The notes under the pieces were generated by a model that made no database searches, was not told the origin of the DNA, and was given only the letters and a program-made list of their open reading frames with translations. A stretch of DNA of 55,721 nucleotides from Prevotella sp. (lineage in GTDB: Bacteria > Bacteroidota > Bacteroidia > Bacteroidales > Bacteroidaceae): the NCBI GenBank assembly GCA_017960525.1, contig JAGCZA010000110.1, positions 1 to 55,721 on the forward strand, read 5' to 3'. The position numbers were made by a program, and so were the translations under genes. This document shows positions 1 through 55,721 of this stretch, in pieces; within the stretch, counting starts at the first letter, position 1; every line of letters starts with the position of its first letter.

Positions 1-381
1 ACGAGGGAGAGCTTCGCGTCGTCGGGCAGGGTGATGACCGGCTCGGAGGACACAATGTCCACTTCGGTATCGTTGATGGAAGTCTGCAAGGAGGCGGCCC
101 AATAGAGGTCGCTCGAAGTGTAGCTGGTGTTGTGGACTTCCACGGCCACCACGATGCTGCCTTTATGGAACAGCGAGGCGCTGAGTTCGATGGAGCCCTC
201 CATCGGTGTGTCGCCGGCGTATGTCTGGGAGAAGGTGGTGTAGTACACGTTTCCCTGGGGCATATTCACGCGGCCCGCCTCCTGCCCGTTGACATAGACC
301 ACACAGCCGTCGTCCACCTGATAGTTCAAGACAAAACTGTCGTTTGCGGCAGGAGCCTTGGTCAGGCTGACGCTCTGCCGG
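1..381 (-). pseudogene. Severed C-terminal part of the CotH-family gene
   Basis: Reading through the TAA in the frame of the 384-3188 gene gives an uninterrupted peptide to the window edge: FRQSVSLTKAPAANDSF, then VNGQEAGRVNMP, then HKGSIVVAVEVHNTSYTSSD. This is the kind of beta-sandwich (galactose-binding-like) domain that often follows CotH modules, where the junction usually reads TTYFR; here the Tyr codon appears to be TAA. The fragment has no start of its own and continues beyond base 1. Confidence 0.7.
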
Positions 382-383
382 AA

Positions 384-3188
384 TTAGGTTGTAGGATACT
401 TCTGCTGACTGTTGCCGCCATAGTCGACAGTAGTAGCGATGCCGTTCATAGCATAGCCCAACGGAGCCTTCCCCACGCTCCAATTGCTGTCGTCAAAGCC
501 ATCGGTCTGCCAGCCATTCGCGGCCTCGCCGCCGTCGAAGTAGCGCCAACGTGAAGAGTAATCGGAAATCGTGGTGAGTGTTGCACCGCCCTTTTTCCAT
601 CCTGTGAAAGTGTAACCGGCGGGTGTCTTCGCCTCCAGCGTCACAGGAGCGAAGAGGTAGCCGTTGAACGAGGCGTAGGGCACGGCCATATCGTTAAGAA
701 GCAGCGTGGCACCATCGGCGTCGGCGCTGAGTTGCACGCTTTGTTTCTGGAGTCCTCCAATCTGGGCTGGCTGATATTCCTGAAGCTGGCTCAAGGCCTC
801 GTCGAAGCGCGAGTCCAACTTCTCCTTTATCTTGTTGGCACTACTGTCAGGGCTGCGTCCTTCAAGCTGCAGCATTGGACGCATAGCATCGGCCAGTTCA
901 TTGACCATCTCCGTGACGCGCTGACGCTCGAAAACGCTTCCACCCATCAGGCAGAAGGTGTCAAGGAACTTCTTGCGGTATTGGTCGTTGCGGAGCAGAT
1001 TGCGGAACAACCTCACCAATGGTATCTTTGCAAATCCCGAGTTCGTCTCGAGCGTGGAAATACTTGTCATAGCGCAATATTGGTTGAACACCTGGTCGAG
1101 GTCGAAGAGCACGAAGCGGAAGCGACCGTCTTTCTGGCTGCGATAGCCCTTGACGTTGTTGTTTGGCCAGTCGCTGTTGCCCAAATAGAGTTCGGCGGCC
1201 ATATAGTTGGTGAACTCGTCGATGTCTACCAGCGTCTTCACCTCGTCGTAGACACCGGCTTCATTGATACGCTCACTCAGCTTTACCAGATAATTATAGA
1301 CCTCGGCGGAACCGTTAGTGAACGTATTGTTCTCGAAGGCGTCGATTTCCTCGTCGTCGTATCCCCAGTTGGCGTAGACAAACTTGTCGTTGTTAGGCTC
1401 ACGCAGGTTCATCACGCCCCGGAACTCGCCGTTGATGTATTCCGCCACCTGGACGGTGCTCTGCACGTCAAGGTCGATACCGGAACGCTGCACGATGGTG
1501 GTCAGCGCCGGGTCCTTGAAGCGGCACCAGGGGTCGTTGCCGCCGTTTCGGACAAGGAGAGCCTTGCTGCGTATGAAGGGTTTCTGCGGGAAGAAGGGAT
1601 AGTCCAGGTGGTTCAGCCCGTCGAACACCTTGTTCGACTTCAGTTTGAACGAGCGTGGAGCGTCCTTGCGCGACCATCCGCCGGAGACACTGATGTTCAC
1701 GTCCTGGTTGAAAAGCATCTCGCCTTCGGGGCTGATATAGCTGAAATTCACGGGGCGGTCCCACGGCTGGTTCCAGTTCACGGCATCGTCGCGGCCATTG
1801 CCTGGGATGCCGTTCTCTCCCTCCACATCAATGCCCCACATCGGGTCGTTGAAGTAACGGTCGTCGCCGACGATGGAGATGACGGGGATGGTGAAGTCTT
1901 TGTCGCGCTTGATAAAGCTGCGCGTGACAGGGGCGCTCGGCAGGAAGCCGTCCTGAAACAGGCGGAACACGAAGTTCGTGGTCTTTCTCACTGAGAACTT
2001 GCCTGTTGTGCTTCTTTTGGCCGTGCCGCTGTCGACAATGTCGACGGGAGTTTCTGATGCGTTGTACGATGCCCACGACAGGTTGTCGAAATAATAGGTG
2101 TTTTCTTCCGGCCAATCGTTCAGGTTGAATGCGATGGTCTGGAGTTTCTTTCCGCCAGTCTGGTCGGAGCTGATGGTGCCAATGAACTCAACATCCTGCC
2201 ACTCCTCGTTCACGCTGTAGCTGCCATCCAGCATGCTCCAATAGATGTAGTTGCCTGGCGTGGTGTGGGACTGCACGGAGAAACTGGCGGGTTTGTCGGC
2301 ACGCAGGCTCATGCGGAAGAGGCATTTCTCACCGTCCTGCCAGACATGGCCAGGCGTGTAGATGAAGAACTGTGTGTCCCAACTGTTCGCCGGATTGTCG
2401 ACAGCGTGAATCTTGATGCCGCGAGAGCCGCCTACACCCACGCCGTCGGTAATGGCGTTATAGACATTGCTGGGGTTGTCACCGTCCTTGCAGAAGAAGC
2501 ACTGGCTGTCGCTACCCTCACAGTCGCCATTGACGATCCACTCCGTCCATTGGTCGGCAGACCCTTCCTCCGGGTTGTCAGGTGTCTGCATCCCCTCTGT
2601 GCTCATAGGCAGGCTGCCGTCGGTGGTGTACATCAGTATGGCACCTTCCGGTATTTCCACCTCAAAGTTGAACGACTTGTCAAACAGGCAGCTGGCAACG
2701 CTCACCTTGGGTGCGTCCAAGCGGCTGTTGGCGAAGTGGGCCGTGGCATTGCTGGTTCCAGGGGTGACATCGGCAGTCCAGCCCCACTCCCCGCCGCCGT
2801 CGGTGGTGCGGGCGTATGACGAGCGGCATATACTGGCAGGATAGTCCTGACTGACAACCAGGTTGCCCCTACTGTCGCTCAGGCAGATAGTGCCGCCATC
2901 GCAGTCGAGCTTGAACGGGGCTTGTGTGGTGAGTATGTCGTTGGAACCGAGCCACAAGACCTTGAACCCTTTGGCCGGCACCTTGCCGATATACGAGGGA
3001 AGCCGCCACTGCGTCAGATTCGACACATCGTTGCTCAAGTACATACCGCCAAGATCCACAGCCTCATCAGTAGGGTTATAGATCTCCACCCAACTGTCGA
3101 AATTGGTTGCAGGACTCATCACGACTCCTGCATTGCCTGCCATCAGTTCGTTGATGACCAGGACTGCTGAAAGTAATGCTGTATACAT
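384..3188 (-). CDS. CotH-family surface protein, C-terminus cut by a premature stop
   Basis: Predicted secreted or surface protein. Domains in order: lamin-tail domain (about residues 10-110, VINELMAGN at its start), a chitobiase C-terminal-like segment (about 165-195, MYTTDGSLP), a jelly-roll-like stretch (about 220-370), and a CotH kinase-like domain (about 480-770, with FDLDQVFNQY near 695). The frame stops at a TAA (382-384) inside what looks like a further beta-sandwich domain, and the same frame stays open to the window edge, so this reads as a nonsense mutation. The N-terminus is odd: only about ten residues precede the lamin-tail strand and there is no clear charged signal-peptide start. 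A promoter (3208-3215) sits about 20 bp upstream of the ATG. Family assignment is good; whether a working protein is made is doubtful. Confidence 0.8.
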   Translation of the reverse strand: MYTALLSAVLVINELMAGNAGVVMSPATNFDSWVEIYNPTDEAVDLGGMYLSNDVSNLTQWRLPSYIGKVPAKGFKVLWLGSNDILTTQAPFKLDCDGGTICLSDSRGNLVVSQDYPASICRSSYARTTDGGGEWGWTADVTPGTSNATAHFANSRLDAPKVSVASCLFDKSFNFEVEIPEGAILMYTTDGSLPMSTEGMQTPDNPEEGSADQWTEWIVNGDCEGSDSQCFFCKDGDNPSNVYNAITDGVGVGGSRGIKIHAVDNPANSWDTQFFIYTPGHVWQDGEKCLFRMSLRADKPASFSVQSHTTPGNYIYWSMLDGSYSVNEEWQDVEFIGTISSDQTGGKKLQTIAFNLNDWPEENTYYFDNLSWASYNASETPVDIVDSGTAKRSTTGKFSVRKTTNFVFRLFQDGFLPSAPVTRSFIKRDKDFTIPVISIVGDDRYFNDPMWGIDVEGENGIPGNGRDDAVNWNQPWDRPVNFSYISPEGEMLFNQDVNISVSGGWSRKDAPRSFKLKSNKVFDGLNHLDYPFFPQKPFIRSKALLVRNGGNDPWCRFKDPALTTIVQRSGIDLDVQSTVQVAEYINGEFRGVMNLREPNNDKFVYANWGYDDEEIDAFENNTFTNGSAEVYNYLVKLSERINEAGVYDEVKTLVDIDEFTNYMAAELYLGNSDWPNNNVKGYRSQKDGRFRFVLFDLDQVFNQYCAMTSISTLETNSGFAKIPLVRLFRNLLRNDQYRKKFLDTFCLMGGSVFERQRVTEMVNELADAMRPMLQLEGRSPDSSANKIKEKLDSRFDEALSQLQEYQPAQIGGLQKQSVQLSADADGATLLLNDMAVPYASFNGYLFAPVTLEAKTPAGYTFTGWKKGGATLTTISDYSSRWRYFDGGEAANGWQTDGFDDSNWSVGKAPLGYAMNGIATTVDYGGNSQQKYPTT

Positions 3189-3207
3189 TTTCTCGATATT
3201 TTGGCCA

Positions 3208-3215
3208 CAAATTTA
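3208..3215 (-). promoter_or_regulatory. Promoter of the CotH-family gene
   Basis: On the minus strand this reads TAAATTTG, a match to the Bacteroidetes -7 element TAnnTTTG. A TTTG -33 element (3236-3239) lies 20 bp upstream. Transcription would start near 3200, giving a leader of about 12 nt. Confidence 0.55.
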
Positions 3216-3296
3216 GTGAATTTCACAGACAACACCAAAAAAAAGCGTTATCATTTAATGTTTTTAAACCCAAATTGGTCATTAGAAATCAAGCCC

Positions 3297-3364
3297 AAAG
3301 TTTGGTTCGTCCAAACTACCAGTTTGCTCCGTTCAAACTATGACTTTGGTTCGTCCAAACTTTT
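3297..3364. repeat. Dispersed GTTTGGTTCGTCC repeat, copy 1
   Basis: Three imperfect units (TTTGGTTCGTCCAAACT, then TTTGCTCCGTTCAAACT, then TTTGGTTCGTCCAAACT), separated by ACCAG and ATGAC. It lies between the divergent CotH and ATPase genes. The same motif recurs at 27707-27764 and 51530-51595, with a weak copy near 38393-38407, each time in a divergent promoter region. Confidence 0.7.
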
Positions 3365-3459
3365 GGCCCGGTCCCAGCGCCTGATGTGGCCAACAGGAAA
3401 AAAACACGCGGACAGCCAAATAATAGGGGCAGAAAGTTGGAGGATTGGGGAAAAAGTTG

Positions 3460-3467
3460 TAATTTTG
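3460..3467 (+). promoter_or_regulatory. Promoter of the ATPase gene
   Basis: TAATTTTG matches the -7 consensus TAnnTTTG; a weaker TTGG lies 19 bp upstream at 3437-3440. The ATG at 3487 follows 19 bp downstream. Confidence 0.45.
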
Positions 3468-3486
3468 CAGAAAAATTGAAAACGTT

Positions 3487-5088
3487 ATGGAAAGATTCTT
3501 CAACACAGCAGGGCCGAACAAGCCCCAAATGAGCTATACGCTGGATCCGCTGAAGCGTATCGACTTGGAAGAAATCTTAACTCTGATATCCCAAGAGCGC
3601 TATTTCGTGCTGCACGCCCCACGCCAGACGGGAAAGACATCGTGCCTGCTGGCCTTGCGCGACTACCTTAACGCCCAAGGCAACTATCTGGCCGTCTATG
3701 CCAACGTGGAGGCAGGACAGGCAGCACGCAACAATATTGAAAGCGTGGTGAGGACCTGTTGCGGTGCCATCGGACAGGCATTGCGTCTGGTATTGAAAGA
3801 CGACTCCCCCCTGGAACTGCGCAAGCAGGTGAATGACGCCGACCCTAACGAAATGCTGACAAACTATCTGCGATTCCTCTCCGAACATTATGAAAAGCCG
3901 CTGGTGCTCTTCATCGACGAGATCGACGCCCTGGTGGGAGACGGGCTGGTGAGCGTGCTGCGCCAAATTCGAGCAGGCTACACCGACCGGCCAAAGTCGT
4001 TCCCACAGAGCATCGTGCTCTGCGGCGTGCGCGACGTGCGCGACTACCGCATCGTGCTCTCCAACCAGGACATCGTCACCGGCGGCTCGGCCTTCAACAT
4101 CAAGGCGGAGTCGCTCAGGCTCGGGAACTTCACCAAAAAGGACATACACGAACTCTATATGCAGCACACCAACGAGACAGGGCAGCGCTTCGACGAGGGA
4201 TGCTTCCCGCTCATCTGGGAGGCCACCGAGGGGCAACCCTGGCTGGTGAACGCACTGGCTCGCGAGGTGACGTGGAGCATGAGGGAGAACCGCGACCGCA
4301 CCGTCACCATCACGCCAGAAATGATGTACCGCGCACAGGAGAACCTCATCTACCGACGCGACACGCACATCGACATACTCATTGACAAGCTCGGAGAGCC
4401 AAGGGTGAAGCGCGTCATAGAGCCTATACTGGCCAACAACGAGGAGGCCGACGACAGCATCGTGCCCAACGACGACGTGATTTATGTCAGGGACATGGGA
4501 CTTATCAAGGTGGAGAAAAGCAAGCCGCGCAGAATTGCGAATGGTATCTACAGGGAAATCATCCCACGCGAACTCACCTGGACAACGCAAGACGCGCTGC
4601 CACAGCAGCCGCAGTGGTACCAGAACGCCGACGGCAGCATCAATATGGAAAAGCTGCTCACGGACTTCCAGCAGTTCTTCCGAGAGAACAGCGATGCCTG
4701 GATCAACAAGTTCGACTACAAGGAGGCAGGCCCGCAGCTGCTCCTGCAGGCATTCCTGCAGCGCATCGTCAACGGCGGCGGATACATAGACCGCGAATAC
4801 GGCCTGGGCAGGAGGAGAACCGACCTGCTCATACGCAAGCCCCTGACCGAAGGCTATGGCGGACCGGTGCAGCGCATCGTCCTTGAGCTGAAAATCAGGA
4901 AATACAGCCTGGAGCGAACCATCGAGGAAGGCCTCGCCCAGACATTCGGCTATATGGACAGCGTGGGCTCGGTGGACGAGGGACACCTCATCGTCTTCGA
5001 CCGCTCCCCGGAAAAGACCTGGGAGGAGCGCATCTGGCACAAGCCATACGACTACCAAGGCCATCCCATTATGGTCTGGGGAATGTAG
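3487..5088 (+). CDS. AAA-like ATPase with C-terminal PD-(D/E)XK domain
   Basis: Cytosolic P-loop ATPase of the AAA_35-like type common in multiple copies in Bacteroidales. Visible motifs: Walker A HAPRQTGKTS near residues 39-48, Walker B LVLFIDEIDAL near 139-149, and a winged-helix-like middle region. The C-terminal about 110 residues carry a nuclease-like core, GLGRRRTDLLI followed by IVLELKI, the D...ExK pattern of PD-(D/E)XK proteins. Length (533 aa) is usual. The physiological role is not established; defence or mobile-element roles have been suggested for related proteins but nothing here proves it. It has its own promoter and is followed after a few bases by a polysaccharide gene, probably a coincidental neighbour. 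Confidence 0.85.
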   Translation: MERFFNTAGPNKPQMSYTLDPLKRIDLEEILTLISQERYFVLHAPRQTGKTSCLLALRDYLNAQGNYLAVYANVEAGQAARNNIESVVRTCCGAIGQALRLVLKDDSPLELRKQVNDADPNEMLTNYLRFLSEHYEKPLVLFIDEIDALVGDGLVSVLRQIRAGYTDRPKSFPQSIVLCGVRDVRDYRIVLSNQDIVTGGSAFNIKAESLRLGNFTKKDIHELYMQHTNETGQRFDEGCFPLIWEATEGQPWLVNALAREVTWSMRENRDRTVTITPEMMYRAQENLIYRRDTHIDILIDKLGEPRVKRVIEPILANNEEADDSIVPNDDVIYVRDMGLIKVEKSKPRRIANGIYREIIPRELTWTTQDALPQQPQWYQNADGSINMEKLLTDFQQFFRENSDAWINKFDYKEAGPQLLLQAFLQRIVNGGGYIDREYGLGRRRTDLLIRKPLTEGYGGPVQRIVLELKIRKYSLERTIEEGLAQTFGYMDSVGSVDEGHLIVFDRSPEKTWEERIWHKPYDYQGHPIMVWGM

Positions 5089-5104
5089 GAAAGTGAAGAG
5101 TGTA

Positions 5105-6052
5105 ATGATGAACAGATTATTCAGGAAAGAGGGCGCGTTTGGCGTGGCTGTCTTCGCCAATGAGCGGCTGACGCTGGACGAGCTGGACGAGCAGCACTTG
5201 GTGTACAAACGTGACATCAAGGGGCTGTGGCGGCCCAAGCCTGTACTCTACCAGGCTGACACGTTCCTGTTTGTCAAGGGCGACACACTGTATCTCTTCT
5301 TTGAACTACAACACTGGGATGACCCTGGCGCCATTGCGATGGTGAAGACCAGCGACTTGAAGGCGTGGACGGAGCCTGTCATCGTGCTCCGCCAGCCGTT
5401 CCACCTGTCATTCCCCTACGTCTTCGAGGACAACGGCCAAGTGTATATGGTGCCGGAGTCGCAGGAGAGCGATGCCATCCACCTGTTTCGTGCCGACAAC
5501 GATGAGCTGACATCATTCTCGAAAGTGCGTACGCTGCTGCATCAGGAGCGCAAGGACGGTATACACTACAACCTGAACGACAGCCATATACACAGAGCAG
5601 ACAAGAAATACTATCTCTTCACGTCGTACCAGAAAGACTGGATGTACTACCAGGACCTATATGTGACCGACGATTTGCTTAAAGGGGAGCTGGTGAAACA
5701 CCCCTGCTCACCCATCTGCACAAGCAATGAGTATGGCCGCAACGGTGGTTCGCTCATCGATTTCGACAGCCACTTGCTGCGCGTCACGCAGGACTGCCAC
5801 GCCAACTATGGCGACAACGTGTCGCTGATGGAAATCACAAAACTCAGCGCAACGGCGTATGAGGAGCGGCTGTTCAGAAGAAACATTTTGCCCAAGAACG
5901 CCATCTTCCGCGACGGCGGCCACCAAATGAACATCGCCCGCTTCAAAGGCAAGTGGGTTTACGCCACAGACTACAAACAGAACCGTTGGGCGTGGTACAG
6001 GCTCTGGATAGCACTTCTGACAAAACTTAAACTGCACGAGCACAAGGGATGA
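5105..6052 (+). CDS. GINT1-type beta-propeller protein of polysaccharide cluster
   Basis: Resembles the N-terminal domain of glucosamine inositolphosphorylceramide transferase 1, a five-bladed propeller related in fold to GH43/GH32 enzymes. Recognisable blades: LWRPKPVLY, FPYVFEDNGQVYMVPES, NLNDSHIHRADKKYYLFTS, FRDGGHQMNIARFKGKWVYATD. No glycosyltransferase domain is attached (about 315 aa), and no catalytic role is proven for stand-alone versions; a glycan-modifying or binding role is inferred from the cluster. The start could be GTG 5093 or ATG 5105/5108; 5105 is chosen because it is the first ATG. It overlaps the next glycosyltransferase by ATGA, so the two are probably translationally coupled. 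Confidence 0.7.
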   Translation: MMNRLFRKEGAFGVAVFANERLTLDELDEQHLVYKRDIKGLWRPKPVLYQADTFLFVKGDTLYLFFELQHWDDPGAIAMVKTSDLKAWTEPVIVLRQPFHLSFPYVFEDNGQVYMVPESQESDAIHLFRADNDELTSFSKVRTLLHQERKDGIHYNLNDSHIHRADKKYYLFTSYQKDWMYYQDLYVTDDLLKGELVKHPCSPICTSNEYGRNGGSLIDFDSHLLRVTQDCHANYGDNVSLMEITKLSATAYEERLFRRNILPKNAIFRDGGHQMNIARFKGKWVYATDYKQNRWAWYRLWIALLTKLKLHEHKG

Positions 6053-7215
6053 AGATATTGTTTTTGGTTTATCACGGATTCTCCGAGGTGAGCGGCATCT
6101 CGAAGAAAATACGCTACCAGGTAAAGGGGCTCTGCCAGAACGGGCATGAGGTGCATCTCTGCTATTACGACCAAGGACAGAACTGCCACTGGCAGCGGCT
6201 GGTGGAAGTGCAAAGTGAGAGCGGAAAAGTGACTAGTGACAAGTGTGTGCTGGAAGACTTCGGCACCGGCAAACTGGCGGGACTGCGGCAACGCATCAGC
6301 TATGGAGCCGTCTACGACTATTGCGCCCGACGGGGCATCCAGATGGTCTATGCCCGTTGCTTCCAGAATGCCAACCCGTGGCTGAAACGCTTCTTCAGCC
6401 GGCTGAAGCGAGCAGGCATCAAGGCCGTGATGGAGATACCGACCTATCCCTACGACCAGGAGTTTGAAGGCTTTTCACGCACAGAGCGTCTGCAGCTGCG
6501 CATCGACCAGATATTCCGCCGTGGGCTGGCCAAGCAGCTGGAAGCTATAGCCACCTTCACCAGCGAGCAGCAAATCTTCGGCCAGCGCACCATCCGCATC
6601 AGCAATGGCGTAGACCTCGACAGTATGCCCCTGCACCAGAAGGTGGACACCTCGAAGGCTCTCCACTTGATAGGCGTGGCCGAGGTGCACTACTGGCACG
6701 GCTACGACCGCCTCATTGCCGGGCTGGGGGAATATTACAAAAGCGAAAACAGAAAGCCTGTCTTCTTCCACATCGTGGGCGGGGTTTGGAAGTCGGAGAT
6801 GCACGACGACGAGCACGCCCCGGGCTTTGCGGAGTTGATAGAGAAGTATGGCATCAAGGACAAAGTTATCTTCCACGGCCAGCTGTTTGGCGACGAGTTG
6901 AACAAGGTGTTCGAGCAGAGTGCCTTTGCCGTTGGAAGCCTGGCCCGCCACCGCAGCGGCATCAGCGACATCAAGACGCTGAAGAACCGCGAATACGCCA
7001 GCCGGGGCCTGCCATTCGTCTATTCCGAGAACGACAGCGATTTCGATGGCCAGCCCTACGTGCTGAAAGTGCCCGCAGACGAGTCGCCCGTCAACATTGC
7101 CCGCATCGTGGCGTTTGAAGAACAACTACAGATGACACCCCAGGAAATACGCCAAACGGTGGAACACCTCTCCTGGAAAGTGCAAATGCAAAAAGTGGTG
7201 GAACAATGCGGATAG
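6049..7215 (+). CDS. Glycosyltransferase, GT-B fold (GT4-like)
   Basis: Probable cytosolic glycosyltransferase of surface polysaccharide assembly. The N-terminal half begins ILFLVYHGFSEVSGISKK, a GT4-like donor-independent entry strand. The C-terminal half has HLIGVAEVHYWHGYDRLIAGL and FHGQLFGDELNKVFEQSAFAVGSLARHRSGI, the usual arrangement around a nucleotide-sugar site. An unusual stretch at codons about 53-66 (bases 6206-6247) consists of six degenerate 7-bp repeats of the AAGTGAN type, adding a low-complexity in-frame insert. It starts inside the stop of the propeller gene and overlaps the next gene by 10 bp. Substrate unknown. Confidence 0.8.
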   Translation: MKILFLVYHGFSEVSGISKKIRYQVKGLCQNGHEVHLCYYDQGQNCHWQRLVEVQSESGKVTSDKCVLEDFGTGKLAGLRQRISYGAVYDYCARRGIQMVYARCFQNANPWLKRFFSRLKRAGIKAVMEIPTYPYDQEFEGFSRTERLQLRIDQIFRRGLAKQLEAIATFTSEQQIFGQRTIRISNGVDLDSMPLHQKVDTSKALHLIGVAEVHYWHGYDRLIAGLGEYYKSENRKPVFFHIVGGVWKSEMHDDEHAPGFAELIEKYGIKDKVIFHGQLFGDELNKVFEQSAFAVGSLARHRSGISDIKTLKNREYASRGLPFVYSENDSDFDGQPYVLKVPADESPVNIARIVAFEEQLQMTPQEIRQTVEHLSWKVQMQKVVEQCG

Positions 7216-8345
7216 TATTCTTACATCATGCCAATGTGTGCAGGGGCGGCATCGAAAGGATGCTTTCTGTCAGGGCGAACACCTTTGCAGAAAAGATGGG
7301 CTATGACGTGACGCTGCTCACCTACGAGCAAAACCATGAACCTTACCCCTACCCTCTTTCGCTAAAAGTGAAGTGTGTAGACCTGGACGTGAAGCTCTAC
7401 AAAGCCTATAAATATCCTTACCCGCTCCGTTATTTGAAGAAGCTGTTGCTTCGTCATCAGCTTTCCAACGCCATCAGGGACTTCCTGAAAGAGGCGAAGG
7501 CCGACATCGTGGTGTGCACCGACAAGGATGCTCACGAACTGCGCGCACTCATCAGGGCTCACACCACAGAGAAACTGGTGGTGGAGGCTCACACGGGTAT
7601 GATAGACCACGAGATGCAGGTGCGAGAGACCCGCAACATCGTCAGGCGGTTTTTTGCCGTCATAGACCTGAACAGGCTGAAAGAAACTGTATGTCAGTTC
7701 AACGCACTCATCGCACTCACCCCTGACGATGCCCACAAGTGGGGTGCCTTCATCAGAAAGACAATCATCCCCAACTGTCTGCCGGAACATCCGGAGCAGA
7801 AAGCCGACACCAGCAAGGACTACAAGCGAGCCATCGCCGTAGGCAGGCTGAACCACCAAAAAGGCTTTGACTTACTTCTGCAGGCATGGCGGAAAGTGCA
7901 AGAGCGGCACACAGACTGGCACCTTGACATCTTCGGCGACGGCGAAGACCTGGCAGAACTCTCAGCCAAACTGCCGCCACACGCCGCCATCCACCCCTCC
8001 ACACCCGACATCTTCGTCGAATACCAGCAGAGCGACCTGCTGGTGTGCTCGTCACGATGGGAGTCTTTCGGACTTATCATCATCGAGGCGATGGCTTGCG
8101 GGCTGCCCGTTGTGGCATTCGACTGCGACAACGGTCCCCGCAATATCATTACCGACGGCGAAGACGGACTGCTGGCACGCAACGGCGACACTGACGACCT
8201 GGCAGAAAAACTTTGCCAGATGATTGGGCAAAAAGACCAAAGGCAGAAAATGGGAATAACAGCCCGCCAAAACGCCGCCCGCTTCAAGTCAGAAAGCATC
8301 ATCACACAATACGACCGCTTCTACAAAAGCCTCCTGGAAGAATGA
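7206..8345 (+). CDS. Glycosyltransferase family 4
   Basis: GT-B glycosyltransferase of surface polysaccharide synthesis, 379 aa, a usual length. Features: N-terminal glycine-rich entry FLHHANVCRGGIERM, then the C-terminal nucleotide-sugar domain with AIAVGRLNHQKGFDLLLQAW and the signature SSRWESFGLIIIEAMACGLP followed by VVAFDCDNGPRNII; the E-x7-E motif of GT4 enzymes is present (ESFGLIIIE). It overlaps the preceding transferase by 10 bp and is followed by the flippase gene after 17 bp. The sugar transferred cannot be told from sequence. Confidence 0.9.
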   Translation: MRIVFLHHANVCRGGIERMLSVRANTFAEKMGYDVTLLTYEQNHEPYPYPLSLKVKCVDLDVKLYKAYKYPYPLRYLKKLLLRHQLSNAIRDFLKEAKADIVVCTDKDAHELRALIRAHTTEKLVVEAHTGMIDHEMQVRETRNIVRRFFAVIDLNRLKETVCQFNALIALTPDDAHKWGAFIRKTIIPNCLPEHPEQKADTSKDYKRAIAVGRLNHQKGFDLLLQAWRKVQERHTDWHLDIFGDGEDLAELSAKLPPHAAIHPSTPDIFVEYQQSDLLVCSSRWESFGLIIIEAMACGLPVVAFDCDNGPRNIITDGEDGLLARNGDTDDLAEKLCQMIGQKDQRQKMGITARQNAARFKSESIITQYDRFYKSLLEE

Positions 8346-8362
8346 CAATGAGAACTTGATAT

Positions 8363-9781
8363 ATGGCAAATCTGAAATCTCTGGCCAAGGATACGGCCAT
8401 CTATGGTCTCTCCAGCATACTAGGCCGATTCCTGAACTACCTGCTCGTGCCGCTCTACACCGCAAAGATGTCGGCACAGAGCGGCGGCTACGGCGTCATC
8501 ACCAATATGTACGCACTAACGGCCCTGCTGCTCGTGCTGCTCACCTTTGGTATGGAGACCACCTTCTTCCGCTTCGCCAACAAAGAGGGTGAAAACCCGC
8601 AGCGCGTCTTCTCTACAGCCCTGATAGGTGTGACATCGGCGGCGACGCTGTTCTTCTGCTTAGTGCTCCTGTTCCTGGCACCCGTCAGCCAGTTTCTGGG
8701 TTATTCGGAAACGCCGCAATATGTGTGGGTGATGGCAGCCACTGTGGCCATCGATGCCATCAGGGCCATTCCCTTCGCCTTTTTGCGGCAGCAGAAGAAG
8801 GCCCTGAAGTTTGCAGCCCTGCAACTGCTCAACATCGGCATCAACATTGCCCTCAACGTAGCTTATTATGTGGGTCTCGACGGCCACGACCCTGGCTACG
8901 CCTTCTACATCAATATGGTCTGCTCGGCCGTGGTGACCCTCTGTCTGGCCAAGGAACTGACCAGCCTGCGCCACGGTTTCGATACTTCCCTGATGCGCCG
9001 CATGCTGGTCTACGCCTGGCCCATTGTGGTGCTGGGCATTGCCGGTGTGCTCAACCAAGTGGCCGACAAGATTCTGTTTCCCTTTGTCTATCCCGGCGAC
9101 GATATGCGTGAGCAGCTCGGCATCTACGGCGCCTGCGTGAAGATAGCCATGATTATGGCTATGATCACCCAGGCCTTCCGCTATGCATACGAGCCTTTCG
9201 TCTTTGGCAAGACCCGCGACCAGGACAACGATACCGTTCAGGCGCAGGCCATGAAGTATTTCGTCATCTTCACCCTGCTGGCATTCCTTTGTGTGATGGG
9301 CTGGCTCGACGTACTGAAGCTAATCATTCCCGATGCTTACCGCGTGGGGCTGTGCGTGGTGCCTATCGTTATGGCGGCAGAGATTATGATGGGCATCTAC
9401 TTCAACCTATCCTTCTGGTACAAGCTCACCGACAAGACCATCTGGGGGGCCTTGTTCTCTGGCGTGGGCTGCGCCGTGCTCATTGCCATCAATGTGTTCT
9501 TTGTGCCGCACTACGGCTATATCGCCTGCGCCTGGGCCGGATTTGCCGGTTATGGTGTGGCTATGACGCTCTCCTACATCGTGGGACAGCACTACCACCC
9601 TATCCGCTATCCCCTTGGCGCCATTATTTTCTACGTACTGCTGGCAGTAGTTGTATGGGCCAGTATGGACTATCTGCACAACTGCCTACCACTATGGGCA
9701 TCACTCGGCTACAACTCAGTCGCTATCATCTGCTTTGTAGCCATCATCATACGTAAAGATTTACTGAAAGCAAGAAAATGA
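8363..9781 (+). CDS. Wzx-like polysaccharide flippase
   Basis: Inner-membrane protein of the MOP (oligosaccharidyl-lipid flippase) superfamily, which moves lipid-linked repeat units to the periplasm. It starts with LAKDTAIYGLSSILGRFLNYLLVPLYT, the common Bacteroidetes flippase entry, and contains about 12-14 hydrophobic segments over 472 aa. It closes the glycosyltransferase run and overlaps the next gene (lipoprotein glutaminyl cyclase) by ATGA. With no polymerase or initiating transferase in view, the cluster appears partial or split. Confidence 0.9.
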   Translation: MANLKSLAKDTAIYGLSSILGRFLNYLLVPLYTAKMSAQSGGYGVITNMYALTALLLVLLTFGMETTFFRFANKEGENPQRVFSTALIGVTSAATLFFCLVLLFLAPVSQFLGYSETPQYVWVMAATVAIDAIRAIPFAFLRQQKKALKFAALQLLNIGINIALNVAYYVGLDGHDPGYAFYINMVCSAVVTLCLAKELTSLRHGFDTSLMRRMLVYAWPIVVLGIAGVLNQVADKILFPFVYPGDDMREQLGIYGACVKIAMIMAMITQAFRYAYEPFVFGKTRDQDNDTVQAQAMKYFVIFTLLAFLCVMGWLDVLKLIIPDAYRVGLCVVPIVMAAEIMMGIYFNLSFWYKLTDKTIWGALFSGVGCAVLIAINVFFVPHYGYIACAWAGFAGYGVAMTLSYIVGQHYHPIRYPLGAIIFYVLLAVVVWASMDYLHNCLPLWASLGYNSVAIICFVAIIIRKDLLKARK

Positions 9782-10767
9782 AAACAAAAAACGCTATACT
9801 CACACTCGCCGCTATAGCCCTGATAACCGCTGCGGCCACAGCCTGCGGAAACACGCAGAGCCAAAAACTACAAAACAACAACGTGCCCAACAAACCTGTA
9901 GGACCAGCCTTTTCGGCAGATTCGGCTTACGCTTTCTGCCAACAGCAGTGCGACTTTGGTCCGCGTACAATGAACAGCGAGGCCCACGAGCGGTGCGGCC
10001 AGTGGATAGCAACAAAGTTTGAGAGTTACGGAATGAAGGTGATTGAGCAGCGGGCCACCTTGAAGGGATTCGACGGAACGCCCCTTCTGAGCAATAACAT
10101 CATTGCCAGTTACAGGCCAGAACTAAAAGAGAGAATACTTGTCTGCGCCCATTGGGACAGCCGCCCTTGGGCTGACAACGACCCCGACGAGGCCAACTGG
10201 ACAAAGCCCGTGATGGCCGCCAACGATGGGGCCAGTGGTGTAGCAGTGATGCTGGAATTGGCCCGATTGCTCCGTACCGACAGCATCGGCATAGGTGTTG
10301 ATTTCGTCTGCTTCGACGCCGAAGACTGGGGTAGTGACAACGTGAGCGATTCGTGGGCCCTCGGTGCACAATATTGGGCCGCACATCCCCACGCCAAAGA
10401 CTATACAGCCCGCTATGGCATTCTCCTTGATATGGTTGGTGGACAGGGGGCGCGTTTCTTCCAGGAAGGCTACTCGCTCTACTACGCCCCGCAGGTGGTT
10501 GAGCGGGTGTGGAAGGCGGCAGAGACCGTGGGCTATGCCAGCCTGTTCCCAAGGAAGCAGGGGGGCGGCATCACCGACGACCACGGTCCCGTGAACGAGG
10601 TGGCTGCCATTCCCTGCATCGATATCATCAACTATTATCCTGACTGCGAGGCCAGCAGCTTCGGCCCCACCTGGCACACCGTGTCCGACGACATGGCGCA
10701 CATTGACCGCAACACCCTGCAGGCCGTAGGCCAGACCCTCGTCCAGGTGCTCTACACCGAGCAGTAG
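9778..10767 (+). CDS. M28-family glutaminyl-peptide cyclotransferase, lipoprotein
   Basis: Converts N-terminal Gln of exported proteins to pyroglutamate. Signal peptide with a lipobox-like ATAC (Cys at residue 23), so it is probably a membrane-anchored periplasmic enzyme. Zinc-site motifs of the family are visible: AHWDSRPWADND, AANDGASGVAVMLELARLL (Asp ligand), CFDAEDWG (Glu ligand) and PTWHTVSDD (His ligand). Length 329 aa matches the family. Many Bacteroidetes signal peptides are cut just before Gln, which is the substrate this enzyme needs; several such proteins are encoded in this window. It is coupled by an ATGA overlap to the flippase gene although functionally unrelated. Confidence 0.88.
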   Translation: MKTKNAILTLAAIALITAAATACGNTQSQKLQNNNVPNKPVGPAFSADSAYAFCQQQCDFGPRTMNSEAHERCGQWIATKFESYGMKVIEQRATLKGFDGTPLLSNNIIASYRPELKERILVCAHWDSRPWADNDPDEANWTKPVMAANDGASGVAVMLELARLLRTDSIGIGVDFVCFDAEDWGSDNVSDSWALGAQYWAAHPHAKDYTARYGILLDMVGGQGARFFQEGYSLYYAPQVVERVWKAAETVGYASLFPRKQGGGITDDHGPVNEVAAIPCIDIINYYPDCEASSFGPTWHTVSDDMAHIDRNTLQAVGQTLVQVLYTEQ

Positions 10768-10789
10768 CCCTGGACGAGGGGGCTGTGCC

Positions 10790-10948
10790 TTACTCCTCGT
10801 CGTCGAAGTCGTTGGTTCTGCGGGAACCGCCCTCGCCGTCCCACCAGGGGACATTCCTTTTGGGGTCTTCGCTATCAGACAGTATCTGGCACTTGTGTTG
10901 CAGTTCCACTACTCTGAACGATGGCTTTTCGTATGCTTTCTTTTTCAT
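10790..10948 (-). CDS. Small acidic-tailed protein, MKKKAYEKP type
   Basis: A 52-aa ORF starting MKKKAYEKPSFRVVELQ and ending in the acidic NDFDDEE. The start is placed at ATG 10948 because GGAGG lies 6 bp upstream; an in-frame ATG at 10963 would add five residues. Short proteins with a basic start, a KP...VVEL motif and a QIL-type segment are common in Bacteroidales next to exported proteins; I know of no function. It lies 18 bp after the stop of the large secreted protein, so they probably share a transcript, and it converges on the cyclotransferase gene with 22 bp between. No signal peptide or membrane segment. Confidence 0.6.
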   Translation of the reverse strand: MKKKAYEKPSFRVVELQHKCQILSDSEDPKRNVPWWDGEGGSRRTNDFDDEE

Positions 10949-10966
10949 TGCTGTGTCCTCCATTCG

Positions 10967-13879
10967 TTATTTGATTACTATCTTTTTTCCATTGTTAATA
11001 TAGATACCCTTCGTGCTGGGCTTGCCGTCGAGGCGGACGCCATCCAGCGTGTACCAACCCTCAAACGACATTTCGCCCGTCTCCATGTTGAGCGTGCCGA
11101 TTGCCTCCACGTCGCCATTGCGGCTCACGAGGCGCACGGTGATGCTCTGGGGCAGGTCATCGGTGGCGGCTCCGCGCGTCAGGCCGCGTGCCGGAGCTGG
11201 TTCTGACGTGCCGACATACGACAGATAGCAGCGCATGGGCTTGATGAATGCGCCAGGGGCAAAGCGGACAAACTGCCCGGCATCCACTGCCTGACCGTCA
11301 ACAGCGGTGCCGCTGGTGGCTGCAAAGCCGTAGTCCTTATCAGAATCGCTTGATGTCCACGTCTTCCCTTTGTACGAGCCGTGGAAATTCCATTCGTCAT
11401 CCGACGTGCCACCGCCATAGACGCCGTCGTTAGCCGTCGTGGGCTGCAGCGTCACAACTCCGCCCGTCATGTGCTCGATGTTCGGGAACGCCATCGTCGC
11501 GTCGCTCGGCATGAACAGATACGGCGTGTTGGCCGTCAGCGATGTCACAGCCGTATTGCCTGGCTCTACCATCGTGCAGACCCATTGGTGCAAGTCTTCG
11601 TTGTACACCACTTCCTTAAAGCCGAAGAACTTGCCGCCCTCGTTGCCGTCGCAGATATAGCTGAACGGCAGTATCACCGTCGCGGCCTGTGCTGTGTTGA
11701 ACGGGCGGTTGTAGGTCACGCTCTTGATATTGCCTACCTCCTCCGTGATGTTCACGCCCACGAGGTTGTTGCCCGTGCCGTTGATGGTCACGTCGGCCCT
11801 CTCATTCCAGTCATCGAAGCGGTATTCCACCACTGCGTCACCGTACTTCGGCGTGTAGTAGTTGCCGTTGTAGAGGAAGCCGTTCTCGTAGCCATCCACC
11901 ATTCCGTAGTCGGTGGTCGCATTGCCGAGGTTGGCGGGCGCGACGGTCGCCGTGGCTGCAGGGCGTCCCTGCTTGTTGCCGAGGGTGCTGGTATAGTAGC
12001 AGTTCGTCATGTTGTAGGTCAGGGTCGGCTCACTGTTTGGATAGACGAACGTGAAGCAGTTGTCGCCCAGTGCGTATTTGCCCGTGCCGTATGCGGCGGG
12101 AGCGGATAGGCAGTCGGTGAACGTGATGGTCCCGTTATTTCCATAGTCCCATCCTATGAATCCGCGGCAGGAGGTGGTCACGCCAGTCTGGTCCGAGTTG
12201 TAAATCAGACCGTCATACACGCAGCCCGTGACGGTGCAGGCGGCATTAGTGCCATTCCACTGGGCAATGACACCGCCGTGAAGGGCACCGCCGCTGACTG
12301 TAGTGCTGATTTCGGTACTCACGCGGCAGTTCTCGATGGTGATATTGCCCTCGGCACGGCCCACCAGACCGCCCAAACTCTCGTATGTGCCGCCCGTGAT
12401 GGTGCCCTCTACGTGGAGGTTGCTGATGGTGGCACCATTGATGTAGTGGAACGGGGCGCAGAAGTCCTCGGCGGCAATGCGGTTAAAGGTCAGCGTATTG
12501 CCCTGTCCGTCAAACGTACCCTTGAACGGGTGACCGCTCGTGCCTGCCATCTCCGACGATTCGATGCTTGTGCCGAGTTTCACGGTTTTGCCGCTGAAGC
12601 CGTCTGGAACCAAGTCGTAGTTTGTGACAAAGCAGAACCAGCCCCAGCCGTTGGCGGTCTTGATAGTGTACTCGTTGATGCCAGTTTCTGCGAAGTCGTC
12701 CTCGCTGATAGAGAACGTAGCGCCGATGGTGACATCCTCTCCGGGCATGGTGAACGTGTAGGTGTTGGCACCCACCGCAGTCAACGTGATGTTACTTCCA
12801 GAGGTTGAGCCCGTCACGGTCAGCCCTGTCAGCGTCTCGCCGAACTTCGGCGTGAAGGTGATGGTGACAGTCTGGCCATTGCCGGCATAATTCCCGGACT
12901 TGTCAGTGGTGAACTGCGGATAGTTGTTATAGACGAAATGATAGTCCGTCACGCGGTAACTCGTCGTCAGCGTGTAGCCCGTGCCTCCGACGTTGATGGT
13001 GACGCTGGCGGTGTATGTTCCCGTGGCGTCAGGTTCGGAGGTGCCATAGTCCTCGTTGGTGTCGGTTTTTATGTAGGTGATAGAGCCGATTGTGGCTTTC
13101 GTTTCCGATTTAAAGTTTTCAAATCCCGACATGCTTGCAGGATAATTCCAGCCATCATGGTATATGAGATTTTGCGGTGGTATCAGCGACGTGGATATCT
13201 GATAACTGGAACTTGCAAGATCACACTCCTTGCCGTCGTCGTGGGCACAGGTGGCGGTCAGCGTATTGCCCACGGCGTTGTACGAGAAGTTGTGGGTGTG
13301 CGTCAGTGTCGATGCCGTAGGCTCGTAGGTGATGGTGAGCGTACCACTTATCTGTAAAGATGCATTTCTGGAGGGTTCGGAGTTCCTCATCTTGATTTCA
13401 AGATACTCATTCTCGTTTGCAAGTTGCAATCCGTCATCGTTCGTGAAGGTGAAGGTCAACGTAGTTGCTGAGCTTATGTCCTCTGTATAAGAGTTCGTCC
13501 AGATATCGCCCTTTCCGATTTTAACGTAATGCTCCGTACCGACAACATTACTATTAACGAAAACACTGGCACTACTGAACGTCAGACTCTTCACCTTGCC
13601 GCTTATGCGAGGATAGAGTTTGACCGTGCCTTCATTGCCGGAATTATACATTTTAGTTCTCATGGTGATTCTGTTCTCATAACGCTGGTTCTGCATTATG
13701 TTCGCGTCGGGAATGAGAAAGTCGTAGCCATCGTATGTGATGGTGCCGCAATAGTCATTGTTCGGGTCACCCACCGCATGGGAAATGGTAAACACCTTTG
13801 TTTCGTCTGTCGCCCACGCCGTCTGCGCCATCGTGAGCATCGCAGCGAGGGTGAGGATGAGATTAAATGTTCGTTTCAT
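10967..13879 (-). CDS. Large secreted protein with GLUG-like repeats and sorting tail
   Basis: Exported protein of about 970 aa. Signal peptide MKRTFNLILTLAAMLTMAQTAWA with cleavage after AWA; start taken at ATG 13879, though ATG 13888 is in frame. An N-terminal beta-rich part is followed by an InlB/Listeria-Bacteroides-like repeat (FTPKFGETLTGLTVTGSTSG), then GLUG-like repeats (FDGQGNTLTFNRIA, ISNLHVEGTITGG, LGGLVGRAEGN), then a C-terminal module ending GWYTLDGVRLDGKPSTKGIY plus INNGKKIVIK, a frequent Bacteroidales C-terminal sorting-like tail. Such proteins are usually surface adhesins or of unknown role. Its transcript has an unusually long, structured leader (see 13982-14121). Confidence 0.85.
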   Translation of the reverse strand: MKRTFNLILTLAAMLTMAQTAWATDETKVFTISHAVGDPNNDYCGTITYDGYDFLIPDANIMQNQRYENRITMRTKMYNSGNEGTVKLYPRISGKVKSLTFSSASVFVNSNVVGTEHYVKIGKGDIWTNSYTEDISSATTLTFTFTNDDGLQLANENEYLEIKMRNSEPSRNASLQISGTLTITYEPTASTLTHTHNFSYNAVGNTLTATCAHDDGKECDLASSSYQISTSLIPPQNLIYHDGWNYPASMSGFENFKSETKATIGSITYIKTDTNEDYGTSEPDATGTYTASVTINVGGTGYTLTTSYRVTDYHFVYNNYPQFTTDKSGNYAGNGQTVTITFTPKFGETLTGLTVTGSTSGSNITLTAVGANTYTFTMPGEDVTIGATFSISEDDFAETGINEYTIKTANGWGWFCFVTNYDLVPDGFSGKTVKLGTSIESSEMAGTSGHPFKGTFDGQGNTLTFNRIAAEDFCAPFHYINGATISNLHVEGTITGGTYESLGGLVGRAEGNITIENCRVSTEISTTVSGGALHGGVIAQWNGTNAACTVTGCVYDGLIYNSDQTGVTTSCRGFIGWDYGNNGTITFTDCLSAPAAYGTGKYALGDNCFTFVYPNSEPTLTYNMTNCYYTSTLGNKQGRPAATATVAPANLGNATTDYGMVDGYENGFLYNGNYYTPKYGDAVVEYRFDDWNERADVTINGTGNNLVGVNITEEVGNIKSVTYNRPFNTAQAATVILPFSYICDGNEGGKFFGFKEVVYNEDLHQWVCTMVEPGNTAVTSLTANTPYLFMPSDATMAFPNIEHMTGGVVTLQPTTANDGVYGGGTSDDEWNFHGSYKGKTWTSSDSDKDYGFAATSGTAVDGQAVDAGQFVRFAPGAFIKPMRCYLSYVGTSEPAPARGLTRGAATDDLPQSITVRLVSRNGDVEAIGTLNMETGEMSFEGWYTLDGVRLDGKPSTKGIYINNGKKIVIK

Positions 13880-13981
13880 AATTCTCATAGTTCTTAATTG
13901 TTCTTTATTGGGGTTAATTGTTAATACTTTCACCTCTAAATCTTACGGGGAGAGCACTAACAATATGGGCATAAAGAAAGC

Positions 13982-14121
13982 GCAGGCCCCGTCCATATAT
14001 CCTGCCAGGCCTGCAACAGCCCCAAATATCCTATGGTGGAGACTGCGCTGTGGTGCGCAGCTCCAATGGATATTTGGATTTGCTCGTTAAATCCCTTACG
14101 AGGTTGCAGTTCGGCAGGATA
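13982..14121 (-). ncRNA. Candidate structured leader RNA with possible pseudoknot
   Basis: Between the promoter at 14163-14170 and the secreted-protein start at 13879, the minus strand can form: a small hairpin 14098-14102/14083-14087; a long hairpin 14022-14077 built from 10 bp (14022-14031 with 14068-14077), 5 bp (14037-14041 with 14061-14065) and 6 bp (14043-14048 with 14055-14060) around a 6-nt loop; and a 7-bp GC hairpin 13982-13988/14008-14014. The loop of the last hairpin includes 13998-14006, exactly complementary over 9 nt to 14113-14121, so a pseudoknot or switch is possible. A T-rich stretch follows the last stem. I cannot match it to a known family from memory. Confidence 0.5.
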
Positions 14122-14162
14122 ATTGAGCAATAAAATGTGGTGTCTTTGTGAAAAGACGGGTG

Positions 14163-14170
14163 CAAAGGTA
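14163..14170 (-). promoter_or_regulatory. Promoter of the secreted-protein transcript
   Basis: Minus strand TACCTTTG, the most typical Prevotella-type -7 element. The -33 element is weak. Transcription would start near 14155, giving a leader of roughly 275 nt that contains the structured element. Confidence 0.5.
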
Positions 14171-14284
14171 CGAACTTTCCATGAAAACTAATCACGGAAG
14201 ATGCTTTTTTTAGTCATTTTTACCGATTTTGATTGATAAGGCGTTAATTCTTAACCGCTAAGTTACAAAACACCATAATAAATA

Positions 14285-14318
14285 ACCCTCGGCAACCTGA
14301 AATTCGGTTGCAGAGGGT
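14285..14318. terminator. Hairpin terminator after the DUF5715 gene
   Basis: Stem of ACCCTC plus GCAACC (14285-14290, 14292-14297) paired with GGTTGC plus GAGGGT (14306-14311, 14313-14318), one mismatch, 8-nt loop. On the minus strand it is followed by TTATTTATTAT, fitting the end of the long minus-strand gene string. Confidence 0.6.
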
Positions 14319-14357
14319 GAAAGTCTTAAGCGTTTTTTTCTGCTTTCGGCGGCGGTC

Positions 14358-15125
14358 CTATCTGACGGTCATGTGGAAGCAGCCTTGCTTGCGCTCATAC
14401 TTGATGTAGCAACGCCCTTGCCGGCGCATATCGTTGAGCACTTCGCTAAGCACAAACTTTAGGGAATCGTCACGCACCTTACGCCGATGCGGGCCGTCAG
14501 GGTCTTCCACGGTGTTATAGCGGTTGTAGCAGATGTCAAAAGTGGTGCCATAAAGGTGGCAGGAGTGCTCCGTCGCATTGCCGTTATGGCGGCGCAGTTT
14601 GACCACATCGGCCTCGGTGCGCAATACGCTGGTCACAATGAAGCGGTGCAACGGGATGCCCTTCACCTGTAGGCTGTCGAAGAAAGCCTGTCCTATGTCT
14701 TGCAAGAGAATGGCCGCCCTGGGCACCAGATAGGGGATGCTGGAATAGAGCGGGTCAACATAGTAATAAGGCGAAAGGCCCATATAAACCAATTCGTTCT
14801 TACGCCGCTCCGCATCCTCACGATCCTTCACCGGCTTTACGCCCCATCGCTGGGCAGCCACCAGTTGCACGTGGTTGCTGTCGGGGAAGGCGCGGTCGTA
14901 ACTGGGAACGCTGAAGATGCGGTGCGGACGCTCACCATTGGCCAGTAACACAGGCTTCTGCCAGTCTGTCAGTTGCTGGTGCACCGTGCTGTCGGTCTCA
15001 GCCTTCGCCACATTCGCCCCCGACTGTCCGGCTACACCTGGAAAGGCACAACGAACCAAGGCCAACAGCACCACGACGATGCCGAAGGCCTGTAAGAAAC
15101 GGTTCTTGCTCCTGTTCTTTTCCAC
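14358..15125 (-). CDS. DUF5715 family protein, M15 peptidase-like
   Basis: Probably periplasmic and membrane-anchored: one N-terminal hydrophobic segment (FGIVVVLLALVRCAF). The C-terminal half carries EHSCHLYGTTFDICYN, close to the SxHxxGxxxD zinc motif of M15/VanY D,D-peptidases, and ends CFHMTVR, where the last His could be the third zinc ligand. A peptidoglycan peptidase role is therefore inferred; not proven for this family. GTG at 15125 is chosen as start because upstream codons run into the BI-1 gene, whose stop lies 11 bp before; an in-frame extension to 15422 is a shadow of that gene. Last gene of the minus-strand string, followed by a terminator. Confidence 0.7.
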   Translation of the reverse strand: MEKNRSKNRFLQAFGIVVVLLALVRCAFPGVAGQSGANVAKAETDSTVHQQLTDWQKPVLLANGERPHRIFSVPSYDRAFPDSNHVQLVAAQRWGVKPVKDREDAERRKNELVYMGLSPYYYVDPLYSSIPYLVPRAAILLQDIGQAFFDSLQVKGIPLHRFIVTSVLRTEADVVKLRRHNGNATEHSCHLYGTTFDICYNRYNTVEDPDGPHRRKVRDDSLKFVLSEVLNDMRRQGRCYIKYERKQGCFHMTVR

Positions 15126-15136
15126 AATTCTGAGAA

Positions 15137-15856
15137 TCAGTCTCTTCTTCCGAAAATACGAAGGAGATAAAGGAAGAGGTTGATGAAGTCGAGATAGAGC
15201 GTCAGTGCGCCCAGCACAGCATATTTCTGCGTAGCCTCGCTGGCATCGGGAGCCATCAGGAACATCTGCTTGATTTTCTGCGTGTCGTAGGCAGTAAGGC
15301 CCACGAAGATGAGCACACCGGCATAACTCACGATGAGGTCGAGCATAGCATTGTGGAGGAAGATGTTCACCACGGTGGCGATGATGATGCCGATGAGCGC
15401 CATCAGCAATATCTTGCCCCACGAGGTGAGATCACTCTTAGTAAAATAGCCAAAGAGCGACATAGCCCCGAAAGTGCCGGCAGTAATAAAGAAAGTGGTG
15501 GCAATGCTTCCCAGACTGTAGGCCCAGAAGATGGAGGCAAAAGTGATGCCGTTGAGGGCAGCATAGACCACGAACATCAGCGTCGCTACTGAAAGCGAAA
15601 TCTTGTTGATGGCAGCGGAAAGGCCGATGACGAGCAGCAACTCTGCACCGAAGAGCACCCACATAAGACCCTGGTGCTGGAACAGGTAATTGGTGAAGGT
15701 CTCACTGGTAGCCACGTTATAGGCAGTAAAAGCGGTGATAACGAGCGCGAAGGTCATCCAGAGATAGGTCTTGCGCATCAGGACGGGAAAGGCCAGTGAG
15801 GCCTCCAACTGTTGTTCACGGTCTAAACTTTGATAGTTCAGTTCTTGATAATCCAT
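15137..15856 (-). CDS. Bax inhibitor-1/YccA family membrane protein
   Basis: Integral inner-membrane protein of 239 aa with seven hydrophobic segments; family signature GLTAYDTQKIKQMF near the C-terminus and NGITFASIFWAYS mid-protein. BI-1 members act as pH-sensitive calcium leak channels in studied cases, and YccA modulates FtsH; the role here is unknown. It starts 8 bp after the aminotransferase gene and belongs to the same gene string. Confidence 0.92.
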   Translation of the reverse strand: MDYQELNYQSLDREQQLEASLAFPVLMRKTYLWMTFALVITAFTAYNVATSETFTNYLFQHQGLMWVLFGAELLLVIGLSAAINKISLSVATLMFVVYAALNGITFASIFWAYSLGSIATTFFITAGTFGAMSLFGYFTKSDLTSWGKILLMALIGIIIATVVNIFLHNAMLDLIVSYAGVLIFVGLTAYDTQKIKQMFLMAPDASEATQKYAVLGALTLYLDFINLFLYLLRIFGRRD

Positions 15857-15864
15857 AGTTTTTC

Positions 15865-16998
15865 TTATTGTTTGAATTTGTTAATCAGATTGGAAACAGT
15901 CTCCACCTCGGCATCAGTCATAGCCTGATGGCAGGGCAGACTGAGTTCCTGAGCGTGTATCCGCTCAGTGACAGGCAGGCAAAGATTGTGCCACTCTTTG
16001 TAGCACTGCTGCTTGTGGGGTGGAATGGGATAGTGTATGATGGTCTGGACGCCTTCTTCTGCCAAAAAGGCTTGCAGATGGTCGCGCTGTTGGCAGAGAA
16101 TGGGGAAAATGTGGAAGACATTGTCCGTTGACCATTGACCATTAACCATAATGGCGGGGTTCTTGATATTGTCGGCGTAATAGGCGGCAATTTCGCGGCG
16201 ACGAGCGTTGTCCTGGTCGAGATATTTCAGTTTGACGGATAGGACGGCGGCCTGGAGTTCGTCGAGGCGGGAATTGCGTCCAATGTAGTCGAAGACGTAC
16301 TTGCGGGAGGAGCCGTAGTTGGCAATGGCGCGGACGGTCTCTGCAAGGCGGTCGTCATTGGTGGTCACAGCACCTGCATCACCTAGAGCGCCGAGGTTCT
16401 TACCCGGATAGAAACTGTGAGCGGCGGCGTGGCCGAGGGAGCCAGTCTTCTGGAAGGGCTGCTCATATTGCGCAGCATACAGAACAGAAGGAGAGAGACA
16501 ACCGTGGGCCTGGGCGTTGTCTTCAAGAAGAAGGAGGTTGTGACGGCGGCAGATGTCAGCAATGCTAGGAGTAAAGGCGCAGCGGCCATAAAGGTGGACA
16601 ATCATAACAGCACGCGTGCGCGGCGTGATGGCCTGCTCAATGAGTGTGTCGTCAATCTGGAGGGTGTCAATGCTCGGCTCGACGAGGACGGGGCGCAGGC
16701 GATTCTCGGTGATGGAAAGGATGGTGGCGATGTAAGTGTTGGCAGGCACGATGACCTCGTCGCCCTCGTTCAGGATGCCCATCTCCTTGTAGGCACGAAG
16801 AATGATGGTAAGGGCATCGAGACCGTTGGCCACGCCGATGCAGTGCTTGGTGCCAATGTAGAGGGCATACTCCTGCTCGAAACGTGCCGCAGCCTCCCCA
16901 CGCAGATACCAGCCGGAATCAACAACGCCGGCAACGGCTTCGTGAATTTCGTCGGCGTGCATCGCCGTGATGCATTTCAAGGGCAAATACTCAATCAT
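15865..16998 (-). CDS. DegT/DnrJ/EryC1 sugar aminotransferase (FdtB/QdtB-like)
   Basis: PLP-dependent aminotransferase acting on a dTDP-3-keto-6-deoxyhexose. Motifs: ANGLDALTIILRAY, GDEVIVPANTYIATILSI, ENAQAHGCLS (cofactor-binding Asp at DN), and HSFYPGKNLGALGDAGA with the Schiff-base Lys. The neighbours, a 3,4-ketoisomerase and RmlB, point to a dTDP-3-amino-3,6-dideoxyhexose such as Fuc3N or Qui3N. Start at ATG 16998 overlaps the acyltransferase stop as ATGA; ATG 17007 is also in frame. An in-frame insert encoded by 16121-16148 (MVNGQWSTDN) consists of four 7-bp TTGACCA-type repeats. Confidence 0.88.
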   Translation of the reverse strand: MIEYLPLKCITAMHADEIHEAVAGVVDSGWYLRGEAAARFEQEYALYIGTKHCIGVANGLDALTIILRAYKEMGILNEGDEVIVPANTYIATILSITENRLRPVLVEPSIDTLQIDDTLIEQAITPRTRAVMIVHLYGRCAFTPSIADICRRHNLLLLEDNAQAHGCLSPSVLYAAQYEQPFQKTGSLGHAAAHSFYPGKNLGALGDAGAVTTNDDRLAETVRAIANYGSSRKYVFDYIGRNSRLDELQAAVLSVKLKYLDQDNARRREIAAYYADNIKNPAIMVNGQWSTDNVFHIFPILCQQRDHLQAFLAEEGVQTIIHYPIPPHKQQCYKEWHNLCLPVTERIHAQELSLPCHQAMTDAEVETVSNLINKFKQ

Positions 16999-17936
16999 AA
17001 GTTCCATTCGTAAGTGTCACAGCATACGGCACGGCCGCCAAAGCCTTCTTTCTGGAAAATCAGCGACTCGTGGAGGTCGGAACTGTGCGGCATATTCGAT
17101 GTGCCCATATCCAGGCATTGTATATCAGCCAGTTCATTGTTGATGAGATGGTAGAAGAGGCCGTCGACTGCGTGGAGCCGTTTCCCTTCTGGCGAGGCCG
17201 ATATATACTGGGTATGCACCACGTCGCCACAAAGATACAGCACCGTTCCGGCCAGCATCCCCCCCTCTGGGGAATAGGCGGCCCACAGTTGGATATTTTC
17301 TGGGAAGCGGGAGTGGAGCAACCGTATTTCCTGAAGCGAATGAACGGGATGGACCCCGAACTTCTGCCATAGGTTGTCAGAGAGCAACTGCCAGAAAGTC
17401 TCGAAATCGTCGGTTTGACGGGCGACGACACCTTTTTTCCTGGCATGCTTGGCATTATAGTGACGGTCACGTTTCCATTTCACTGGCTTGGCAGGCAGCA
17501 GGGCCGACGACACGTCACGGCCGGCCAGCGTGGCCCCACAACTGATATAAATGGCATAGAGGTCTTCTTCGGCCGGCAGACGATGATAGATGTGCGGCAC
17601 AGGTTTGTACACCACTTTGCAGATACCCTTGCCTCGCAAATAGTCGTTTATCTCGTTGAAGAGTTGGCAGGTCTTTGCCGTGGTTGTGTTCGAATCCATA
17701 ACCAGCCCTCCGTAAGAAAGGCCCTGATGGGAGTAAAGCGTTTCCCCCACCCTGTTGGCCGGCAATAGCGCAAAAAGTTTGCCTTGAAAATAGCACATCA
17801 GCGAAAAGTCTGCGAAACGGTCGCTGTGGTAGTCCATATAGCCGCGGTCGAAGAGGAAGGTTCCGTTCTTCGACTGCGCCACGAAAGCATTCCATTCGTT
17901 GCAGCGTTCCGGGGTGTATGGGATGATGTCGAACAC
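16995..17936 (-). CDS. GNAT/FemAB-like acyltransferase
   Basis: 313-aa protein with the double-GNAT (FemAB-like) layout: N-terminal half with LYSHQGLSYGGLVMD and VYKPVPHIYHRLPAEEDLYA; C-terminal half with WAAYSPEGGMLAGTVLYLCGDVVHTQYISAS and DMGTSNMP. Lying between the ketoisomerase and the aminotransferase, it is the best local candidate for the N-acyltransferase that finishes the dTDP-amino sugar, replacing the usual left-handed-helix FdtC; this is inference. Start codon GTG at 17936. The 26-bp gap upstream holds an ACGTTATAACGT palindrome. Confidence 0.8.
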   Translation of the reverse strand: MFDIIPYTPERCNEWNAFVAQSKNGTFLFDRGYMDYHSDRFADFSLMCYFQGKLFALLPANRVGETLYSHQGLSYGGLVMDSNTTTAKTCQLFNEINDYLRGKGICKVVYKPVPHIYHRLPAEEDLYAIYISCGATLAGRDVSSALLPAKPVKWKRDRHYNAKHARKKGVVARQTDDFETFWQLLSDNLWQKFGVHPVHSLQEIRLLHSRFPENIQLWAAYSPEGGMLAGTVLYLCGDVVHTQYISASPEGKRLHAVDGLFYHLINNELADIQCLDMGTSNMPHSSDLHESLIFQKEGFGGRAVCCDTYEWNL

Positions 17937-17962
17937 CGTCTTTACGTTATTACGTTATAACG

Positions 17963-18373
17963 TCATTTCGATTTAACGAACCCAAGGAACTCGTCGTAGT
18001 CATAGATATATTCGTCCTCGTCGAAGAGTTCTGAGGCCAGCACGAGACAGACGGCACCGCTGGAGAAATCTTCCAACGTGCGCCACACCCCGGTGCCCAC
18101 ATAGAGGCCCTGGTAGGGATGGTTCAGGTGGAAGGCCTGCCGGTCCTGCCCGTCGAAGACTTCGACAGTAAACGAACCGCTTACGGCGATGATGATTTCC
18201 TGACAGGTGCGGTGGGCATGGCCGCCGCGCCGCTCCCCTGACGGCACGTCGTAGGTCCAGTAGACACGGGCAATGTCGAAGGGCACGTTCTTCATCCGCT
18301 CAGCGACAGTGAGGTTGCCGCGAGGGTCCACTATCTTGGGCAGGTCGATGATTCTGGCTTTTTCTGTTCTCAT
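17963..18373 (-). CDS. fdtA: dTDP-4-oxo-6-deoxyglucose 3,4-ketoisomerase (FdtA/QdtA type)
   Basis: Small cupin enzyme (136 aa) that shifts the keto group from C4 to C3 of dTDP-4-keto-6-deoxyglucose, giving the substrate of the adjacent aminotransferase. Signature IDLPKIVDPRGNLTVAE at the start, then ARVYWTYDVPSGERRGGHAH with the catalytic His pair, and VWRTLEDFSSGAVCLVLAS. FdtA (Fuc3N) and QdtA (Qui3N) differ in stereochemistry and cannot be told apart by eye. The ATG 18373 overlaps the stop of the preceding sigma-region-4-like gene as ATGA; an in-frame ATG at 18394 is less likely. Confidence 0.87.
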   Translation of the reverse strand: MRTEKARIIDLPKIVDPRGNLTVAERMKNVPFDIARVYWTYDVPSGERRGGHAHRTCQEIIIAVSGSFTVEVFDGQDRQAFHLNHPYQGLYVGTGVWRTLEDFSSGAVCLVLASELFDEDEYIYDYDEFLGFVKSK

Positions 18374-18654
18374 TGTTGTCTCATCATTTGCCATTCAGGA
18401 CTGACGGCCAGTTTTCGCAGCATACGGTCGATGGCAGTCAGCGTCTCGTCGGGCTGTTCGCCGCGATGGGCAGCAATCTCAGCCAGCGAAAGGCGAGGTT
18501 CGCCGAAGAGGCCGTAATAAGAGGCGACGGTCTGCAAGTCTGTCTGCGGTAGGAGTGCGAACAGGTGCTCCATCTGGTGCTCCTGCTCGTGGGTAACTCC
18601 TTCGTAACCCATCGTGACCAAGTAGGCGTGGAGGGGTTTGGTCAGTCCGTCCAT
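18370..18654 (-). CDS. Orphan sigma-70 region 4-like small protein
   Basis: 94-aa protein, MDGLTKPLHAYLVTMGYE at the start. Its second half, DLQTVASYYGLFGEPRLSLA followed by EIAAHRGEQPDETLTAIDRM and LRKLAVSPEW, reads like sigma-70 region 4 (…YGLxGxxxxSLxEIAxxxGxxxxxVxxIxxxALRKL). No region 2 or 3 is present, so it cannot be a normal sigma factor; it might modulate RNA polymerase or bind DNA. It lies between rmlB (43 bp upstream) and the ketoisomerase (4-bp overlap) inside the amino-sugar gene group, which suggests a local regulatory role. Start is the only in-frame ATG downstream of the rmlB stop that keeps the domain. Confidence 0.65.
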   Translation of the reverse strand: MDGLTKPLHAYLVTMGYEGVTHEQEHQMEHLFALLPQTDLQTVASYYGLFGEPRLSLAEIAAHRGEQPDETLTAIDRMLRKLAVSPEWQMMRQQ

Positions 18655-18697
18655 TGGTGGGGAGAGGGACTGCGCAGTTAGCGCAGTCCACTTGACG

Positions 18698-19834
18698 TTA
18701 GCGGTTTTTGTACATGTTGTCGTAGTATTTCTGGTAGTCGCCAGAGGTGACATTGTCGAGCCACTCCTGGTTGTCGAGGTACCAGCGGACGGTCTTCTCG
18801 ATGCCCTCCTCGAACTGCAGCGACGGCTCCCAGCCCAGTTCCTTCTGGAGTTTGGTGCTGTCGATGGCATAGCGGAGGTCGTGGCCGGCGCGGTCGGTGA
18901 CGTAGGTGATGAGGTCCATATCCTGTCCTTCAGGACGGCCCAGCAGACGGTCTACGGTGTTGATGAGCACACGGATGATGTCGATGTTCTTCCACTCATT
19001 GAAGCCGCCGATGTTGTAGGTCTCGGCGATGAGGCCCTCATGGAAGATGAGGTCGATGGCGCGGGCGTGATCCTCGACATAGAGCCAGTCGCGGACGTTC
19101 TCACCCTTGCCATAGACGGGCAACGGCTTACGGTGGCGTATGTTGTTGATAAACAGCGGAATCAACTTCTCAGGGAACTGGAACGGGCCGTAGTTGTTCG
19201 AGCAGTTAGTCACGATGACGGGCATACCATAGGTGTCGTGATAGGCGCGGACGAAGTGGTCGCTCGATGCCTTGGCTGCTGAATAGGGCGAATGGGGGTT
19301 GTACTTTGTGGTTTCGAGGAAGAACTTGTCGCCGTAGGCCAGATGGTGCTCTGCCGACGAGGCAGTCGTGGTGAACGGCGGCTCAATGCCTTCGGGATGC
19401 GTCAGTTCCAATGCGCCATAGACCTCGTCGGTACTGATGTGGTAGAAGCGCTTGCCCTCGTAGCGTTCAGGCAGGCTCTCCCAGTAGAGTTTGGCGGCCT
19501 GCAGAAGGCTGAGCGTGCCCATCACGTTGGTTTTGGCAAAGGTGAAGGGGTCCTTGATGGAGCGGTCCACGTGACTCTCGGCGGCCAGGTGGATGATGCC
19601 GTCCACCTTCTTGTCCTGCATCAGTTGGTAGAAGGCGTCGAAGTCGCAAATGTCCATCTTCACAAACTCGTAGTTCGGCTTGGCCTCGATGTCCTTCAGG
19701 TTGGCCAGGTTGCCGGCGTAGGTCAGCTTGTCGAGGTTGATGATGTGATACTCGGGGTACTTGTTCACGAAAAGGCGAACCACATGGCTGCCAATGAAAC
19801 CGGCTCCGCCGGTGATTACGATAGTACGTTTCAT
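18698..19834 (-). CDS. rmlB: dTDP-glucose 4,6-dehydratase
   Basis: Extended short-chain dehydrogenase making dTDP-4-keto-6-deoxyglucose, the precursor for the ketoisomerase and aminotransferase downstream. NAD-binding TGGAGFIGSHVVRLF at residues 6-20, catalytic STDEVYG motif, YSAAKASSDH with the Tyr-x3-Lys pair, and the substrate-binding NNYGPFQFPEKLIP. At 378 aa it carries the insertion before the catalytic Tyr that is common in Bacteroidales RmlB. No glucose-1-phosphate thymidylyltransferase (RmlA) is encoded in the window, so dTDP-glucose must come from elsewhere. Confidence 0.95.
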   Translation of the reverse strand: MKRTIVITGGAGFIGSHVVRLFVNKYPEYHIINLDKLTYAGNLANLKDIEAKPNYEFVKMDICDFDAFYQLMQDKKVDGIIHLAAESHVDRSIKDPFTFAKTNVMGTLSLLQAAKLYWESLPERYEGKRFYHISTDEVYGALELTHPEGIEPPFTTTASSAEHHLAYGDKFFLETTKYNPHSPYSAAKASSDHFVRAYHDTYGMPVIVTNCSNNYGPFQFPEKLIPLFINNIRHRKPLPVYGKGENVRDWLYVEDHARAIDLIFHEGLIAETYNIGGFNEWKNIDIIRVLINTVDRLLGRPEGQDMDLITYVTDRAGHDLRYAIDSTKLQKELGWEPSLQFEEGIEKTVRWYLDNQEWLDNVTSGDYQKYYDNMYKNR

Positions 19835-19850
19835 GTTTATTTACTTCTTA

Positions 19851-20033
19851 TTAGTTTTTCTCTTTCTTTTTCAGACGGTTCCATACTCCCAAGGCAAACA
19901 TCACGAGGAAGCTGGTGCCGAAGGTGGTGGAAGCATCCTGCCACGACTTGTCGAAGCCGATGATATAAAATAATAACGTGACAACAGCCGCAACTATTGT
20001 GCAAGTGGCCATTTCTGCAAGATATTCTTTCAT
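19851..20033 (-). CDS. Small two-helix membrane protein, unknown function
   Basis: 60-aa protein, MKEYLAEMATCTIVAAVVTL at the start, then LLFYIIGFDKSWQDASTT and a second hydrophobic segment SFLVMFALGVWNRL with a basic tail KKKEKN. Two membrane segments are likely, with positive charge at the C-terminus. The start overlaps the stop of the phosphoesterase gene as ATGA, which supports it being a real gene. I do not recognise the family. Confidence 0.6.
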   Translation of the reverse strand: MKEYLAEMATCTIVAAVVTLLFYIIGFDKSWQDASTTFGTSFLVMFALGVWNRLKKKEKN

Positions 20034-20530
20034 TTGCGGGGGTCTGAGAGTGTGATGACTTCGAGGTCCTTGAAGGTGGCACCGTCGATGACGAGGCGCA
20101 TCAGGGTGCGCTCCGGGTGCCAGCCCTGCAGTCCGGCGGCGCCGGGGTTGAGGTGCAGCAGGCCAAGGGTCTTGTCGTACTTCACCTTGAGGATGTGGGA
20201 GTGTCCGGCGATGAAGAGCTTGGGCGGATGGGTGAAGAGCAGATTGCGCACCGAGGGGTCGTAGTGGCCGGGATAGCCGCCGATATGCTTGATGAGCACA
20301 TCGACATCCTCGCACTTGAAGCGGTTCAGCTCGCGGTACATCAGGCGCAGGTCGCCGCCGTCGCAGTTGCCGCAGACGGCCCGCAGGGGGCGGAAGGCGG
20401 CCAGCCGCTCGGCCACCTCGACCGAGCCGATGTCGCCAGCGTGCCATATCTCGTCGCAAGGCTCGAAGTAGTGCAGGTACTTCTCGTCCCAATAGGAGTG
20501 TGTGTCGCTCAGTATGCCTATCTTCTTCAT
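20030..20530 (-). CDS. YfcE/MJ0936-type metallophosphoesterase
   Basis: Cytosolic calcineurin-like phosphoesterase, 166 aa. All metal-site motifs are present in order: SDTHS (7-12), HAGDIGS, GNCD, THPP and AGHSHI. Related proteins hydrolyse phosphodiesters with Mn2+ in vitro; the cellular substrate is unknown. It overlaps both neighbours by 4 bp (cytidylate-kinase-like gene upstream, small membrane protein downstream), so it is translationally coupled within the gene string. Confidence 0.9.
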   Translation of the reverse strand: MKKIGILSDTHSYWDEKYLHYFEPCDEIWHAGDIGSVEVAERLAAFRPLRAVCGNCDGGDLRLMYRELNRFKCEDVDVLIKHIGGYPGHYDPSVRNLLFTHPPKLFIAGHSHILKVKYDKTLGLLHLNPGAAGLQGWHPERTLMRLVIDGATFKDLEVITLSDPRK

Positions 20531-21147
20531 ATCTTGAAACGTTTGCGAATGAACTCGGCAATGAACTGCCCCGTCTGCTGGAGTCCGAGGATGGAGGCGT
20601 CGATGCAGAGGTCGTAGTTCTCGGCGGCCCCCCAGCGCTTGCCGGTGTAGTAGTTGTAGTAGGCGGAGCGCCTGCTCTCGCCCTGCTCTATGATGCGGCG
20701 GGCGGCTGTCTCGTCGATGTGCTGCTTGGCCATGACATTGCTGACGCGGAAGCTCATCGGGGCGGTGACGAAGATGTTCACCACGTTGTCGAAGTCGCGC
20801 AGCACGTAGTCGGCACAGCGCCCCACGAAGACGCAGGAGCCTTCGACGGCGGCCTTACGGATGGCATCGCTCTGGAACTGGAAGAAGGAGTCCTGCGAGA
20901 AGCCCTGACGCACATAGTCGGAGGTGGCCGAGAAGGCGTTGGGCAGGTGTAGGAACGAGCGCAGGAAACTCTTGTGCTCATCGTTCTGCTCGAAGAACCG
21001 CTCGGACAGCCCGCTCTCCTTGGCGGCCAGGTTCAGCAGTTCGCGGTCGTAGTAGGTGGCGCCGAAGTCCTGGGCCAGCATCCGCCCGATGTCGTGGCCT
21101 CCGCTACCCAGCTGGCGGCCAATGTTGATAATGATATGACTGTTCAT
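20527..21147 (-). CDS. Cytidylate kinase-like family protein
   Basis: P-loop kinase-like protein of 206 aa, Cytidylate_kin2 type. Starts with IIINIGRQLGSGGHDIGRML (a P-loop-like GSGGHDIG), and has FVGRCADYVLRD, MSFRVSNVMAK and a DLCIDASILGLQQT segment like the substrate side of CMP kinases. True substrate not established for this family; it is not the main Cmk. It overlaps the toxin stop and the phosphoesterase start, each as ATGA. Confidence 0.85.
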   Translation of the reverse strand: MNSHIIINIGRQLGSGGHDIGRMLAQDFGATYYDRELLNLAAKESGLSERFFEQNDEHKSFLRSFLHLPNAFSATSDYVRQGFSQDSFFQFQSDAIRKAAVEGSCVFVGRCADYVLRDFDNVVNIFVTAPMSFRVSNVMAKQHIDETAARRIIEQGESRRSAYYNYYTGKRWGAAENYDLCIDASILGLQQTGQFIAEFIRKRFKI

Positions 21148-21419
21148 TTCCTAAATAGTTCGCTGTGGGTTCCCAGTCTCTCCAACTTGATGCAATTAGT
21201 GGTATAGTCAATCCAAATCAGCAGATAGTCGTTGTCTATATGGCACTCCCAATGGCCCTTATATTTGCCAACCAGAAGATGCGGGTCATATTGAGCTGGA
21301 ATCGGAATGTCATTCTCCAACATCCTCACTATCTCCAAAAGTGCCTTAACCTTAGCAGGAAAGTTCCTGTATCGTTTGAAATCTTTCTTGAATTGAGTGC
21401 TGCGTTTAATCGTCTTCAT
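21144..21419 (-). CDS. YafQ-family mRNA interferase toxin
   Basis: 91-aa RelE/YafQ-type toxin that in studied cases cleaves mRNA on the ribosome. The fold signature is clear: RSTQFKKDFKRY, then DPHLLVGKYKGHWECHI, DYLLIWI and ERLGTHSELF, retaining the His residues and the C-terminal GTH..LF of YafQ. ATG 21419 is chosen because it overlaps the antitoxin by 14 bp, the usual order (antitoxin first); ATG 21425 would add two residues. The toxin stop overlaps the cytidylate-kinase-like start, so toxin translation could carry over into a housekeeping-type gene. Confidence 0.87.
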   Translation of the reverse strand: MKTIKRSTQFKKDFKRYRNFPAKVKALLEIVRMLENDIPIPAQYDPHLLVGKYKGHWECHIDNDYLLIWIDYTTNCIKLERLGTHSELFRK

Positions 21420-21678
21420 CGCCATCCAAGATAGAATTAACAAAAGCGTCGTAGCTGCTTGTATCGACAATAGGCAATTCAGTCCCCGACTGGCACTCCC
21501 TCATAGCCTCAAGGGTCACTTCGTTAGGCTCATAATACATTGCTCCAAGCAAAGTCTTTTCAACCATACTGTTCAGACTAAGGTTCGAGCTTTCTGCTTC
21601 AGATTTGAGTTTGTCAAGCAGATAGCCAGGCAAGCGGAATGAAGCCCTCCGGCGGGCATTTCTTACAGCAGTTTCCAT
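21406..21678 (-). CDS. Ribbon-helix-helix antitoxin of the YafQ pair
   Basis: 90-aa partner of the toxin. The N-terminal RRRASFRLPGYLLDKLKSEA and SLNSMVEKTLLGAM form a ribbon-helix-helix DNA-binding unit; the acidic C-terminal half ending ILDGDEDD would neutralise the toxin. It begins 6 bp after the MATE gene stop with no room for an independent promoter in the gap, so any autoregulated promoter must lie inside the MATE gene. Confidence 0.82.
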   Translation of the reverse strand: METAVRNARRRASFRLPGYLLDKLKSEAESSNLSLNSMVEKTLLGAMYYEPNEVTLEAMRECQSGTELPIVDTSSYDAFVNSILDGDEDD

Positions 21679-21684
21679 AGTAGC

Positions 21685-23034
21685 TTATTTTTTCAGTTTC
21701 TTTAAATACCATAATAATATAGGGATGGTGGCGGCGAAGGCGGCAAAGTCGCTGGCCGGCATGGACACCCACACGCCGTCGAGGCCCCAGAACAGGGGGA
21801 ACACTATGGCCATGGGCAGAAGCATGAACAGCTGGCGCGAGAGCGAGAGGAAGATGCTGATGCGCACCTTGCCGATGCACTGGAAGAAGTTGGTGATGAC
21901 CGCCTGCGACCCCACCACGGGGAAGACGAGCATATCGAACACCAGGCCTCGGGCCGCCAAGTCGATGAGCTGCGGGTCGGTGGTGAAGATGCGGGCTATC
22001 TGACGGGGGAAGAGCATGGACACGGCCCAACCAACCAGCAGGATGAGCGTGGCCACTGTGATGGCCAGCCACAGGCAGCGCAGCATGCGGTCGTACTTCT
22101 CAGCCCCGTAGTTGTAGCCCACAATGGGCTGCATACCCTGGGTGACGCCCATTACGAACATGAAGAACACCATCACCATCGAGTTGGCGATGGAATAGGC
22201 GCCCACGGCCATATCACCGCCGTAGCGCACGAACTGATTGTTCATGGCAATGACGATGACGCACGATGTGGTCTGCATCAGGAAGGGCGAAATGCCGATG
22301 CTGATGATGTTGCGCACCAGGTCGGACTTCAGTTTGTAGATGCCTCGGCGCAGGTGCAGCAATTCCTTCTTGTCGGAGAACAGCCACATCTGCCAGCACA
22401 GGGCCATCGTCTGACTGGCGATGGTGGCCATAGCCGCGCCCCTGATGCCCCATCGGAACCACCAAACAAAGGCGATGACCAGCAAGATGTTCATACCCAC
22501 GGTGAAGAGGGTGGCCCACATGGCGTGACGCGGCTTGCCAACGGCCCGCAGCACGGCGTTCATACCGAAATACATGTGGGTAATCATGTTGCCCAGGAGA
22601 ATCACCTGCATAAACGAGCGGGCGTAAGGCAGCGTGACGTCGCTGGCACCAAAGAAGCGCAGGATGGGGTCGAGGAAGACGAGGCAGACAATCATAAAGA
22701 TGAAGCCGATGACGAGATTCAGCGTCACGGTATTGCCCAGCAAATGCTCGGCGGTCTCGTAGTCACGCTGCCCCAACTTCACGCTGATGCACGTCGACGC
22801 ACCCACGCCGACACAGGCACCAAAAGCCGCACTCAGGTTCATAAAGGGGAAGGTGATGCCCAAGCCTGCAATGGCATCAGGCCCCACCACCTGACCTATG
22901 AACGCACGGTCAATGATATTATACAAGGAAGAAGCCGTCATAGCCACGATGGCGGGCAGAGCATACTGCCACAGCAACGCGCCCACGGGCTTCTGACCCA
23001 GTTCGAGTGCTTTCTGTCGGTTGTCCATATTCAA
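21685..23034 (-). CDS. MATE family efflux transporter
   Basis: Inner-membrane Na+ or H+ coupled multidrug exporter of the MATE family, 449 aa with about 12 membrane segments. Typical entry PVGALLWQYALPAIVAMTASS followed by LYNIIDRAFIGQ, repeated at the start of the second half; GMQPIVGYNYGAEKYDRM matches the conserved family loop. Substrate unknown. Start at ATG 23034 or 23028. The upstream gap to DUF4301 holds GC-rich hairpin repeats (see 23063-23083). Confidence 0.93.
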   Translation of the reverse strand: MNMDNRQKALELGQKPVGALLWQYALPAIVAMTASSLYNIIDRAFIGQVVGPDAIAGLGITFPFMNLSAAFGACVGVGASTCISVKLGQRDYETAEHLLGNTVTLNLVIGFIFMIVCLVFLDPILRFFGASDVTLPYARSFMQVILLGNMITHMYFGMNAVLRAVGKPRHAMWATLFTVGMNILLVIAFVWWFRWGIRGAAMATIASQTMALCWQMWLFSDKKELLHLRRGIYKLKSDLVRNIISIGISPFLMQTTSCVIVIAMNNQFVRYGGDMAVGAYSIANSMVMVFFMFVMGVTQGMQPIVGYNYGAEKYDRMLRCLWLAITVATLILLVGWAVSMLFPRQIARIFTTDPQLIDLAARGLVFDMLVFPVVGSQAVITNFFQCIGKVRISIFLSLSRQLFMLLPMAIVFPLFWGLDGVWVSMPASDFAAFAATIPILLWYLKKLKK

Positions 23035-23062
23035 GCCATAGACACCCCACTTCCTGTTTCCC

Positions 23063-23083
23063 CCTCCCCGAAGGGAGGAGGTC
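23063..23083. repeat. GC-rich hairpin repeat (CCCTCCC/GGGAGG type)
   Basis: CCCCCTCCCCGAAGGGAGGAG, a short self-complementary element between the DUF4301 and MATE genes. The same sort of element lies in the rprX leader (27459-27480), and a related one is translated inside the ECF sigma gene (about 45750-45782). Confidence 0.5.
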
Positions 23084-23095
23084 AGGAGAGGGGAA

Positions 23096-24604
23096 CTACT
23101 GATGCTGTTCGCGCAGCAAGTCGTTGACGGTCTTCACGGGGTTGAACGTGCCAAGGGGCACCTCGACGAAGACGGTGCTCCAGTCGCTCATGGCACCATT
23201 CCACAGGCCGGGCAGTTCGAGGGCCTTCAGTTCCTTGCCGCCCTTCGACTTCGAGGAAATGAAGCCAGTGCTCTTGTCGACAAAGTCGGGCAGGTTGAAC
23301 GGCTTGCCCTGATAGTCCTTCACGGCGCATACCAGGTCGACGGGATTGAAGTGCGTGCCCTGGGTGAACATCTTCATATATTCCTCGTTCTTCGTGTCAA
23401 TCTGCGAACTCTCCAGAATCTGCAACGACACGGTGCCGTCTTGGTTGTAGGTCAGGAACGGGCCGCCACCAGGCTCACCCACGTTCTTCACCACACCACA
23501 GACACGCATGGGGCGGTTCAACTTGCGGCGCAGATAGTCGGCATCGACCTTGTTGCCCTTCGGGTCCACACACAGGCAGTCCTTCACAAAGGCGGCAATC
23601 TCCTGCAACTGGGCGTCGGTTGCTCCCTGGTCGAGCAGGCGCAGATAGGCGAAAGCCTTCTCCTGCAACGAAACGAGCACGCCTGCGATGACCTGCTTCC
23701 ACTCCACGGTTTCGGGCTTCAGGCGGTCGGGCACCACGTTGTCGATGTTCTTGATGAAGATGACGTCGGCCTCTATCTCGTTCAGGTTCTCGATGAGTGC
23801 GCCGTGTCCTCCGGGACGGAACAGCAGACTGCCGTCGGCCTCACGGAAAGGCGTGTTGTCGGGGTTGGCAGCCACAGTATCGGTTGAGGGTTTCTGCTCG
23901 GAGAAGGTGATGTCGTACTTGATGCCGTACTTCTTGGCAAAGCCGTCGGCCTTCTCGGCCACCTTCTGCTTGAAGAACTCCAGATGGTCGTGGCTCACGG
24001 TGAAGTGCACGTGGGCCTCGCCGTTGCTGGCGGCATAGAGTGCGCCCTCCACCAGGTGCTCTTCCATAGGTGTGCGTGCCCCCTCGTCGTACCTGTGGAA
24101 GAGGAGCATACCCTTGGGCAGTTGACCGTAGTTCAGGCCCTCCTTCTTCAGCATATTGGCGGCCACAGCCTTGTAGTTGCCCTCGGCCATCAGGGCCTTG
24201 ATGTCCTTGCCCTCGTTCTTCCGGCAGACAGCATCGAGTGCCTCGTAGAAGGCGAACTTCTCGATGTCCTGGAAGTACTTCTTCTCGAAGTCGGTAGTAG
24301 GCACATCGTAGTCGGCATCGACAAAGGCGAACATATTCTTGAACATACGGCTGGCGGCGCCGCTGGCGGGCACAAACTTCACCACGCGACGGCCCTGTGC
24401 CTTGTAAGCCTCCCAAGCGGCCACATACTGTTTGCGTGCCTGCTCATTGGGGGCCACGATGCCCTTGCCAACGGCTGCTGCTGCCTCCAAGCGGAGGAAG
24501 GGGAAGCCCGTTTCAAACTCCTTCAATTGTGTCTCAATCTGCGCCTCGCTAATGCCACGCTGCGCAATCTGCTTCAAATCTTTCTCGGTTAACATAGTAT
24601 TCAA
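23096..24604 (-). CDS. DUF4301 family protein
   Basis: 502-aa cytosolic protein of a Bacteroidetes-typical family related to nucleotidyltransferases. Recognisable by VVKFVPASGAASRMFKNMFA near residues 74-93, LFRPGGHGALIENLNEIEAD and VIFIKNIDNVVPDRL, where a GGHGALxxNL signature resembles UDP-sugar pyrophosphorylases. No reaction is established. ATG 24604 or 24595 are possible starts. A 35-bp array of 7-bp TTCACTA-type repeats lies just upstream. Confidence 0.85.
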   Translation of the reverse strand: MNTMLTEKDLKQIAQRGISEAQIETQLKEFETGFPFLRLEAAAAVGKGIVAPNEQARKQYVAAWEAYKAQGRRVVKFVPASGAASRMFKNMFAFVDADYDVPTTDFEKKYFQDIEKFAFYEALDAVCRKNEGKDIKALMAEGNYKAVAANMLKKEGLNYGQLPKGMLLFHRYDEGARTPMEEHLVEGALYAASNGEAHVHFTVSHDHLEFFKQKVAEKADGFAKKYGIKYDITFSEQKPSTDTVAANPDNTPFREADGSLLFRPGGHGALIENLNEIEADVIFIKNIDNVVPDRLKPETVEWKQVIAGVLVSLQEKAFAYLRLLDQGATDAQLQEIAAFVKDCLCVDPKGNKVDADYLRRKLNRPMRVCGVVKNVGEPGGGPFLTYNQDGTVSLQILESSQIDTKNEEYMKMFTQGTHFNPVDLVCAVKDYQGKPFNLPDFVDKSTGFISSKSKGGKELKALELPGLWNGAMSDWSTVFVEVPLGTFNPVKTVNDLLREQHQ

Positions 24605-24614
24605 TTTTCAGTTC

Positions 24615-24649
24615 TTCACTTTTCACTATTATCTATTCACTATTCACTA
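24615..24649. repeat. Heptamer array TTCACTA x5
   Basis: Five consecutive 7-bp units TTCACTT, TTCACTA, TTATCTA, TTCACTA, TTCACTA between rprY and the DUF4301 gene. One of many degenerate 7-bp arrays in the window. Confidence 0.7.
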
Positions 24650-24665
24650 GCGAAGCGCAAAGCAC

Positions 24666-25364
24666 TCAATCCTCCTCCGGCGTGATGAGTTTATAGCCCT
24701 TGCCGTGGATATTGATGATTTCAATCTGCGGGTCTTCCTTCAGGTGCTTGCGCAACTTGGTGATATATACATCCATCGAGCGGGCGTTGAAGTAGTTGTC
24801 GTCAATCCAGATGGTCTTCAGGGCGAAGTCGCGCTGGAGAATCTCGTTGGCGTGGCTGCAAAGCAGAGCCAGCAACTCGTTCTCCTTCGTGGTCAGTTTG
24901 GTCTGCTGGTCGCCGATAGAGAGCAACTGCTTCTGGGTGTCGAAGGTGAACTGGCCGATGTGGTAGAGCGTAGACTCCTTGTTCTTCTTGCCACGCACGC
25001 GGCGCAGGATGGCCTCAATACGGAACACGAGTTCCTCCATAGAGAAGGGCTTGGTGATGTAGTCGTCGGCACCAAGTTTGAAGCCCTCCAGGATATCGTC
25101 CTTCAGCGTCTTGGCTGTCAGGAAGATGATGGGGATTTCAGGGTTGGAACTTCTGATTTCCTGGGCCAGCGTGAAGCCGTCCTTCTTGGGCATCATCACG
25201 TCAAGTACGCAAATGTCGAACTTGGTCTTCAGGAAAGCCTTGAAGCCAGCCTCGCCATCGGGGCAAAGTTCAGCCTCATAGCCCTTGGCGGCCAGATACT
25301 CACGCAGCAACATTCCGAGGTTCTCATCGTCCTCGCAAAGCAAAATTTTCAGTTTCTCTTCCAT
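24666..25364 (-). CDS. rprY: RprY response regulator
   Basis: OmpR-type response regulator, 232 aa. Receiver domain with the acidic pair LCEDDEN, phospho-acceptor Asp in CVLDVMMPKKDGF, and LTAKTLKDDILEGFKLGADD followed by YITKPFS; C-terminal winged helix with KLTTKENELLALLCSHANEI and YITKLRKHLKED. Partner of the RprX kinase encoded just upstream. ATG 25364 starts the family N-terminus; the in-frame extension to 25469 runs through repeat DNA. In most relatives rprX and rprY are adjacent; here a four-helix-bundle gene and its inverted repeats lie between, the repeat ending 16 bp before this start. Confidence 0.93.
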   Translation of the reverse strand: MEEKLKILLCEDDENLGMLLREYLAAKGYEAELCPDGEAGFKAFLKTKFDICVLDVMMPKKDGFTLAQEIRSSNPEIPIIFLTAKTLKDDILEGFKLGADDYITKPFSMEELVFRIEAILRRVRGKKNKESTLYHIGQFTFDTQKQLLSIGDQQTKLTTKENELLALLCSHANEILQRDFALKTIWIDDNYFNARSMDVYITKLRKHLKEDPQIEIINIHGKGYKLITPEED

Positions 25365-25380
25365 TGTTCTTTTTGTTTTT

Positions 25381-25417
25381 AGAGGTGAGAGGTAAGAGGT
25401 GAGAGGTGAGAGAATAG
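25381..25417. repeat. Inverted repeat, rprY side of the four-helix-bundle insert
   Basis: Five 7-bp units (AGAGGTG, AGAGGTA, AGAGGTG, AGAGGTG, AGAGAAT) then AG. Bases 25388-25417 are complementary to 25853-25882 at 29 of 30 positions. In the rprX-rprY transcript the two arms would form a long stem with the small gene in its loop. Confidence 0.85.
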
Positions 25418-25458
25418 TTCTGCCACTTCCCTGCTCTGTCGTCTTCACCAGGTTTATA

Positions 25459-25833
25459 CTATAATTCAAAATGTTTTCTAAGTCCTACAAGCATTTTAGC
25501 TGTCTCATTGATGAACGCCTCCTGTTCGCCAAACTGTAGTCTATCAATATATTCCAACATCTGGGCCACCTCCAACTGGCACATCACTTCCATCAAAGAA
25601 CCGTTGGCGATTTCCAGAAAGCGGACGCGCTCTTTATTTGAGAATCGGCCCATCCCTTCTGCAATGTTTGAAGGCACCGACACAACCGCCCGCCGAATCT
25701 GGTTGGTGAGTCCGAGTCGCTCATCTGGCGGAAACAGCTTTGACAGCCGATATACATTGGCCACCAGCTGCATTGCCCTATGATATACGCTCAGTTTCCT
25801 ATAATAAAAGTCGTTGTTATTCATATCCTTCAA
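25459..25833 (-). CDS. Four-helix-bundle protein (23S rRNA IVP family)
   Basis: 124-aa protein of the TIGR02436/S23 family, first known from intervening sequences inside 23S rRNA genes. Family markers: YRKLSVYHRAMQLVANVYRL, LTNQIRRAVVSVPSNIAEGM, RFSNKERVRFLEIANGSLME. The fold is a four-helix bundle with a basic patch that could bind nucleic acid; function unproven. Start ATG 25833 or 25824. It sits between rprX and rprY and is enclosed by a 30-bp inverted repeat (25388-25417 and 25853-25882), with 41 bp and 19 bp between the arms and the ORF ends. This looks like an inserted single-gene unit rather than part of the two-component system. Confidence 0.9.
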   Translation of the reverse strand: MKDMNNNDFYYRKLSVYHRAMQLVANVYRLSKLFPPDERLGLTNQIRRAVVSVPSNIAEGMGRFSNKERVRFLEIANGSLMEVMCQLEVAQMLEYIDRLQFGEQEAFINETAKMLVGLRKHFEL

Positions 25834-25852
25834 TTAGTCCTATCTGCTTAAA

Positions 25853-25882
25853 CTATTCTCTCACCTCTCACCTCTCACCTCT
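25853..25882. repeat. Inverted repeat, rprX side of the four-helix-bundle insert
   Basis: Complement of the rprY-side arm: CTATTCTC followed by TCACCTC units. The arm overlaps the 3' end of rprX, supplying its last codons (VRGER) and its stop at 25861-25863. Confidence 0.85.
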
Positions 25883-27426
25883 AGCACAGGTATTGTCACG
25901 GTGAACTTCGTGCCCTTGCCCAGTTCACTCTCGCAACGGATGTCGCCGTCGTGCAGATTGATGATTTTCTTCACGTAGGCCAAGCCCAGGCCGAAGCCCT
26001 TCACGTCGTGGACATTGCCGGTATGCACGCGATAGAACTTGTCGAAGATTTTCTTCACGTTCTCACGCTTGATGCCCAGACCGTTGTCCTGGATTGAGAA
26101 GCAGAGGTTGTCGCCCTCGTTCCAGGTATGGATATGGATGTTCACAGGCTCGTCCGGCTTGCGATACTTCACGGCATTGTCCATCAGGTTGGTGATGGCA
26201 TTCTGGAAGTGCACCTCATCCACGAAAATCGTCGAATCGACCGCCTCAATCTCAGTCGTAATCTTGCCACCCGTATGCTCCACGCGCAACGAGAAGGTGG
26301 AAGCCGTCTGCTCCAGCAGCTCGTTCAGGTCCAGCTCCTTCTTCTTGAACGAAGCCGTCTTGTTGTCAAACATCGACATCTGCAGCACTTTCTCCACCAG
26401 GAAGCGCAGCCGACGGCTCTCGTCGCCAATGACACCTCCCAGGTGCTTCATCATCATCGGACTCTTGCCCACACTCTCGTCGTTGAGCATCTGGGCCGCC
26501 AGCGAAATGCTGCTGATAGGCGTCTTCAGTTCGTGCGTCATATTGTTGATGAAGTCGTTCTTAATCTCCGTATAACGTTTCTGCCTGAAGATAATAACAA
26601 TGGTGAAGACAAACGTGATGAGCAGCACAAGAGTGAATATGACAGCGGGAATCATAAACCGCACACTCGAGAAAATATAACTGCTCATCTCAGGGAAATG
26701 AATCTTCAACACACCCTTCTTCGACGACGGGTCGTTCTGGAACAGCACGTGCGTGTAACTCCACTCCTCGCCGTCAGTCGAATAGTCAGGACAGCGGTAC
26801 ACCTCCCGCCCGTCGGCAGTAGAGACCGTGAAGTGATAGGGGATGTTGATGCCGTTGTTCAGCAACTCCTGATGGATGTCGCGGTCCAGCAACTTGAAGT
26901 TCACACGCTCGTTCAACGGCTTCTCGCTCGCCGTGTACAAAATCCTGTAAACCACCTCGTCCAACAACGCCTTCTGATAGATATAGCGCGTGCGCACCAC
27001 CTCCTGCAACGACTTGGCCGCCTCCGACATCTGGTCCTTGTCACTACGCATAATCATAGCCTTCGGCACAGAAGCAGGCTTCGTCTGGAAAGTCTTCAGT
27101 TCAAAGGCCGAATAGACAGTACCGTCGTCAGACGACACAGAGAACTGGTGGCTGTGCTGGATGCTCCCGTCAAGGCTGTTCACCACGACAGAGTCCTGAG
27201 AGTAAGCCTTGCGCTCCACCTCGCTCACATCCTTCTCCAGATAGCGCTGAGTCTCGTTCACCTCCAGATTACGCGAAGCCTGGTCCAGACTGCGGTTCAC
27301 GCTCTCCTCAAACTGCTCCTTCTTCATCTTCGCCATCTCCTCGATGTACGAAATCTGAAGATAGAGCAACCCAAGAAATGAGAAACCCATCACTACCGCT
27401 ATAATCCATATCGTCGATTTCTTCAT
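25861..27426 (-). CDS. rprX: RprX sensor histidine kinase
   Basis: Membrane histidine kinase, about 521 aa. First membrane segment WIIAVVMGFSFLGLLYLQI (about 5-23), a periplasmic sensor of about 220 residues, second segment MIPAVIFTLVLLITFVFTIV, then HisKA with MTHELKTPISSISLAAQML and an ATPase domain with NAITNLMDNAVKY, IQDNGLGIKRE and GFGLGLAYVKKI. ATG 27426 fits the family start; the in-frame extension to 27510 translates a GC-rich repeat. The last residues EVRGER and the stop codon are encoded by the inverted repeat of the downstream insert, so the native C-terminus was probably replaced. Confidence 0.93.
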   Translation of the reverse strand: MKKSTIWIIAVVMGFSFLGLLYLQISYIEEMAKMKKEQFEESVNRSLDQASRNLEVNETQRYLEKDVSEVERKAYSQDSVVVNSLDGSIQHSHQFSVSSDDGTVYSAFELKTFQTKPASVPKAMIMRSDKDQMSEAAKSLQEVVRTRYIYQKALLDEVVYRILYTASEKPLNERVNFKLLDRDIHQELLNNGINIPYHFTVSTADGREVYRCPDYSTDGEEWSYTHVLFQNDPSSKKGVLKIHFPEMSSYIFSSVRFMIPAVIFTLVLLITFVFTIVIIFRQKRYTEIKNDFINNMTHELKTPISSISLAAQMLNDESVGKSPMMMKHLGGVIGDESRRLRFLVEKVLQMSMFDNKTASFKKKELDLNELLEQTASTFSLRVEHTGGKITTEIEAVDSTIFVDEVHFQNAITNLMDNAVKYRKPDEPVNIHIHTWNEGDNLCFSIQDNGLGIKRENVKKIFDKFYRVHTGNVHDVKGFGLGLAYVKKIINLHDGDIRCESELGKGTKFTVTIPVLEVRGER

Positions 27427-27458
27427 TTTCAATCTTTCAATTTCAATCTTCACGCTCT

Positions 27459-27480
27459 CCCCTCCCATCAAGGGGAGGGG
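27459..27480. repeat. GC-rich hairpin repeat in the rprX leader
   Basis: Perfect 8-bp stem CCCCTCCC/GGGAGGGG around a 6-nt loop, followed by a GGGGTGGGGTCACCCC stretch, in the untranslated leader of rprX 33 bp upstream of its ATG. It could affect translation, or be a remnant of a dispersed repeat. Confidence 0.55.
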
Positions 27481-27529
27481 CAGGGGTGGGGTCACCCCAT
27501 TCAAGGTCAATCTTTCTCGATTGCAGCCA

Positions 27530-27537
27530 CAAAATTA
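27530..27537 (-). promoter_or_regulatory. Candidate rprX promoter
   Basis: Minus strand TAATTTTG matches TAnnTTTG; no well-spaced -33 element. The rest of 27540-27700 is AT-rich with no further recognised feature. Confidence 0.35.
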
Positions 27538-27706
27538 AGCATAATATTTCAACAAAACATCAATTTTGTTAAACATTTCCGTTAAATTTAACACTATTAA
27601 CAATAATATTAGTTTTAAATTAATTATACGGAATTATCTTAACCGCCAGCAACCTTACAATCCTCAGAAATAAGTGATTCCCACCAGCCTGCCGAACCAG
27701 TCCAAA

Positions 27707-27764
27707 AGTTTGGTTCGTCCAAACTACCAGTTTGCTCCGTCCAAACTACCAGTTTGGTTCGTCC
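27707..27764. repeat. Dispersed GTTTGGTTCGTCC repeat, copy 2
   Basis: Three units, AGTTTGGTTCGTCCAAACT, then CAGTTTGCTCCGTCCAAACT, then CAGTTTGGTTCGTCC, nearly identical in order and spacing to copy 1 at 3297-3364. Located between divergent rprX and ybeY. Confidence 0.75.
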
Positions 27765-27857
27765 TGATTTTTTGATAGATTTTTATTATTCAAGTTCCGC
27801 AAACTCCAGAACTGCCAAATGTAGGGGCAGGCCCCCATAAAGGTTTTCGTCTTTTTC

Positions 27858-27889
27858 TTTGGCAGTTTGGCCGAAAATGTGTATTTTTG
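27858..27889 (+). promoter_or_regulatory. ybeY promoter
   Basis: TTTG at 27858-27861 and TATTTTTG at 27882-27889, spaced 20 bp, a good match to the Bacteroidetes housekeeping consensus. Transcription would begin near 27897, 13 nt before the ybeY ATG. Confidence 0.65.
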
Positions 27890-27909
27890 CAACCTCAACA
27901 AAGCAATAT

Positions 27910-28323
27910 ATGATTTCATACAACACAGAGAACGTCAAGATGCCGCCCATTCGCAAGCGCGACACCACGGGCTGGATTCGCCGCGTGGCCGAAACCTACG
28001 GGAAAAAGGTGGGCGAAGTGGGCTACCTCTTCTGCGACGACGAGAAAATACTGGAGGTGAACCGAGAGTTCCTCGGCCACGACTACTACACCGACATCAT
28101 CACCTTCGACTACTGCGAGGGCGACACCCTCAATGGCGACATCGTCATCAGCCTCGACACCGTACGCTCCAATGCCGAACTGTTCGGCAAAAATTATGAG
28201 GAGGAACTGCGCCGCGTCATCATCCACGGCATCCTGCACCTCTGCGGCATCAACGACAAAGGCCCCGGCGAGCGCGAACAAATGGAAGCCGCTGAGAACA
28301 AAGCGCTGGCCCTGCACTCGTGA
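27910..28323 (+). CDS. ybeY: YbeY endoribonuclease
   Basis: Single-strand endoribonuclease for 16S rRNA maturation and ribosome quality control, 137 aa. Signature FLGHDYYTDIITFDY and the metal motif HGILHLCGIND; the third zinc ligand, usually His, is Asp here, as I believe is usual in Bacteroidetes. ATG 27910 is chosen because the promoter at 27882-27889 puts the transcript start after the earlier in-frame ATG at 27859. Confidence 0.92.
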   Translation: MISYNTENVKMPPIRKRDTTGWIRRVAETYGKKVGEVGYLFCDDEKILEVNREFLGHDYYTDIITFDYCEGDTLNGDIVISLDTVRSNAELFGKNYEEELRRVIIHGILHLCGINDKGPGEREQMEAAENKALALHS

Positions 28324-28414
28324 CGAGACGCCCCCAAACTCCCGCTTATCTGCCCCAATAACCTGCAAGGCAATGGAATATTCATCCATTACCACCACTT
28401 TTTATGCGAAAAGT

Positions 28415-28445
28415 TTTGCCATTTCGATAAAGTTTGCGAACTTTG
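28415..28445 (+). promoter_or_regulatory. korA promoter
   Basis: TTTG (28415-28418), 19-bp spacer, then GAACTTTG (28438-28445), one base off the TAnnTTTG consensus. The korA ATG follows 34 bp later. Confidence 0.5.
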
Positions 28446-28479
28446 CAGGCTGAAACTTATTGTAATCACAAAATTATCT

Positions 28480-30330
28480 ATGGCAGAACAATTGGAAGTT
28501 AAAGCGCTCGAACAAGTTGTTGTTCGGTTTTCAGGAGATTCCGGCGATGGTATGCAATTGGCCGGAAACATTTTTTCTACCGTCAGTGCCACCGTTGGCA
28601 ATGGCATCTCCACATTCCCCGACTATCCCGCTGACATCCGCGCCCCGCAAGGGTCGCTGACGGGTGTCTCAGGGTTCCAGGTGCACATCGGCGCTGGAAA
28701 AGTTTACACACCAGGCGACAAATGCGACGTGCTGGTGGCTATGAACGCCGCCGCGCTGAAGACGCAGTACCGCTACGCCAAGCCTGGTGCAACAATCGTC
28801 ATCGACACCGACTCCTTCGGCCCGAAGGACTTGGAGAAGGCGCAGTTCAAGACCGCCGACTACCTCGGCGAAATGGGCATCGACCCCGACCGCGTCATCC
28901 AGTGCCCGCTCACCACGATGGTAAAGGACTGTCTGGCCGACACGGGCATGGACATGAAGGCGATGATGAAATGCCGCAATATGTTCGCGCTCGGACTCGT
29001 CTGCTGGCTCTTCGACCGTGACCTCAACCTTGTGGCCAATTTCCTGCGCGACAAGTTCGCCAAGAAACCCGCCATCGCCGAGGCCAACATCAAGGTCATA
29101 CAGGCTGGCTGGGACTATGGCCACAACACCCACTCGTCGACCGTCAACGTCTATCGCGTGGAGTCGAAAGTGAAAGAGCCTGGCCGATATATGGACATCA
29201 CAGGCAACAAGGCCACGGCCTACGGCTTCATTGCCGCCGCTGAAAAGGCTGGCCTGAAACTCTACCTGGGTTCCTACCCCATCACCCCCGCCACCGACGT
29301 GCTCCACGAACTGTCGAAGCACAAGTCGTGCGGCGTCATCACCGTGCAGTGCGAGGACGAAATCAGCGGTGCCGCCTCGGCCCTCGGTGCCTCGTTTGCC
29401 GGTGCCCTCGGCGTGACCTCGACCTCCGGCCCAGGCATCTGCCTGAAGAGCGAGGCCATGAACCTGGCCGTCATTATGGAACTGCCGCTGGTGGTGCTCG
29501 ACGTACAGCGCGGCGGTCCCGCCACTGGCCTGCCCACCAAGTCGGAGCAGACCGACCTCCTGCAGGTGCTCTTCGGCCGTAACGGCGAAAGTCCGATGCC
29601 CGTGATGGCCGCAACCAGCCCTACCGACTGCTTCGACGCCGCCTACCAGGCCTGCAAGATGGCCTTGGAGCACATGACACCCGTCGTGCTGCTCACCGAC
29701 GCCTTCGTGGCCAACGGCAGCGGCGCCTTCAAGCTGCCTGACATCAACAAGCTCGACCCCATCAATCCGCCATACGTTCCAGAGGAGCTGAAAGGCAAGT
29801 GGACACCCTATATGCGCGCTGAGAACGGCACTCGCTACTGGGCCGTACCAGGCCGCGAGGGCTTCGCCCACATCCTTGGCGGACTGGAGAAGGACAGCAA
29901 TACGGGCGCTATCTCCACCAACCCGGAGAACCACGACCTGATGACACGCCTGCGCCAGCAGAAGATTGCCAACATCCAGGTGCCCGACCTCGAAGTAGAG
30001 GGCGACATTGACGATGCCGACCTGCTCATCGTGGGCTTCGGCTCCACCTACGGCCATCTGCACGCAGCAATGGACGAACTACGTGCCGCCGGACACAAGG
30101 TGGCACAGGCCCAATTCAAGTACCTGAACCCCCTGCCCAAGAACACCGCCGAAATTCTTTCTAAATACAAGAAAGTGGTGGTGGCCGAACAGAACATGGG
30201 CCAACTCGCCGCCTACCTCCGCATAAAGGTCGACAACTTCACGCCCTACCAGTTCAACCAGGTCAAGGGCCAACCTTTCGTGGTAGAGGAACTCGTCAAT
30301 GCATTTACTGAGATTTTAAACAAGAAATAA
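28480..30330 (+). CDS. korA: 2-oxoacid:ferredoxin oxidoreductase, gamma-alpha fusion subunit
   Basis: Large subunit of a 2-oxoglutarate-type ferredoxin oxidoreductase that makes acyl-CoA and reduced ferredoxin. The gamma domain occupies about residues 1-195 (VVRFSGDSGDGMQLAGNIFS, YPADIRAPQGSLTGVSGFQV), followed by the pyrimidine-binding alpha domain (LYLGSYPITPATDVLHELSK, CEDEISGAASALGASFAGAL, TSGPGICLKSEAMNLAVIME). 616 aa, normal for the fused form. Its partner korB normally follows directly; here the 515-bp gap contains a GxxExxY gene bounded by inverted repeats. Confidence 0.94.
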   Translation: MAEQLEVKALEQVVVRFSGDSGDGMQLAGNIFSTVSATVGNGISTFPDYPADIRAPQGSLTGVSGFQVHIGAGKVYTPGDKCDVLVAMNAAALKTQYRYAKPGATIVIDTDSFGPKDLEKAQFKTADYLGEMGIDPDRVIQCPLTTMVKDCLADTGMDMKAMMKCRNMFALGLVCWLFDRDLNLVANFLRDKFAKKPAIAEANIKVIQAGWDYGHNTHSSTVNVYRVESKVKEPGRYMDITGNKATAYGFIAAAEKAGLKLYLGSYPITPATDVLHELSKHKSCGVITVQCEDEISGAASALGASFAGALGVTSTSGPGICLKSEAMNLAVIMELPLVVLDVQRGGPATGLPTKSEQTDLLQVLFGRNGESPMPVMAATSPTDCFDAAYQACKMALEHMTPVVLLTDAFVANGSGAFKLPDINKLDPINPPYVPEELKGKWTPYMRAENGTRYWAVPGREGFAHILGGLEKDSNTGAISTNPENHDLMTRLRQQKIANIQVPDLEVEGDIDDADLLIVGFGSTYGHLHAAMDELRAAGHKVAQAQFKYLNPLPKNTAEILSKYKKVVVAEQNMGQLAAYLRIKVDNFTPYQFNQVKGQPFVVEELVNAFTEILNKK

Positions 30331-30332
30331 TT

Positions 30333-30404
30333 AACAAAACAACGGATTAAACGGATTAAACGGATTAAACGGATATAAACAAAACAACAGATTGAACGGA
30401 TTTA
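30333..30404. repeat. Inverted repeat, korA side of the GxxExxY insert
   Basis: Begins 2 bp after the korA stop. AAAACAACGGATTAAACGG continued in 9-bp ACGGATTAA units up to 30374; a second, shorter copy (AAAACAACAGATTGAACGG) follows at 30379-30397. The first copy is complementary to the korB-side arm except mainly for A/T changes at unit boundaries. Confidence 0.85.
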
Positions 30405-30426
30405 ATATATAAAACTGAATAAGGCA

Positions 30427-30798
30427 ATGCTAAGATACGAACAGGAAACTTACCAAATCATTGGTGCTGCTATGAAAGTTCATAGTATTCTTGGCCCTGG
30501 ATTTACCGAGAAGGTTTTTCAAGAAGCCCTCGCTATCGAGTTTGCCGAACGCAGTATACCATTTGAACGTGAGAAAGAAATTCATGCAGTTTATAAAGGA
30601 ACCGTGCTAAAAGGAACATTCATTCCTGACTTTATCTGCTATGATAAGATTATTGTTGAAATAAAGGCTGTAAAAGAGTTAGACGATATACATCGCTCAC
30701 AAGCCATCAATTACGCAAAAATTGCTGGTTATAGCCTCTCACTTCTTCTTAATTTTGGTAAGGAATCGCTTGTAAAAGAGCGTTTTCCCATCAAATAA
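30427..30798 (+). CDS. GxxExxY family protein, PD-(D/E)XK-like
   Basis: 123-aa protein of the GxxExxY family (PF13366). GAAMKVHSILGPGFTEKVFQ holds the namesake motif, with Phe in place of the final Tyr. A nuclease-like core follows: GTFIPDFICYDKIIVEIKAV (PD...ExK) and HRSQAINYAKIAGYSLSLLL. Catalysis has not been shown for this family to my knowledge. It lies between korA and korB and is enclosed by inverted repeats of 9-bp units (30336-30367 and 30799-30830). Its AT content is visibly higher than that of the flanking kor genes, a sign of separate origin. Confidence 0.9.
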   Translation: MLRYEQETYQIIGAAMKVHSILGPGFTEKVFQEALAIEFAERSIPFEREKEIHAVYKGTVLKGTFIPDFICYDKIIVEIKAVKELDDIHRSQAINYAKIAGYSLSLLLNFGKESLVKERFPIK

Positions 30799-30833
30799 AA
30801 ATCCGTTAAATCCGTTAAATCCGTTGTTTTAAA
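30798..30833. repeat. Inverted repeat, korB side of the GxxExxY insert
   Basis: Three ATCCGTTAA-type 9-bp units, then TTGTTTTAAA; the reverse complement reads AAAACAACGGATTTAACGG, matching the korA-side arm. It ends 12 bp before the korB ATG and begins inside the stop codon of the GxxExxY gene. Confidence 0.85.
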
Positions 30834-30845
30834 TAATAGAGAGTT

Positions 30846-31853
30846 ATGAGTAATTACAGTGCACAAGATTATAAGAAGGGGCAGCCCCGTTGGTGCCCAG
30901 GGTGTGGCGACCATTTCTTCCTGGCTTCACTCCATAAGGCGATGGCTGAGATTGGGGTGGCCCCTAAGGACATTGCAGTGATTAGCGGTATCGGCTGTTC
31001 CAGCCGTCTGCCGCATTATATGGCCACCTATGGTATGAACACCATCCACGGACGTGCTGCCGCCATCGCTACAGGTGCAAAGGTTGCCAACCCCAACCTC
31101 ACCGTATGGCAGGTGTCAGGCGACGGCGACGGACTGGCTATCGGCGGTAACCATTTCATTCACGCCAACCGCAGGAACATCGACCTGAATATGATTCTGC
31201 TTAACAACCGCATCTACGGACTGACCAAGGGCCAGTACTCCCCCACCTCACCCCGTGGTTTCGTGTCGAAGTCAAGCCCTTACGGCACGGTGGAAGACCC
31301 GTTCCGTCCTGCCGAGCTCTGTTTCGGTGCTCGCGGACACTTCTTCGCCCGTTGCGTGGCTACCGATGCGAAGGGCACCGTCGAGGTGCTGAAGGCCGCC
31401 TACGAACACAAGGGCGCCTCGGTGACGGAAGTGCTGCAGAACTGTGTCATCTTCAACGACCATTGCCACGACATTGTCTATAATAATGAGGGTCGCAAGA
31501 AGAACGCCATCTACGTGCGTCACGGCGAGAAACTCGTCTTCGGCGAGAACAACGAGTTCGGACTGGTGCAGCAAGGTTTCGGCCTGAAGGTCATCGAGAT
31601 TGGCAAGGACGGCTACACGCTCGACGACGTGCTCGTGCATGATGCCCAATGCGAGGACAACACGCTCCAACTGAAACTCGCCCTGATGGGCAACGGCGAC
31701 GGTTTCCCCATCGCCCTCGGCGTCATCCGCGACGTGGAGGCTCCCACCTACAACGATGCTGTCTATCAGCAGATTGCTGAGGTTTCGGCCCAGAAGAAGT
31801 ACCATAACTTCTCTGAGTTGCTTGAGACCAACGATATTTGGGAAGTGAAGTAA
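30846..31853 (+). CDS. korB: 2-oxoacid:ferredoxin oxidoreductase, beta subunit
   Basis: TPP-binding subunit, 335 aa. RWCPGCGDHF near residues 15-24, and the TPP signature GDGDGLAIGGNHFIHANRRN followed by IDLNMILLNNRIYGLTKGQY and SPTSP. Works with KorA at a central anaerobic carbon step. It converges on the DUF4294 gene with only 4 bp between the stop codons, so the two transcripts must overlap at their ends. Confidence 0.94.
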   Translation: MSNYSAQDYKKGQPRWCPGCGDHFFLASLHKAMAEIGVAPKDIAVISGIGCSSRLPHYMATYGMNTIHGRAAAIATGAKVANPNLTVWQVSGDGDGLAIGGNHFIHANRRNIDLNMILLNNRIYGLTKGQYSPTSPRGFVSKSSPYGTVEDPFRPAELCFGARGHFFARCVATDAKGTVEVLKAAYEHKGASVTEVLQNCVIFNDHCHDIVYNNEGRKKNAIYVRHGEKLVFGENNEFGLVQQGFGLKVIEIGKDGYTLDDVLVHDAQCEDNTLQLKLALMGNGDGFPIALGVIRDVEAPTYNDAVYQQIAEVSAQKKYHNFSELLETNDIWEVK

Positions 31854-31857
31854 AGAG

Positions 31858-32469
31858 TCAGATTTGTCCCGACTCAACCATAAGGACTACGCGCTCCGTC
31901 AGGCGGTCAACGCCATCGGGGTCGTAGCCCTTTTTCAATGACGCGCCAAACATCCACGCAAAGGCCTGCCACATGCCGGAACGGACTGGCCCGATAAACG
32001 CCTGCATAGCCTCGTAGGCCGTGCTGTTACATTCGCGGTCCACCAGTTTAATCAGCAGTTTGCCCTGCGAGAACGTGAGTTTCTTCATCTGCGGCTTGTA
32101 TTCCTTGACGATGGCTTCCTCGACGCGCCGCAGATGTGCCTTGCGCTCGTTTTCAGGAAGCGTTTCCGTAAATTCTGCCGTCTCAATGATAATCTGGCGC
32201 ACTTGCTTGGCAATGGGCAACACCTTCTTCACGTTGCGCACCAAACGGTTGTAAGCCTGCTGCTGCCGTTTGTTCTTGAAGGTCGGCTCAGGATAGACAA
32301 ACACTTGCGACAGTTCCATATACTGAATGGAATCGCCATCGACCAGTGTCTTGCCCACCTTCACCGTGGGCACAAAGACGGGGTCGTCGGTCTGCGCCTG
32401 GGCCGAAATGGGAAATGAGAAATGGGAAATGAGAAATATGATTACTGCTTTCGGCAGTAAGAGCGTCAT
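31858..32469 (-). CDS. DUF4294 family secreted protein
   Basis: 203-aa exported protein of a Bacteroidetes family of unknown function; family features include DSIQYMELSQVFVYPEPTFK, RLVRNVKKVLPIAKQVR and KLTFSQGKLLIKLVDRE. The signal peptide, MTLLLPKAVIIFLISHFSFP then ISAQAQ with likely cleavage before Gln, is unusual: its hydrophobic core is encoded by five 7-bp repeats (32405-32439). ATG 32469 is the start giving a proper signal peptide. Confidence 0.8.
   Translation of the reverse strand: MTLLLPKAVIIFLISHFSFPISAQAQTDDPVFVPTVKVGKTLVDGDSIQYMELSQVFVYPEPTFKNKRQQQAYNRLVRNVKKVLPIAKQVRQIIIETAEFTETLPENERKAHLRRVEEAIVKEYKPQMKKLTFSQGKLLIKLVDRECNSTAYEAMQAFIGPVRSGMWQAFAWMFGASLKKGYDPDGVDRLTERVVLMVESGQI
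32405..32439. repeat. Heptamer array GAAATGG/GAAATGA x5 inside a signal-peptide sequence
   Basis: Units GAAATGG, GAAATGA, GAAATGG, GAAATGA, GAAATAT. On the coding (minus) strand they encode the IFLISHFSFPIS core of the DUF4294 signal peptide. Confidence 0.8.
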
Positions 32470-32534
32470 AGCAGAGCAGGAAGAACGGCTATGTATCCCT
32501 TCAAAGGTAATCATATTTATCATCTTTCATCTTA

Positions 32535-33881
32535 TCAATGGCACAACCGGCAGCCCTCGCATTTGTTCAGTTCGCCACGGAAACGTTTCTCCACCAGATA
32601 GTGCAAACGGTCGCGCAAGGGTTCCAACTGCATCTTGTCGATAACTTCGTTGATGAAGGCGTTCTGTAGCAACAGCCGCGCCTCGTTGAGCGAGATGCCG
32701 CGCTGCTGCATGTAGAAAAGAGCCTGGTCGTTGAGTTGGCCGACGGTGGAACCGTGGGCGCACTTCACGTCGTCGGCATAAATCTCCAGCATAGGCTGCG
32801 TGTACATACGGGCTTCGCGACTGGCCGTCAAGTTCTGGTTGGTCATCTGCGAAGCCGTCTTCTGTGCGCCGTGCTCCACCAGCACACGCCCCGCGAAGGC
32901 TCCTGTGGCCTTACCGTCGAGCACATACTTGTAGAGTTCGTTGCTGGTGCAGTGAGGGGCGTGGTGGGTGATAAGCGTATTGTTGTCCACATGCTGCTGT
33001 TTGTCGGCAATCACACAACCATAGCATGTGCACTCGGCCCCCTCGCCAGAGAGCGTGAGGTCGAGTTTATTGCGCGTCGTGCCGTTGTGCAGGGTGATGA
33101 CGTTGTGGCAGACGCGGCTGTCGCGCTGCTGGTCGATATAGACATTGCTCACGCGCACATTCCGCTGGTGGGTCTCTTCCATACAATAGAGGTCGAGCGA
33201 AGCATTGGCACCCACGCAGGCCTCGATGACCTGGGTGGCCAGAAAATTGCGGTCGTCAGCGGCGTGGTCGCAGAAGAGCAACTTGATTTCCGCCCCCTCT
33301 TCCACCACGATGAGCACGCGGCGGTTCACCATAAGCGAGCGGTCGTTGTCGGCAAACGGGCTTTTCAGGATATTGATGACCTGAACGGCCTTGTCGACCT
33401 TCACGCCACGAGGAACATAGACGAGCAGCCCGTCCTGGGCAAGCATCGTGTTGAGGGCCGTGATGCTGTCGCCGGCCGTATCGGCCAGTTTGGCGTAGTG
33501 CCGCGCCACGAAGTCGGGATGATTACACAGCGAATCGACAACGACCCCGTCGGGCAGATGCCCTTTTGACTGGGCTTGCCCGTAAAACGCATCGTTGACC
33601 ACAAAGAAAAGTTGCGTGGAAAGGTTGGGCACGTCGCAGCGGAACGCCTGGTAAGGGTCCACGGGAATGTCTAACCGCCCCAGGTTCACGCCGTAGTCAG
33701 GCGCAAAGAGTTGCTGTATGTCGGTGTACTTGTAGCGCTCCACCTTCTTCGACGGGAAGCCCAGCCGGCAGAAATCGTCAAACGCCTTGTCGCGCACGGC
33801 GTTCATCGTCTCCACCGAATGGCCGAAAATTGTTTTCCGCGCCTCCGTGTACAGGTCAATATATTGCTGTTCGCTATTCAC
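32535..33881 (-). CDS. sufD: SufD, Fe-S cluster assembly scaffold subunit
   Basis: 448-aa SufB/SufD-family protein of the SUF iron-sulfur assembly complex. Markers: SKKVERYKYTDIQQLFAPDY near the start, a long beta-helix region, ALLVEHGAQKT-like VLVEHGAQKTASQMTNQNL, and the C-terminal CAHGSTVGQLNDQALFYMQQ followed by RGIS, shared with all SufB/D proteins. Start codon is GTG 33881, lying inside a 7-bp repeat array (33877-33918). It follows sufC after 41 bp. SufB, usually in the same operon, is not in the window. Confidence 0.93.
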   Translation of the reverse strand: MNSEQQYIDLYTEARKTIFGHSVETMNAVRDKAFDDFCRLGFPSKKVERYKYTDIQQLFAPDYGVNLGRLDIPVDPYQAFRCDVPNLSTQLFFVVNDAFYGQAQSKGHLPDGVVVDSLCNHPDFVARHYAKLADTAGDSITALNTMLAQDGLLVYVPRGVKVDKAVQVINILKSPFADNDRSLMVNRRVLIVVEEGAEIKLLFCDHAADDRNFLATQVIEACVGANASLDLYCMEETHQRNVRVSNVYIDQQRDSRVCHNVITLHNGTTRNKLDLTLSGEGAECTCYGCVIADKQQHVDNNTLITHHAPHCTSNELYKYVLDGKATGAFAGRVLVEHGAQKTASQMTNQNLTASREARMYTQPMLEIYADDVKCAHGSTVGQLNDQALFYMQQRGISLNEARLLLQNAFINEVIDKMQLEPLRDRLHYLVEKRFRGELNKCEGCRLCH

Positions 33882-33918
33882 TTTTCACTTATCACTTTTC
33901 ACTTATTACTTTTCACTT
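33877..33918. repeat. Heptamer array TTCACTT x6 between sufC and sufD
   Basis: Six units: TTCACTT, TTCACTT, ATCACTT, TTCACTT, ATTACTT, TTCACTT. It fills the sufC-sufD gap and contains the sufD GTG start codon. Confidence 0.8.
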
Positions 33919-33922
33919 ATTC

Positions 33923-34678
33923 CTACTCTTCCCCAATTTCCTCCTTAATCCAGTCGTAGCCGTGCTCCTGTATCTCGACGGCCAGTTCTGGCCCGCCCGT
34001 CTTCACGATACGCCCTTTGTAAAGCACGTGGACGAACTGCGGACGAATCATCTCCAGCAGACGGTCGTAGTGCGTGATGACGATACAACTCGTCTCGGGT
34101 GTCATCAGTTTGTTCACGCCCTCTGCCACAATGCGCATAGCATCCACGTCGAGGCCTGAGTCCGTCTCGTCGAGAATGGCCAATCGCGGTTCCAGCATCG
34201 CCATTTGGAAAATCTCGTTACGCTTCTTCTCGCCGCCGCTAAAGCCCTCGTTCACAGAGCGATTGGCCAGTTTGGCGTCCAACTCCACTATCTTGCGTTT
34301 CTCGCGCATCAGTTTCAGGAAGTCGGCGCCCTTCATCGGCTCCAGGCCCTGCGCCTTGCGTTTCTCGTTGATGGCTGCCTTCATAAAGTTAGTCATACTG
34401 ACGCCGGGAATCTCCACAGGATACTGGAACGAGAGGAACAGCCCCTCGTGGGCTCTGTCTTCGGGCTTCATCTCCAAGAGGTTCTTGCCATTGAACCAGG
34501 CCTCGCCCTCAGTCACCTCGTAGAGCGGATTGCCCACGAGCACAGCACTCAACGTAGACTTGCCCGAACCGTTTGGCCCCATAATGGCGTGGGTCTCGCC
34601 GTCGTTGATGACCAGGTCGATGCCTTTCAATATCTCTTTTTCGCCGATACTGGCGTGCAGATTACGAACTTCCAACAT
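33923..34678 (-). CDS. sufC: SufC, ATPase of the SUF complex
   Basis: ABC-type soluble ATPase, 251 aa, that drives SufBCD scaffold function. Walker A MGPNGSGKSTLSAVL, signature GFSGGEKKRNEI, Walker B LAILDETDSGLD and switch ITHYDRLLE are all intact. ATG 34678 begins the family N-terminus (MLEVRNLHASIG); the in-frame extension upstream is spurious. Upstream lies an unrelated esterase rather than sufB. Confidence 0.95.
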   Translation of the reverse strand: MLEVRNLHASIGEKEILKGIDLVINDGETHAIMGPNGSGKSTLSAVLVGNPLYEVTEGEAWFNGKNLLEMKPEDRAHEGLFLSFQYPVEIPGVSMTNFMKAAINEKRKAQGLEPMKGADFLKLMREKRKIVELDAKLANRSVNEGFSGGEKKRNEIFQMAMLEPRLAILDETDSGLDVDAMRIVAEGVNKLMTPETSCIVITHYDRLLEMIRPQFVHVLYKGRIVKTGGPELAVEIQEHGYDWIKEEIGEE

Positions 34679-34715
34679 ACTTGTTCCGATTTGTGCGCGT
34701 GTACTAATAATGACT

Positions 34716-36506
34716 TCACCTGACTGAGACCTTGCGACCATCAATAATGTAAAGTCCTGGTTTCAGCTGGCCATTCTGCAGCTTGTTTTCTGAGATTTTC
34801 CGTCCACTGAGGTCAAAGCATCCGTCCTCCCTCAGACCGTCATTCTGTGAATCGGCAACATCCTTGATACCTACGACAAAGAACTCCTTGGGCTGAATGG
34901 TGGCCTGCCCCAGCACGAAGTCTGCATTCTTCGCTGCATCGGTATAGATGGCAAGGACATAGTCGCCTGCCTCAGGAATGTCGAACTCGAATGTCTGCAC
35001 TTTGACACCTGTGAACTTGTTGGCGGTGTCGCCACCAATATTTACGGTAGGCGTGTATGTCTGCGAGGCCACTTCCTGTCCGTCAAGGTCTTCAATGGCA
35101 ACGATGACCGGTGTAAACTCAGGTTGATTCCAGTTGCACACTTTGTATTTGAGGGCATACTGCCCTGCGTGTAGTGTCATGCTGGAACGACCGTTCTTGT
35201 CGCCAAACTTTGCCCACGCGAATTTCTCTTTGCCAGTAGTGTTCTGCACGAAAAGTCCATACTCAAAGGCGCGGGTTGAGTTTGTGAAGTGCAGCAATCT
35301 GGTGCCGGAGGTGTAGGGTAGCCCGCCTCCCACGCGCTTCCCCCTGCCGTTGGTCACATACCAGTTCTGCGGCACTACGCCCTCTGACTTGAAGTTCTGG
35401 GTCATATTGTAGGTGGTTCTCGACGTGTTGCAGTTCACTATGCACGAGTATTCGCCTTTCTTGCCGTTGGTGTCGGTCACTACAGCGCGCAGTTCATGCT
35501 TGCCTGCCTGTGGGGCTGTCAGCGTAGTTGTAAAAGGCGCTTCTGACATCGATTCAAGGAGCGTGCTGCCGTCGTAGATTTCCACCTTCTCGACCTGTCC
35601 AGAAGTGGCTTTGGCAGTAGCTTCAATAGTGACATCAGGAAAGACGACCTCGCCCTGAGGAGCCAGGCAGAGATAGGTGGTTTCGCCTGCGGGCTGGGAG
35701 ATTCTCGCCCTAGGCTGATTGAGAGTGAAACGCTTGCAGAAGTTCCAGATGAGGTGCCGGTTCAGGTCCATTGGCCAGTGTCCGCCATTGTTGTAGGAGT
35801 AGAGCCACACTTCTCCGCCATTGGGGCCTCCCGTCCATTTCTCCAGGTCGCCGTCGAACCAGCTGCCGCTAATGGGCTTATAACCGGTCGTCTTCGAGTA
35901 CTGGGTGTGGTTGTCGTGCAAGGCATAGTTCTCGATGTAGTCATGAATCCCATATTCTTCATAGCCAAACGTCTGGTCGCCGTATGCGATGACCTCCAGC
36001 AAGTTGACGGGCTTTCTGCAGTTGTTCCAGGGCTGCTCTGAGAACTGTATGCCGCTGGTGGGAGCAAAAGCCGCAATCTTGTTCTGCATATTGGCGATGC
36101 AATGGTGGATGAGCATCGACCCCATCGAGAATCCCGACCAATACACTCGGTCTTTGTCAATGTCGAACATATTGGCCATCTCGTCGATAGTCCTGCTGAC
36201 GAAGTTCTGGTCTTTGGTTCCGCCTGTATCCCACGTGTTACCATCGCTGCGCAAGTAGGTGACGACAAACTTGGCCGTGTCAATCATCAGGTACATCTTG
36301 TCGCTGTCGTACTGATACTCAGGGCTTTGGTTCATACCGTGGGTGACAATGAACAGGGGCGACTTGGCCGGCAACTGGTTAGGGGTGAAGACCACCATAT
36401 TACGCTTCTGGCCATTCACGTCAATGTCAATCGACTGCTTCTTGTAGGCTCCTGCCTGCAAGGCTGCCAAAAAGGCGAGGAAAAGGAAAAGTGCTGAACG
36501 TTTCAT
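34716..36506 (-). CDS. CE1-like/PHB depolymerase-type esterase with Ig-like domain
   Basis: Secreted esterase, 596 aa. Signal peptide MKRSALFLFLAFLAALQAGA; alpha/beta hydrolase domain (about 25-260) with nucleophile elbow GFSMGS, likely acid in AYGDQTFG and catalytic His in NNGGHWPM; then a bacterial Ig-like module (about 275-360), a beta-sandwich, and a C-terminal sorting-like tail (FDLSGRKISENKLQNGQLKP then GLYIIDGRKVSVR). Feruloyl or acetyl esterase activity on plant polysaccharides is plausible but not shown by sequence. It lies between argS and sufC. Confidence 0.82.
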   Translation of the reverse strand: MKRSALFLFLAFLAALQAGAYKKQSIDIDVNGQKRNMVVFTPNQLPAKSPLFIVTHGMNQSPEYQYDSDKMYLMIDTAKFVVTYLRSDGNTWDTGGTKDQNFVSRTIDEMANMFDIDKDRVYWSGFSMGSMLIHHCIANMQNKIAAFAPTSGIQFSEQPWNNCRKPVNLLEVIAYGDQTFGYEEYGIHDYIENYALHDNHTQYSKTTGYKPISGSWFDGDLEKWTGGPNGGEVWLYSYNNGGHWPMDLNRHLIWNFCKRFTLNQPRARISQPAGETTYLCLAPQGEVVFPDVTIEATAKATSGQVEKVEIYDGSTLLESMSEAPFTTTLTAPQAGKHELRAVVTDTNGKKGEYSCIVNCNTSRTTYNMTQNFKSEGVVPQNWYVTNGRGKRVGGGLPYTSGTRLLHFTNSTRAFEYGLFVQNTTGKEKFAWAKFGDKNGRSSMTLHAGQYALKYKVCNWNQPEFTPVIVAIEDLDGQEVASQTYTPTVNIGGDTANKFTGVKVQTFEFDIPEAGDYVLAIYTDAAKNADFVLGQATIQPKEFFVVGIKDVADSQNDGLREDGCFDLSGRKISENKLQNGQLKPGLYIIDGRKVSVR

Positions 36507-36528
36507 AAAACAACAGATGAATTATAAT

Positions 36529-38313
36529 TTACATTCTCTCTGGCACCTGGATGCCGAGCAGGGACATGCCGCTCTTGATGATTTTGGCGACGTTGCGGGC
36601 CAGGAGGAGGCGGACGGCGCGCTTCTCGGCGTCAGGCTCGTTCAGGATGCTGTAGTCGTGGTAGAACTGGTTGAACACCTTGGTCAGTTCGTAGCAGTAG
36701 TTGGCGATGCCGCTGGGCGAGTAGTCCTTGCCGGCCTGTTCTACGGCGGCGCCGTACTCGTTCATCTTCTGGATGAGTTCGATTTCCTTGTCGTTCAGTT
36801 GGACATTGGCCGTTGAACACTGCCCATTCAACCCCTCGGCCTTCCTCAGGATGCTGCGGATGCGGGCGTAGGTGTACTGGATGAAGGGGCCGGTGTTGCC
36901 GTTGAAATCGATGCTTTCCTCCGGGTTGAAGAGCATATTCTTGCGGGCATCGACCTTGAGAATGAAATATTTCAGGGCACCCATGCCCACGATGCGGGCA
37001 ATCTCGCGGCGTTCCTCCTCGGTCATATCGTCGAATTTGCCCAGTTCCATCGAGGTCTTGTAGGCATCTTCGACCATCAGTTCCATCAGGTCGTCGGCAT
37101 CGACCACCGTGCCCTCGCGGCTCTTCATCTTGCCGTTGGGCAGTTCCACCATTCCGTAGGAGAAGTGCACCAACTCCTTGCCCCACTTGAATCCGAGGCG
37201 GTCGAGCAGGATGGAGAGCACCTGGAAGTGGTAGTTCTGCTCGTTGCCCACGACGTAAATCATTTTGTCGATGGGATAGTCCTTGAAACGCATCTCGGCC
37301 GTTCCGATGTCCTGGGTCATATAGACGCTCGTGCCGTCGGAGCGCAGCAGCAGTTTCTGGTCGAGGCCCTCGCCCGTGAGGTCGGCCCAGACCGAGCCGT
37401 CATCGTGACGCTCGAAGAGGCCCTTGGCCAGTCCTTCCTCCACCTTGGCCTTGCCTTTGAGGTAGGTCTGCGATTCGTAGTAGATTTTGTCGAAAGAGAC
37501 ACCCATTTTCTTGTAGGTCTCGTCAAAGCCGGCGTACACCCAGGCGTTCATTTTCTCCCAAAGGGTACGCACTTCCGGGTCGTTCTGCTCCCATTTCACC
37601 AGCATTTCGTGAGCCTCCTTAATCAGCGGGGCCTCCTGCTTGGCCTTTTCCTCGTCCATGCCTTGAGCCACGAGTTGCCTGATTTCCTCGCGGTAGTGCT
37701 TGTCGAAGGCCACGTAGTAGTCGCCGATGAGGTGGTCGCCCTTCTTGCCCGACGATTCGGGTGTCTCGCCATTGCCGTACTTCAGCCAGGCGAGCATCGA
37801 CTTACAGATGTGTATGCCCCTGTCGTTCACGATGTTAGTCTTCACCACGCGGTTGCCGTTGGCCTCCATAATCTTTGCAAGACTCCATCCGAGTAGGTTG
37901 TTGCGCACGTGGCCCAGATGCAGGGGCTTGTTCGTGTTGGGAGAGGAGTATTCAATCATCACGAGGGGCGAATCCTCGTTCACGCGCTTGGTGCCGAACT
38001 GGCCGTCCTGGTCGATGGCCTGTAGCAGTTGCAGCCACGCCCCCTGGCCCACGGAGAGGTTCAGGAAACCCTTCACCACATTAAACTTACTGATGGCCTG
38101 GCAATGCTCCACCATATACTGGCCTATCTCCTGTGCCGTCTGCTCAGGCGACTTCTTGGCGGCCTTCACAAAGGGGAATACCACCAGCGTCAGGTTTCCT
38201 TCAAACTCGCTGCGCGTCTTCTGCAACTGCACCATCTTCTCAGAGGCCTCCATCCCGTAGAGCGTTTTCACGGCTTCGGCTGCGGCCTGGCTTATCAATG
38301 TCTCGATATTCAT
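36529..38313 (-). CDS. argS: Arginyl-tRNA synthetase
   Basis: Class I synthetase, about 594 aa. Motifs: EYSSPNTNKPLHLGHVRNN (HIGH), the KMSKS-like LPNGKMKSREGTVVD, and the C-terminal DALR anticodon-binding region ending LLGIQVPERM. ATG 38313 fits the family start and a well-spaced promoter lies just upstream. An in-frame low-complexity insert (GLNGQCSTANVQLN) is encoded by five degenerate 7-bp repeats at 36799-36833, in a loop just before the DALR domain. Confidence 0.95.
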   Translation of the reverse strand: MNIETLISQAAAEAVKTLYGMEASEKMVQLQKTRSEFEGNLTLVVFPFVKAAKKSPEQTAQEIGQYMVEHCQAISKFNVVKGFLNLSVGQGAWLQLLQAIDQDGQFGTKRVNEDSPLVMIEYSSPNTNKPLHLGHVRNNLLGWSLAKIMEANGNRVVKTNIVNDRGIHICKSMLAWLKYGNGETPESSGKKGDHLIGDYYVAFDKHYREEIRQLVAQGMDEEKAKQEAPLIKEAHEMLVKWEQNDPEVRTLWEKMNAWVYAGFDETYKKMGVSFDKIYYESQTYLKGKAKVEEGLAKGLFERHDDGSVWADLTGEGLDQKLLLRSDGTSVYMTQDIGTAEMRFKDYPIDKMIYVVGNEQNYHFQVLSILLDRLGFKWGKELVHFSYGMVELPNGKMKSREGTVVDADDLMELMVEDAYKTSMELGKFDDMTEEERREIARIVGMGALKYFILKVDARKNMLFNPEESIDFNGNTGPFIQYTYARIRSILRKAEGLNGQCSTANVQLNDKEIELIQKMNEYGAAVEQAGKDYSPSGIANYCYELTKVFNQFYHDYSILNEPDAEKRAVRLLLARNVAKIIKSGMSLLGIQVPERM

Positions 38314-38337
38314 ACGTTTGCTTTTGATATTTGCGTG

Positions 38338-38368
38338 CAAAGGTACACATTTTATGCGAAACGCCAAA
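38338..38368 (-). promoter_or_regulatory. argS promoter
   Basis: Minus strand TTTG (38365-38368), 19-bp spacer, TACCTTTG (38338-38345): a full match to the Bacteroidetes consensus. Confidence 0.7.
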
Positions 38369-38460
38369 GAAAGCGGGCGTTATTTTGTTTTAGTTCATCC
38401 AAACTTTTCTTATCTGCGCAGTTGTACAATAAATCGGCGGAATCGTAGTTATTATTAGTG

Positions 38461-41391
38461 ATGCGTCGAAGTGTCTACATAGCCGCCCTCTTTGCCGTCG
38501 CCGTGTTGGTGCTGGCGGGTTGTTCTGTGCACAAAAACACGTCGGGAAGCCGGTTCTGGCAGTCGTTCTCGGCAAAATACAACACTTATTATAATGGTAA
38601 GGTGGCCTACATCGACGGGGCACTGGAGAAAGAGGCGGGCAACAAGGACAACTTCACCGAGCAACTGCCCCTCTTCACTTCGGGCAACAAGAAGAGCCGC
38701 GAGATAGGCAAGGGCAAGTTTGAGACAACGGTGGAGAAGATGGAGAAAACCATCAAGCAGCACAGCATCAAGGCCCGTCCCGAGTGGAAAAAGAGCCGCC
38801 GCAAGACGGCAAAGGACGTGGAGTGGCTCTCGCGCCGCGAGTACAACCCATTCCTCTGGAAGGCGTGGCTGCTGCTGGGCAAGGCACAATATCAGAAAGG
38901 TGCTTTCGACGAGGCTGCCGCCACCTTCGCCTATATGGCCCGCCTCTACCAGACGCAGCCTATGCAGTACGCCTTGGCCCGCGCCTGGCTGGCCCGTTGC
39001 TATCTGGAACTGGACTGGCTCTACGATGCCGAGGACGTCATCCGCAATATGAGCCGTGACTCCATCGACTATCGGGCGCAGGGCGAGTGGGACGCCACGC
39101 TGGCCGACTACTATCTGAAGAGCGGCGAACTGGAGAAGGCCATCCCCTATCTGCGCAAGACCATCCGCCGTGAGAAGCGCAAGACTCAGAAGGCCCGCGA
39201 GTGGTTCGTGATGGGACAGGTGCAGACCGCTCTGGGCAACACCCGTCAGGCCTACAAGGCCTACCAGCGCGTGGTGCGGCAGAACCCACCCTACGAATTG
39301 GAGTTCAATGCCCGCATCGCCCAGACCGAGGTGATGGCCGGCGGCAATGCCAAGAAGATGATTAGCCGCCTGAAGCGTATGGCCCGTAGCGACAACAACA
39401 AGGACTACCTGGACCAGGTCTATTATGCCATCGGCAACATCTACCTGATGCAGAAGGACACGGTGCAGGCCATTACCGCCTACGAGAAGGGCAACGAGAA
39501 GGCCACCCGTAGCGGCATAGAGAAAGGCGTGCTCCTGCTGCGCCTGGGCGGACTCTACTGGGAGTTGGAGAAATACAACGACGCGCAGCGCTGTTACGGC
39601 GAGGCTATCGGACTGCTCGACAAGGACCGCCCCGACTACGAGGAACTGTCGAAACGCTCGAAGGTGCTCGACGAACTGGTGCCCTATACCGATGCCGTCC
39701 ACCTGCAAGACTCGCTCCAGGAACTGGCCAAGATGCCCGAGAAGGAGCGTCTGGAGGCTATCGACCGCGTCATCGAGGCCCTGAAGAAAAAGGAGAAGGA
39801 GGAGCGCGACAAGGCCCGCGAGGCCGAGGTGGAGGCCGCACAGGCCAAGCAGGGCGCTATGGGCAACCGCAACCAGCGCAACCAACCGCAACAGAACAAT
39901 ACCCCGCAGACCAACGATGGCTCGTGGTATTTCTACAACCAGATGGCCGTGAGCCAAGGCAAGCAGACTTTCCAGAAACAATGGGGTAAGCGCGAGAACG
40001 TGGACAACTGGCAGCGTACCAACCGCACCGTCGTCACACTCGCCTCGGAGACGCCGGAACTGCCCGACAGTTCCGTGGTCGGCGGTATCTCCGCCGACAC
40101 ACTAGTCGCCGCTCCTTCCGACTCCATCTCCGCCGCACAGGCCGAGGCCGACAGCCTTGCTGCCGACCCGCACAACCGCGAGTACTATCTGGCACAGATA
40201 CCCTTCACCGAGGAACAGGTGCAGGAGAGCAACCTGATTATTATGGACGGCCTCTACAATTCGGGTGTCATCTTCAAGGACAAACTGGAGAACCTGGGAC
40301 TGGCCGAAAAGCAGTTCGTCAGGCTCTACACGCAGTATCCCGACTTCGAGAATATGGACCAGGCGTGGTACCACCTCTTCCTGCTCTACTCGCGACGTGG
40401 CGACAAGGTGCAGGCCGACTCGTGTCTGGCGCGGATGGTGGCCGGCTGGCCGGAGAGCGAGTGGACCATCCTGCTCAACGACCCCTACTTCGAGGAAAAC
40501 GCCCGCTTCGGCGAGCACATCGAGGACAGCATCTACGGCGCCACCTACGATGCCTTCAAACAGAACCGCCACGAGGAGATTGCGGCCAACGCCCGCCTGT
40601 CGGAAGAACGGTTCCCGTTGGGCCTCAACCGCCCCAAGTTCCTCTTCATCAACGGCTTGAGCCTGCTCAACCAAGGCGACGCCCTCGGTTGTGTGAACGA
40701 ACTGAAGACGGTGGTGGAGAAATACCCGCAGAGCGAGGTCAGCGAACTGGCGGGTATGATAGTGAAAGGCGTACAGGAGGGCCGACAACTCTTCGGCGGC
40801 AAGTTCGACCTTGACGACATCTGGAGCCGTCGCGATATCACCCTCGCCGAAGACTCCACCAACACCGACACGCTCTCGGCAGAGCGCAACATCCCCTTCG
40901 TCTTCATCCTCGTCTATCAGCCCGACTCGCTCAACGAGAACCAACTGCTCTACGAGATGGCGCGCTTCAACTTCTCAAACTTCCTCGTGCGTAACTTCGA
41001 CCTCTCCATCGAACCGCTCGGTGCTGGTGCCAGCCGTATGCTCATCAGCGGCTTCCTCAACTTCGATGAAGCCCTGCAATACGCCCGTCAACTGCATGCC
41101 TCCGCCGATGTGCAGCCGTTGCTCACTCATTGTCGCAGCGTAGTCATCAGCGAGACCAACCTGGCCCTTATTGGCACCCGCTACAGTTACAAGGACTACG
41201 ACGACTTCTACGAGCAGACCTTCCTCCCGCTGAAGGTCAGCGACCAGGAACTGCTCCAGATTCCCGAAGGCATGGAGCCGCAGGACCCCGAAGACCTGCC
41301 CCTCGAAGACGACACCAACGGCGAGGACGAAGAAGAAGAGGCCCCCGCCCAAACTGGCGGAGACCCCTTCCTGGACGACCTCTTCTTCTAA
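38461..41391 (+). CDS. porW: PorW/SprE-like TPR lipoprotein
   Basis: 976-aa lipoprotein: signal peptide with lipobox VLAGC (Cys about 21). After it, SFSAKYNTYYNGKVAYIDGA is close to the start of PorW/SprE, the outer-membrane TPR lipoprotein of the type IX secretion system. TPR-like repeats span about 130-450 and 590-770; a charged low-complexity linker rich in Lys/Glu/Gln (about 440-490) and an acidic tail (EDLPLEDDTNGEDEEEE) are visible. Secretion-system membership is inferred from resemblance; a general TPR lipoprotein is the alternative. ATG 38461 is preferred to GTG 38458. Sorting-like tails on two large proteins in the window would suit such a system. Confidence 0.75.
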   Translation: MRRSVYIAALFAVAVLVLAGCSVHKNTSGSRFWQSFSAKYNTYYNGKVAYIDGALEKEAGNKDNFTEQLPLFTSGNKKSREIGKGKFETTVEKMEKTIKQHSIKARPEWKKSRRKTAKDVEWLSRREYNPFLWKAWLLLGKAQYQKGAFDEAAATFAYMARLYQTQPMQYALARAWLARCYLELDWLYDAEDVIRNMSRDSIDYRAQGEWDATLADYYLKSGELEKAIPYLRKTIRREKRKTQKAREWFVMGQVQTALGNTRQAYKAYQRVVRQNPPYELEFNARIAQTEVMAGGNAKKMISRLKRMARSDNNKDYLDQVYYAIGNIYLMQKDTVQAITAYEKGNEKATRSGIEKGVLLLRLGGLYWELEKYNDAQRCYGEAIGLLDKDRPDYEELSKRSKVLDELVPYTDAVHLQDSLQELAKMPEKERLEAIDRVIEALKKKEKEERDKAREAEVEAAQAKQGAMGNRNQRNQPQQNNTPQTNDGSWYFYNQMAVSQGKQTFQKQWGKRENVDNWQRTNRTVVTLASETPELPDSSVVGGISADTLVAAPSDSISAAQAEADSLAADPHNREYYLAQIPFTEEQVQESNLIIMDGLYNSGVIFKDKLENLGLAEKQFVRLYTQYPDFENMDQAWYHLFLLYSRRGDKVQADSCLARMVAGWPESEWTILLNDPYFEENARFGEHIEDSIYGATYDAFKQNRHEEIAANARLSEERFPLGLNRPKFLFINGLSLLNQGDALGCVNELKTVVEKYPQSEVSELAGMIVKGVQEGRQLFGGKFDLDDIWSRRDITLAEDSTNTDTLSAERNIPFVFILVYQPDSLNENQLLYEMARFNFSNFLVRNFDLSIEPLGAGASRMLISGFLNFDEALQYARQLHASADVQPLLTHCRSVVISETNLALIGTRYSYKDYDDFYEQTFLPLKVSDQELLQIPEGMEPQDPEDLPLEDDTNGEDEEEEAPAQTGGDPFLDDLFF

Positions 41392-41401
41392 GGGCTTGCA
41401 G

Positions 41402-41498
41402 CGCCACGATGATACTACCGACAGCTTCGTCAATAATAAAAAGCAAATATGCGCGATAAAAAGAATACTGTCAAAGCATATTGCTTTTCATCGTGGCG
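41402..41498. repeat. Nested inverted repeat between convergent genes
   Basis: Outer arms CGCCACGATGA (41402-41412) and TCATCGTGGCG (41488-41498) are perfect complements; inner arms AAAAGCAAATATG (41439-41451) and CATATTGCTTTT (41477-41488) pair with one bulge. It lies between the PorW-like gene and the oppositely oriented gene ending at 41523. It may act as a two-way terminator or be a small palindromic element. Confidence 0.6.
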
Positions 41499-41522
41499 AT
41501 GAGCGCAATGGCACGTGGGCAT

Positions 41523-42029
41523 TTAGTATTCCTCCAGCACCTGTTTCATTTGTTCCTTGCGTCTCTCTTTGGCGCTCTTCTTCCACTTCTTGGGAATAAG
41601 GTAACTGAGAAGCCCCAAGAGGTTAAGGCCGCCGTCTGGCTTGGCCCCAGATAGTTGCAGGTCGGTTTTTGAGGGTATCATCTGCTTCCCCAGTTCCTTG
41701 TATTTGTCATCATAAGGAGCCTGACCGAACACCACCACTTCCTTCACGTTCAGCAGTTTTGAGATAAGAAACACGGTGTCGCGCACTTCCGTCAGGTTGA
41801 TGAGCCGGCTTTCGTAATTGACGTGCGAGAACAGCAGACTTCGGCAAGAGTCAGGCACGGTGATAAAGCCGAGGGTGTCCGTCTGTGCCGAAAGACTGTT
41901 GCAGACGACGTTGGCGCCGTCAACAGGTTCGAGCGTTTCCACGTCGACAACGACGAGCCGCCTCTGGGCCGAGGCGGACAGTCCGCACAGGAATAGGGCC
42001 AAAAACAGATATAACCGTGACGCTTTCAT
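41523..42029 (-). CDS. Secreted carboxypeptidase-regulatory-like domain protein
   Basis: 168-aa exported protein. Signal peptide MKASRLYLFLALFLCGLSAS then AQ, with cleavage likely before Gln. A single Ig-like carboxypeptidase regulatory domain follows (VVDVETLEPVDGANVVCNSL, TDTLGFITVPDSCRSLLFSH), as at the N-terminus of TonB-dependent receptors, but no receptor follows. Basic C-terminus (PKKWKKSAKERRKEQMKQ). Function unknown; similar short proteins are common in Bacteroidales. Confidence 0.75.
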   Translation of the reverse strand: MKASRLYLFLALFLCGLSASAQRRLVVVDVETLEPVDGANVVCNSLSAQTDTLGFITVPDSCRSLLFSHVNYESRLINLTEVRDTVFLISKLLNVKEVVVFGQAPYDDKYKELGKQMIPSKTDLQLSGAKPDGGLNLLGLLSYLIPKKWKKSAKERRKEQMKQVLEEY

Positions 42030-42218
42030 TGGCTGCAAAGTTAGGCAACATAGCGTTTACCGACAAATGTTTTTGCACAATTTAGTCATTATCAAGAGAC
42101 ATTAAGTTATCCAGGGCAAGCCCTGTGCCAGCCCGTTGCTAAAGGACGGAGAAAACACATGGATACTCCGTACCCACATCTACGAAGGTTGCGGCCAAAG
42201 TTAAAACAATGTCGATGA

Positions 42219-42281
42219 TTGATAAAACAAAGGCAATGTTTATTAAAACAAAGGCATTGTTTGTTAAATCAAAGGCATTAC
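42219..42281. repeat. Three 21-bp direct repeats
   Basis: Units beginning 42219, 42240 and 42261, sharing the core TTAAAACAAAGGCATTGT with few changes; a more degenerate unit precedes them. They lie 130-220 bp upstream of the HTH regulator promoter. Exactly two helical turns per unit would place a bound protein on one face of DNA. Confidence 0.65.
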
Positions 42282-42311
42282 TTTATCTTTTTATCCCGCT
42301 GGGCGTATTTC

Positions 42312-42346
42312 CAAATCGTAAATCGAAAATGTGTAAATCGCAAATG
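42312..42346. repeat. Dispersed AAATCGT heptamer element, copy A
   Basis: Units AAATCGT, AAATCGA, AAATGTGT, AAATCGC. The reverse complement of 48138-48174 is nearly the same sequence, so this is one repeat present twice in the window. The rest of 42030-42442 holds a CAGGGCAAGCCCTG palindrome near 42114-42127 and no recognised gene. Confidence 0.7.
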
Positions 42347-42414
42347 ATAAAGGCGGGAAGGCAATTGCAAACAAAATGCAAAGTGGAAGCAAGTGATTTC
42401 TGCAAGTTTTTCAT

Positions 42415-42422
42415 TACTTTTG
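42415..42422 (+). promoter_or_regulatory. Promoter of the HTH regulator gene
   Basis: TACTTTTG matches TAnnTTTG; the ATG follows 20 bp downstream, so the leader would be about 13 nt. Confidence 0.5.
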
Positions 42423-42442
42423 TACGCAAAAAACAAAAAGGG

Positions 42443-43507
42443 ATGAAACATATTCTGATGATATTGGTCGCGTGTCTCTTGGTGGGATGTGACTCAGGCG
42501 ACATTACTGTAGGGGCAGGCCCCGTACCAGCCAGCACCGCCGACGGCGAGAAGCAGTTCCTGCTGCAAGGAGCATGGACGCTGGAACGGGTGGACTTTCC
42601 TATCGGTTACACAAAAAGATATTCGGAACAGGAGGAAACGGTGCTGCGGCTTTACGACGGCGACAGCGCAATGTGCCAGTGCTGGCTGACAAAGACGGAG
42701 ACGGGGCTGATCATAAAGCCCAGTATGCAAATCAAAGTGACGCTGATTGACAAGGGTGGCGGCGAATATGTCTATCTGGAGGACGGCGAGCCGCGCCCAT
42801 TGACTTTGGCAGACGACACAACCATCGTCGTTCAGCAGAATGGTGCGCTCTATACCTGGCACTCCGCCGACGACATCGCAAAGGAATGGGGGACGGACAT
42901 CATGGCCATCGTCGCCGCAGACTTGCAGAGAGACGATGCGTCAGAGGCGCAAAGTTATGTGCTTTCGGCCAAGGAACGCCATCAGGCCAATGTCATCCAC
43001 GGCTTCATTTTCTCCATCGTCGCCGTCGTCATCTTGCTGCTGCTCATTGCACGCATTGCCATCGACAACCGCAAGGCCAAACACAGGCTCCAACTGCAAC
43101 TCCAACAGATTCAGGAAGTACAGGAAGAGCGTCCGCAAGCCGTCAGGCAAGCCATCGAGGGGGTGGAGACGGTCTACTTCGCTTCCGACGAACACTTGGC
43201 CCTGCAACGCCGCATCGCCACAGGGCAGCGACTGAAGGACGAGGACTGGCAGGATGTGGAGAGACGGCTCAAGAGTGTTTATCCTGGCTTCAGCAGCCAG
43301 TTGCACAACCTTTATGCCCTGTCGGAACTGGAATACCAAGTGTGCCTGCTCATCAAACTCCGAATCGGCCCAAAGGACATCGCCGCCGTACTAGCCCGCG
43401 ACATGAGCACCATCAGCACCGTGCGCAGCCGTCTCTACAAAAAGGTGTTTGGCCGGAAGGGCGGCGCCAAGGACTGGGACGAATTTATCTTCTCCATAGG
43501 GGCGTAA
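42443..43507 (+). CDS. Membrane-anchored HTH regulator with lipoprotein-like start
   Basis: 354-aa protein. Signal MKHILMILVACLLVGCDSG has a lipobox (VGC), then an extracytoplasmic lipocalin-like part of about 160 residues (LQGAWTLERVDFPIGYTKRY), a membrane segment (GFIFSIVAVVILLLLIARIA, about 190-210), a coiled-coil stretch (HRLQLQLQQIQEVQEERPQ), and a C-terminal helix-turn-helix (ALSELEYQVCLLIKLRIGPK, DIAAVLARDMSTISTVRSRL) like LuxR-type regulators. The layout suggests a one-component sensor that signals from envelope to DNA. ATG 42443 is set by the promoter; the longer frame from 42209 runs through repeats. Codons for VGAGPV just after the lipobox come from a repeat shared with 27821-27835. 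Confidence 0.7.
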   Translation: MKHILMILVACLLVGCDSGDITVGAGPVPASTADGEKQFLLQGAWTLERVDFPIGYTKRYSEQEETVLRLYDGDSAMCQCWLTKTETGLIIKPSMQIKVTLIDKGGGEYVYLEDGEPRPLTLADDTTIVVQQNGALYTWHSADDIAKEWGTDIMAIVAADLQRDDASEAQSYVLSAKERHQANVIHGFIFSIVAVVILLLLIARIAIDNRKAKHRLQLQLQQIQEVQEERPQAVRQAIEGVETVYFASDEHLALQRRIATGQRLKDEDWQDVERRLKSVYPGFSSQLHNLYALSELEYQVCLLIKLRIGPKDIAAVLARDMSTISTVRSRLYKKVFGRKGGAKDWDEFIFSIGA

Positions 43508-43571
43508 ACGAATGAAATGGAGATGCAAACCAAAAGCAAAGCCGATGCAAAGTAAATGCAAATCCAAAAAC

Positions 43572-43602
43572 TTGTCGGAAGGGCGGAAAGCCCGTACCTT
43601 TG
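43572..43602 (+). promoter_or_regulatory. Promoter of the 43652 gene
   Basis: TTG at 43572-43574, 20-bp spacer, TACCTTTG at 43595-43602. The ATG lies 49 bp downstream. Confidence 0.6.
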
Positions 43603-43651
43603 CATCGGGAAATATGCCCAAAGTCTAACCAAATCAAAAACCGTAAAGATT

Positions 43652-44149
43652 ATGAAAAAAGTAATGTTAGTGATGGCAGTGGCACTCGTGAGTGCGCTGC
43701 AAGTGTGTGCCCAGAACGTGAAAGTGGACGACAAGGAACTGGTCGGCGTTTGGCTGATGGAGTCTATGCAATGGGAAGGTGAGAAGAAGAAAATGTGCGG
43801 CAAGGAAACCGGCTACACGCAGTTCAAGTACTACGGCGCCGACGGCGAATATGCCTGCGCCGAGATTGCCCTGACCAAGGAGGGCAAGGTCGTAGTGATG
43901 CCCCACGAGTATGGCACTTACTCGTTCAAGAACGGCTGGTACTCCGAAATGGGGCGCAAGGCCATCAAGGATGCCATCGTCTGGGTGGACAAAACCACCA
44001 CGAAAGGCACTTGGCTTAACCGTCACGATATCTGGAAGAAGCAGACGAATATGCCCGAAAAACTGCGAAAGTACATCGTGGACTGCTGCAAGATGAAGGA
44101 GACGCCTGCCGACATCCAGCAACTCATCAAGCAGAATATGTTCAAATAA
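43652..44149 (+). CDS. Secreted lipocalin-like protein, unknown function
   Basis: 165-aa exported protein. Signal peptide MKKVMLVMAVALVSALQVCA with cleavage before Gln. Mature part has DKELVGVWLMESMQWEGEKK and YTQFKYYGADGEYACAEIAL, like DUF4488/lipocalin-type small beta-barrels of Bacteroidales, then a helical Lys-rich C-terminus. The opening resembles the extracytoplasmic part of the HTH regulator encoded just upstream (both begin with a GVW/GAW...E strand), so the two may be functionally linked; this is inference. It has its own promoter and a strong terminator. Confidence 0.7.
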   Translation: MKKVMLVMAVALVSALQVCAQNVKVDDKELVGVWLMESMQWEGEKKKMCGKETGYTQFKYYGADGEYACAEIALTKEGKVVVMPHEYGTYSFKNGWYSEMGRKAIKDAIVWVDKTTTKGTWLNRHDIWKKQTNMPEKLRKYIVDCCKMKETPADIQQLIKQNMFK

Positions 44150-44177
44150 AGTTAGTAAATAAAGCACCCGGGACCAT

Positions 44178-44214
44178 TCTGGAGGCCGCTGCGAAGCGTT
44201 CTCCAGATTTTTTT
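44178..44214 (+). terminator. Rho-independent terminator
   Basis: TCTGGAG (44178-44184) pairs with CTCCAGA (44201-44207), with an inner CGCT/AGCG stem, followed by seven T. It ends the 43652 transcript. Confidence 0.85.
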
Positions 44215-44301
44215 GCTTTTCCGTGAACGATTTACGCCCTTCTGCGTATGCAATAACAGAAGTGCACTCATCGTTTAATCAATTAAAAACAGAAAAAGGA
44301 A

Positions 44302-45459
44302 ATGAAAAAAATATTGTTGATTGCCGCGCTGGCCGTGCAGAGCCTCGGCATAGTGGCACAGACGAAAGCCGTGCGGGTGGAAAGCCCCATCGTGTCGGAG
44401 AAAGACTTTGTTTGGTACGTCGAGCAGAAAGAGGCGTGGAAAGAGGCCACGCAACGGAACCCGCAGGACGAGACGGCCTGGCTGAACTACTACAACGCCG
44501 CCCGCTATATGGGCTGGTTCGGCAACAAGACCGACAGCCTGACGCGGGAGGTCATCCGCGAAATGGGCCAGGCCATCCCCAACACCTATACCTTTAATTA
44601 TTGCAACTACCGCGCCATTATGGGCGGTCACGGTACGGGCGAGACCGATGGCGACAAGTATGCCGAGGCCGCACTGGCGATGCTGCCCGACGACATGCGG
44701 TTCTTCGACTACGACCAGTGGGTGTGCTATCTGGCTATGAAGGGCCAGGAGCAGCGCATGGCCCAGATGGCGAAACGCTATTTCGACAGCGGCATCTACT
44801 CCGAGGCCGTGCTGCGCTACAACTACAACGAACTGGCGGGTATGGACGAGGGCGGCATCCTCTTTGCAAATGGCGACGCGGCCATCATCCCCAAGTGGCT
44901 CATCCAGGAGGGCATGGGCATACACAAGGACAAGACCGTCATTTGCGTCCCGTTCCTGGCCGTGAAGGAGTATCGCAACTGGCTGTCACGCAAACTGGGG
45001 ACAGACTTCCCCCAGTTGGAGAACGGCGGCTACGAGTCGTACAGTGCCTACGAACACATCCTGATGCAAACCATCATCGACCGTTTTGGCAGCAAGGTGT
45101 ACTTCTCGTCCACTACGCCCCAAGAGACGATGGAGCCGTGGAAGGACAAACTCTACAACGAGGGTCTGCTGCTGAAATACGCCAAGAAACCCTACGATAA
45201 CCTCGCCGTGAAGCGCCGCAACGTGGAGGAGCGCTATATGCTGGAATACCTGCTCGTGTCGTTCCGCCCGGAGTGGACGGTAGGCCAGCGGCTCTCCGCC
45301 AACTACGCCGTACTCCTGGCCGACTTGCTGCCCTACTATGCCAAGCACGACCAGCGACGCTACGACTGGCTGATGCGGCTGCTTGTGAGCGGCATCACGA
45401 ACACGTCGCTCGACGAGGAGCAGAAACAGCAATACATGAACCTGCTGATTGACAAGTAA
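44302..45459 (+). CDS. Secreted protein upstream of ECF sigma factor, unknown
   Basis: 385-aa exported protein. Signal peptide MKKILLIAALAVQSLGIVAQ, probable cleavage before Gln. A TPR-like motif follows (NPQDETAWLNYYNAARYMGW, EAALAMLPDDMRFFDYDQWV), then a region with CVPFLAVKEYRNWLSRKLGT and a helical C-terminus. I do not recognise a named family. Its stop is 4 bp before the sigma-factor ATG, so the two are one transcript; it may sense or respond to the same stress. Confidence 0.7.
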   Translation: MKKILLIAALAVQSLGIVAQTKAVRVESPIVSEKDFVWYVEQKEAWKEATQRNPQDETAWLNYYNAARYMGWFGNKTDSLTREVIREMGQAIPNTYTFNYCNYRAIMGGHGTGETDGDKYAEAALAMLPDDMRFFDYDQWVCYLAMKGQEQRMAQMAKRYFDSGIYSEAVLRYNYNELAGMDEGGILFANGDAAIIPKWLIQEGMGIHKDKTVICVPFLAVKEYRNWLSRKLGTDFPQLENGGYESYSAYEHILMQTIIDRFGSKVYFSSTTPQETMEPWKDKLYNEGLLLKYAKKPYDNLAVKRRNVEERYMLEYLLVSFRPEWTVGQRLSANYAVLLADLLPYYAKHDQRRYDWLMRLLVSGITNTSLDEEQKQQYMNLLIDK

Positions 45460-45463
45460 GACG

Positions 45464-46027
45464 ATGCTGATACCCCTGAGACTGTCTGCCCAGACAGACG
45501 AACAATTGATGCAGCGGGCCGCTCGTGGCAACGACCGCGCCTTCGAGGAACTCTACAACCGTCACGCCCGGCGGTTGCAGGGTTTCTTCGCCCGCAGGCT
45601 TGGCGACGATGCCGACCTGGCTGCTGACTTTATGCACGATACCTTCCTGCGCCTCTACGCCGCCCGCGAGACCTACCATGAGGGGCGCAGTTTCCGCGCC
45701 TGGCTCTACACCATCGCCTACAACCTGTGGAAGAGCCACCAGAGGAGAAGCCCCTCGCCTACCCTCTCTCCGATGGGTGAGGCTATTGACGAGTCTTGTA
45801 ACATCGAACTTGAACTTGACTCGAACATCTTCCACGACGCCCTGCGCGAGGTGCTCCGAAATCTCTCCGACCCCTACGCCATGCTCTTCTCCCTCCATTA
45901 CGAGGAAGAACTCACCATCCCCCAAATTGCGCAAATCACCGGCCTGCCCGAAGGCACCGTGAAGTCGCGTCTGCACAAAACAATGAACATCATCAAACAA
46001 AACTTGAAGCAATATGAGAATCGATAA
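45464..46027 (+). CDS. ECF-type RNA polymerase sigma factor
   Basis: 187-aa sigma-70 factor of the ECF class. Region 2: DEQLMQRAARGNDRAFEELY, RRLGDDADLAADFMHDTFLR, FRAWLYTIAYNLWKSHQRR; region 4: PYAMLFSLHYEEELTIPQIA, QITGLPEGTVKSRLHKTMNI. Between the two regions, SPSPTLSPMGEAID is encoded by a GC-rich element of the CCCTCCC/GGGAGG repeat family. ATG 45464 follows the previous stop by 4 bp. It overlaps the membrane protein gene downstream by 14 bp, the usual sigma/anti-sigma layout. Confidence 0.92.
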   Translation: MLIPLRLSAQTDEQLMQRAARGNDRAFEELYNRHARRLQGFFARRLGDDADLAADFMHDTFLRLYAARETYHEGRSFRAWLYTIAYNLWKSHQRRSPSPTLSPMGEAIDESCNIELELDSNIFHDALREVLRNLSDPYAMLFSLHYEEELTIPQIAQITGLPEGTVKSRLHKTMNIIKQNLKQYENR

Positions 46028-46418
46028 CCAAGACATCGCCCGTATGGCCCGCCAACTGCGCGACGAACAGAACGAGGAACTACACGTGCGCCCCTGGGGC
46101 CGCCATCGCCATTTCCACGCTCCGGCGTGGCTTGTCGCCCTTCCTGCCGCCGTTTTCCTCGGCTTCGTCCTGGGCCTCTGGACACAAGGCCACACCCAGG
46201 AAGACACCCCGCTCACGGCCCTCACCGACACCGTCTACATCACAGTCCCCGCACCGCAGCCCCGCCAGGACACCATTGCCCAAGCCGCTTCCGCCGCGTC
46301 TGCTCCCGCCCCCAAACCATCCGTCCACCGCTCCAAGCCATTACGCCGCCCCCACCCCTCCACAGGCCGCCCCGTTTCCGATGACCACATCCGCTACGAC
46401 CTGTTGGTAAAAAACTGA
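46014..46418 (+). CDS. Probable anti-sigma-like membrane protein
   Basis: 134-aa single-pass protein: a short cytosolic N-terminus (MRIDNQDIARMARQLRDEQN) that could contact the sigma factor, a membrane segment (WLVALPAAVFLGFVLGLW, about 39-56), and a Pro/Ala-rich periplasmic part (APQPRQDTIAQAASAASAPA) ending DDHIRYDLLVKN. No zinc-binding anti-sigma motif is visible. The role is inferred from the overlap with the sigma gene. Confidence 0.65.
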   Translation: MRIDNQDIARMARQLRDEQNEELHVRPWGRHRHFHAPAWLVALPAAVFLGFVLGLWTQGHTQEDTPLTALTDTVYITVPAPQPRQDTIAQAASAASAPAPKPSVHRSKPLRRPHPSTGRPVSDDHIRYDLLVKN

Positions 46419-46567
46419 AAGACTGAGCAACTTGTTGGTAAATAATGAAAGAATTACGAATTCCAAAAAGGAATCCGCAATTCTAGTAACAGGCAGAAAT
46501 TGAGTTACTGGAAGAAAAAACACCGGACAACTGTCCAGTAGGCTGCGCAAATAGCGCAGGCTTCCGT

Positions 46568-48139
46568 TTACTTCAGCCTGAAAGTGATAGGGAGCGTGTA
46601 CCTTACGCGCACGAGCTTGCCATTCTGCATGCCAGGCTTCCACTTCGGCATGGAGCCGACGACGCGAATGGCCTCAGCATCCAGGTCATCGTTTACCTTC
46701 TTGACGACCTTGGCATTATTGACACGGCCTTCGGTATCGACAACAAACTGCACGAGAACACGGCCCTGTGCACCGGCCTTAAAGGCTGCCTCAGGATAGC
46801 AAACATTCTCGGCCAGGAACATCATCAGGGATTCCATACCACCGGGGAACTCAGGCATCTGCTCCACCACGTCGAACACATCATCAAAGTCGGTGTCGAC
46901 GACCTTTGCGTCCTTGAAGTCGATGCCGGAAGTGTGAACCCTTGCTCCGTTCAATTCCGGCACGGGCACCGTCTTGGTCGTGATGATGACCACGCCGTTC
47001 TTGCCTTCCTCACCATACTGAGCGGTGGAAGCCTCGCTTTTCAACACATCGATGTGGTCGATGTCATCAGAGTTCAGCATCTCTACCTGCTGAAAGTCCA
47101 CGCGCTCGCCATTGAGGATGAAAAGCGGTTTGTCCAGATGGTCTTTCTTCTCCATCTCAACCTTGACGGTGGCCGTATCGGTCTTCAACACAATGGTTTG
47201 TCCATTGAGTTTTATTTCTCCGTCCTTGCGTCCTTTCTTCACCACTTTCTTCTGTGGCTGCTGATAAACGTAGTCATTGACGGTCTCGGCGTTCATTGCC
47301 AGGGCAACGCCCACGATGGGCAGCAGGGCAAGCAGTTTGAGCATGCTCTTGCGGGTTGATTTCTTATTGTTAAGCATCATAGTTATGCGGTTTTTGAGGG
47401 TACTGTGACTAATGCCGTTGGCTACTGAGTACCCGCAGCGGCTGACGGCTTTTTGGATAAGGAGATACTGATACTGACGCATATTGATGCCTTGAGAGAG
47501 AACCGCCGCATCGGCCTCGTACTCGTGGATAGTGCGCAAATCCTGGCGCAGCATCCACATAGCAGGGTTGAACCATTGCAGGGCGGTGAGCGTATCAACG
47601 AGGAGCAAATCCAGCGAGTGCCGCTGACAGATGTGTCCCCGTTCATGGGCGAGTATCGAGGCATTGCCGGCCTCGTAGTCGCTGTGTGAAAGTACAATGA
47701 AGCGCATCCAACTGAAAGGCGAGATGTCGCGATGCGTGACGCAAAGGACGATGCCGTCGGGCTGCGGATGACGCTCGCTGTTGCGAATGAGCAACCACAC
47801 GCGCAGCACGCTCATCAGCGTATAGCCCAGCGTGACAGCCATTCCCGCGAAGAACACGACAACGACCATCGTATGCCAGAAAGGCACCTGCGTTTCCTCG
47901 ATCATCGCGGCCAGACCGTCAAGTCCAATAGTTCCTATACCCCTGTCCACTATCACTGTCTTGTGAAAAGTGATGACGCACAGCGGCAGCACAAACGAGG
48001 CGACAGCCGTAGTGAGCAGCACCACGCGGTTGATGCGATGGAACGTCTCACGGCTCAACAGCAGTCGGTAGAACATATAGAACACCGCCACCAATACTGC
48101 CACTTTCAGGTCGTAGGTCAGGAAAGAAACCATAGTCAT
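46568..48139 (-). CDS. M56/BlaR1-like peptidase with TonB C-terminal domain
   Basis: Inner-membrane sensor peptidase, 523 aa. Several N-terminal membrane segments, then the M56 zinc motif LAHERGHICQRHSLD with further ligand in IHEYEADAAVL. After a fourth membrane segment (LLALLPIVGVALAMN) comes a plug-like segment (VEMLNSDDIDHIDVLKSEAS, GKNGVVIITTK) and a TonB C-terminal domain (FPGGMESLMMFLAENVCYPE, RVLVQFVVDTEGRVNNAKVV). BlaR1-type proteins cleave the paired BlaI repressor; the two genes are adjacent here. The TonB fusion is common in Bacteroidetes. Start ATG 48139 or 48133. Confidence 0.9.
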   Translation of the reverse strand: MTMVSFLTYDLKVAVLVAVFYMFYRLLLSRETFHRINRVVLLTTAVASFVLPLCVITFHKTVIVDRGIGTIGLDGLAAMIEETQVPFWHTMVVVVFFAGMAVTLGYTLMSVLRVWLLIRNSERHPQPDGIVLCVTHRDISPFSWMRFIVLSHSDYEAGNASILAHERGHICQRHSLDLLLVDTLTALQWFNPAMWMLRQDLRTIHEYEADAAVLSQGINMRQYQYLLIQKAVSRCGYSVANGISHSTLKNRITMMLNNKKSTRKSMLKLLALLPIVGVALAMNAETVNDYVYQQPQKKVVKKGRKDGEIKLNGQTIVLKTDTATVKVEMEKKDHLDKPLFILNGERVDFQQVEMLNSDDIDHIDVLKSEASTAQYGEEGKNGVVIITTKTVPVPELNGARVHTSGIDFKDAKVVDTDFDDVFDVVEQMPEFPGGMESLMMFLAENVCYPEAAFKAGAQGRVLVQFVVDTEGRVNNAKVVKKVNDDLDAEAIRVVGSMPKWKPGMQNGKLVRVRYTLPITFRLK

Positions 48140-48174
48140 TTACGATTTACGCATTTTCGATTTACGATTTGCGT
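48138..48174. repeat. Dispersed AAATCGT heptamer element, copy B
   Basis: Units ATTTACG, ATTTACG, CATTTTCG, ATTTACG, ATTTGCG between the blaI-like and blaR1-like genes; near-identical in reverse complement to 42312-42346. Confidence 0.7.
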
Positions 48175-48176
48175 TT

Positions 48177-48545
48177 TTAGGATTTAACAGGATGTGATTC
48201 AATAGTCTCTATTAGTTCTTTCAGTTCGTCCACGGAAATTTTCTCTTCCTTCACGAAGGCGGAGACGGCACTCAGATAGGAGTCGTTGAAATAGTCGCGG
48301 ATGATGCCCGTGAGGCTTGAACGCCCGTACTCCTTCTCAGTGACAAGGGGAAAATACTGGTACGACGTGCCGTACTGCTTATGGTCCAGGAAGCCTTTCT
48401 TCTCGAGGATTCGCACCGTTGTCGACAGCGTATTGAAGTGGGGCCGAGGCTCGTCGTAATACTCCAGGAGTTCCTTCACGAACATTGCCCCGTGCTGCCA
48501 GTACAACTCCATGATTTCCCGTTCTTTCGTGGTCAGTCTTTTCAT
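48177..48545 (-). CDS. BlaI/MecI-family repressor
   Basis: 122-aa winged-helix repressor, partner of the M56 peptidase downstream. MKRLTTKEREIMELYWQHGA opens the DNA-binding domain; FNTLSTTVRILEKKGFLDHK is the recognition helix and wing, ahead of the dimerisation helices. ATG 48545 matches the family start. Two perfect AACTAAA-N3-TTTAGTT palindromes lie 71-112 bp upstream, so autoregulation is likely. The real inducer is unknown; in Bacteroidetes such pairs are not limited to beta-lactamase control. Confidence 0.9.
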   Translation of the reverse strand: MKRLTTKEREIMELYWQHGAMFVKELLEYYDEPRPHFNTLSTTVRILEKKGFLDHKQYGTSYQYFPLVTEKEYGRSSLTGIIRDYFNDSYLSAVSAFVKEEKISVDELKELIETIESHPVKS

Positions 48546-48616
48546 AATTTTCAATCTTCAATTTTCAATCTTCAATCTTCAGATTTCGCGTCAGTATCTG
48601 TATCCGCCGGCAAAGT

Positions 48617-48656
48617 AACTAAATCTTTTAGTTCTATCCAACTAAAACCTTTAGTT
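48617..48656. promoter_or_regulatory. Paired BlaI-type operators
   Basis: AACTAAATCTTTTAGTT (48617-48633) and AACTAAAACCTTTAGTT (48640-48656): two palindromes with identical 7-bp arms and 3-bp centres, 23 bp centre to centre. They sit in the only upstream region of the blaI-like gene, where they would cover the promoter region. Confidence 0.75.
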
Positions 48657-48725
48657 TTTAAACTTTATTAAGTACTTTTCCCCAGATTTCTTAGTTATTC
48701 ACACAAATAAGCCGATTTGGCTCCA

Positions 48726-51119
48726 TTATTTCTTGATAAGCCGGACGCCGTAGATTTCGCCGACCTGCTTGCCGGGCTTGGCTACGAACTTGACGCGCAC
48801 TTGCGACTTGCCCTGAAGCATTTGGGCTGGGATGTCGAATGTCTCGTACTTGAACTCAGAGATGCGGTATTTGCCGGTGTTGTTGACGCTGGTGAGGAGT
48901 TGGTCGTCGATGAAGATGTCGAACTCGTGTGTTTTCCACTCGCCGACACCCCAGAACTTGAGTCGGAGAGAGAGGTCGGTGTGTCCGGCTGTCTGCATAA
49001 GGTAACTGAAATAGTGGCCGTTGCGGGCGTCGCGCCAGAACACATCATTGGTGTTGCCCGTGTTGGAGCGGTCGGTCTCCATCTTGTGGTCGGTTTCGGG
49101 CTGTTGTTCGCCGGGTTGCACTTTGTCGATGGTACGGGCCTCCAGTTCCTGTCGTTCCTGCTCCTGCTTGGCCAGATTGTCGAGATAGCCCTTGTAGTTC
49201 TGCTCGGAAAGGGCGAGCCAGTACATCATATAGCGAGAATCGTGGACTTCAAAGAAAGGCAGGAGTTCATTGACCATTGACGATTGGCCATTGACCATTT
49301 TGGTTTCGAGTTTGAAATGGAGCGGCTGGCCTGCGATGGGTGTCAGTTGGTTGGCAATGTCTTCGATGTTGTCATTGATGAGGATAGGTGCTTCATTGAT
49401 GGGCAGTTTCTTGCCGCTGGCGTACTGTCCGAAGCGGCTGTCGTCAGCGATAATGTGGGCGAGGTCTTCGTTACCCGTTTTCGCTGCGAGGAGAATGGGA
49501 CCGTGCATCAGTGCGATATACTGCGGCACGTTAGGCAGATACTTGATGCTATTGTGCATAGGGAACGACAATTCCACGACATCGCCTTTTTTCCATTTGC
49601 GGTCGATGGTGATATAGGACGAGGGGCCGGTAATGATGCCGACAGGCTGGCCATTGACCTTGACACTAAAGGCATCTGGACTAACCCATCCAGGATAGCG
49701 AACAAGCAGGGGGAACTGCCCCTTTCCACTGGTAATTGTAATCTTGCTCGTTTCACCATAGGGGAAGTTGGTTTCCTGTCGAAGGGTAAGCCCTTTCTCG
49801 CGCCAGTTCAGTTCGGACGACACGAAGAGGTTGACGTAAATGGCATCGCCCACGTGGGTATAGATGAACTGGCCGTACTTGCCGTGGTTCTCCATACCTG
49901 TGCCCACGCAGCACCACATAGCCTCGTTGGGAGCCGAATAGTTGCGGTAGTGGCGCGGACGGGCGGGTGTGAAGTAGACGTAGCCGCCGTGATCAGGGTG
50001 CTGACTGGAGAGGATGTGGTTGAAGGTGGCCAGTTCGTAGTAGTCGGCATAGCGTGCCTCTGGGTTGCGTCGGTGCATATCCTCGGTCAGTTTCAGCATA
50101 TTGTTGGTGTTGCAGGTCTCAGGGCCGTCAATGTCGTTGATGAAATCCATACAGGCCTCTTTGCTGGGGAAGTGCTCGCGGCGGCTGTTGCCACCGAAAG
50201 CGAGTGAACGCTGACCAGTCACGATGTCCCAGAAGAAGTCAGCAGCGTGGTGATAACTCTCGTCGCCACTCAGTTCCGAGATGCGCTCGAAGCCTACCAC
50301 CTTCGGTACCTGTGTGTTGGCGTGCATATTGTCGAGATTGTCCACACGCTGTGACATCGGAGTGAGCAGACGGCGGTGTGAGAACCGTTTGGCCACATCG
50401 AGGTATTTTTGGTCCTTCGTGATGGCGTAGGCATCGGCCAGCACCTCGTTCATGCCGCCGTGCTCGTTGCCCAGCATCTGCTCCATCTGCTCGCCGCTGA
50501 GGCCAGCCGTCAGGTCGATAGCCCAGTCGCAGAAGCCCAGGAAAAGATGTTTGGCCTGCTCATTGCCGCAATAGAGCCAGGCGTCGCGCAGGCCGGCATA
50601 CATCTTGTGGAGGTTATAGAAGGGTGCCCACGAGCCGAAGTACACGCCAAAGTCACCGCGCTTGAAGTTGCTCCAGATGCGCTCGCTGTTCGGCATTCCG
50701 CCCGCATAGCCCTTGCCCCAGTCGGGATGGTTTTTCGCATTGGCATCGGCACAGAGTTGCAACTCTCCAATCATATACTCCATACGCTTGCGACACTCCT
50801 CGTTGCCCGTGGCGGCATTGATGGCCATCGCCGTCAGATAATGGCCGCCCACATGTCCGTCAAGCCCGTCCCAGTTGGGATAGGTCTTCGCCCTTGGCTC
50901 AAGACCTGACTCTTTGCGATAAGGGGCCAGCAGGCGGTCGCAGTCGTATTTCAACAGAGTTTGGATGTTCAGGTCACGGGCTTTCTTCAGCGGCCCGTCC
51001 AATAGTGTCACGTCACCAAGCGGAAATTCGTCGCTGTAGAGTTTGTCTTGTGCACCAGCCATTGTGCTGACGGCCAGAAGTGCCGATAGCATCAGGTGTT
51101 TCATCGTCGTTTTCATCAT
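48726..51119 (-). CDS. GH127-family glycoside hydrolase (beta-L-arabinofuranosidase type)
   Basis: Exported enzyme, 797 aa, signal peptide ending STMAGAQ. An alpha/alpha-barrel with GLDGHVGGHYLTAMAINAAT, LGNEHGGMNEVLADAYAITK and NTQVPKVVGFERISELSGDE, and the GH127 zinc-cysteine centre: GPETCNTNNMLKLTEDM (Glu and Cys) and MWCCVGTGMENHGKYGQFIY (Cys-Cys, one being the nucleophile in HypBA1). C-terminal beta domains follow, including a DUF4986-like part. The likely substrate is arabinofuranoside of plant glycans. An in-frame insert MVNGQSSMVN near residue 610 is encoded by four 7-bp repeats (49270-49297). No susCD pair is nearby. Confidence 0.9.
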   Translation of the reverse strand: MMKTTMKHLMLSALLAVSTMAGAQDKLYSDEFPLGDVTLLDGPLKKARDLNIQTLLKYDCDRLLAPYRKESGLEPRAKTYPNWDGLDGHVGGHYLTAMAINAATGNEECRKRMEYMIGELQLCADANAKNHPDWGKGYAGGMPNSERIWSNFKRGDFGVYFGSWAPFYNLHKMYAGLRDAWLYCGNEQAKHLFLGFCDWAIDLTAGLSGEQMEQMLGNEHGGMNEVLADAYAITKDQKYLDVAKRFSHRRLLTPMSQRVDNLDNMHANTQVPKVVGFERISELSGDESYHHAADFFWDIVTGQRSLAFGGNSRREHFPSKEACMDFINDIDGPETCNTNNMLKLTEDMHRRNPEARYADYYELATFNHILSSQHPDHGGYVYFTPARPRHYRNYSAPNEAMWCCVGTGMENHGKYGQFIYTHVGDAIYVNLFVSSELNWREKGLTLRQETNFPYGETSKITITSGKGQFPLLVRYPGWVSPDAFSVKVNGQPVGIITGPSSYITIDRKWKKGDVVELSFPMHNSIKYLPNVPQYIALMHGPILLAAKTGNEDLAHIIADDSRFGQYASGKKLPINEAPILINDNIEDIANQLTPIAGQPLHFKLETKMVNGQSSMVNELLPFFEVHDSRYMMYWLALSEQNYKGYLDNLAKQEQERQELEARTIDKVQPGEQQPETDHKMETDRSNTGNTNDVFWRDARNGHYFSYLMQTAGHTDLSLRLKFWGVGEWKTHEFDIFIDDQLLTSVNNTGKYRISEFKYETFDIPAQMLQGKSQVRVKFVAKPGKQVGEIYGVRLIKK

Positions 51120-51138
51120 CGTATGAGTGTTTATAGGG

Positions 51139-51441
51139 TTATTGAATGACTTCGATATAAAAGCTGAAGGGCCGGAAGCCGTCGTTGCAGCTAATCATGG
51201 CGCTCATAGGATTCTTCATCCAGCCGTCGTAGAAATTGCCTTCGCCTCTGGCCAGTGCTTCAACAAACTCGCGCATGGAATACCAGGCTGCGGTGCACAT
51301 CCCTTCAGGGCATTTGCCGTCGGTAGAAATCCATTCCTGCCCCTCCCTGACATCGCAAGTGTGTTCAATCGGGTTTTCATATTGTGCCATCAAGTCGGCA
51401 TACTCCGTCTGGCGGATGGCGGTGATTCTTACTTTCTTCAT
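51139..51441 (-). CDS. TIGR04076 family protein
   Basis: 100-aa protein of a widespread family without known function. MKKVRITAIRQTEYADLMAQ opens it, then CDVREGQEWI, MCTAAWYSMREFVEALARGE and MISCNDGFRPFSFYIEVI, retaining the Cys of CxVxEGQ and the CxDGxRPxxF end motif. ATG 51441 is chosen because the promoter (51467-51474) lies just upstream. It is followed by the GH127 gene 19 bp downstream. Confidence 0.8.
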   Translation of the reverse strand: MKKVRITAIRQTEYADLMAQYENPIEHTCDVREGQEWISTDGKCPEGMCTAAWYSMREFVEALARGEGNFYDGWMKNPMSAMISCNDGFRPFSFYIEVIQ

Positions 51442-51466
51442 AGAGCCGCTTTTGCTTTTCTGGCTA

Positions 51467-51474
51467 CAAAGGTA
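51467..51474 (-). promoter_or_regulatory. Promoter of the TIGR04076 gene
   Basis: Minus strand TACCTTTG, 25 bp before the ATG; no clear -33 element. Confidence 0.5.
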
Positions 51475-51529
51475 CAACTTTTTCCTGACATATCCACCAT
51501 TCCTTTGCGTTTTTTATTTTGGTGCCATC

Positions 51530-51595
51530 TTTCTCCCAGTTTGGTTCGTCCTTTCTCCCAGTTTGGTTCGTCCTTTCTCCCAGTTTGGTTCGTCC
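51530..51595. repeat. GTTTGGTTCGTCC repeat, copy 3: three perfect 22-bp units
   Basis: Three identical, back-to-back 22-bp units, each TTTCTCC plus CAGTTTGGTTCGTCC, at 51530, 51552 and 51574. The 15-bp core is the one repeated at 3297-3364 and 27707-27764. Confidence 0.85.
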
Positions 51596-51709
51596 TTTTT
51601 TCAGATGCAAAATTGGCTTAGTTTTTATGGAAACAAAAAATTTCACCAAGCTGCAACTTTTGGGTAACTAAATACGTCTAACAGATAGAAACTTTTAAAG
51701 AATACCATT

Positions 51710-52027
51710 ATGATACTATCAACAACCCCTCAGATTGAAGGTCGCCCCATCCGTGAGTACAAGGGAGTGGTGACAGGTGAAACCATTATCGGTGCCAATA
51801 TGTTCAAGGACATTTTTGCCGGCATCCGAGACATCGTAGGCGGTCGCGCCGGAAGTTACGAGAAAGTGCTTATCGAGGCTAAAGACACTTCTTTGAATGA
51901 GATGATGCAGCGTGCTCAGGCTCTTGGTGCCAATGCTATCGTCGGCATTGACATTGATTACGAGACCATTGGAGGTAATGGCTCCATGTTGATGGTTGCC
52001 ACCAGCGGAACTGCAGTTGTCATATAA
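51710..52027 (+). CDS. YbjQ/UPF0145 family protein
   Basis: 105-aa protein of the YbjQ (heavy-metal-binding-like) family, which forms pentameric rings; function unknown. Markers: [60 protein letters not shown]. Complete and of normal length. A truncated acetyltransferase start follows 1 bp after its stop. Confidence 0.9.
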
Positions 52028-52028
52028 T

Positions 52029-52091
52029 ATGAAAATAAGATTAGAACAACCTCAAGATTATCTCGAGGTAGACAGCGCGCTAACTGCCTGA
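52029..52091 (+). pseudogene. Remnant of a GNAT acetyltransferase gene
   Basis: A 20-codon frame encoding MKIRLEQPQDYLEV then a short unrelated tail and TGA. The first 14 residues match the usual opening of Bacteroidales GNAT N-acetyltransferases (MxIRLExxxDYxEVExLTREAF); everything after is missing and a terminator follows 13 bp later. A deletion remnant is the simplest reading. Confidence 0.4.
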
Positions 52092-52104
52092 TTTATAAAT
52101 CAAA

Positions 52105-52136
52105 GAAGGCAAGTCGTTCTCACTTGCCTTCTTTTT
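52105..52136. terminator. Rho-independent terminator
   Basis: Perfect 10-bp stem GAAGGCAAGT/ACTTGCCTTC with a 7-nt loop, then TTTTT on the plus strand. It separates the ybjQ transcript from the tRNA and could also stop the minus-strand tRNA transcript. Confidence 0.85.
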
Positions 52137-52143
52137 CTATTAG

Positions 52144-52216
52144 TACACCCTCAGGGGTTCGAACCCTGGACACCCTGATTAAGAGTCAGGTGCTCTACCA
52201 ACTGAGCTAAGGGTGC
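52144..52216 (-). tRNA. tRNA-Lys (CTT)
   Basis: 73-nt cloverleaf on the minus strand: acceptor GCACCCT/AGGGTGT (first pair G-U), D arm GCTC/GAGC, anticodon stem CCTGA/TCAGG with loop CTCTTAA (anticodon CTT, Lys AAG), T arm CAGGG/CCCTG with loop TTCGAAC, discriminator A. CCA is not encoded. Confidence 0.95.
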
Positions 52217-52268
52217 AACCTAAATTCATCAACCACGCTTTCAGGAAGCATTTCCTTTTTTGCGGGTG

Positions 52269-52276
52269 CAAAGGTA
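52269..52276 (-). promoter_or_regulatory. tRNA-Lys promoter
   Basis: Minus strand TACCTTTG with TTTG (52297-52300) 20 bp upstream; the tRNA 5' end lies 52 bp downstream. Confidence 0.55.
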
Positions 52277-52426
52277 CACACTTTTTTCTTTCCAAACAAA
52301 TTTCCAGATGTTTTTTCACTTTTTTTTGCAGATAATGGCGCGCAAGTAACCGTTTTCCTGTCCACCAATTCACGATTTCGGATGTTTAGAATACGATAAC
52401 TAAATCACAATCAAATGTGATGGAAG

Positions 52427-52465
52427 TGTCCACTTTCGGACAGTGTGAGTGTCCGGAAATGGACA
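52427..52465. promoter_or_regulatory. Two TGTCC-N6-GGACA sites, likely activator binding sites
   Basis: TGTCCACTTTCGGACA (52427-52442) and TGTCCGGAAATGGACA (52450-52465) are 16-bp palindromes, 23 bp centre to centre, and together form a larger inverted repeat. They lie about 70-110 bp before the predicted sigma-54 transcription start, where NtrC-type activators bind. Confidence 0.7.
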
Positions 52466-52506
52466 CTTTGTTTTAAGGCATAGCTGATTATCAACAAGTT
52501 ACGTAT

Positions 52507-52523
52507 TTGGCACGGTTTTGGCA
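52507..52523 (+). promoter_or_regulatory. Sigma-54 promoter of the permease operon
   Basis: TTGGCACGGTTTTGGCA fits the sigma-54 consensus TTGGCACG-N4-TTGCA at all but one fixed position, with GG (52509-52510) and GC (52521-52522) correctly spaced as -24/-12. The first permease ATG is 33 bp downstream. Confidence 0.75.
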
Positions 52524-52555
52524 TATATAGTAAGTAGAATATTTGTTTCAGCGAT

Positions 52556-53830
52556 ATGAGATATTTTCGACAAGCTCTCGCCATGATGCGCGAGGAAAAG
52601 CTGTTCTCCTGCATCTATATTCTGGGGACGGCGCTGGCTATTGCCTTTACAATGGTGATGGCCGTGGTGTATTATGCAAAACTGGCCGACATCGCGCCGG
52701 AGGTGAACCGCAGCCGCACGGTGTACCTCCAGGGAATGGTGAAACGGTCTGTGCAGGACACACTTAGGCGACAATCCACGAGCTACACCGCAACTGAGGT
52801 GAAGGAATGGCTCTATACACTGAAGAGTGCTGAGGTAGTCAGCGCTACCATCAATGCCAGCCGCTATACCAGCGATAGGCATTACCTGAAATGTGACAAT
52901 CACAAGTTAGTACCTGTTGTGACGCGCATTGTCGATGCCAACTTCTTCAAGGTTTATCAGTTCCGCTTCGTCTATGGCCGACCCTTCACACAGGAGGAGT
53001 GCCTGAACGAAAACAACTACATTGAGAATGTAGCCATGCCCGCCATCATCAGCCGCGACATTGCCGAACAGGCATTCGGCAAGGATGTCGATCCCGTGGG
53101 AAAGACACTCAACTACGGCTTCATCATCCGCATCGTAGGTGTAATAGAGCCCACGTCGTCCATTATGGAAGAGAGTTTTGGACAGTTGTTCTTAGCCCTT
53201 GATCAGGAAGCCGAACAGGTCATCGTCGTGCTGAAAAAAGGATGCACCGTGAAGGACTTGGAAAAGGAACTGGAGGAGATTGCCCACAAGCGCAGTATCA
53301 GCGACAAGGAGTGGGACTACTCCCTGCACGGCACGATATTTCCCCATGCGCAGTGGAAGATGTCGGACGACGGCGTGGCCATGTCTTGGAGCAGCATCCT
53401 CAAGTCGCTCTTCCCGAAGGTGTTCGTCCTGCTGTTGGTGCCCGCTTTGAATTTAAGCGGACTTGTGGCGGCACGTATGCGGCGACGGTTGGCCGAGATG
53501 GGTGTGCGCAAGGCTTTCGGAGCCACACGGCGGACGCTACTCACGCAGGTCATCAGCGAGAACTCGCTACTCACGCTCTGTGGCGGCTTCGTAGGGCTGC
53601 TGATTACGTGGCTGCTACTCTACGTGTTCCGTTCGTGGCTGTTCTTCGCCGTCGGCAACACGGCCTTCACGCTGCCCGAGCCGACAGTAGACGGCGAGAT
53701 GCTGTTCTCACCCCTCATCTTTGTCATCGCCTTGGCCGTGTGCATCGTGCTCAACCTGATGGCAGCCCTCATCCCCGCGTGGCTCAGCCTCCGTAACCCT
53801 ATTGTTGAATCAATGAACGAGAAGAAATAG
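52556..53830 (+). CDS. FtsX/MacB-like ABC transporter permease 1
   Basis: 424-aa inner-membrane permease of the MacB/FtsX type: TM1 (FSCIYILGTALAIAFTMVMA, about 18-38), a large periplasmic domain (about 45-280), then three C-terminal segments (VFVLLLVPALNLSGLVAARM, SLLTLCGGFVGLLITWLLLY, FVIALAVCIVLNLMAALIPA). The cytoplasmic loop EMGVRKAFGATRRTLLTQVI is the family signature for coupling to an ATPase. Arrays of such permeases under sigma-54 activators are typical of Bacteroidales; the ATPase and membrane-fusion partner are not in view. The first 54 bases are nearly identical to those of permease 3. Confidence 0.9.
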   Translation: MRYFRQALAMMREEKLFSCIYILGTALAIAFTMVMAVVYYAKLADIAPEVNRSRTVYLQGMVKRSVQDTLRRQSTSYTATEVKEWLYTLKSAEVVSATINASRYTSDRHYLKCDNHKLVPVVTRIVDANFFKVYQFRFVYGRPFTQEECLNENNYIENVAMPAIISRDIAEQAFGKDVDPVGKTLNYGFIIRIVGVIEPTSSIMEESFGQLFLALDQEAEQVIVVLKKGCTVKDLEKELEEIAHKRSISDKEWDYSLHGTIFPHAQWKMSDDGVAMSWSSILKSLFPKVFVLLLVPALNLSGLVAARMRRRLAEMGVRKAFGATRRTLLTQVISENSLLTLCGGFVGLLITWLLLYVFRSWLFFAVGNTAFTLPEPTVDGEMLFSPLIFVIALAVCIVLNLMAALIPAWLSLRNPIVESMNEKK

Positions 53831-53831
53831 C

Positions 53832-55181
53832 ATGAGAAAGATACTGAACAACATTTGGAGTCAGCGCACGAACAACGTGTGGCTCTTCGTCGAACTCATC
53901 GTGGTCTGCTTCGTGGCATGGACACAGCTCGACCCCATCATCGTCAGGCTCTACTACCGCAGTCTGCCCTCAGGTATCGACGGCGACCGCATGGCGGTAG
54001 CCAATATCCTGTCCACCCGGCCTTACGATATAGCAGACGACAGCATGACGCAGGAGGAACGCGATAATCAATACTGGAAGCGGGAAGCGGAATACGGGGA
54101 GGAGGCCAACGTCATCAAGCGTCAGCTGCTGGCCATCGACGGCGTGGAGCAGGCCAGCATTGCCGACCCCGCGATGGGAGTATATGCACGCACCGACCTG
54201 TTCAGCAACCCCGGCGGCTTCTCCAATATGCTCCGCTATGCCTGGCAGAACGACACGGTTCTTGCTAACAACATCTGCTACTCGAAGGACGAGCACTTCT
54301 TCGAGACCTACGGCATCCAGCCGATAACGGGCTGCAACACGTCGAAAGAACTGTCGGACATCCAACACGGGTGGATTGTCAGTAAGTCACTGGCCGAACA
54401 TTTCTTCGGTTCTGTAGAGGCTGCCATGAACAAGGAACTGAAAGCCGCCAGCTTCGTAGGTGTAGATTGGGGGCAACCCATCGTCGCCGTGGTGAACGAC
54501 GTCCACGTCTCAGAGAAAGACTACAACACATGGGCGGTTTACAGTAATAACGGCACCATCCGTACTGGAGGCTCGCAGAACCTCATCGTCCTCCGCCTGA
54601 AGCCCGACATCAATCCCCGTCGCTTCGCTGAGGAGCAGAACTACCATGCCTGGGAGTACTTTTCCGACAATTACGCTGTGGCCTCGTTCACGGCCTACAA
54701 TGACATCGGCTCCAGTCGGAACCTGTTTGCCATGCCCTCCTTGTCCTACGACTTCAACCTCCAGATAGCTACCGCCGTTTTCTTCCTTATCAACTTGTGC
54801 CTCGGCGTCATCGGCACTTTCTGGATGCAGACCAAGCGGCGCACGGAGGAGTCGGGTATCATGCGAGCCTTCGGTGCCACCAAGCGGCGCATCATGAGCA
54901 TGTTCCTTGCTGAGGGCTGGGTGCTTGCCACCGTCAGCATGTTCATCGCCTGCGTGCTCTACCTCAACTACGTGAAGCTGGGCCTCGGCGAACTGTGCAT
55001 CAGCCCCCACCAGCCCGGCACGCAGCCCGACCCCACTTGGGTGGCCGACAAGCCTCTACATTTCCTTATTATCTCCGCCGTAGTCTACCTTATCATATTA
55101 TGTACCGTCCTCATCGGCACGGCCATCCCTGCCGCGAAGATTGTCAGGACAAGAATTACCGAGGCACTGAGGGATGAGTAA
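53832..55181 (+). CDS. FtsX/MacB-like ABC transporter permease 2
   Basis: 449-aa permease, same layout as its neighbour: TM1 (VWLFVELIVVCFVAWTQL, about 14-31), a periplasmic domain, then C-terminal segments (TAVFFLINLCLGVIGTFWMQ, VLATVSMFIACVLYLNYV, FLIISAVVYLIILCTVLIGT) and the coupling loop EESGIMRAFGATKRRIMSMF. It begins 1 bp after the stop of permease 1. N-terminus differs from permeases 1 and 3, suggesting alternating A/B types that may form heterodimers; that pairing is inference. Confidence 0.9.
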   Translation: MRKILNNIWSQRTNNVWLFVELIVVCFVAWTQLDPIIVRLYYRSLPSGIDGDRMAVANILSTRPYDIADDSMTQEERDNQYWKREAEYGEEANVIKRQLLAIDGVEQASIADPAMGVYARTDLFSNPGGFSNMLRYAWQNDTVLANNICYSKDEHFFETYGIQPITGCNTSKELSDIQHGWIVSKSLAEHFFGSVEAAMNKELKAASFVGVDWGQPIVAVVNDVHVSEKDYNTWAVYSNNGTIRTGGSQNLIVLRLKPDINPRRFAEEQNYHAWEYFSDNYAVASFTAYNDIGSSRNLFAMPSLSYDFNLQIATAVFFLINLCLGVIGTFWMQTKRRTEESGIMRAFGATKRRIMSMFLAEGWVLATVSMFIACVLYLNYVKLGLGELCISPHQPGTQPDPTWVADKPLHFLIISAVVYLIILCTVLIGTAIPAAKIVRTRITEALRDE

Positions 55182-55207
55182 CAAAAGAATGATTAGCATG
55201 AATGATA

Positions 55208-55721
55208 TGAGATATTTCCGACAAGCTCTCGCCATGATGCGCGAGGAAAAGCTGTTCTCCGGCATTTACATCTTGGGAACGGCATTGGCTATTGCCTTTA
55301 CGATGGTGATGGCCGTAGTGTATTACATTAAGTTGGCGCCCATCTATCCAGAGCCGAACCGCGCAAGGACGGTCTATTTCGAGGGCATCTGTATTGAGGC
55401 CGATAATGGCGGTATGGGACAAACGCCCTTCAGCGCCAAGGCCTACGAGGACTGGTTTCAGAAGAGTCCGAACATCGAGTACTGCTCGCCCACGCTGTTG
55501 GCGGCAGGAACGGGCAAGACGTTAGGGCGCTGCCATACCTTTGTGGGGCGCGGAACGGATGACTATGTGGATGCCATCCGCAACGAAACCAGTGCCGACT
55601 TCTTCAAGATATATGCCTACGACTTCGTGAGCGGACGGCCCTTTACGCAAAAAGAGGTAGAAGGGGAGGAGGCCGTCTGCGTCATCTCCGACGGTTTGTC
55701 CGAGCGGCTGTTTGGCAAGGG
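55208..55721 (+). CDS. FtsX/MacB-like ABC transporter permease 3 (partial)
   Basis: 5' part of a third permease, cut by the window edge (171 codons visible). MRYFRQALAMMREEKLFS is identical to permease 1 and FSGIYILGTALAIAFTMVMA nearly so; the periplasmic part then diverges (TVYFEGICIEADNGGMGQTP) while ending in the shared FFKIYAYDFVSGRPFTQKEV. In-frame ATGs at 55190 and 55199 exist; 55208 is chosen by alignment with permease 1. Confidence 0.88.

Follow-up and report, generated by a model that had tools for sequence, protein, structure and literature searches.

In a 55,721-nt stretch of Prevotella sp. DNA (GenBank assembly GCA_017960525.1, contig JAGCZA010000110.1; the window in what follows), a gene of the 23S rRNA IVP family, whose products are four-helix bundles, is located between a sensor kinase gene and a response regulator gene and is enclosed by inverted tandem repeats. 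This locus raises the question of what such a gene does between two protein genes, and whether the repeats belong to the gene or to the place in which it is found.

The first-pass annotation had placed an IVP-family gene between the kinase and the regulator, and profile searches confirmed this arrangement, the order on the minus strand being rprX, IVP, RprY. The downstream gene, rprY (24666..25364, minus strand), matches the NCBIfam model RprY NF051850 with an E value of 2.6e-134. For the upstream histidine kinase gene (25861..27510, minus strand, with a TTG start as listed), none of the best 25 NCBIfam matches listed passed its cut-off; we call it rprX because of its position and following the earlier annotation. 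The IVP ORF (25459..25824, minus strand) encodes 121 amino acids from the ATG at 25824, or 124 amino acids if a possible TTG start at 25833 is used. It matches PF05635 (E 1.5e-35, 122.1 bits, curated cut-off 33.8) and TIGR02436 (E 1.7e-33, 115.1 bits, curated cut-off 24), and among solved structures it matches 2gsc (E 6e-29).

The inverted repeat around this gene is real, although its extent had to be corrected from 29 complementary positions of 30 to arms of 32 nt each (25388-25419 and 25851-25882) that are 97% complementary and spaced by 431 nt. Tandem Repeats Finder reports AGAGGTG in 4.6 copies at 25381-25412 and CTCTCAC in 3.6 copies at 25858-25882. The 3' arm of the unit (25381..25419, minus strand) consists of the AGAGGTG array and an inner end, AGAATAGTT, and its paired part is 25388-25419. 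The 5' arm (25851..25882, minus strand) is the CTCTCAC (AGAGGTG) array. As had been annotated, the array on the rprX side encodes the C-terminal residues of rprX (...VLEVRGER*) and its stop codon. The other array stops 16 bp short of the rprY ATG at 25364. The proposal that the arms form a long stem with the ORF in its loop agrees with the predicted RNA fold of the unit, which has an energy of -176.4 kcal/mol; 100 shuffles average -145.9 kcal/mol (sd 6.75), which gives a z of -4.5.

The window holds a second unit that is absent from the first-pass annotation. Here a GxxExxY gene is flanked by a pair of 2-oxoacid:ferredoxin oxidoreductase genes (with matches to Pfam POR and TPP_enzyme_C), which we take to be korA and korB. 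Its 5' arm (30336..30366, plus strand) is a 9-mer array, AACGGATTA, with the array at 30341-30380, and its 3' arm (30800..30830, plus strand) is a 9-mer array, AAATCCGTT, with the array at 30799-30825. The loop is occupied by an ORF of 123 amino acids of the GxxExxY type of PD-(D/E)XK proteins (30427..30798, plus strand; PF13366, E 2.9e-37). In a search against solved structures, its top match was T7 endonuclease I with a non-significant E value of 0.17. GxxExxY units with their 9-mer arms may represent a parallel family with a like life style.

To score inverted arms, we took the highest-scoring gap-free inverted match between the 300 bp on either side of a gene (match +1, mismatch -2); a score of 14 or more was counted as positive, and flanks swapped between sites served as control. 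The genome from which the window comes has 11 PF05635 matches at 10 sites, two of the matches being pieces of one broken gene. Nine of these sites scored at least 14 and one scored 13, and each has its own repeat unit (AGAGGTG, GAGAGTT, CATTGAC, AAATGAG, GGAGTTC, ATTTACG, and others). A search of 60 genomes of the same genus provided 99 IVP sites, which stand for 211 matches and are mostly the better-scoring ones. Inverted arms were found at 87 of the 99 sites, compared with 10 of 396 swapped pairs, and scores of at least 20 at 63 of the 99, compared with 3 of 396; the other 12 sites remained under the threshold of 14. Lower-scoring IVP matches gave a similar picture (18/20 versus 21/380 swapped), and GxxExxY loci were positive in 22 of 32 cases (1/240 swapped), a weak match within a 524-codon open frame (L015) having been left out. 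A phylum-wide sample of IVP loci gave a weaker result than the genus, 11/30 versus 1/210 swapped; by eye, repeat copies in this sample are shuffled or gapped, and such copies are missed by an ungapped score. In a scan of named genomes, from which 4 of 80 loci were dropped because matches were cut or flanks short, 28 of 42 Bacteroidota loci (6/247 swapped) and 26 of 34 loci outside the Bacteroidota (3/201 swapped) had inverted arms. According to the record titles, the latter 26 belong to Verrucomicrobia, Acidobacteria, Firmicutes, Proteobacteria, Omnitrophota, Chloroflexi, Planctomycetes, Kiritimatiellaeota, and Ignavibacteriae, while single loci of Nitrospirota, SAR324, and KSB1 scored below 14. 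The excess of flanking inverted repeats at other members of the family, for which the first-pass annotation had suggested a search and whose absence it had named as refuting, was thus found within the genus, outside the phylum, and among lower-scoring matches.

The repeat units vary from site to site, while both arms of a site match each other. The best period of IVP arms in the genus was 7 in 74 of 174 arms and 8 in 53 of 174, and outside the Bacteroidota it was 7 in 37 of 52. GxxExxY arms favour a period of 9, which is nonetheless seen in just 11 of 44, and 30 of 44 have no clear period. Four loci from other phyla (L360, L362, L367, and L368) carry near-perfect 7-mer arrays of up to >150 nt on either side of the IVP gene.

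Arrays might simply be common in gaps between genes, with IVP genes falling between two of them by chance, and array-rich, AT-rich gaps do yield some matches, as in the 21 of 380 swapped pairs. The swapped controls contradict a chance pairing of arrays in all five locus sets (genus, phylum, GxxExxY, named genomes, and lower-scoring matches) and rule it out. Inverted pairs also exceed direct ones: a scan of 1.22 Mb from two genomes, unguided by genes and excluding array pairs that touch stretches of N, yielded 36 inverted pairs of arrays sharing a period within 800 bp, compared with 15 direct pairs. We therefore assign chance a negligible probability.

Whether the arms go with the gene was examined in sets of loci that take in shared sites with unrelated IVP copies; this holds for the correlation as well as for the comparisons within shared sites. 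Across 3564 pairs of units at different sites, arm similarity correlated with IVP identity (r 0.41, reached by 0 of 2000 permutations), climbing from 0.18 at an IVP identity below 20% to 0.64 above 70% (10 pairs), and same-site pairs trended alike. The arms thus belong with the gene and not with the place, and arms and ORF form one element. Within shared sites, own arms scored 19.5 and crossed arms 11.3, with own arms ahead in 138 of 152 pairs. At an IVP identity of 0.65-0.75 these values were 23.6 and 13.1 (own higher in 18 of 19 pairs), and at 0.75 or above they were equal, 20.7 and 20.9; own arms beat crossed arms at 15 of the 16 shared sites. Both arms of an element change in concert. The IVP gene is under purifying selection, with a median dN/dS of 0.06 over the 11 usable of 37 pairs, the other 26 being saturated in dS and several of the 11 near saturation. 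Our results indicate that the IVP units quite probably form a single family of mobile elements.

Arms that change in concert are also expected under a different explanation, in which polymerase slippage makes the heptamer arrays, the IVP gene prefers or survives in array-rich gaps, and quasi-palindrome correction matches the two arms to each other. A proposal that slippage favours 7-nt units is reported in the introduction of PMC4679880, a paper accessible to us in part. One solo array (L112) looks as if it had grown from the rprX stop codon, which would suit slippage; it is an individual case that looks derived from the host. An arm type that tracks the gene across sites argues against this explanation, and so does the comparison of ten own-genome sites with their empty orthologs, in which array units matched their own site no better than chance (own 7.1, other 6.7, permutation p 0.12). 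A copying of the units from the host insertion site is likewise not supported.

Empty rprX-rprY junctions in related genomes, another check proposed in the first-pass annotation, were readily found. An rprY match was present in 52 of the 60 genomes, and 30 were read; 28 of the 30 relatives lack the unit and have a junction of 5-112 bp, and among the genomes read the unit is confined to the own genome and G059. For the nine other own-genome sites, 26 orthologous junctions could be located in three close relatives, and every one was empty. Solo arrays of other units are present at several empty junctions, as slippage would allow.

The 99 IVP sites correspond to 51 places, 16 of which are common to 2-13 genomes. 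Vertical descent is seen at some of the shared places, for example, L005, L073, and L087, where the IVP sequences are 79-88% identical and the unit is unchanged, and at four places one junction has been used repeatedly by unrelated IVP copies that are 22-27% identical. No fresh transposition was captured, as even the most similar pairs of IVP units from different sites have a DNA identity of only about 77%. Target-site duplications were looked for at the own-genome sites and at units of the close relatives G028 and G044, and none was readable, the flanks being 77-94% identical and the gaps too diverged. Matches in G044 were found for 21 of 24 G028 units, 19 of them with both flanks aligned. 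Some units were intact in both genomes, and others were truncated in one; still others were represented by remnants or palindromes, were missing, or were faced at the same junction by a mini (a miniature copy) or hairpin of another family. In one case, a full G028 IVP unit stands opposite a mini-sized remnant in G044, and in another, a truncated G028 unit stands opposite an intact G044 one.

Some further arrangements were observed in these genomes. At C36:131950 of G028 and its G044 ortholog (L295), a 7-mer mini is opposite a 9-mer CACAGAG hairpin in the arm style of GxxExxY units. On contig C7 of G044, positions 7499-11121, two IVP genes that are related to each other and a GxxExxY gene (L065, L066, and L177) lie within 4 kb in a cluster-like arrangement, to which a neighbouring pair at 12090 and 13946 on contig C19 of the own genome is akin. 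A 23S rRNA copy of the element, sought for direct comparison by means of five exact 23S motifs, was not present among the loci retrieved.

The loops of the 36 inverted array pairs from the unguided scan were bimodal, 19 of them measuring 26-75 nt and 15 measuring 291-485 nt, with one of 152 nt and one of 113 nt, the last being a second reading of a mini. Loops of 26-75 nt are too short for a gene. The 15 large loops, whose number is affected by stretches picked partly for their IVP content, held an IVP gene in 14 cases (one truncated) and a GxxExxY gene in 1, and no further gene type. Several minis, as judged by eye and with no control, carry both differing ends of a full copy in the same genome, such as GTTGAGCGAGATT and GTTGAGCGTAGTT in G028; the own genome offers an example with AGTTCAGAC-ATAG-like ends. 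Two IVP-free genomes, scanned over about 783 kb with array pairs at stretches of N again left out, had no minis. We slightly favour the reading that the unit between rprX and rprY is a copy of a mobile, intervening-sequence-like hairpin element, made of inverted arrays of about 7 bp with the IVP gene in the loop.

Full units are mostly oriented like their surroundings. In the genus, the IVP gene is co-directional with both neighbours at 78 of 95 loci and antisense to both at 1 of 95, and co-directional placement was also found for 22 of 27 GxxExxY loci and 25 of 29 IVP loci of the phylum sample; these counts omit loci without clear neighbour ORFs (4 of 99, 5 of 32, and 1 of 30, respectively). 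A purine bias of the 5' arm (65% versus 36%) was dropped as a sign of an RNA role because the first arm of an inverted repeat reads alike on both strands, and for the same reason an enrichment of stop triplets in the 5' arm (0.106 versus 0.064) is weak.

Such orientation would be expected of an operon-processing device in which RNase III cuts the stem and so sets the ratio of the flanking cistrons, the ORF being a passenger. The strong predicted stem and the retention of the unit in several species at the 16 shared sites also point in that direction. What speaks against such a device is that orthologous junctions are mainly empty (28/30 at rprX-rprY and 26/26 for the nine others), that the ORF is under purifying selection, and that minis occupy 8 convergent and 4 divergent gaps beside 8 co-directional ones. 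This count of 20 minis comprises the 19 from the scan and one at G028 C36 226473, a duplicate reading at G028 C23a 52633 having been dropped. We consider a pure operon device unlikely. The intervening-sequence reading of the first-pass annotation holds, but operon processing alone is insufficient to account for minis in convergent and divergent gaps and for a large, apparently mobile family.

The load of heptamer repeats bears on slippage once more. Runs of three 7-mers numbered 7 in 833 kb of seven PF05635-free genomes and 166 in 1430 kb of IVP-bearing genomes, with kinship uncorrected, each class dominated by two genomes, and the units themselves counted in the IVP-bearing DNA. Runs of 6-mers were nearly alike in the two classes (95 and 202 in the same stretches). 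Without the four large samples, 7-mer runs numbered 1 in 50 kb of IVP-free and 19 in 207 kb of IVP-bearing DNA. The class with 4-7 IVP matches had only 2 runs in 41 kb, and the load thus does not rise smoothly with the number of IVP matches. The rarity of 7-mer runs, and not of 6-mer runs, in IVP-free relatives argues against slippage, which we regard as improbable.

Solo arrays, in turn, resemble the IVP arms of their own genome more often than those of another genome (23/49 versus 0/49 in G000 and 38/104 versus 15/104 in G028). Solo 7-mer arrays of the window, to which no strand is assigned, include two CATTGAC arrays (16119..16149 and 49268..49299) with the unit of the arms of own-genome site L005, an ATTTACG array (48138..48186) with the unit of L010, a TTCACTA array (24615..24649) of the type of L007, a GAAATGA array (32405..32437) of the type of L008, and a TTCACTT array (33877..33920) reported by Tandem Repeats Finder. 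Related copies of the element may be a source of 7-bp repeats across genomes of the genus, and if so, intergenic heptamer repeats would gain an origin, at least in this genus.

With terminal inverted repeats, miniature derivatives, and intergenic placement, the units could also be taken for ordinary non-autonomous transposons that carry the IVP as a cargo gene and are moved in trans by a standard transposase acting at their ends. BrickBuilt MITEs of Porphyromonas gingivalis, also a member of the Bacteroidales, offer a precedent, being miniature inverted-repeat elements with an internal minisatellite; they differ in having 23-nt units between fixed terminal repeats that resemble insertion-sequence ends, and the accessible part of their description mentions no IVP gene (PMC4596501). 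Such transposons would have a fixed transposase site, whereas arm sequence here varies between units of one genome, and full-size loops hold IVP or GxxExxY genes only (15/15). We judge a cargo transposon very unlikely. Within the IVP unit, no nuclease, recombinase, or reverse transcriptase was found, which counts against the mobile hairpin element, as do the weaker phylum sample, the sites under the threshold, and the GxxExxY arms that have no clear period.

The mobile hairpin element that we favour has its closest counterpart in the 23S rRNA intervening sequences, whose origin and function are described as still obscure although they have been known for more than 25 years (PMC4990558; this and the other papers cited were accessible to us in part, and our statements refer to those parts). 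In Coxiella, a 23S intervening sequence with an S23/IVP ORF has a 28-bp terminal stem that is cut by RNase III in vitro, and tandem heptamers are present just 5' of the ORF; Leptospira and others are named as further bearers (PMC4990558). ORF-less 23S inserts of 83, 99, and 112 nt have been described (PMC2672173), and rRNA genes of CPR bacteria contain both IVP-bearing and ORF-less insertions (PMC11270868). The elements described here share with them the protein family, an ORF looped out by a stem of terminal inverted repeats, and short forms without ORF, and they may work in a like manner. They differ in that the window unit sits between the protein genes rprX and rprY and not inside an rRNA gene, in that the arms are heptamer arrays of site-specific sequence, in their several to many copies per genome, and in the minis; RNase III cutting is demonstrated for the 23S intervening sequence, whereas the stem here is predicted by folding. 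For the 112-nt Photorhabdus insert, the accessible text reports no copies, homologs, or repeats (PMC2672173), which counts against a mobile-element reading.

REPINs and their RAYT genes are a further counterpart: like the minis, REPINs are short inverted doublets (about 100 bp) that occupy gaps and have a full-length gene as partner in their own genome (PMC3116915). The RAYT product is a tyrosine transposase, whereas the loop gene here encodes an IVP four-helix bundle with no catalytic relative, and the arms, unlike those of REPINs, are tandem arrays that vary between copies. The element thus departs from the rRNA class in one defining trait (place) and from the REPIN/RAYT class in one (transposase), and there is a real chance that it represents a new class of mobile element. 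Intergenic tandem heptamers of the sequence TAACTGA, abundant in Beggiatoaceae, Cyanobacteria, and some Bacteroidetes, differ in being one fixed heptamer that is nearly always direct, and the main text of that paper, as accessible to us, does not contain the words four helix, intervening, or S23 (PMC4679880). In the literature searched, in which most subscription journals were outside reach, we recognised no paper that links non-rRNA PF05635 or GxxExxY genes to inverted heptamer arrays.

On this basis, we infer how the element might work. The IVP gene would be read from the host operon, the arms would form a duplex in the transcript, and the duplex would be removed by RNase III, as happens to the 23S rRNA intervening sequence in vitro; by that analogy, we see the balance as even for an excision of the element from the transcript by this enzyme. 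The stem would free the element RNA and leave the cistrons usable, and insertion between cistrons would then do little harm. One could speculate that the hairpin is bound by the Avd-related IVP protein, which would aid its spread, that of miniature copies included. Avd of diversity-generating retroelements is required for retrohoming, and PF05635 proteins resemble it (PMC10053308); the window IVP scores 29.1 bits against the DivGenRetAVD model, below the NCBIfam cut-off of 80. The IVP/S23 family forms a homopentamer of four-helix bundles (PMC4990558). In Coxiella, S23p is held to be probably not produced and to be less important than its RNA (PMC4990558), which counts against a role of the protein, and we regard IVP as a possible, somewhat doubtful mobility factor.

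A broader proposition, which we offer tentatively, is that IVP and the parallel GxxExxY genes define a class of bacterial mobile elements that lack any known transposase, with a pentameric four-helix bundle as mobility factor acting on heptamer-array hairpins, that the rRNA intervening sequences are a minority of this class, and that minis and decayed copies are a main source of bacterial intergenic heptamer repeats. A mobile element without a known transposase would, if true, be a new mechanism to work out. If rRNA copies are the small visible part of a family that resides between protein genes in a wide range of bacterial groups, the role of the protein becomes testable in the operons of strains in culture. 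It would also explain PF05635 genes inside unrelated operons, such as a cas locus with one between cmr3 and cmr2; 18 IVP genes in cas loci were treated as an associated function in the accessible part of PMC3936711, and the element picture offers another reading of them.

Repeats of other kinds were noted as well. On contig C19 of the own genome (C19:16144-16327), inverted 8-mer arrays (AGCGTCCC) surround 119 nt that contain an AT-rich palindrome and have no IVP or GxxExxY match. In the window, three arrays (3299-3361, 27707-27764, and 51529-51598) are built of one 22-bp unit (AGTTTGGTTCGTCCAAACTACC and a relative) that contains a palindrome and whose core also adjoins an own-genome 9-mer mini at C24:38452.
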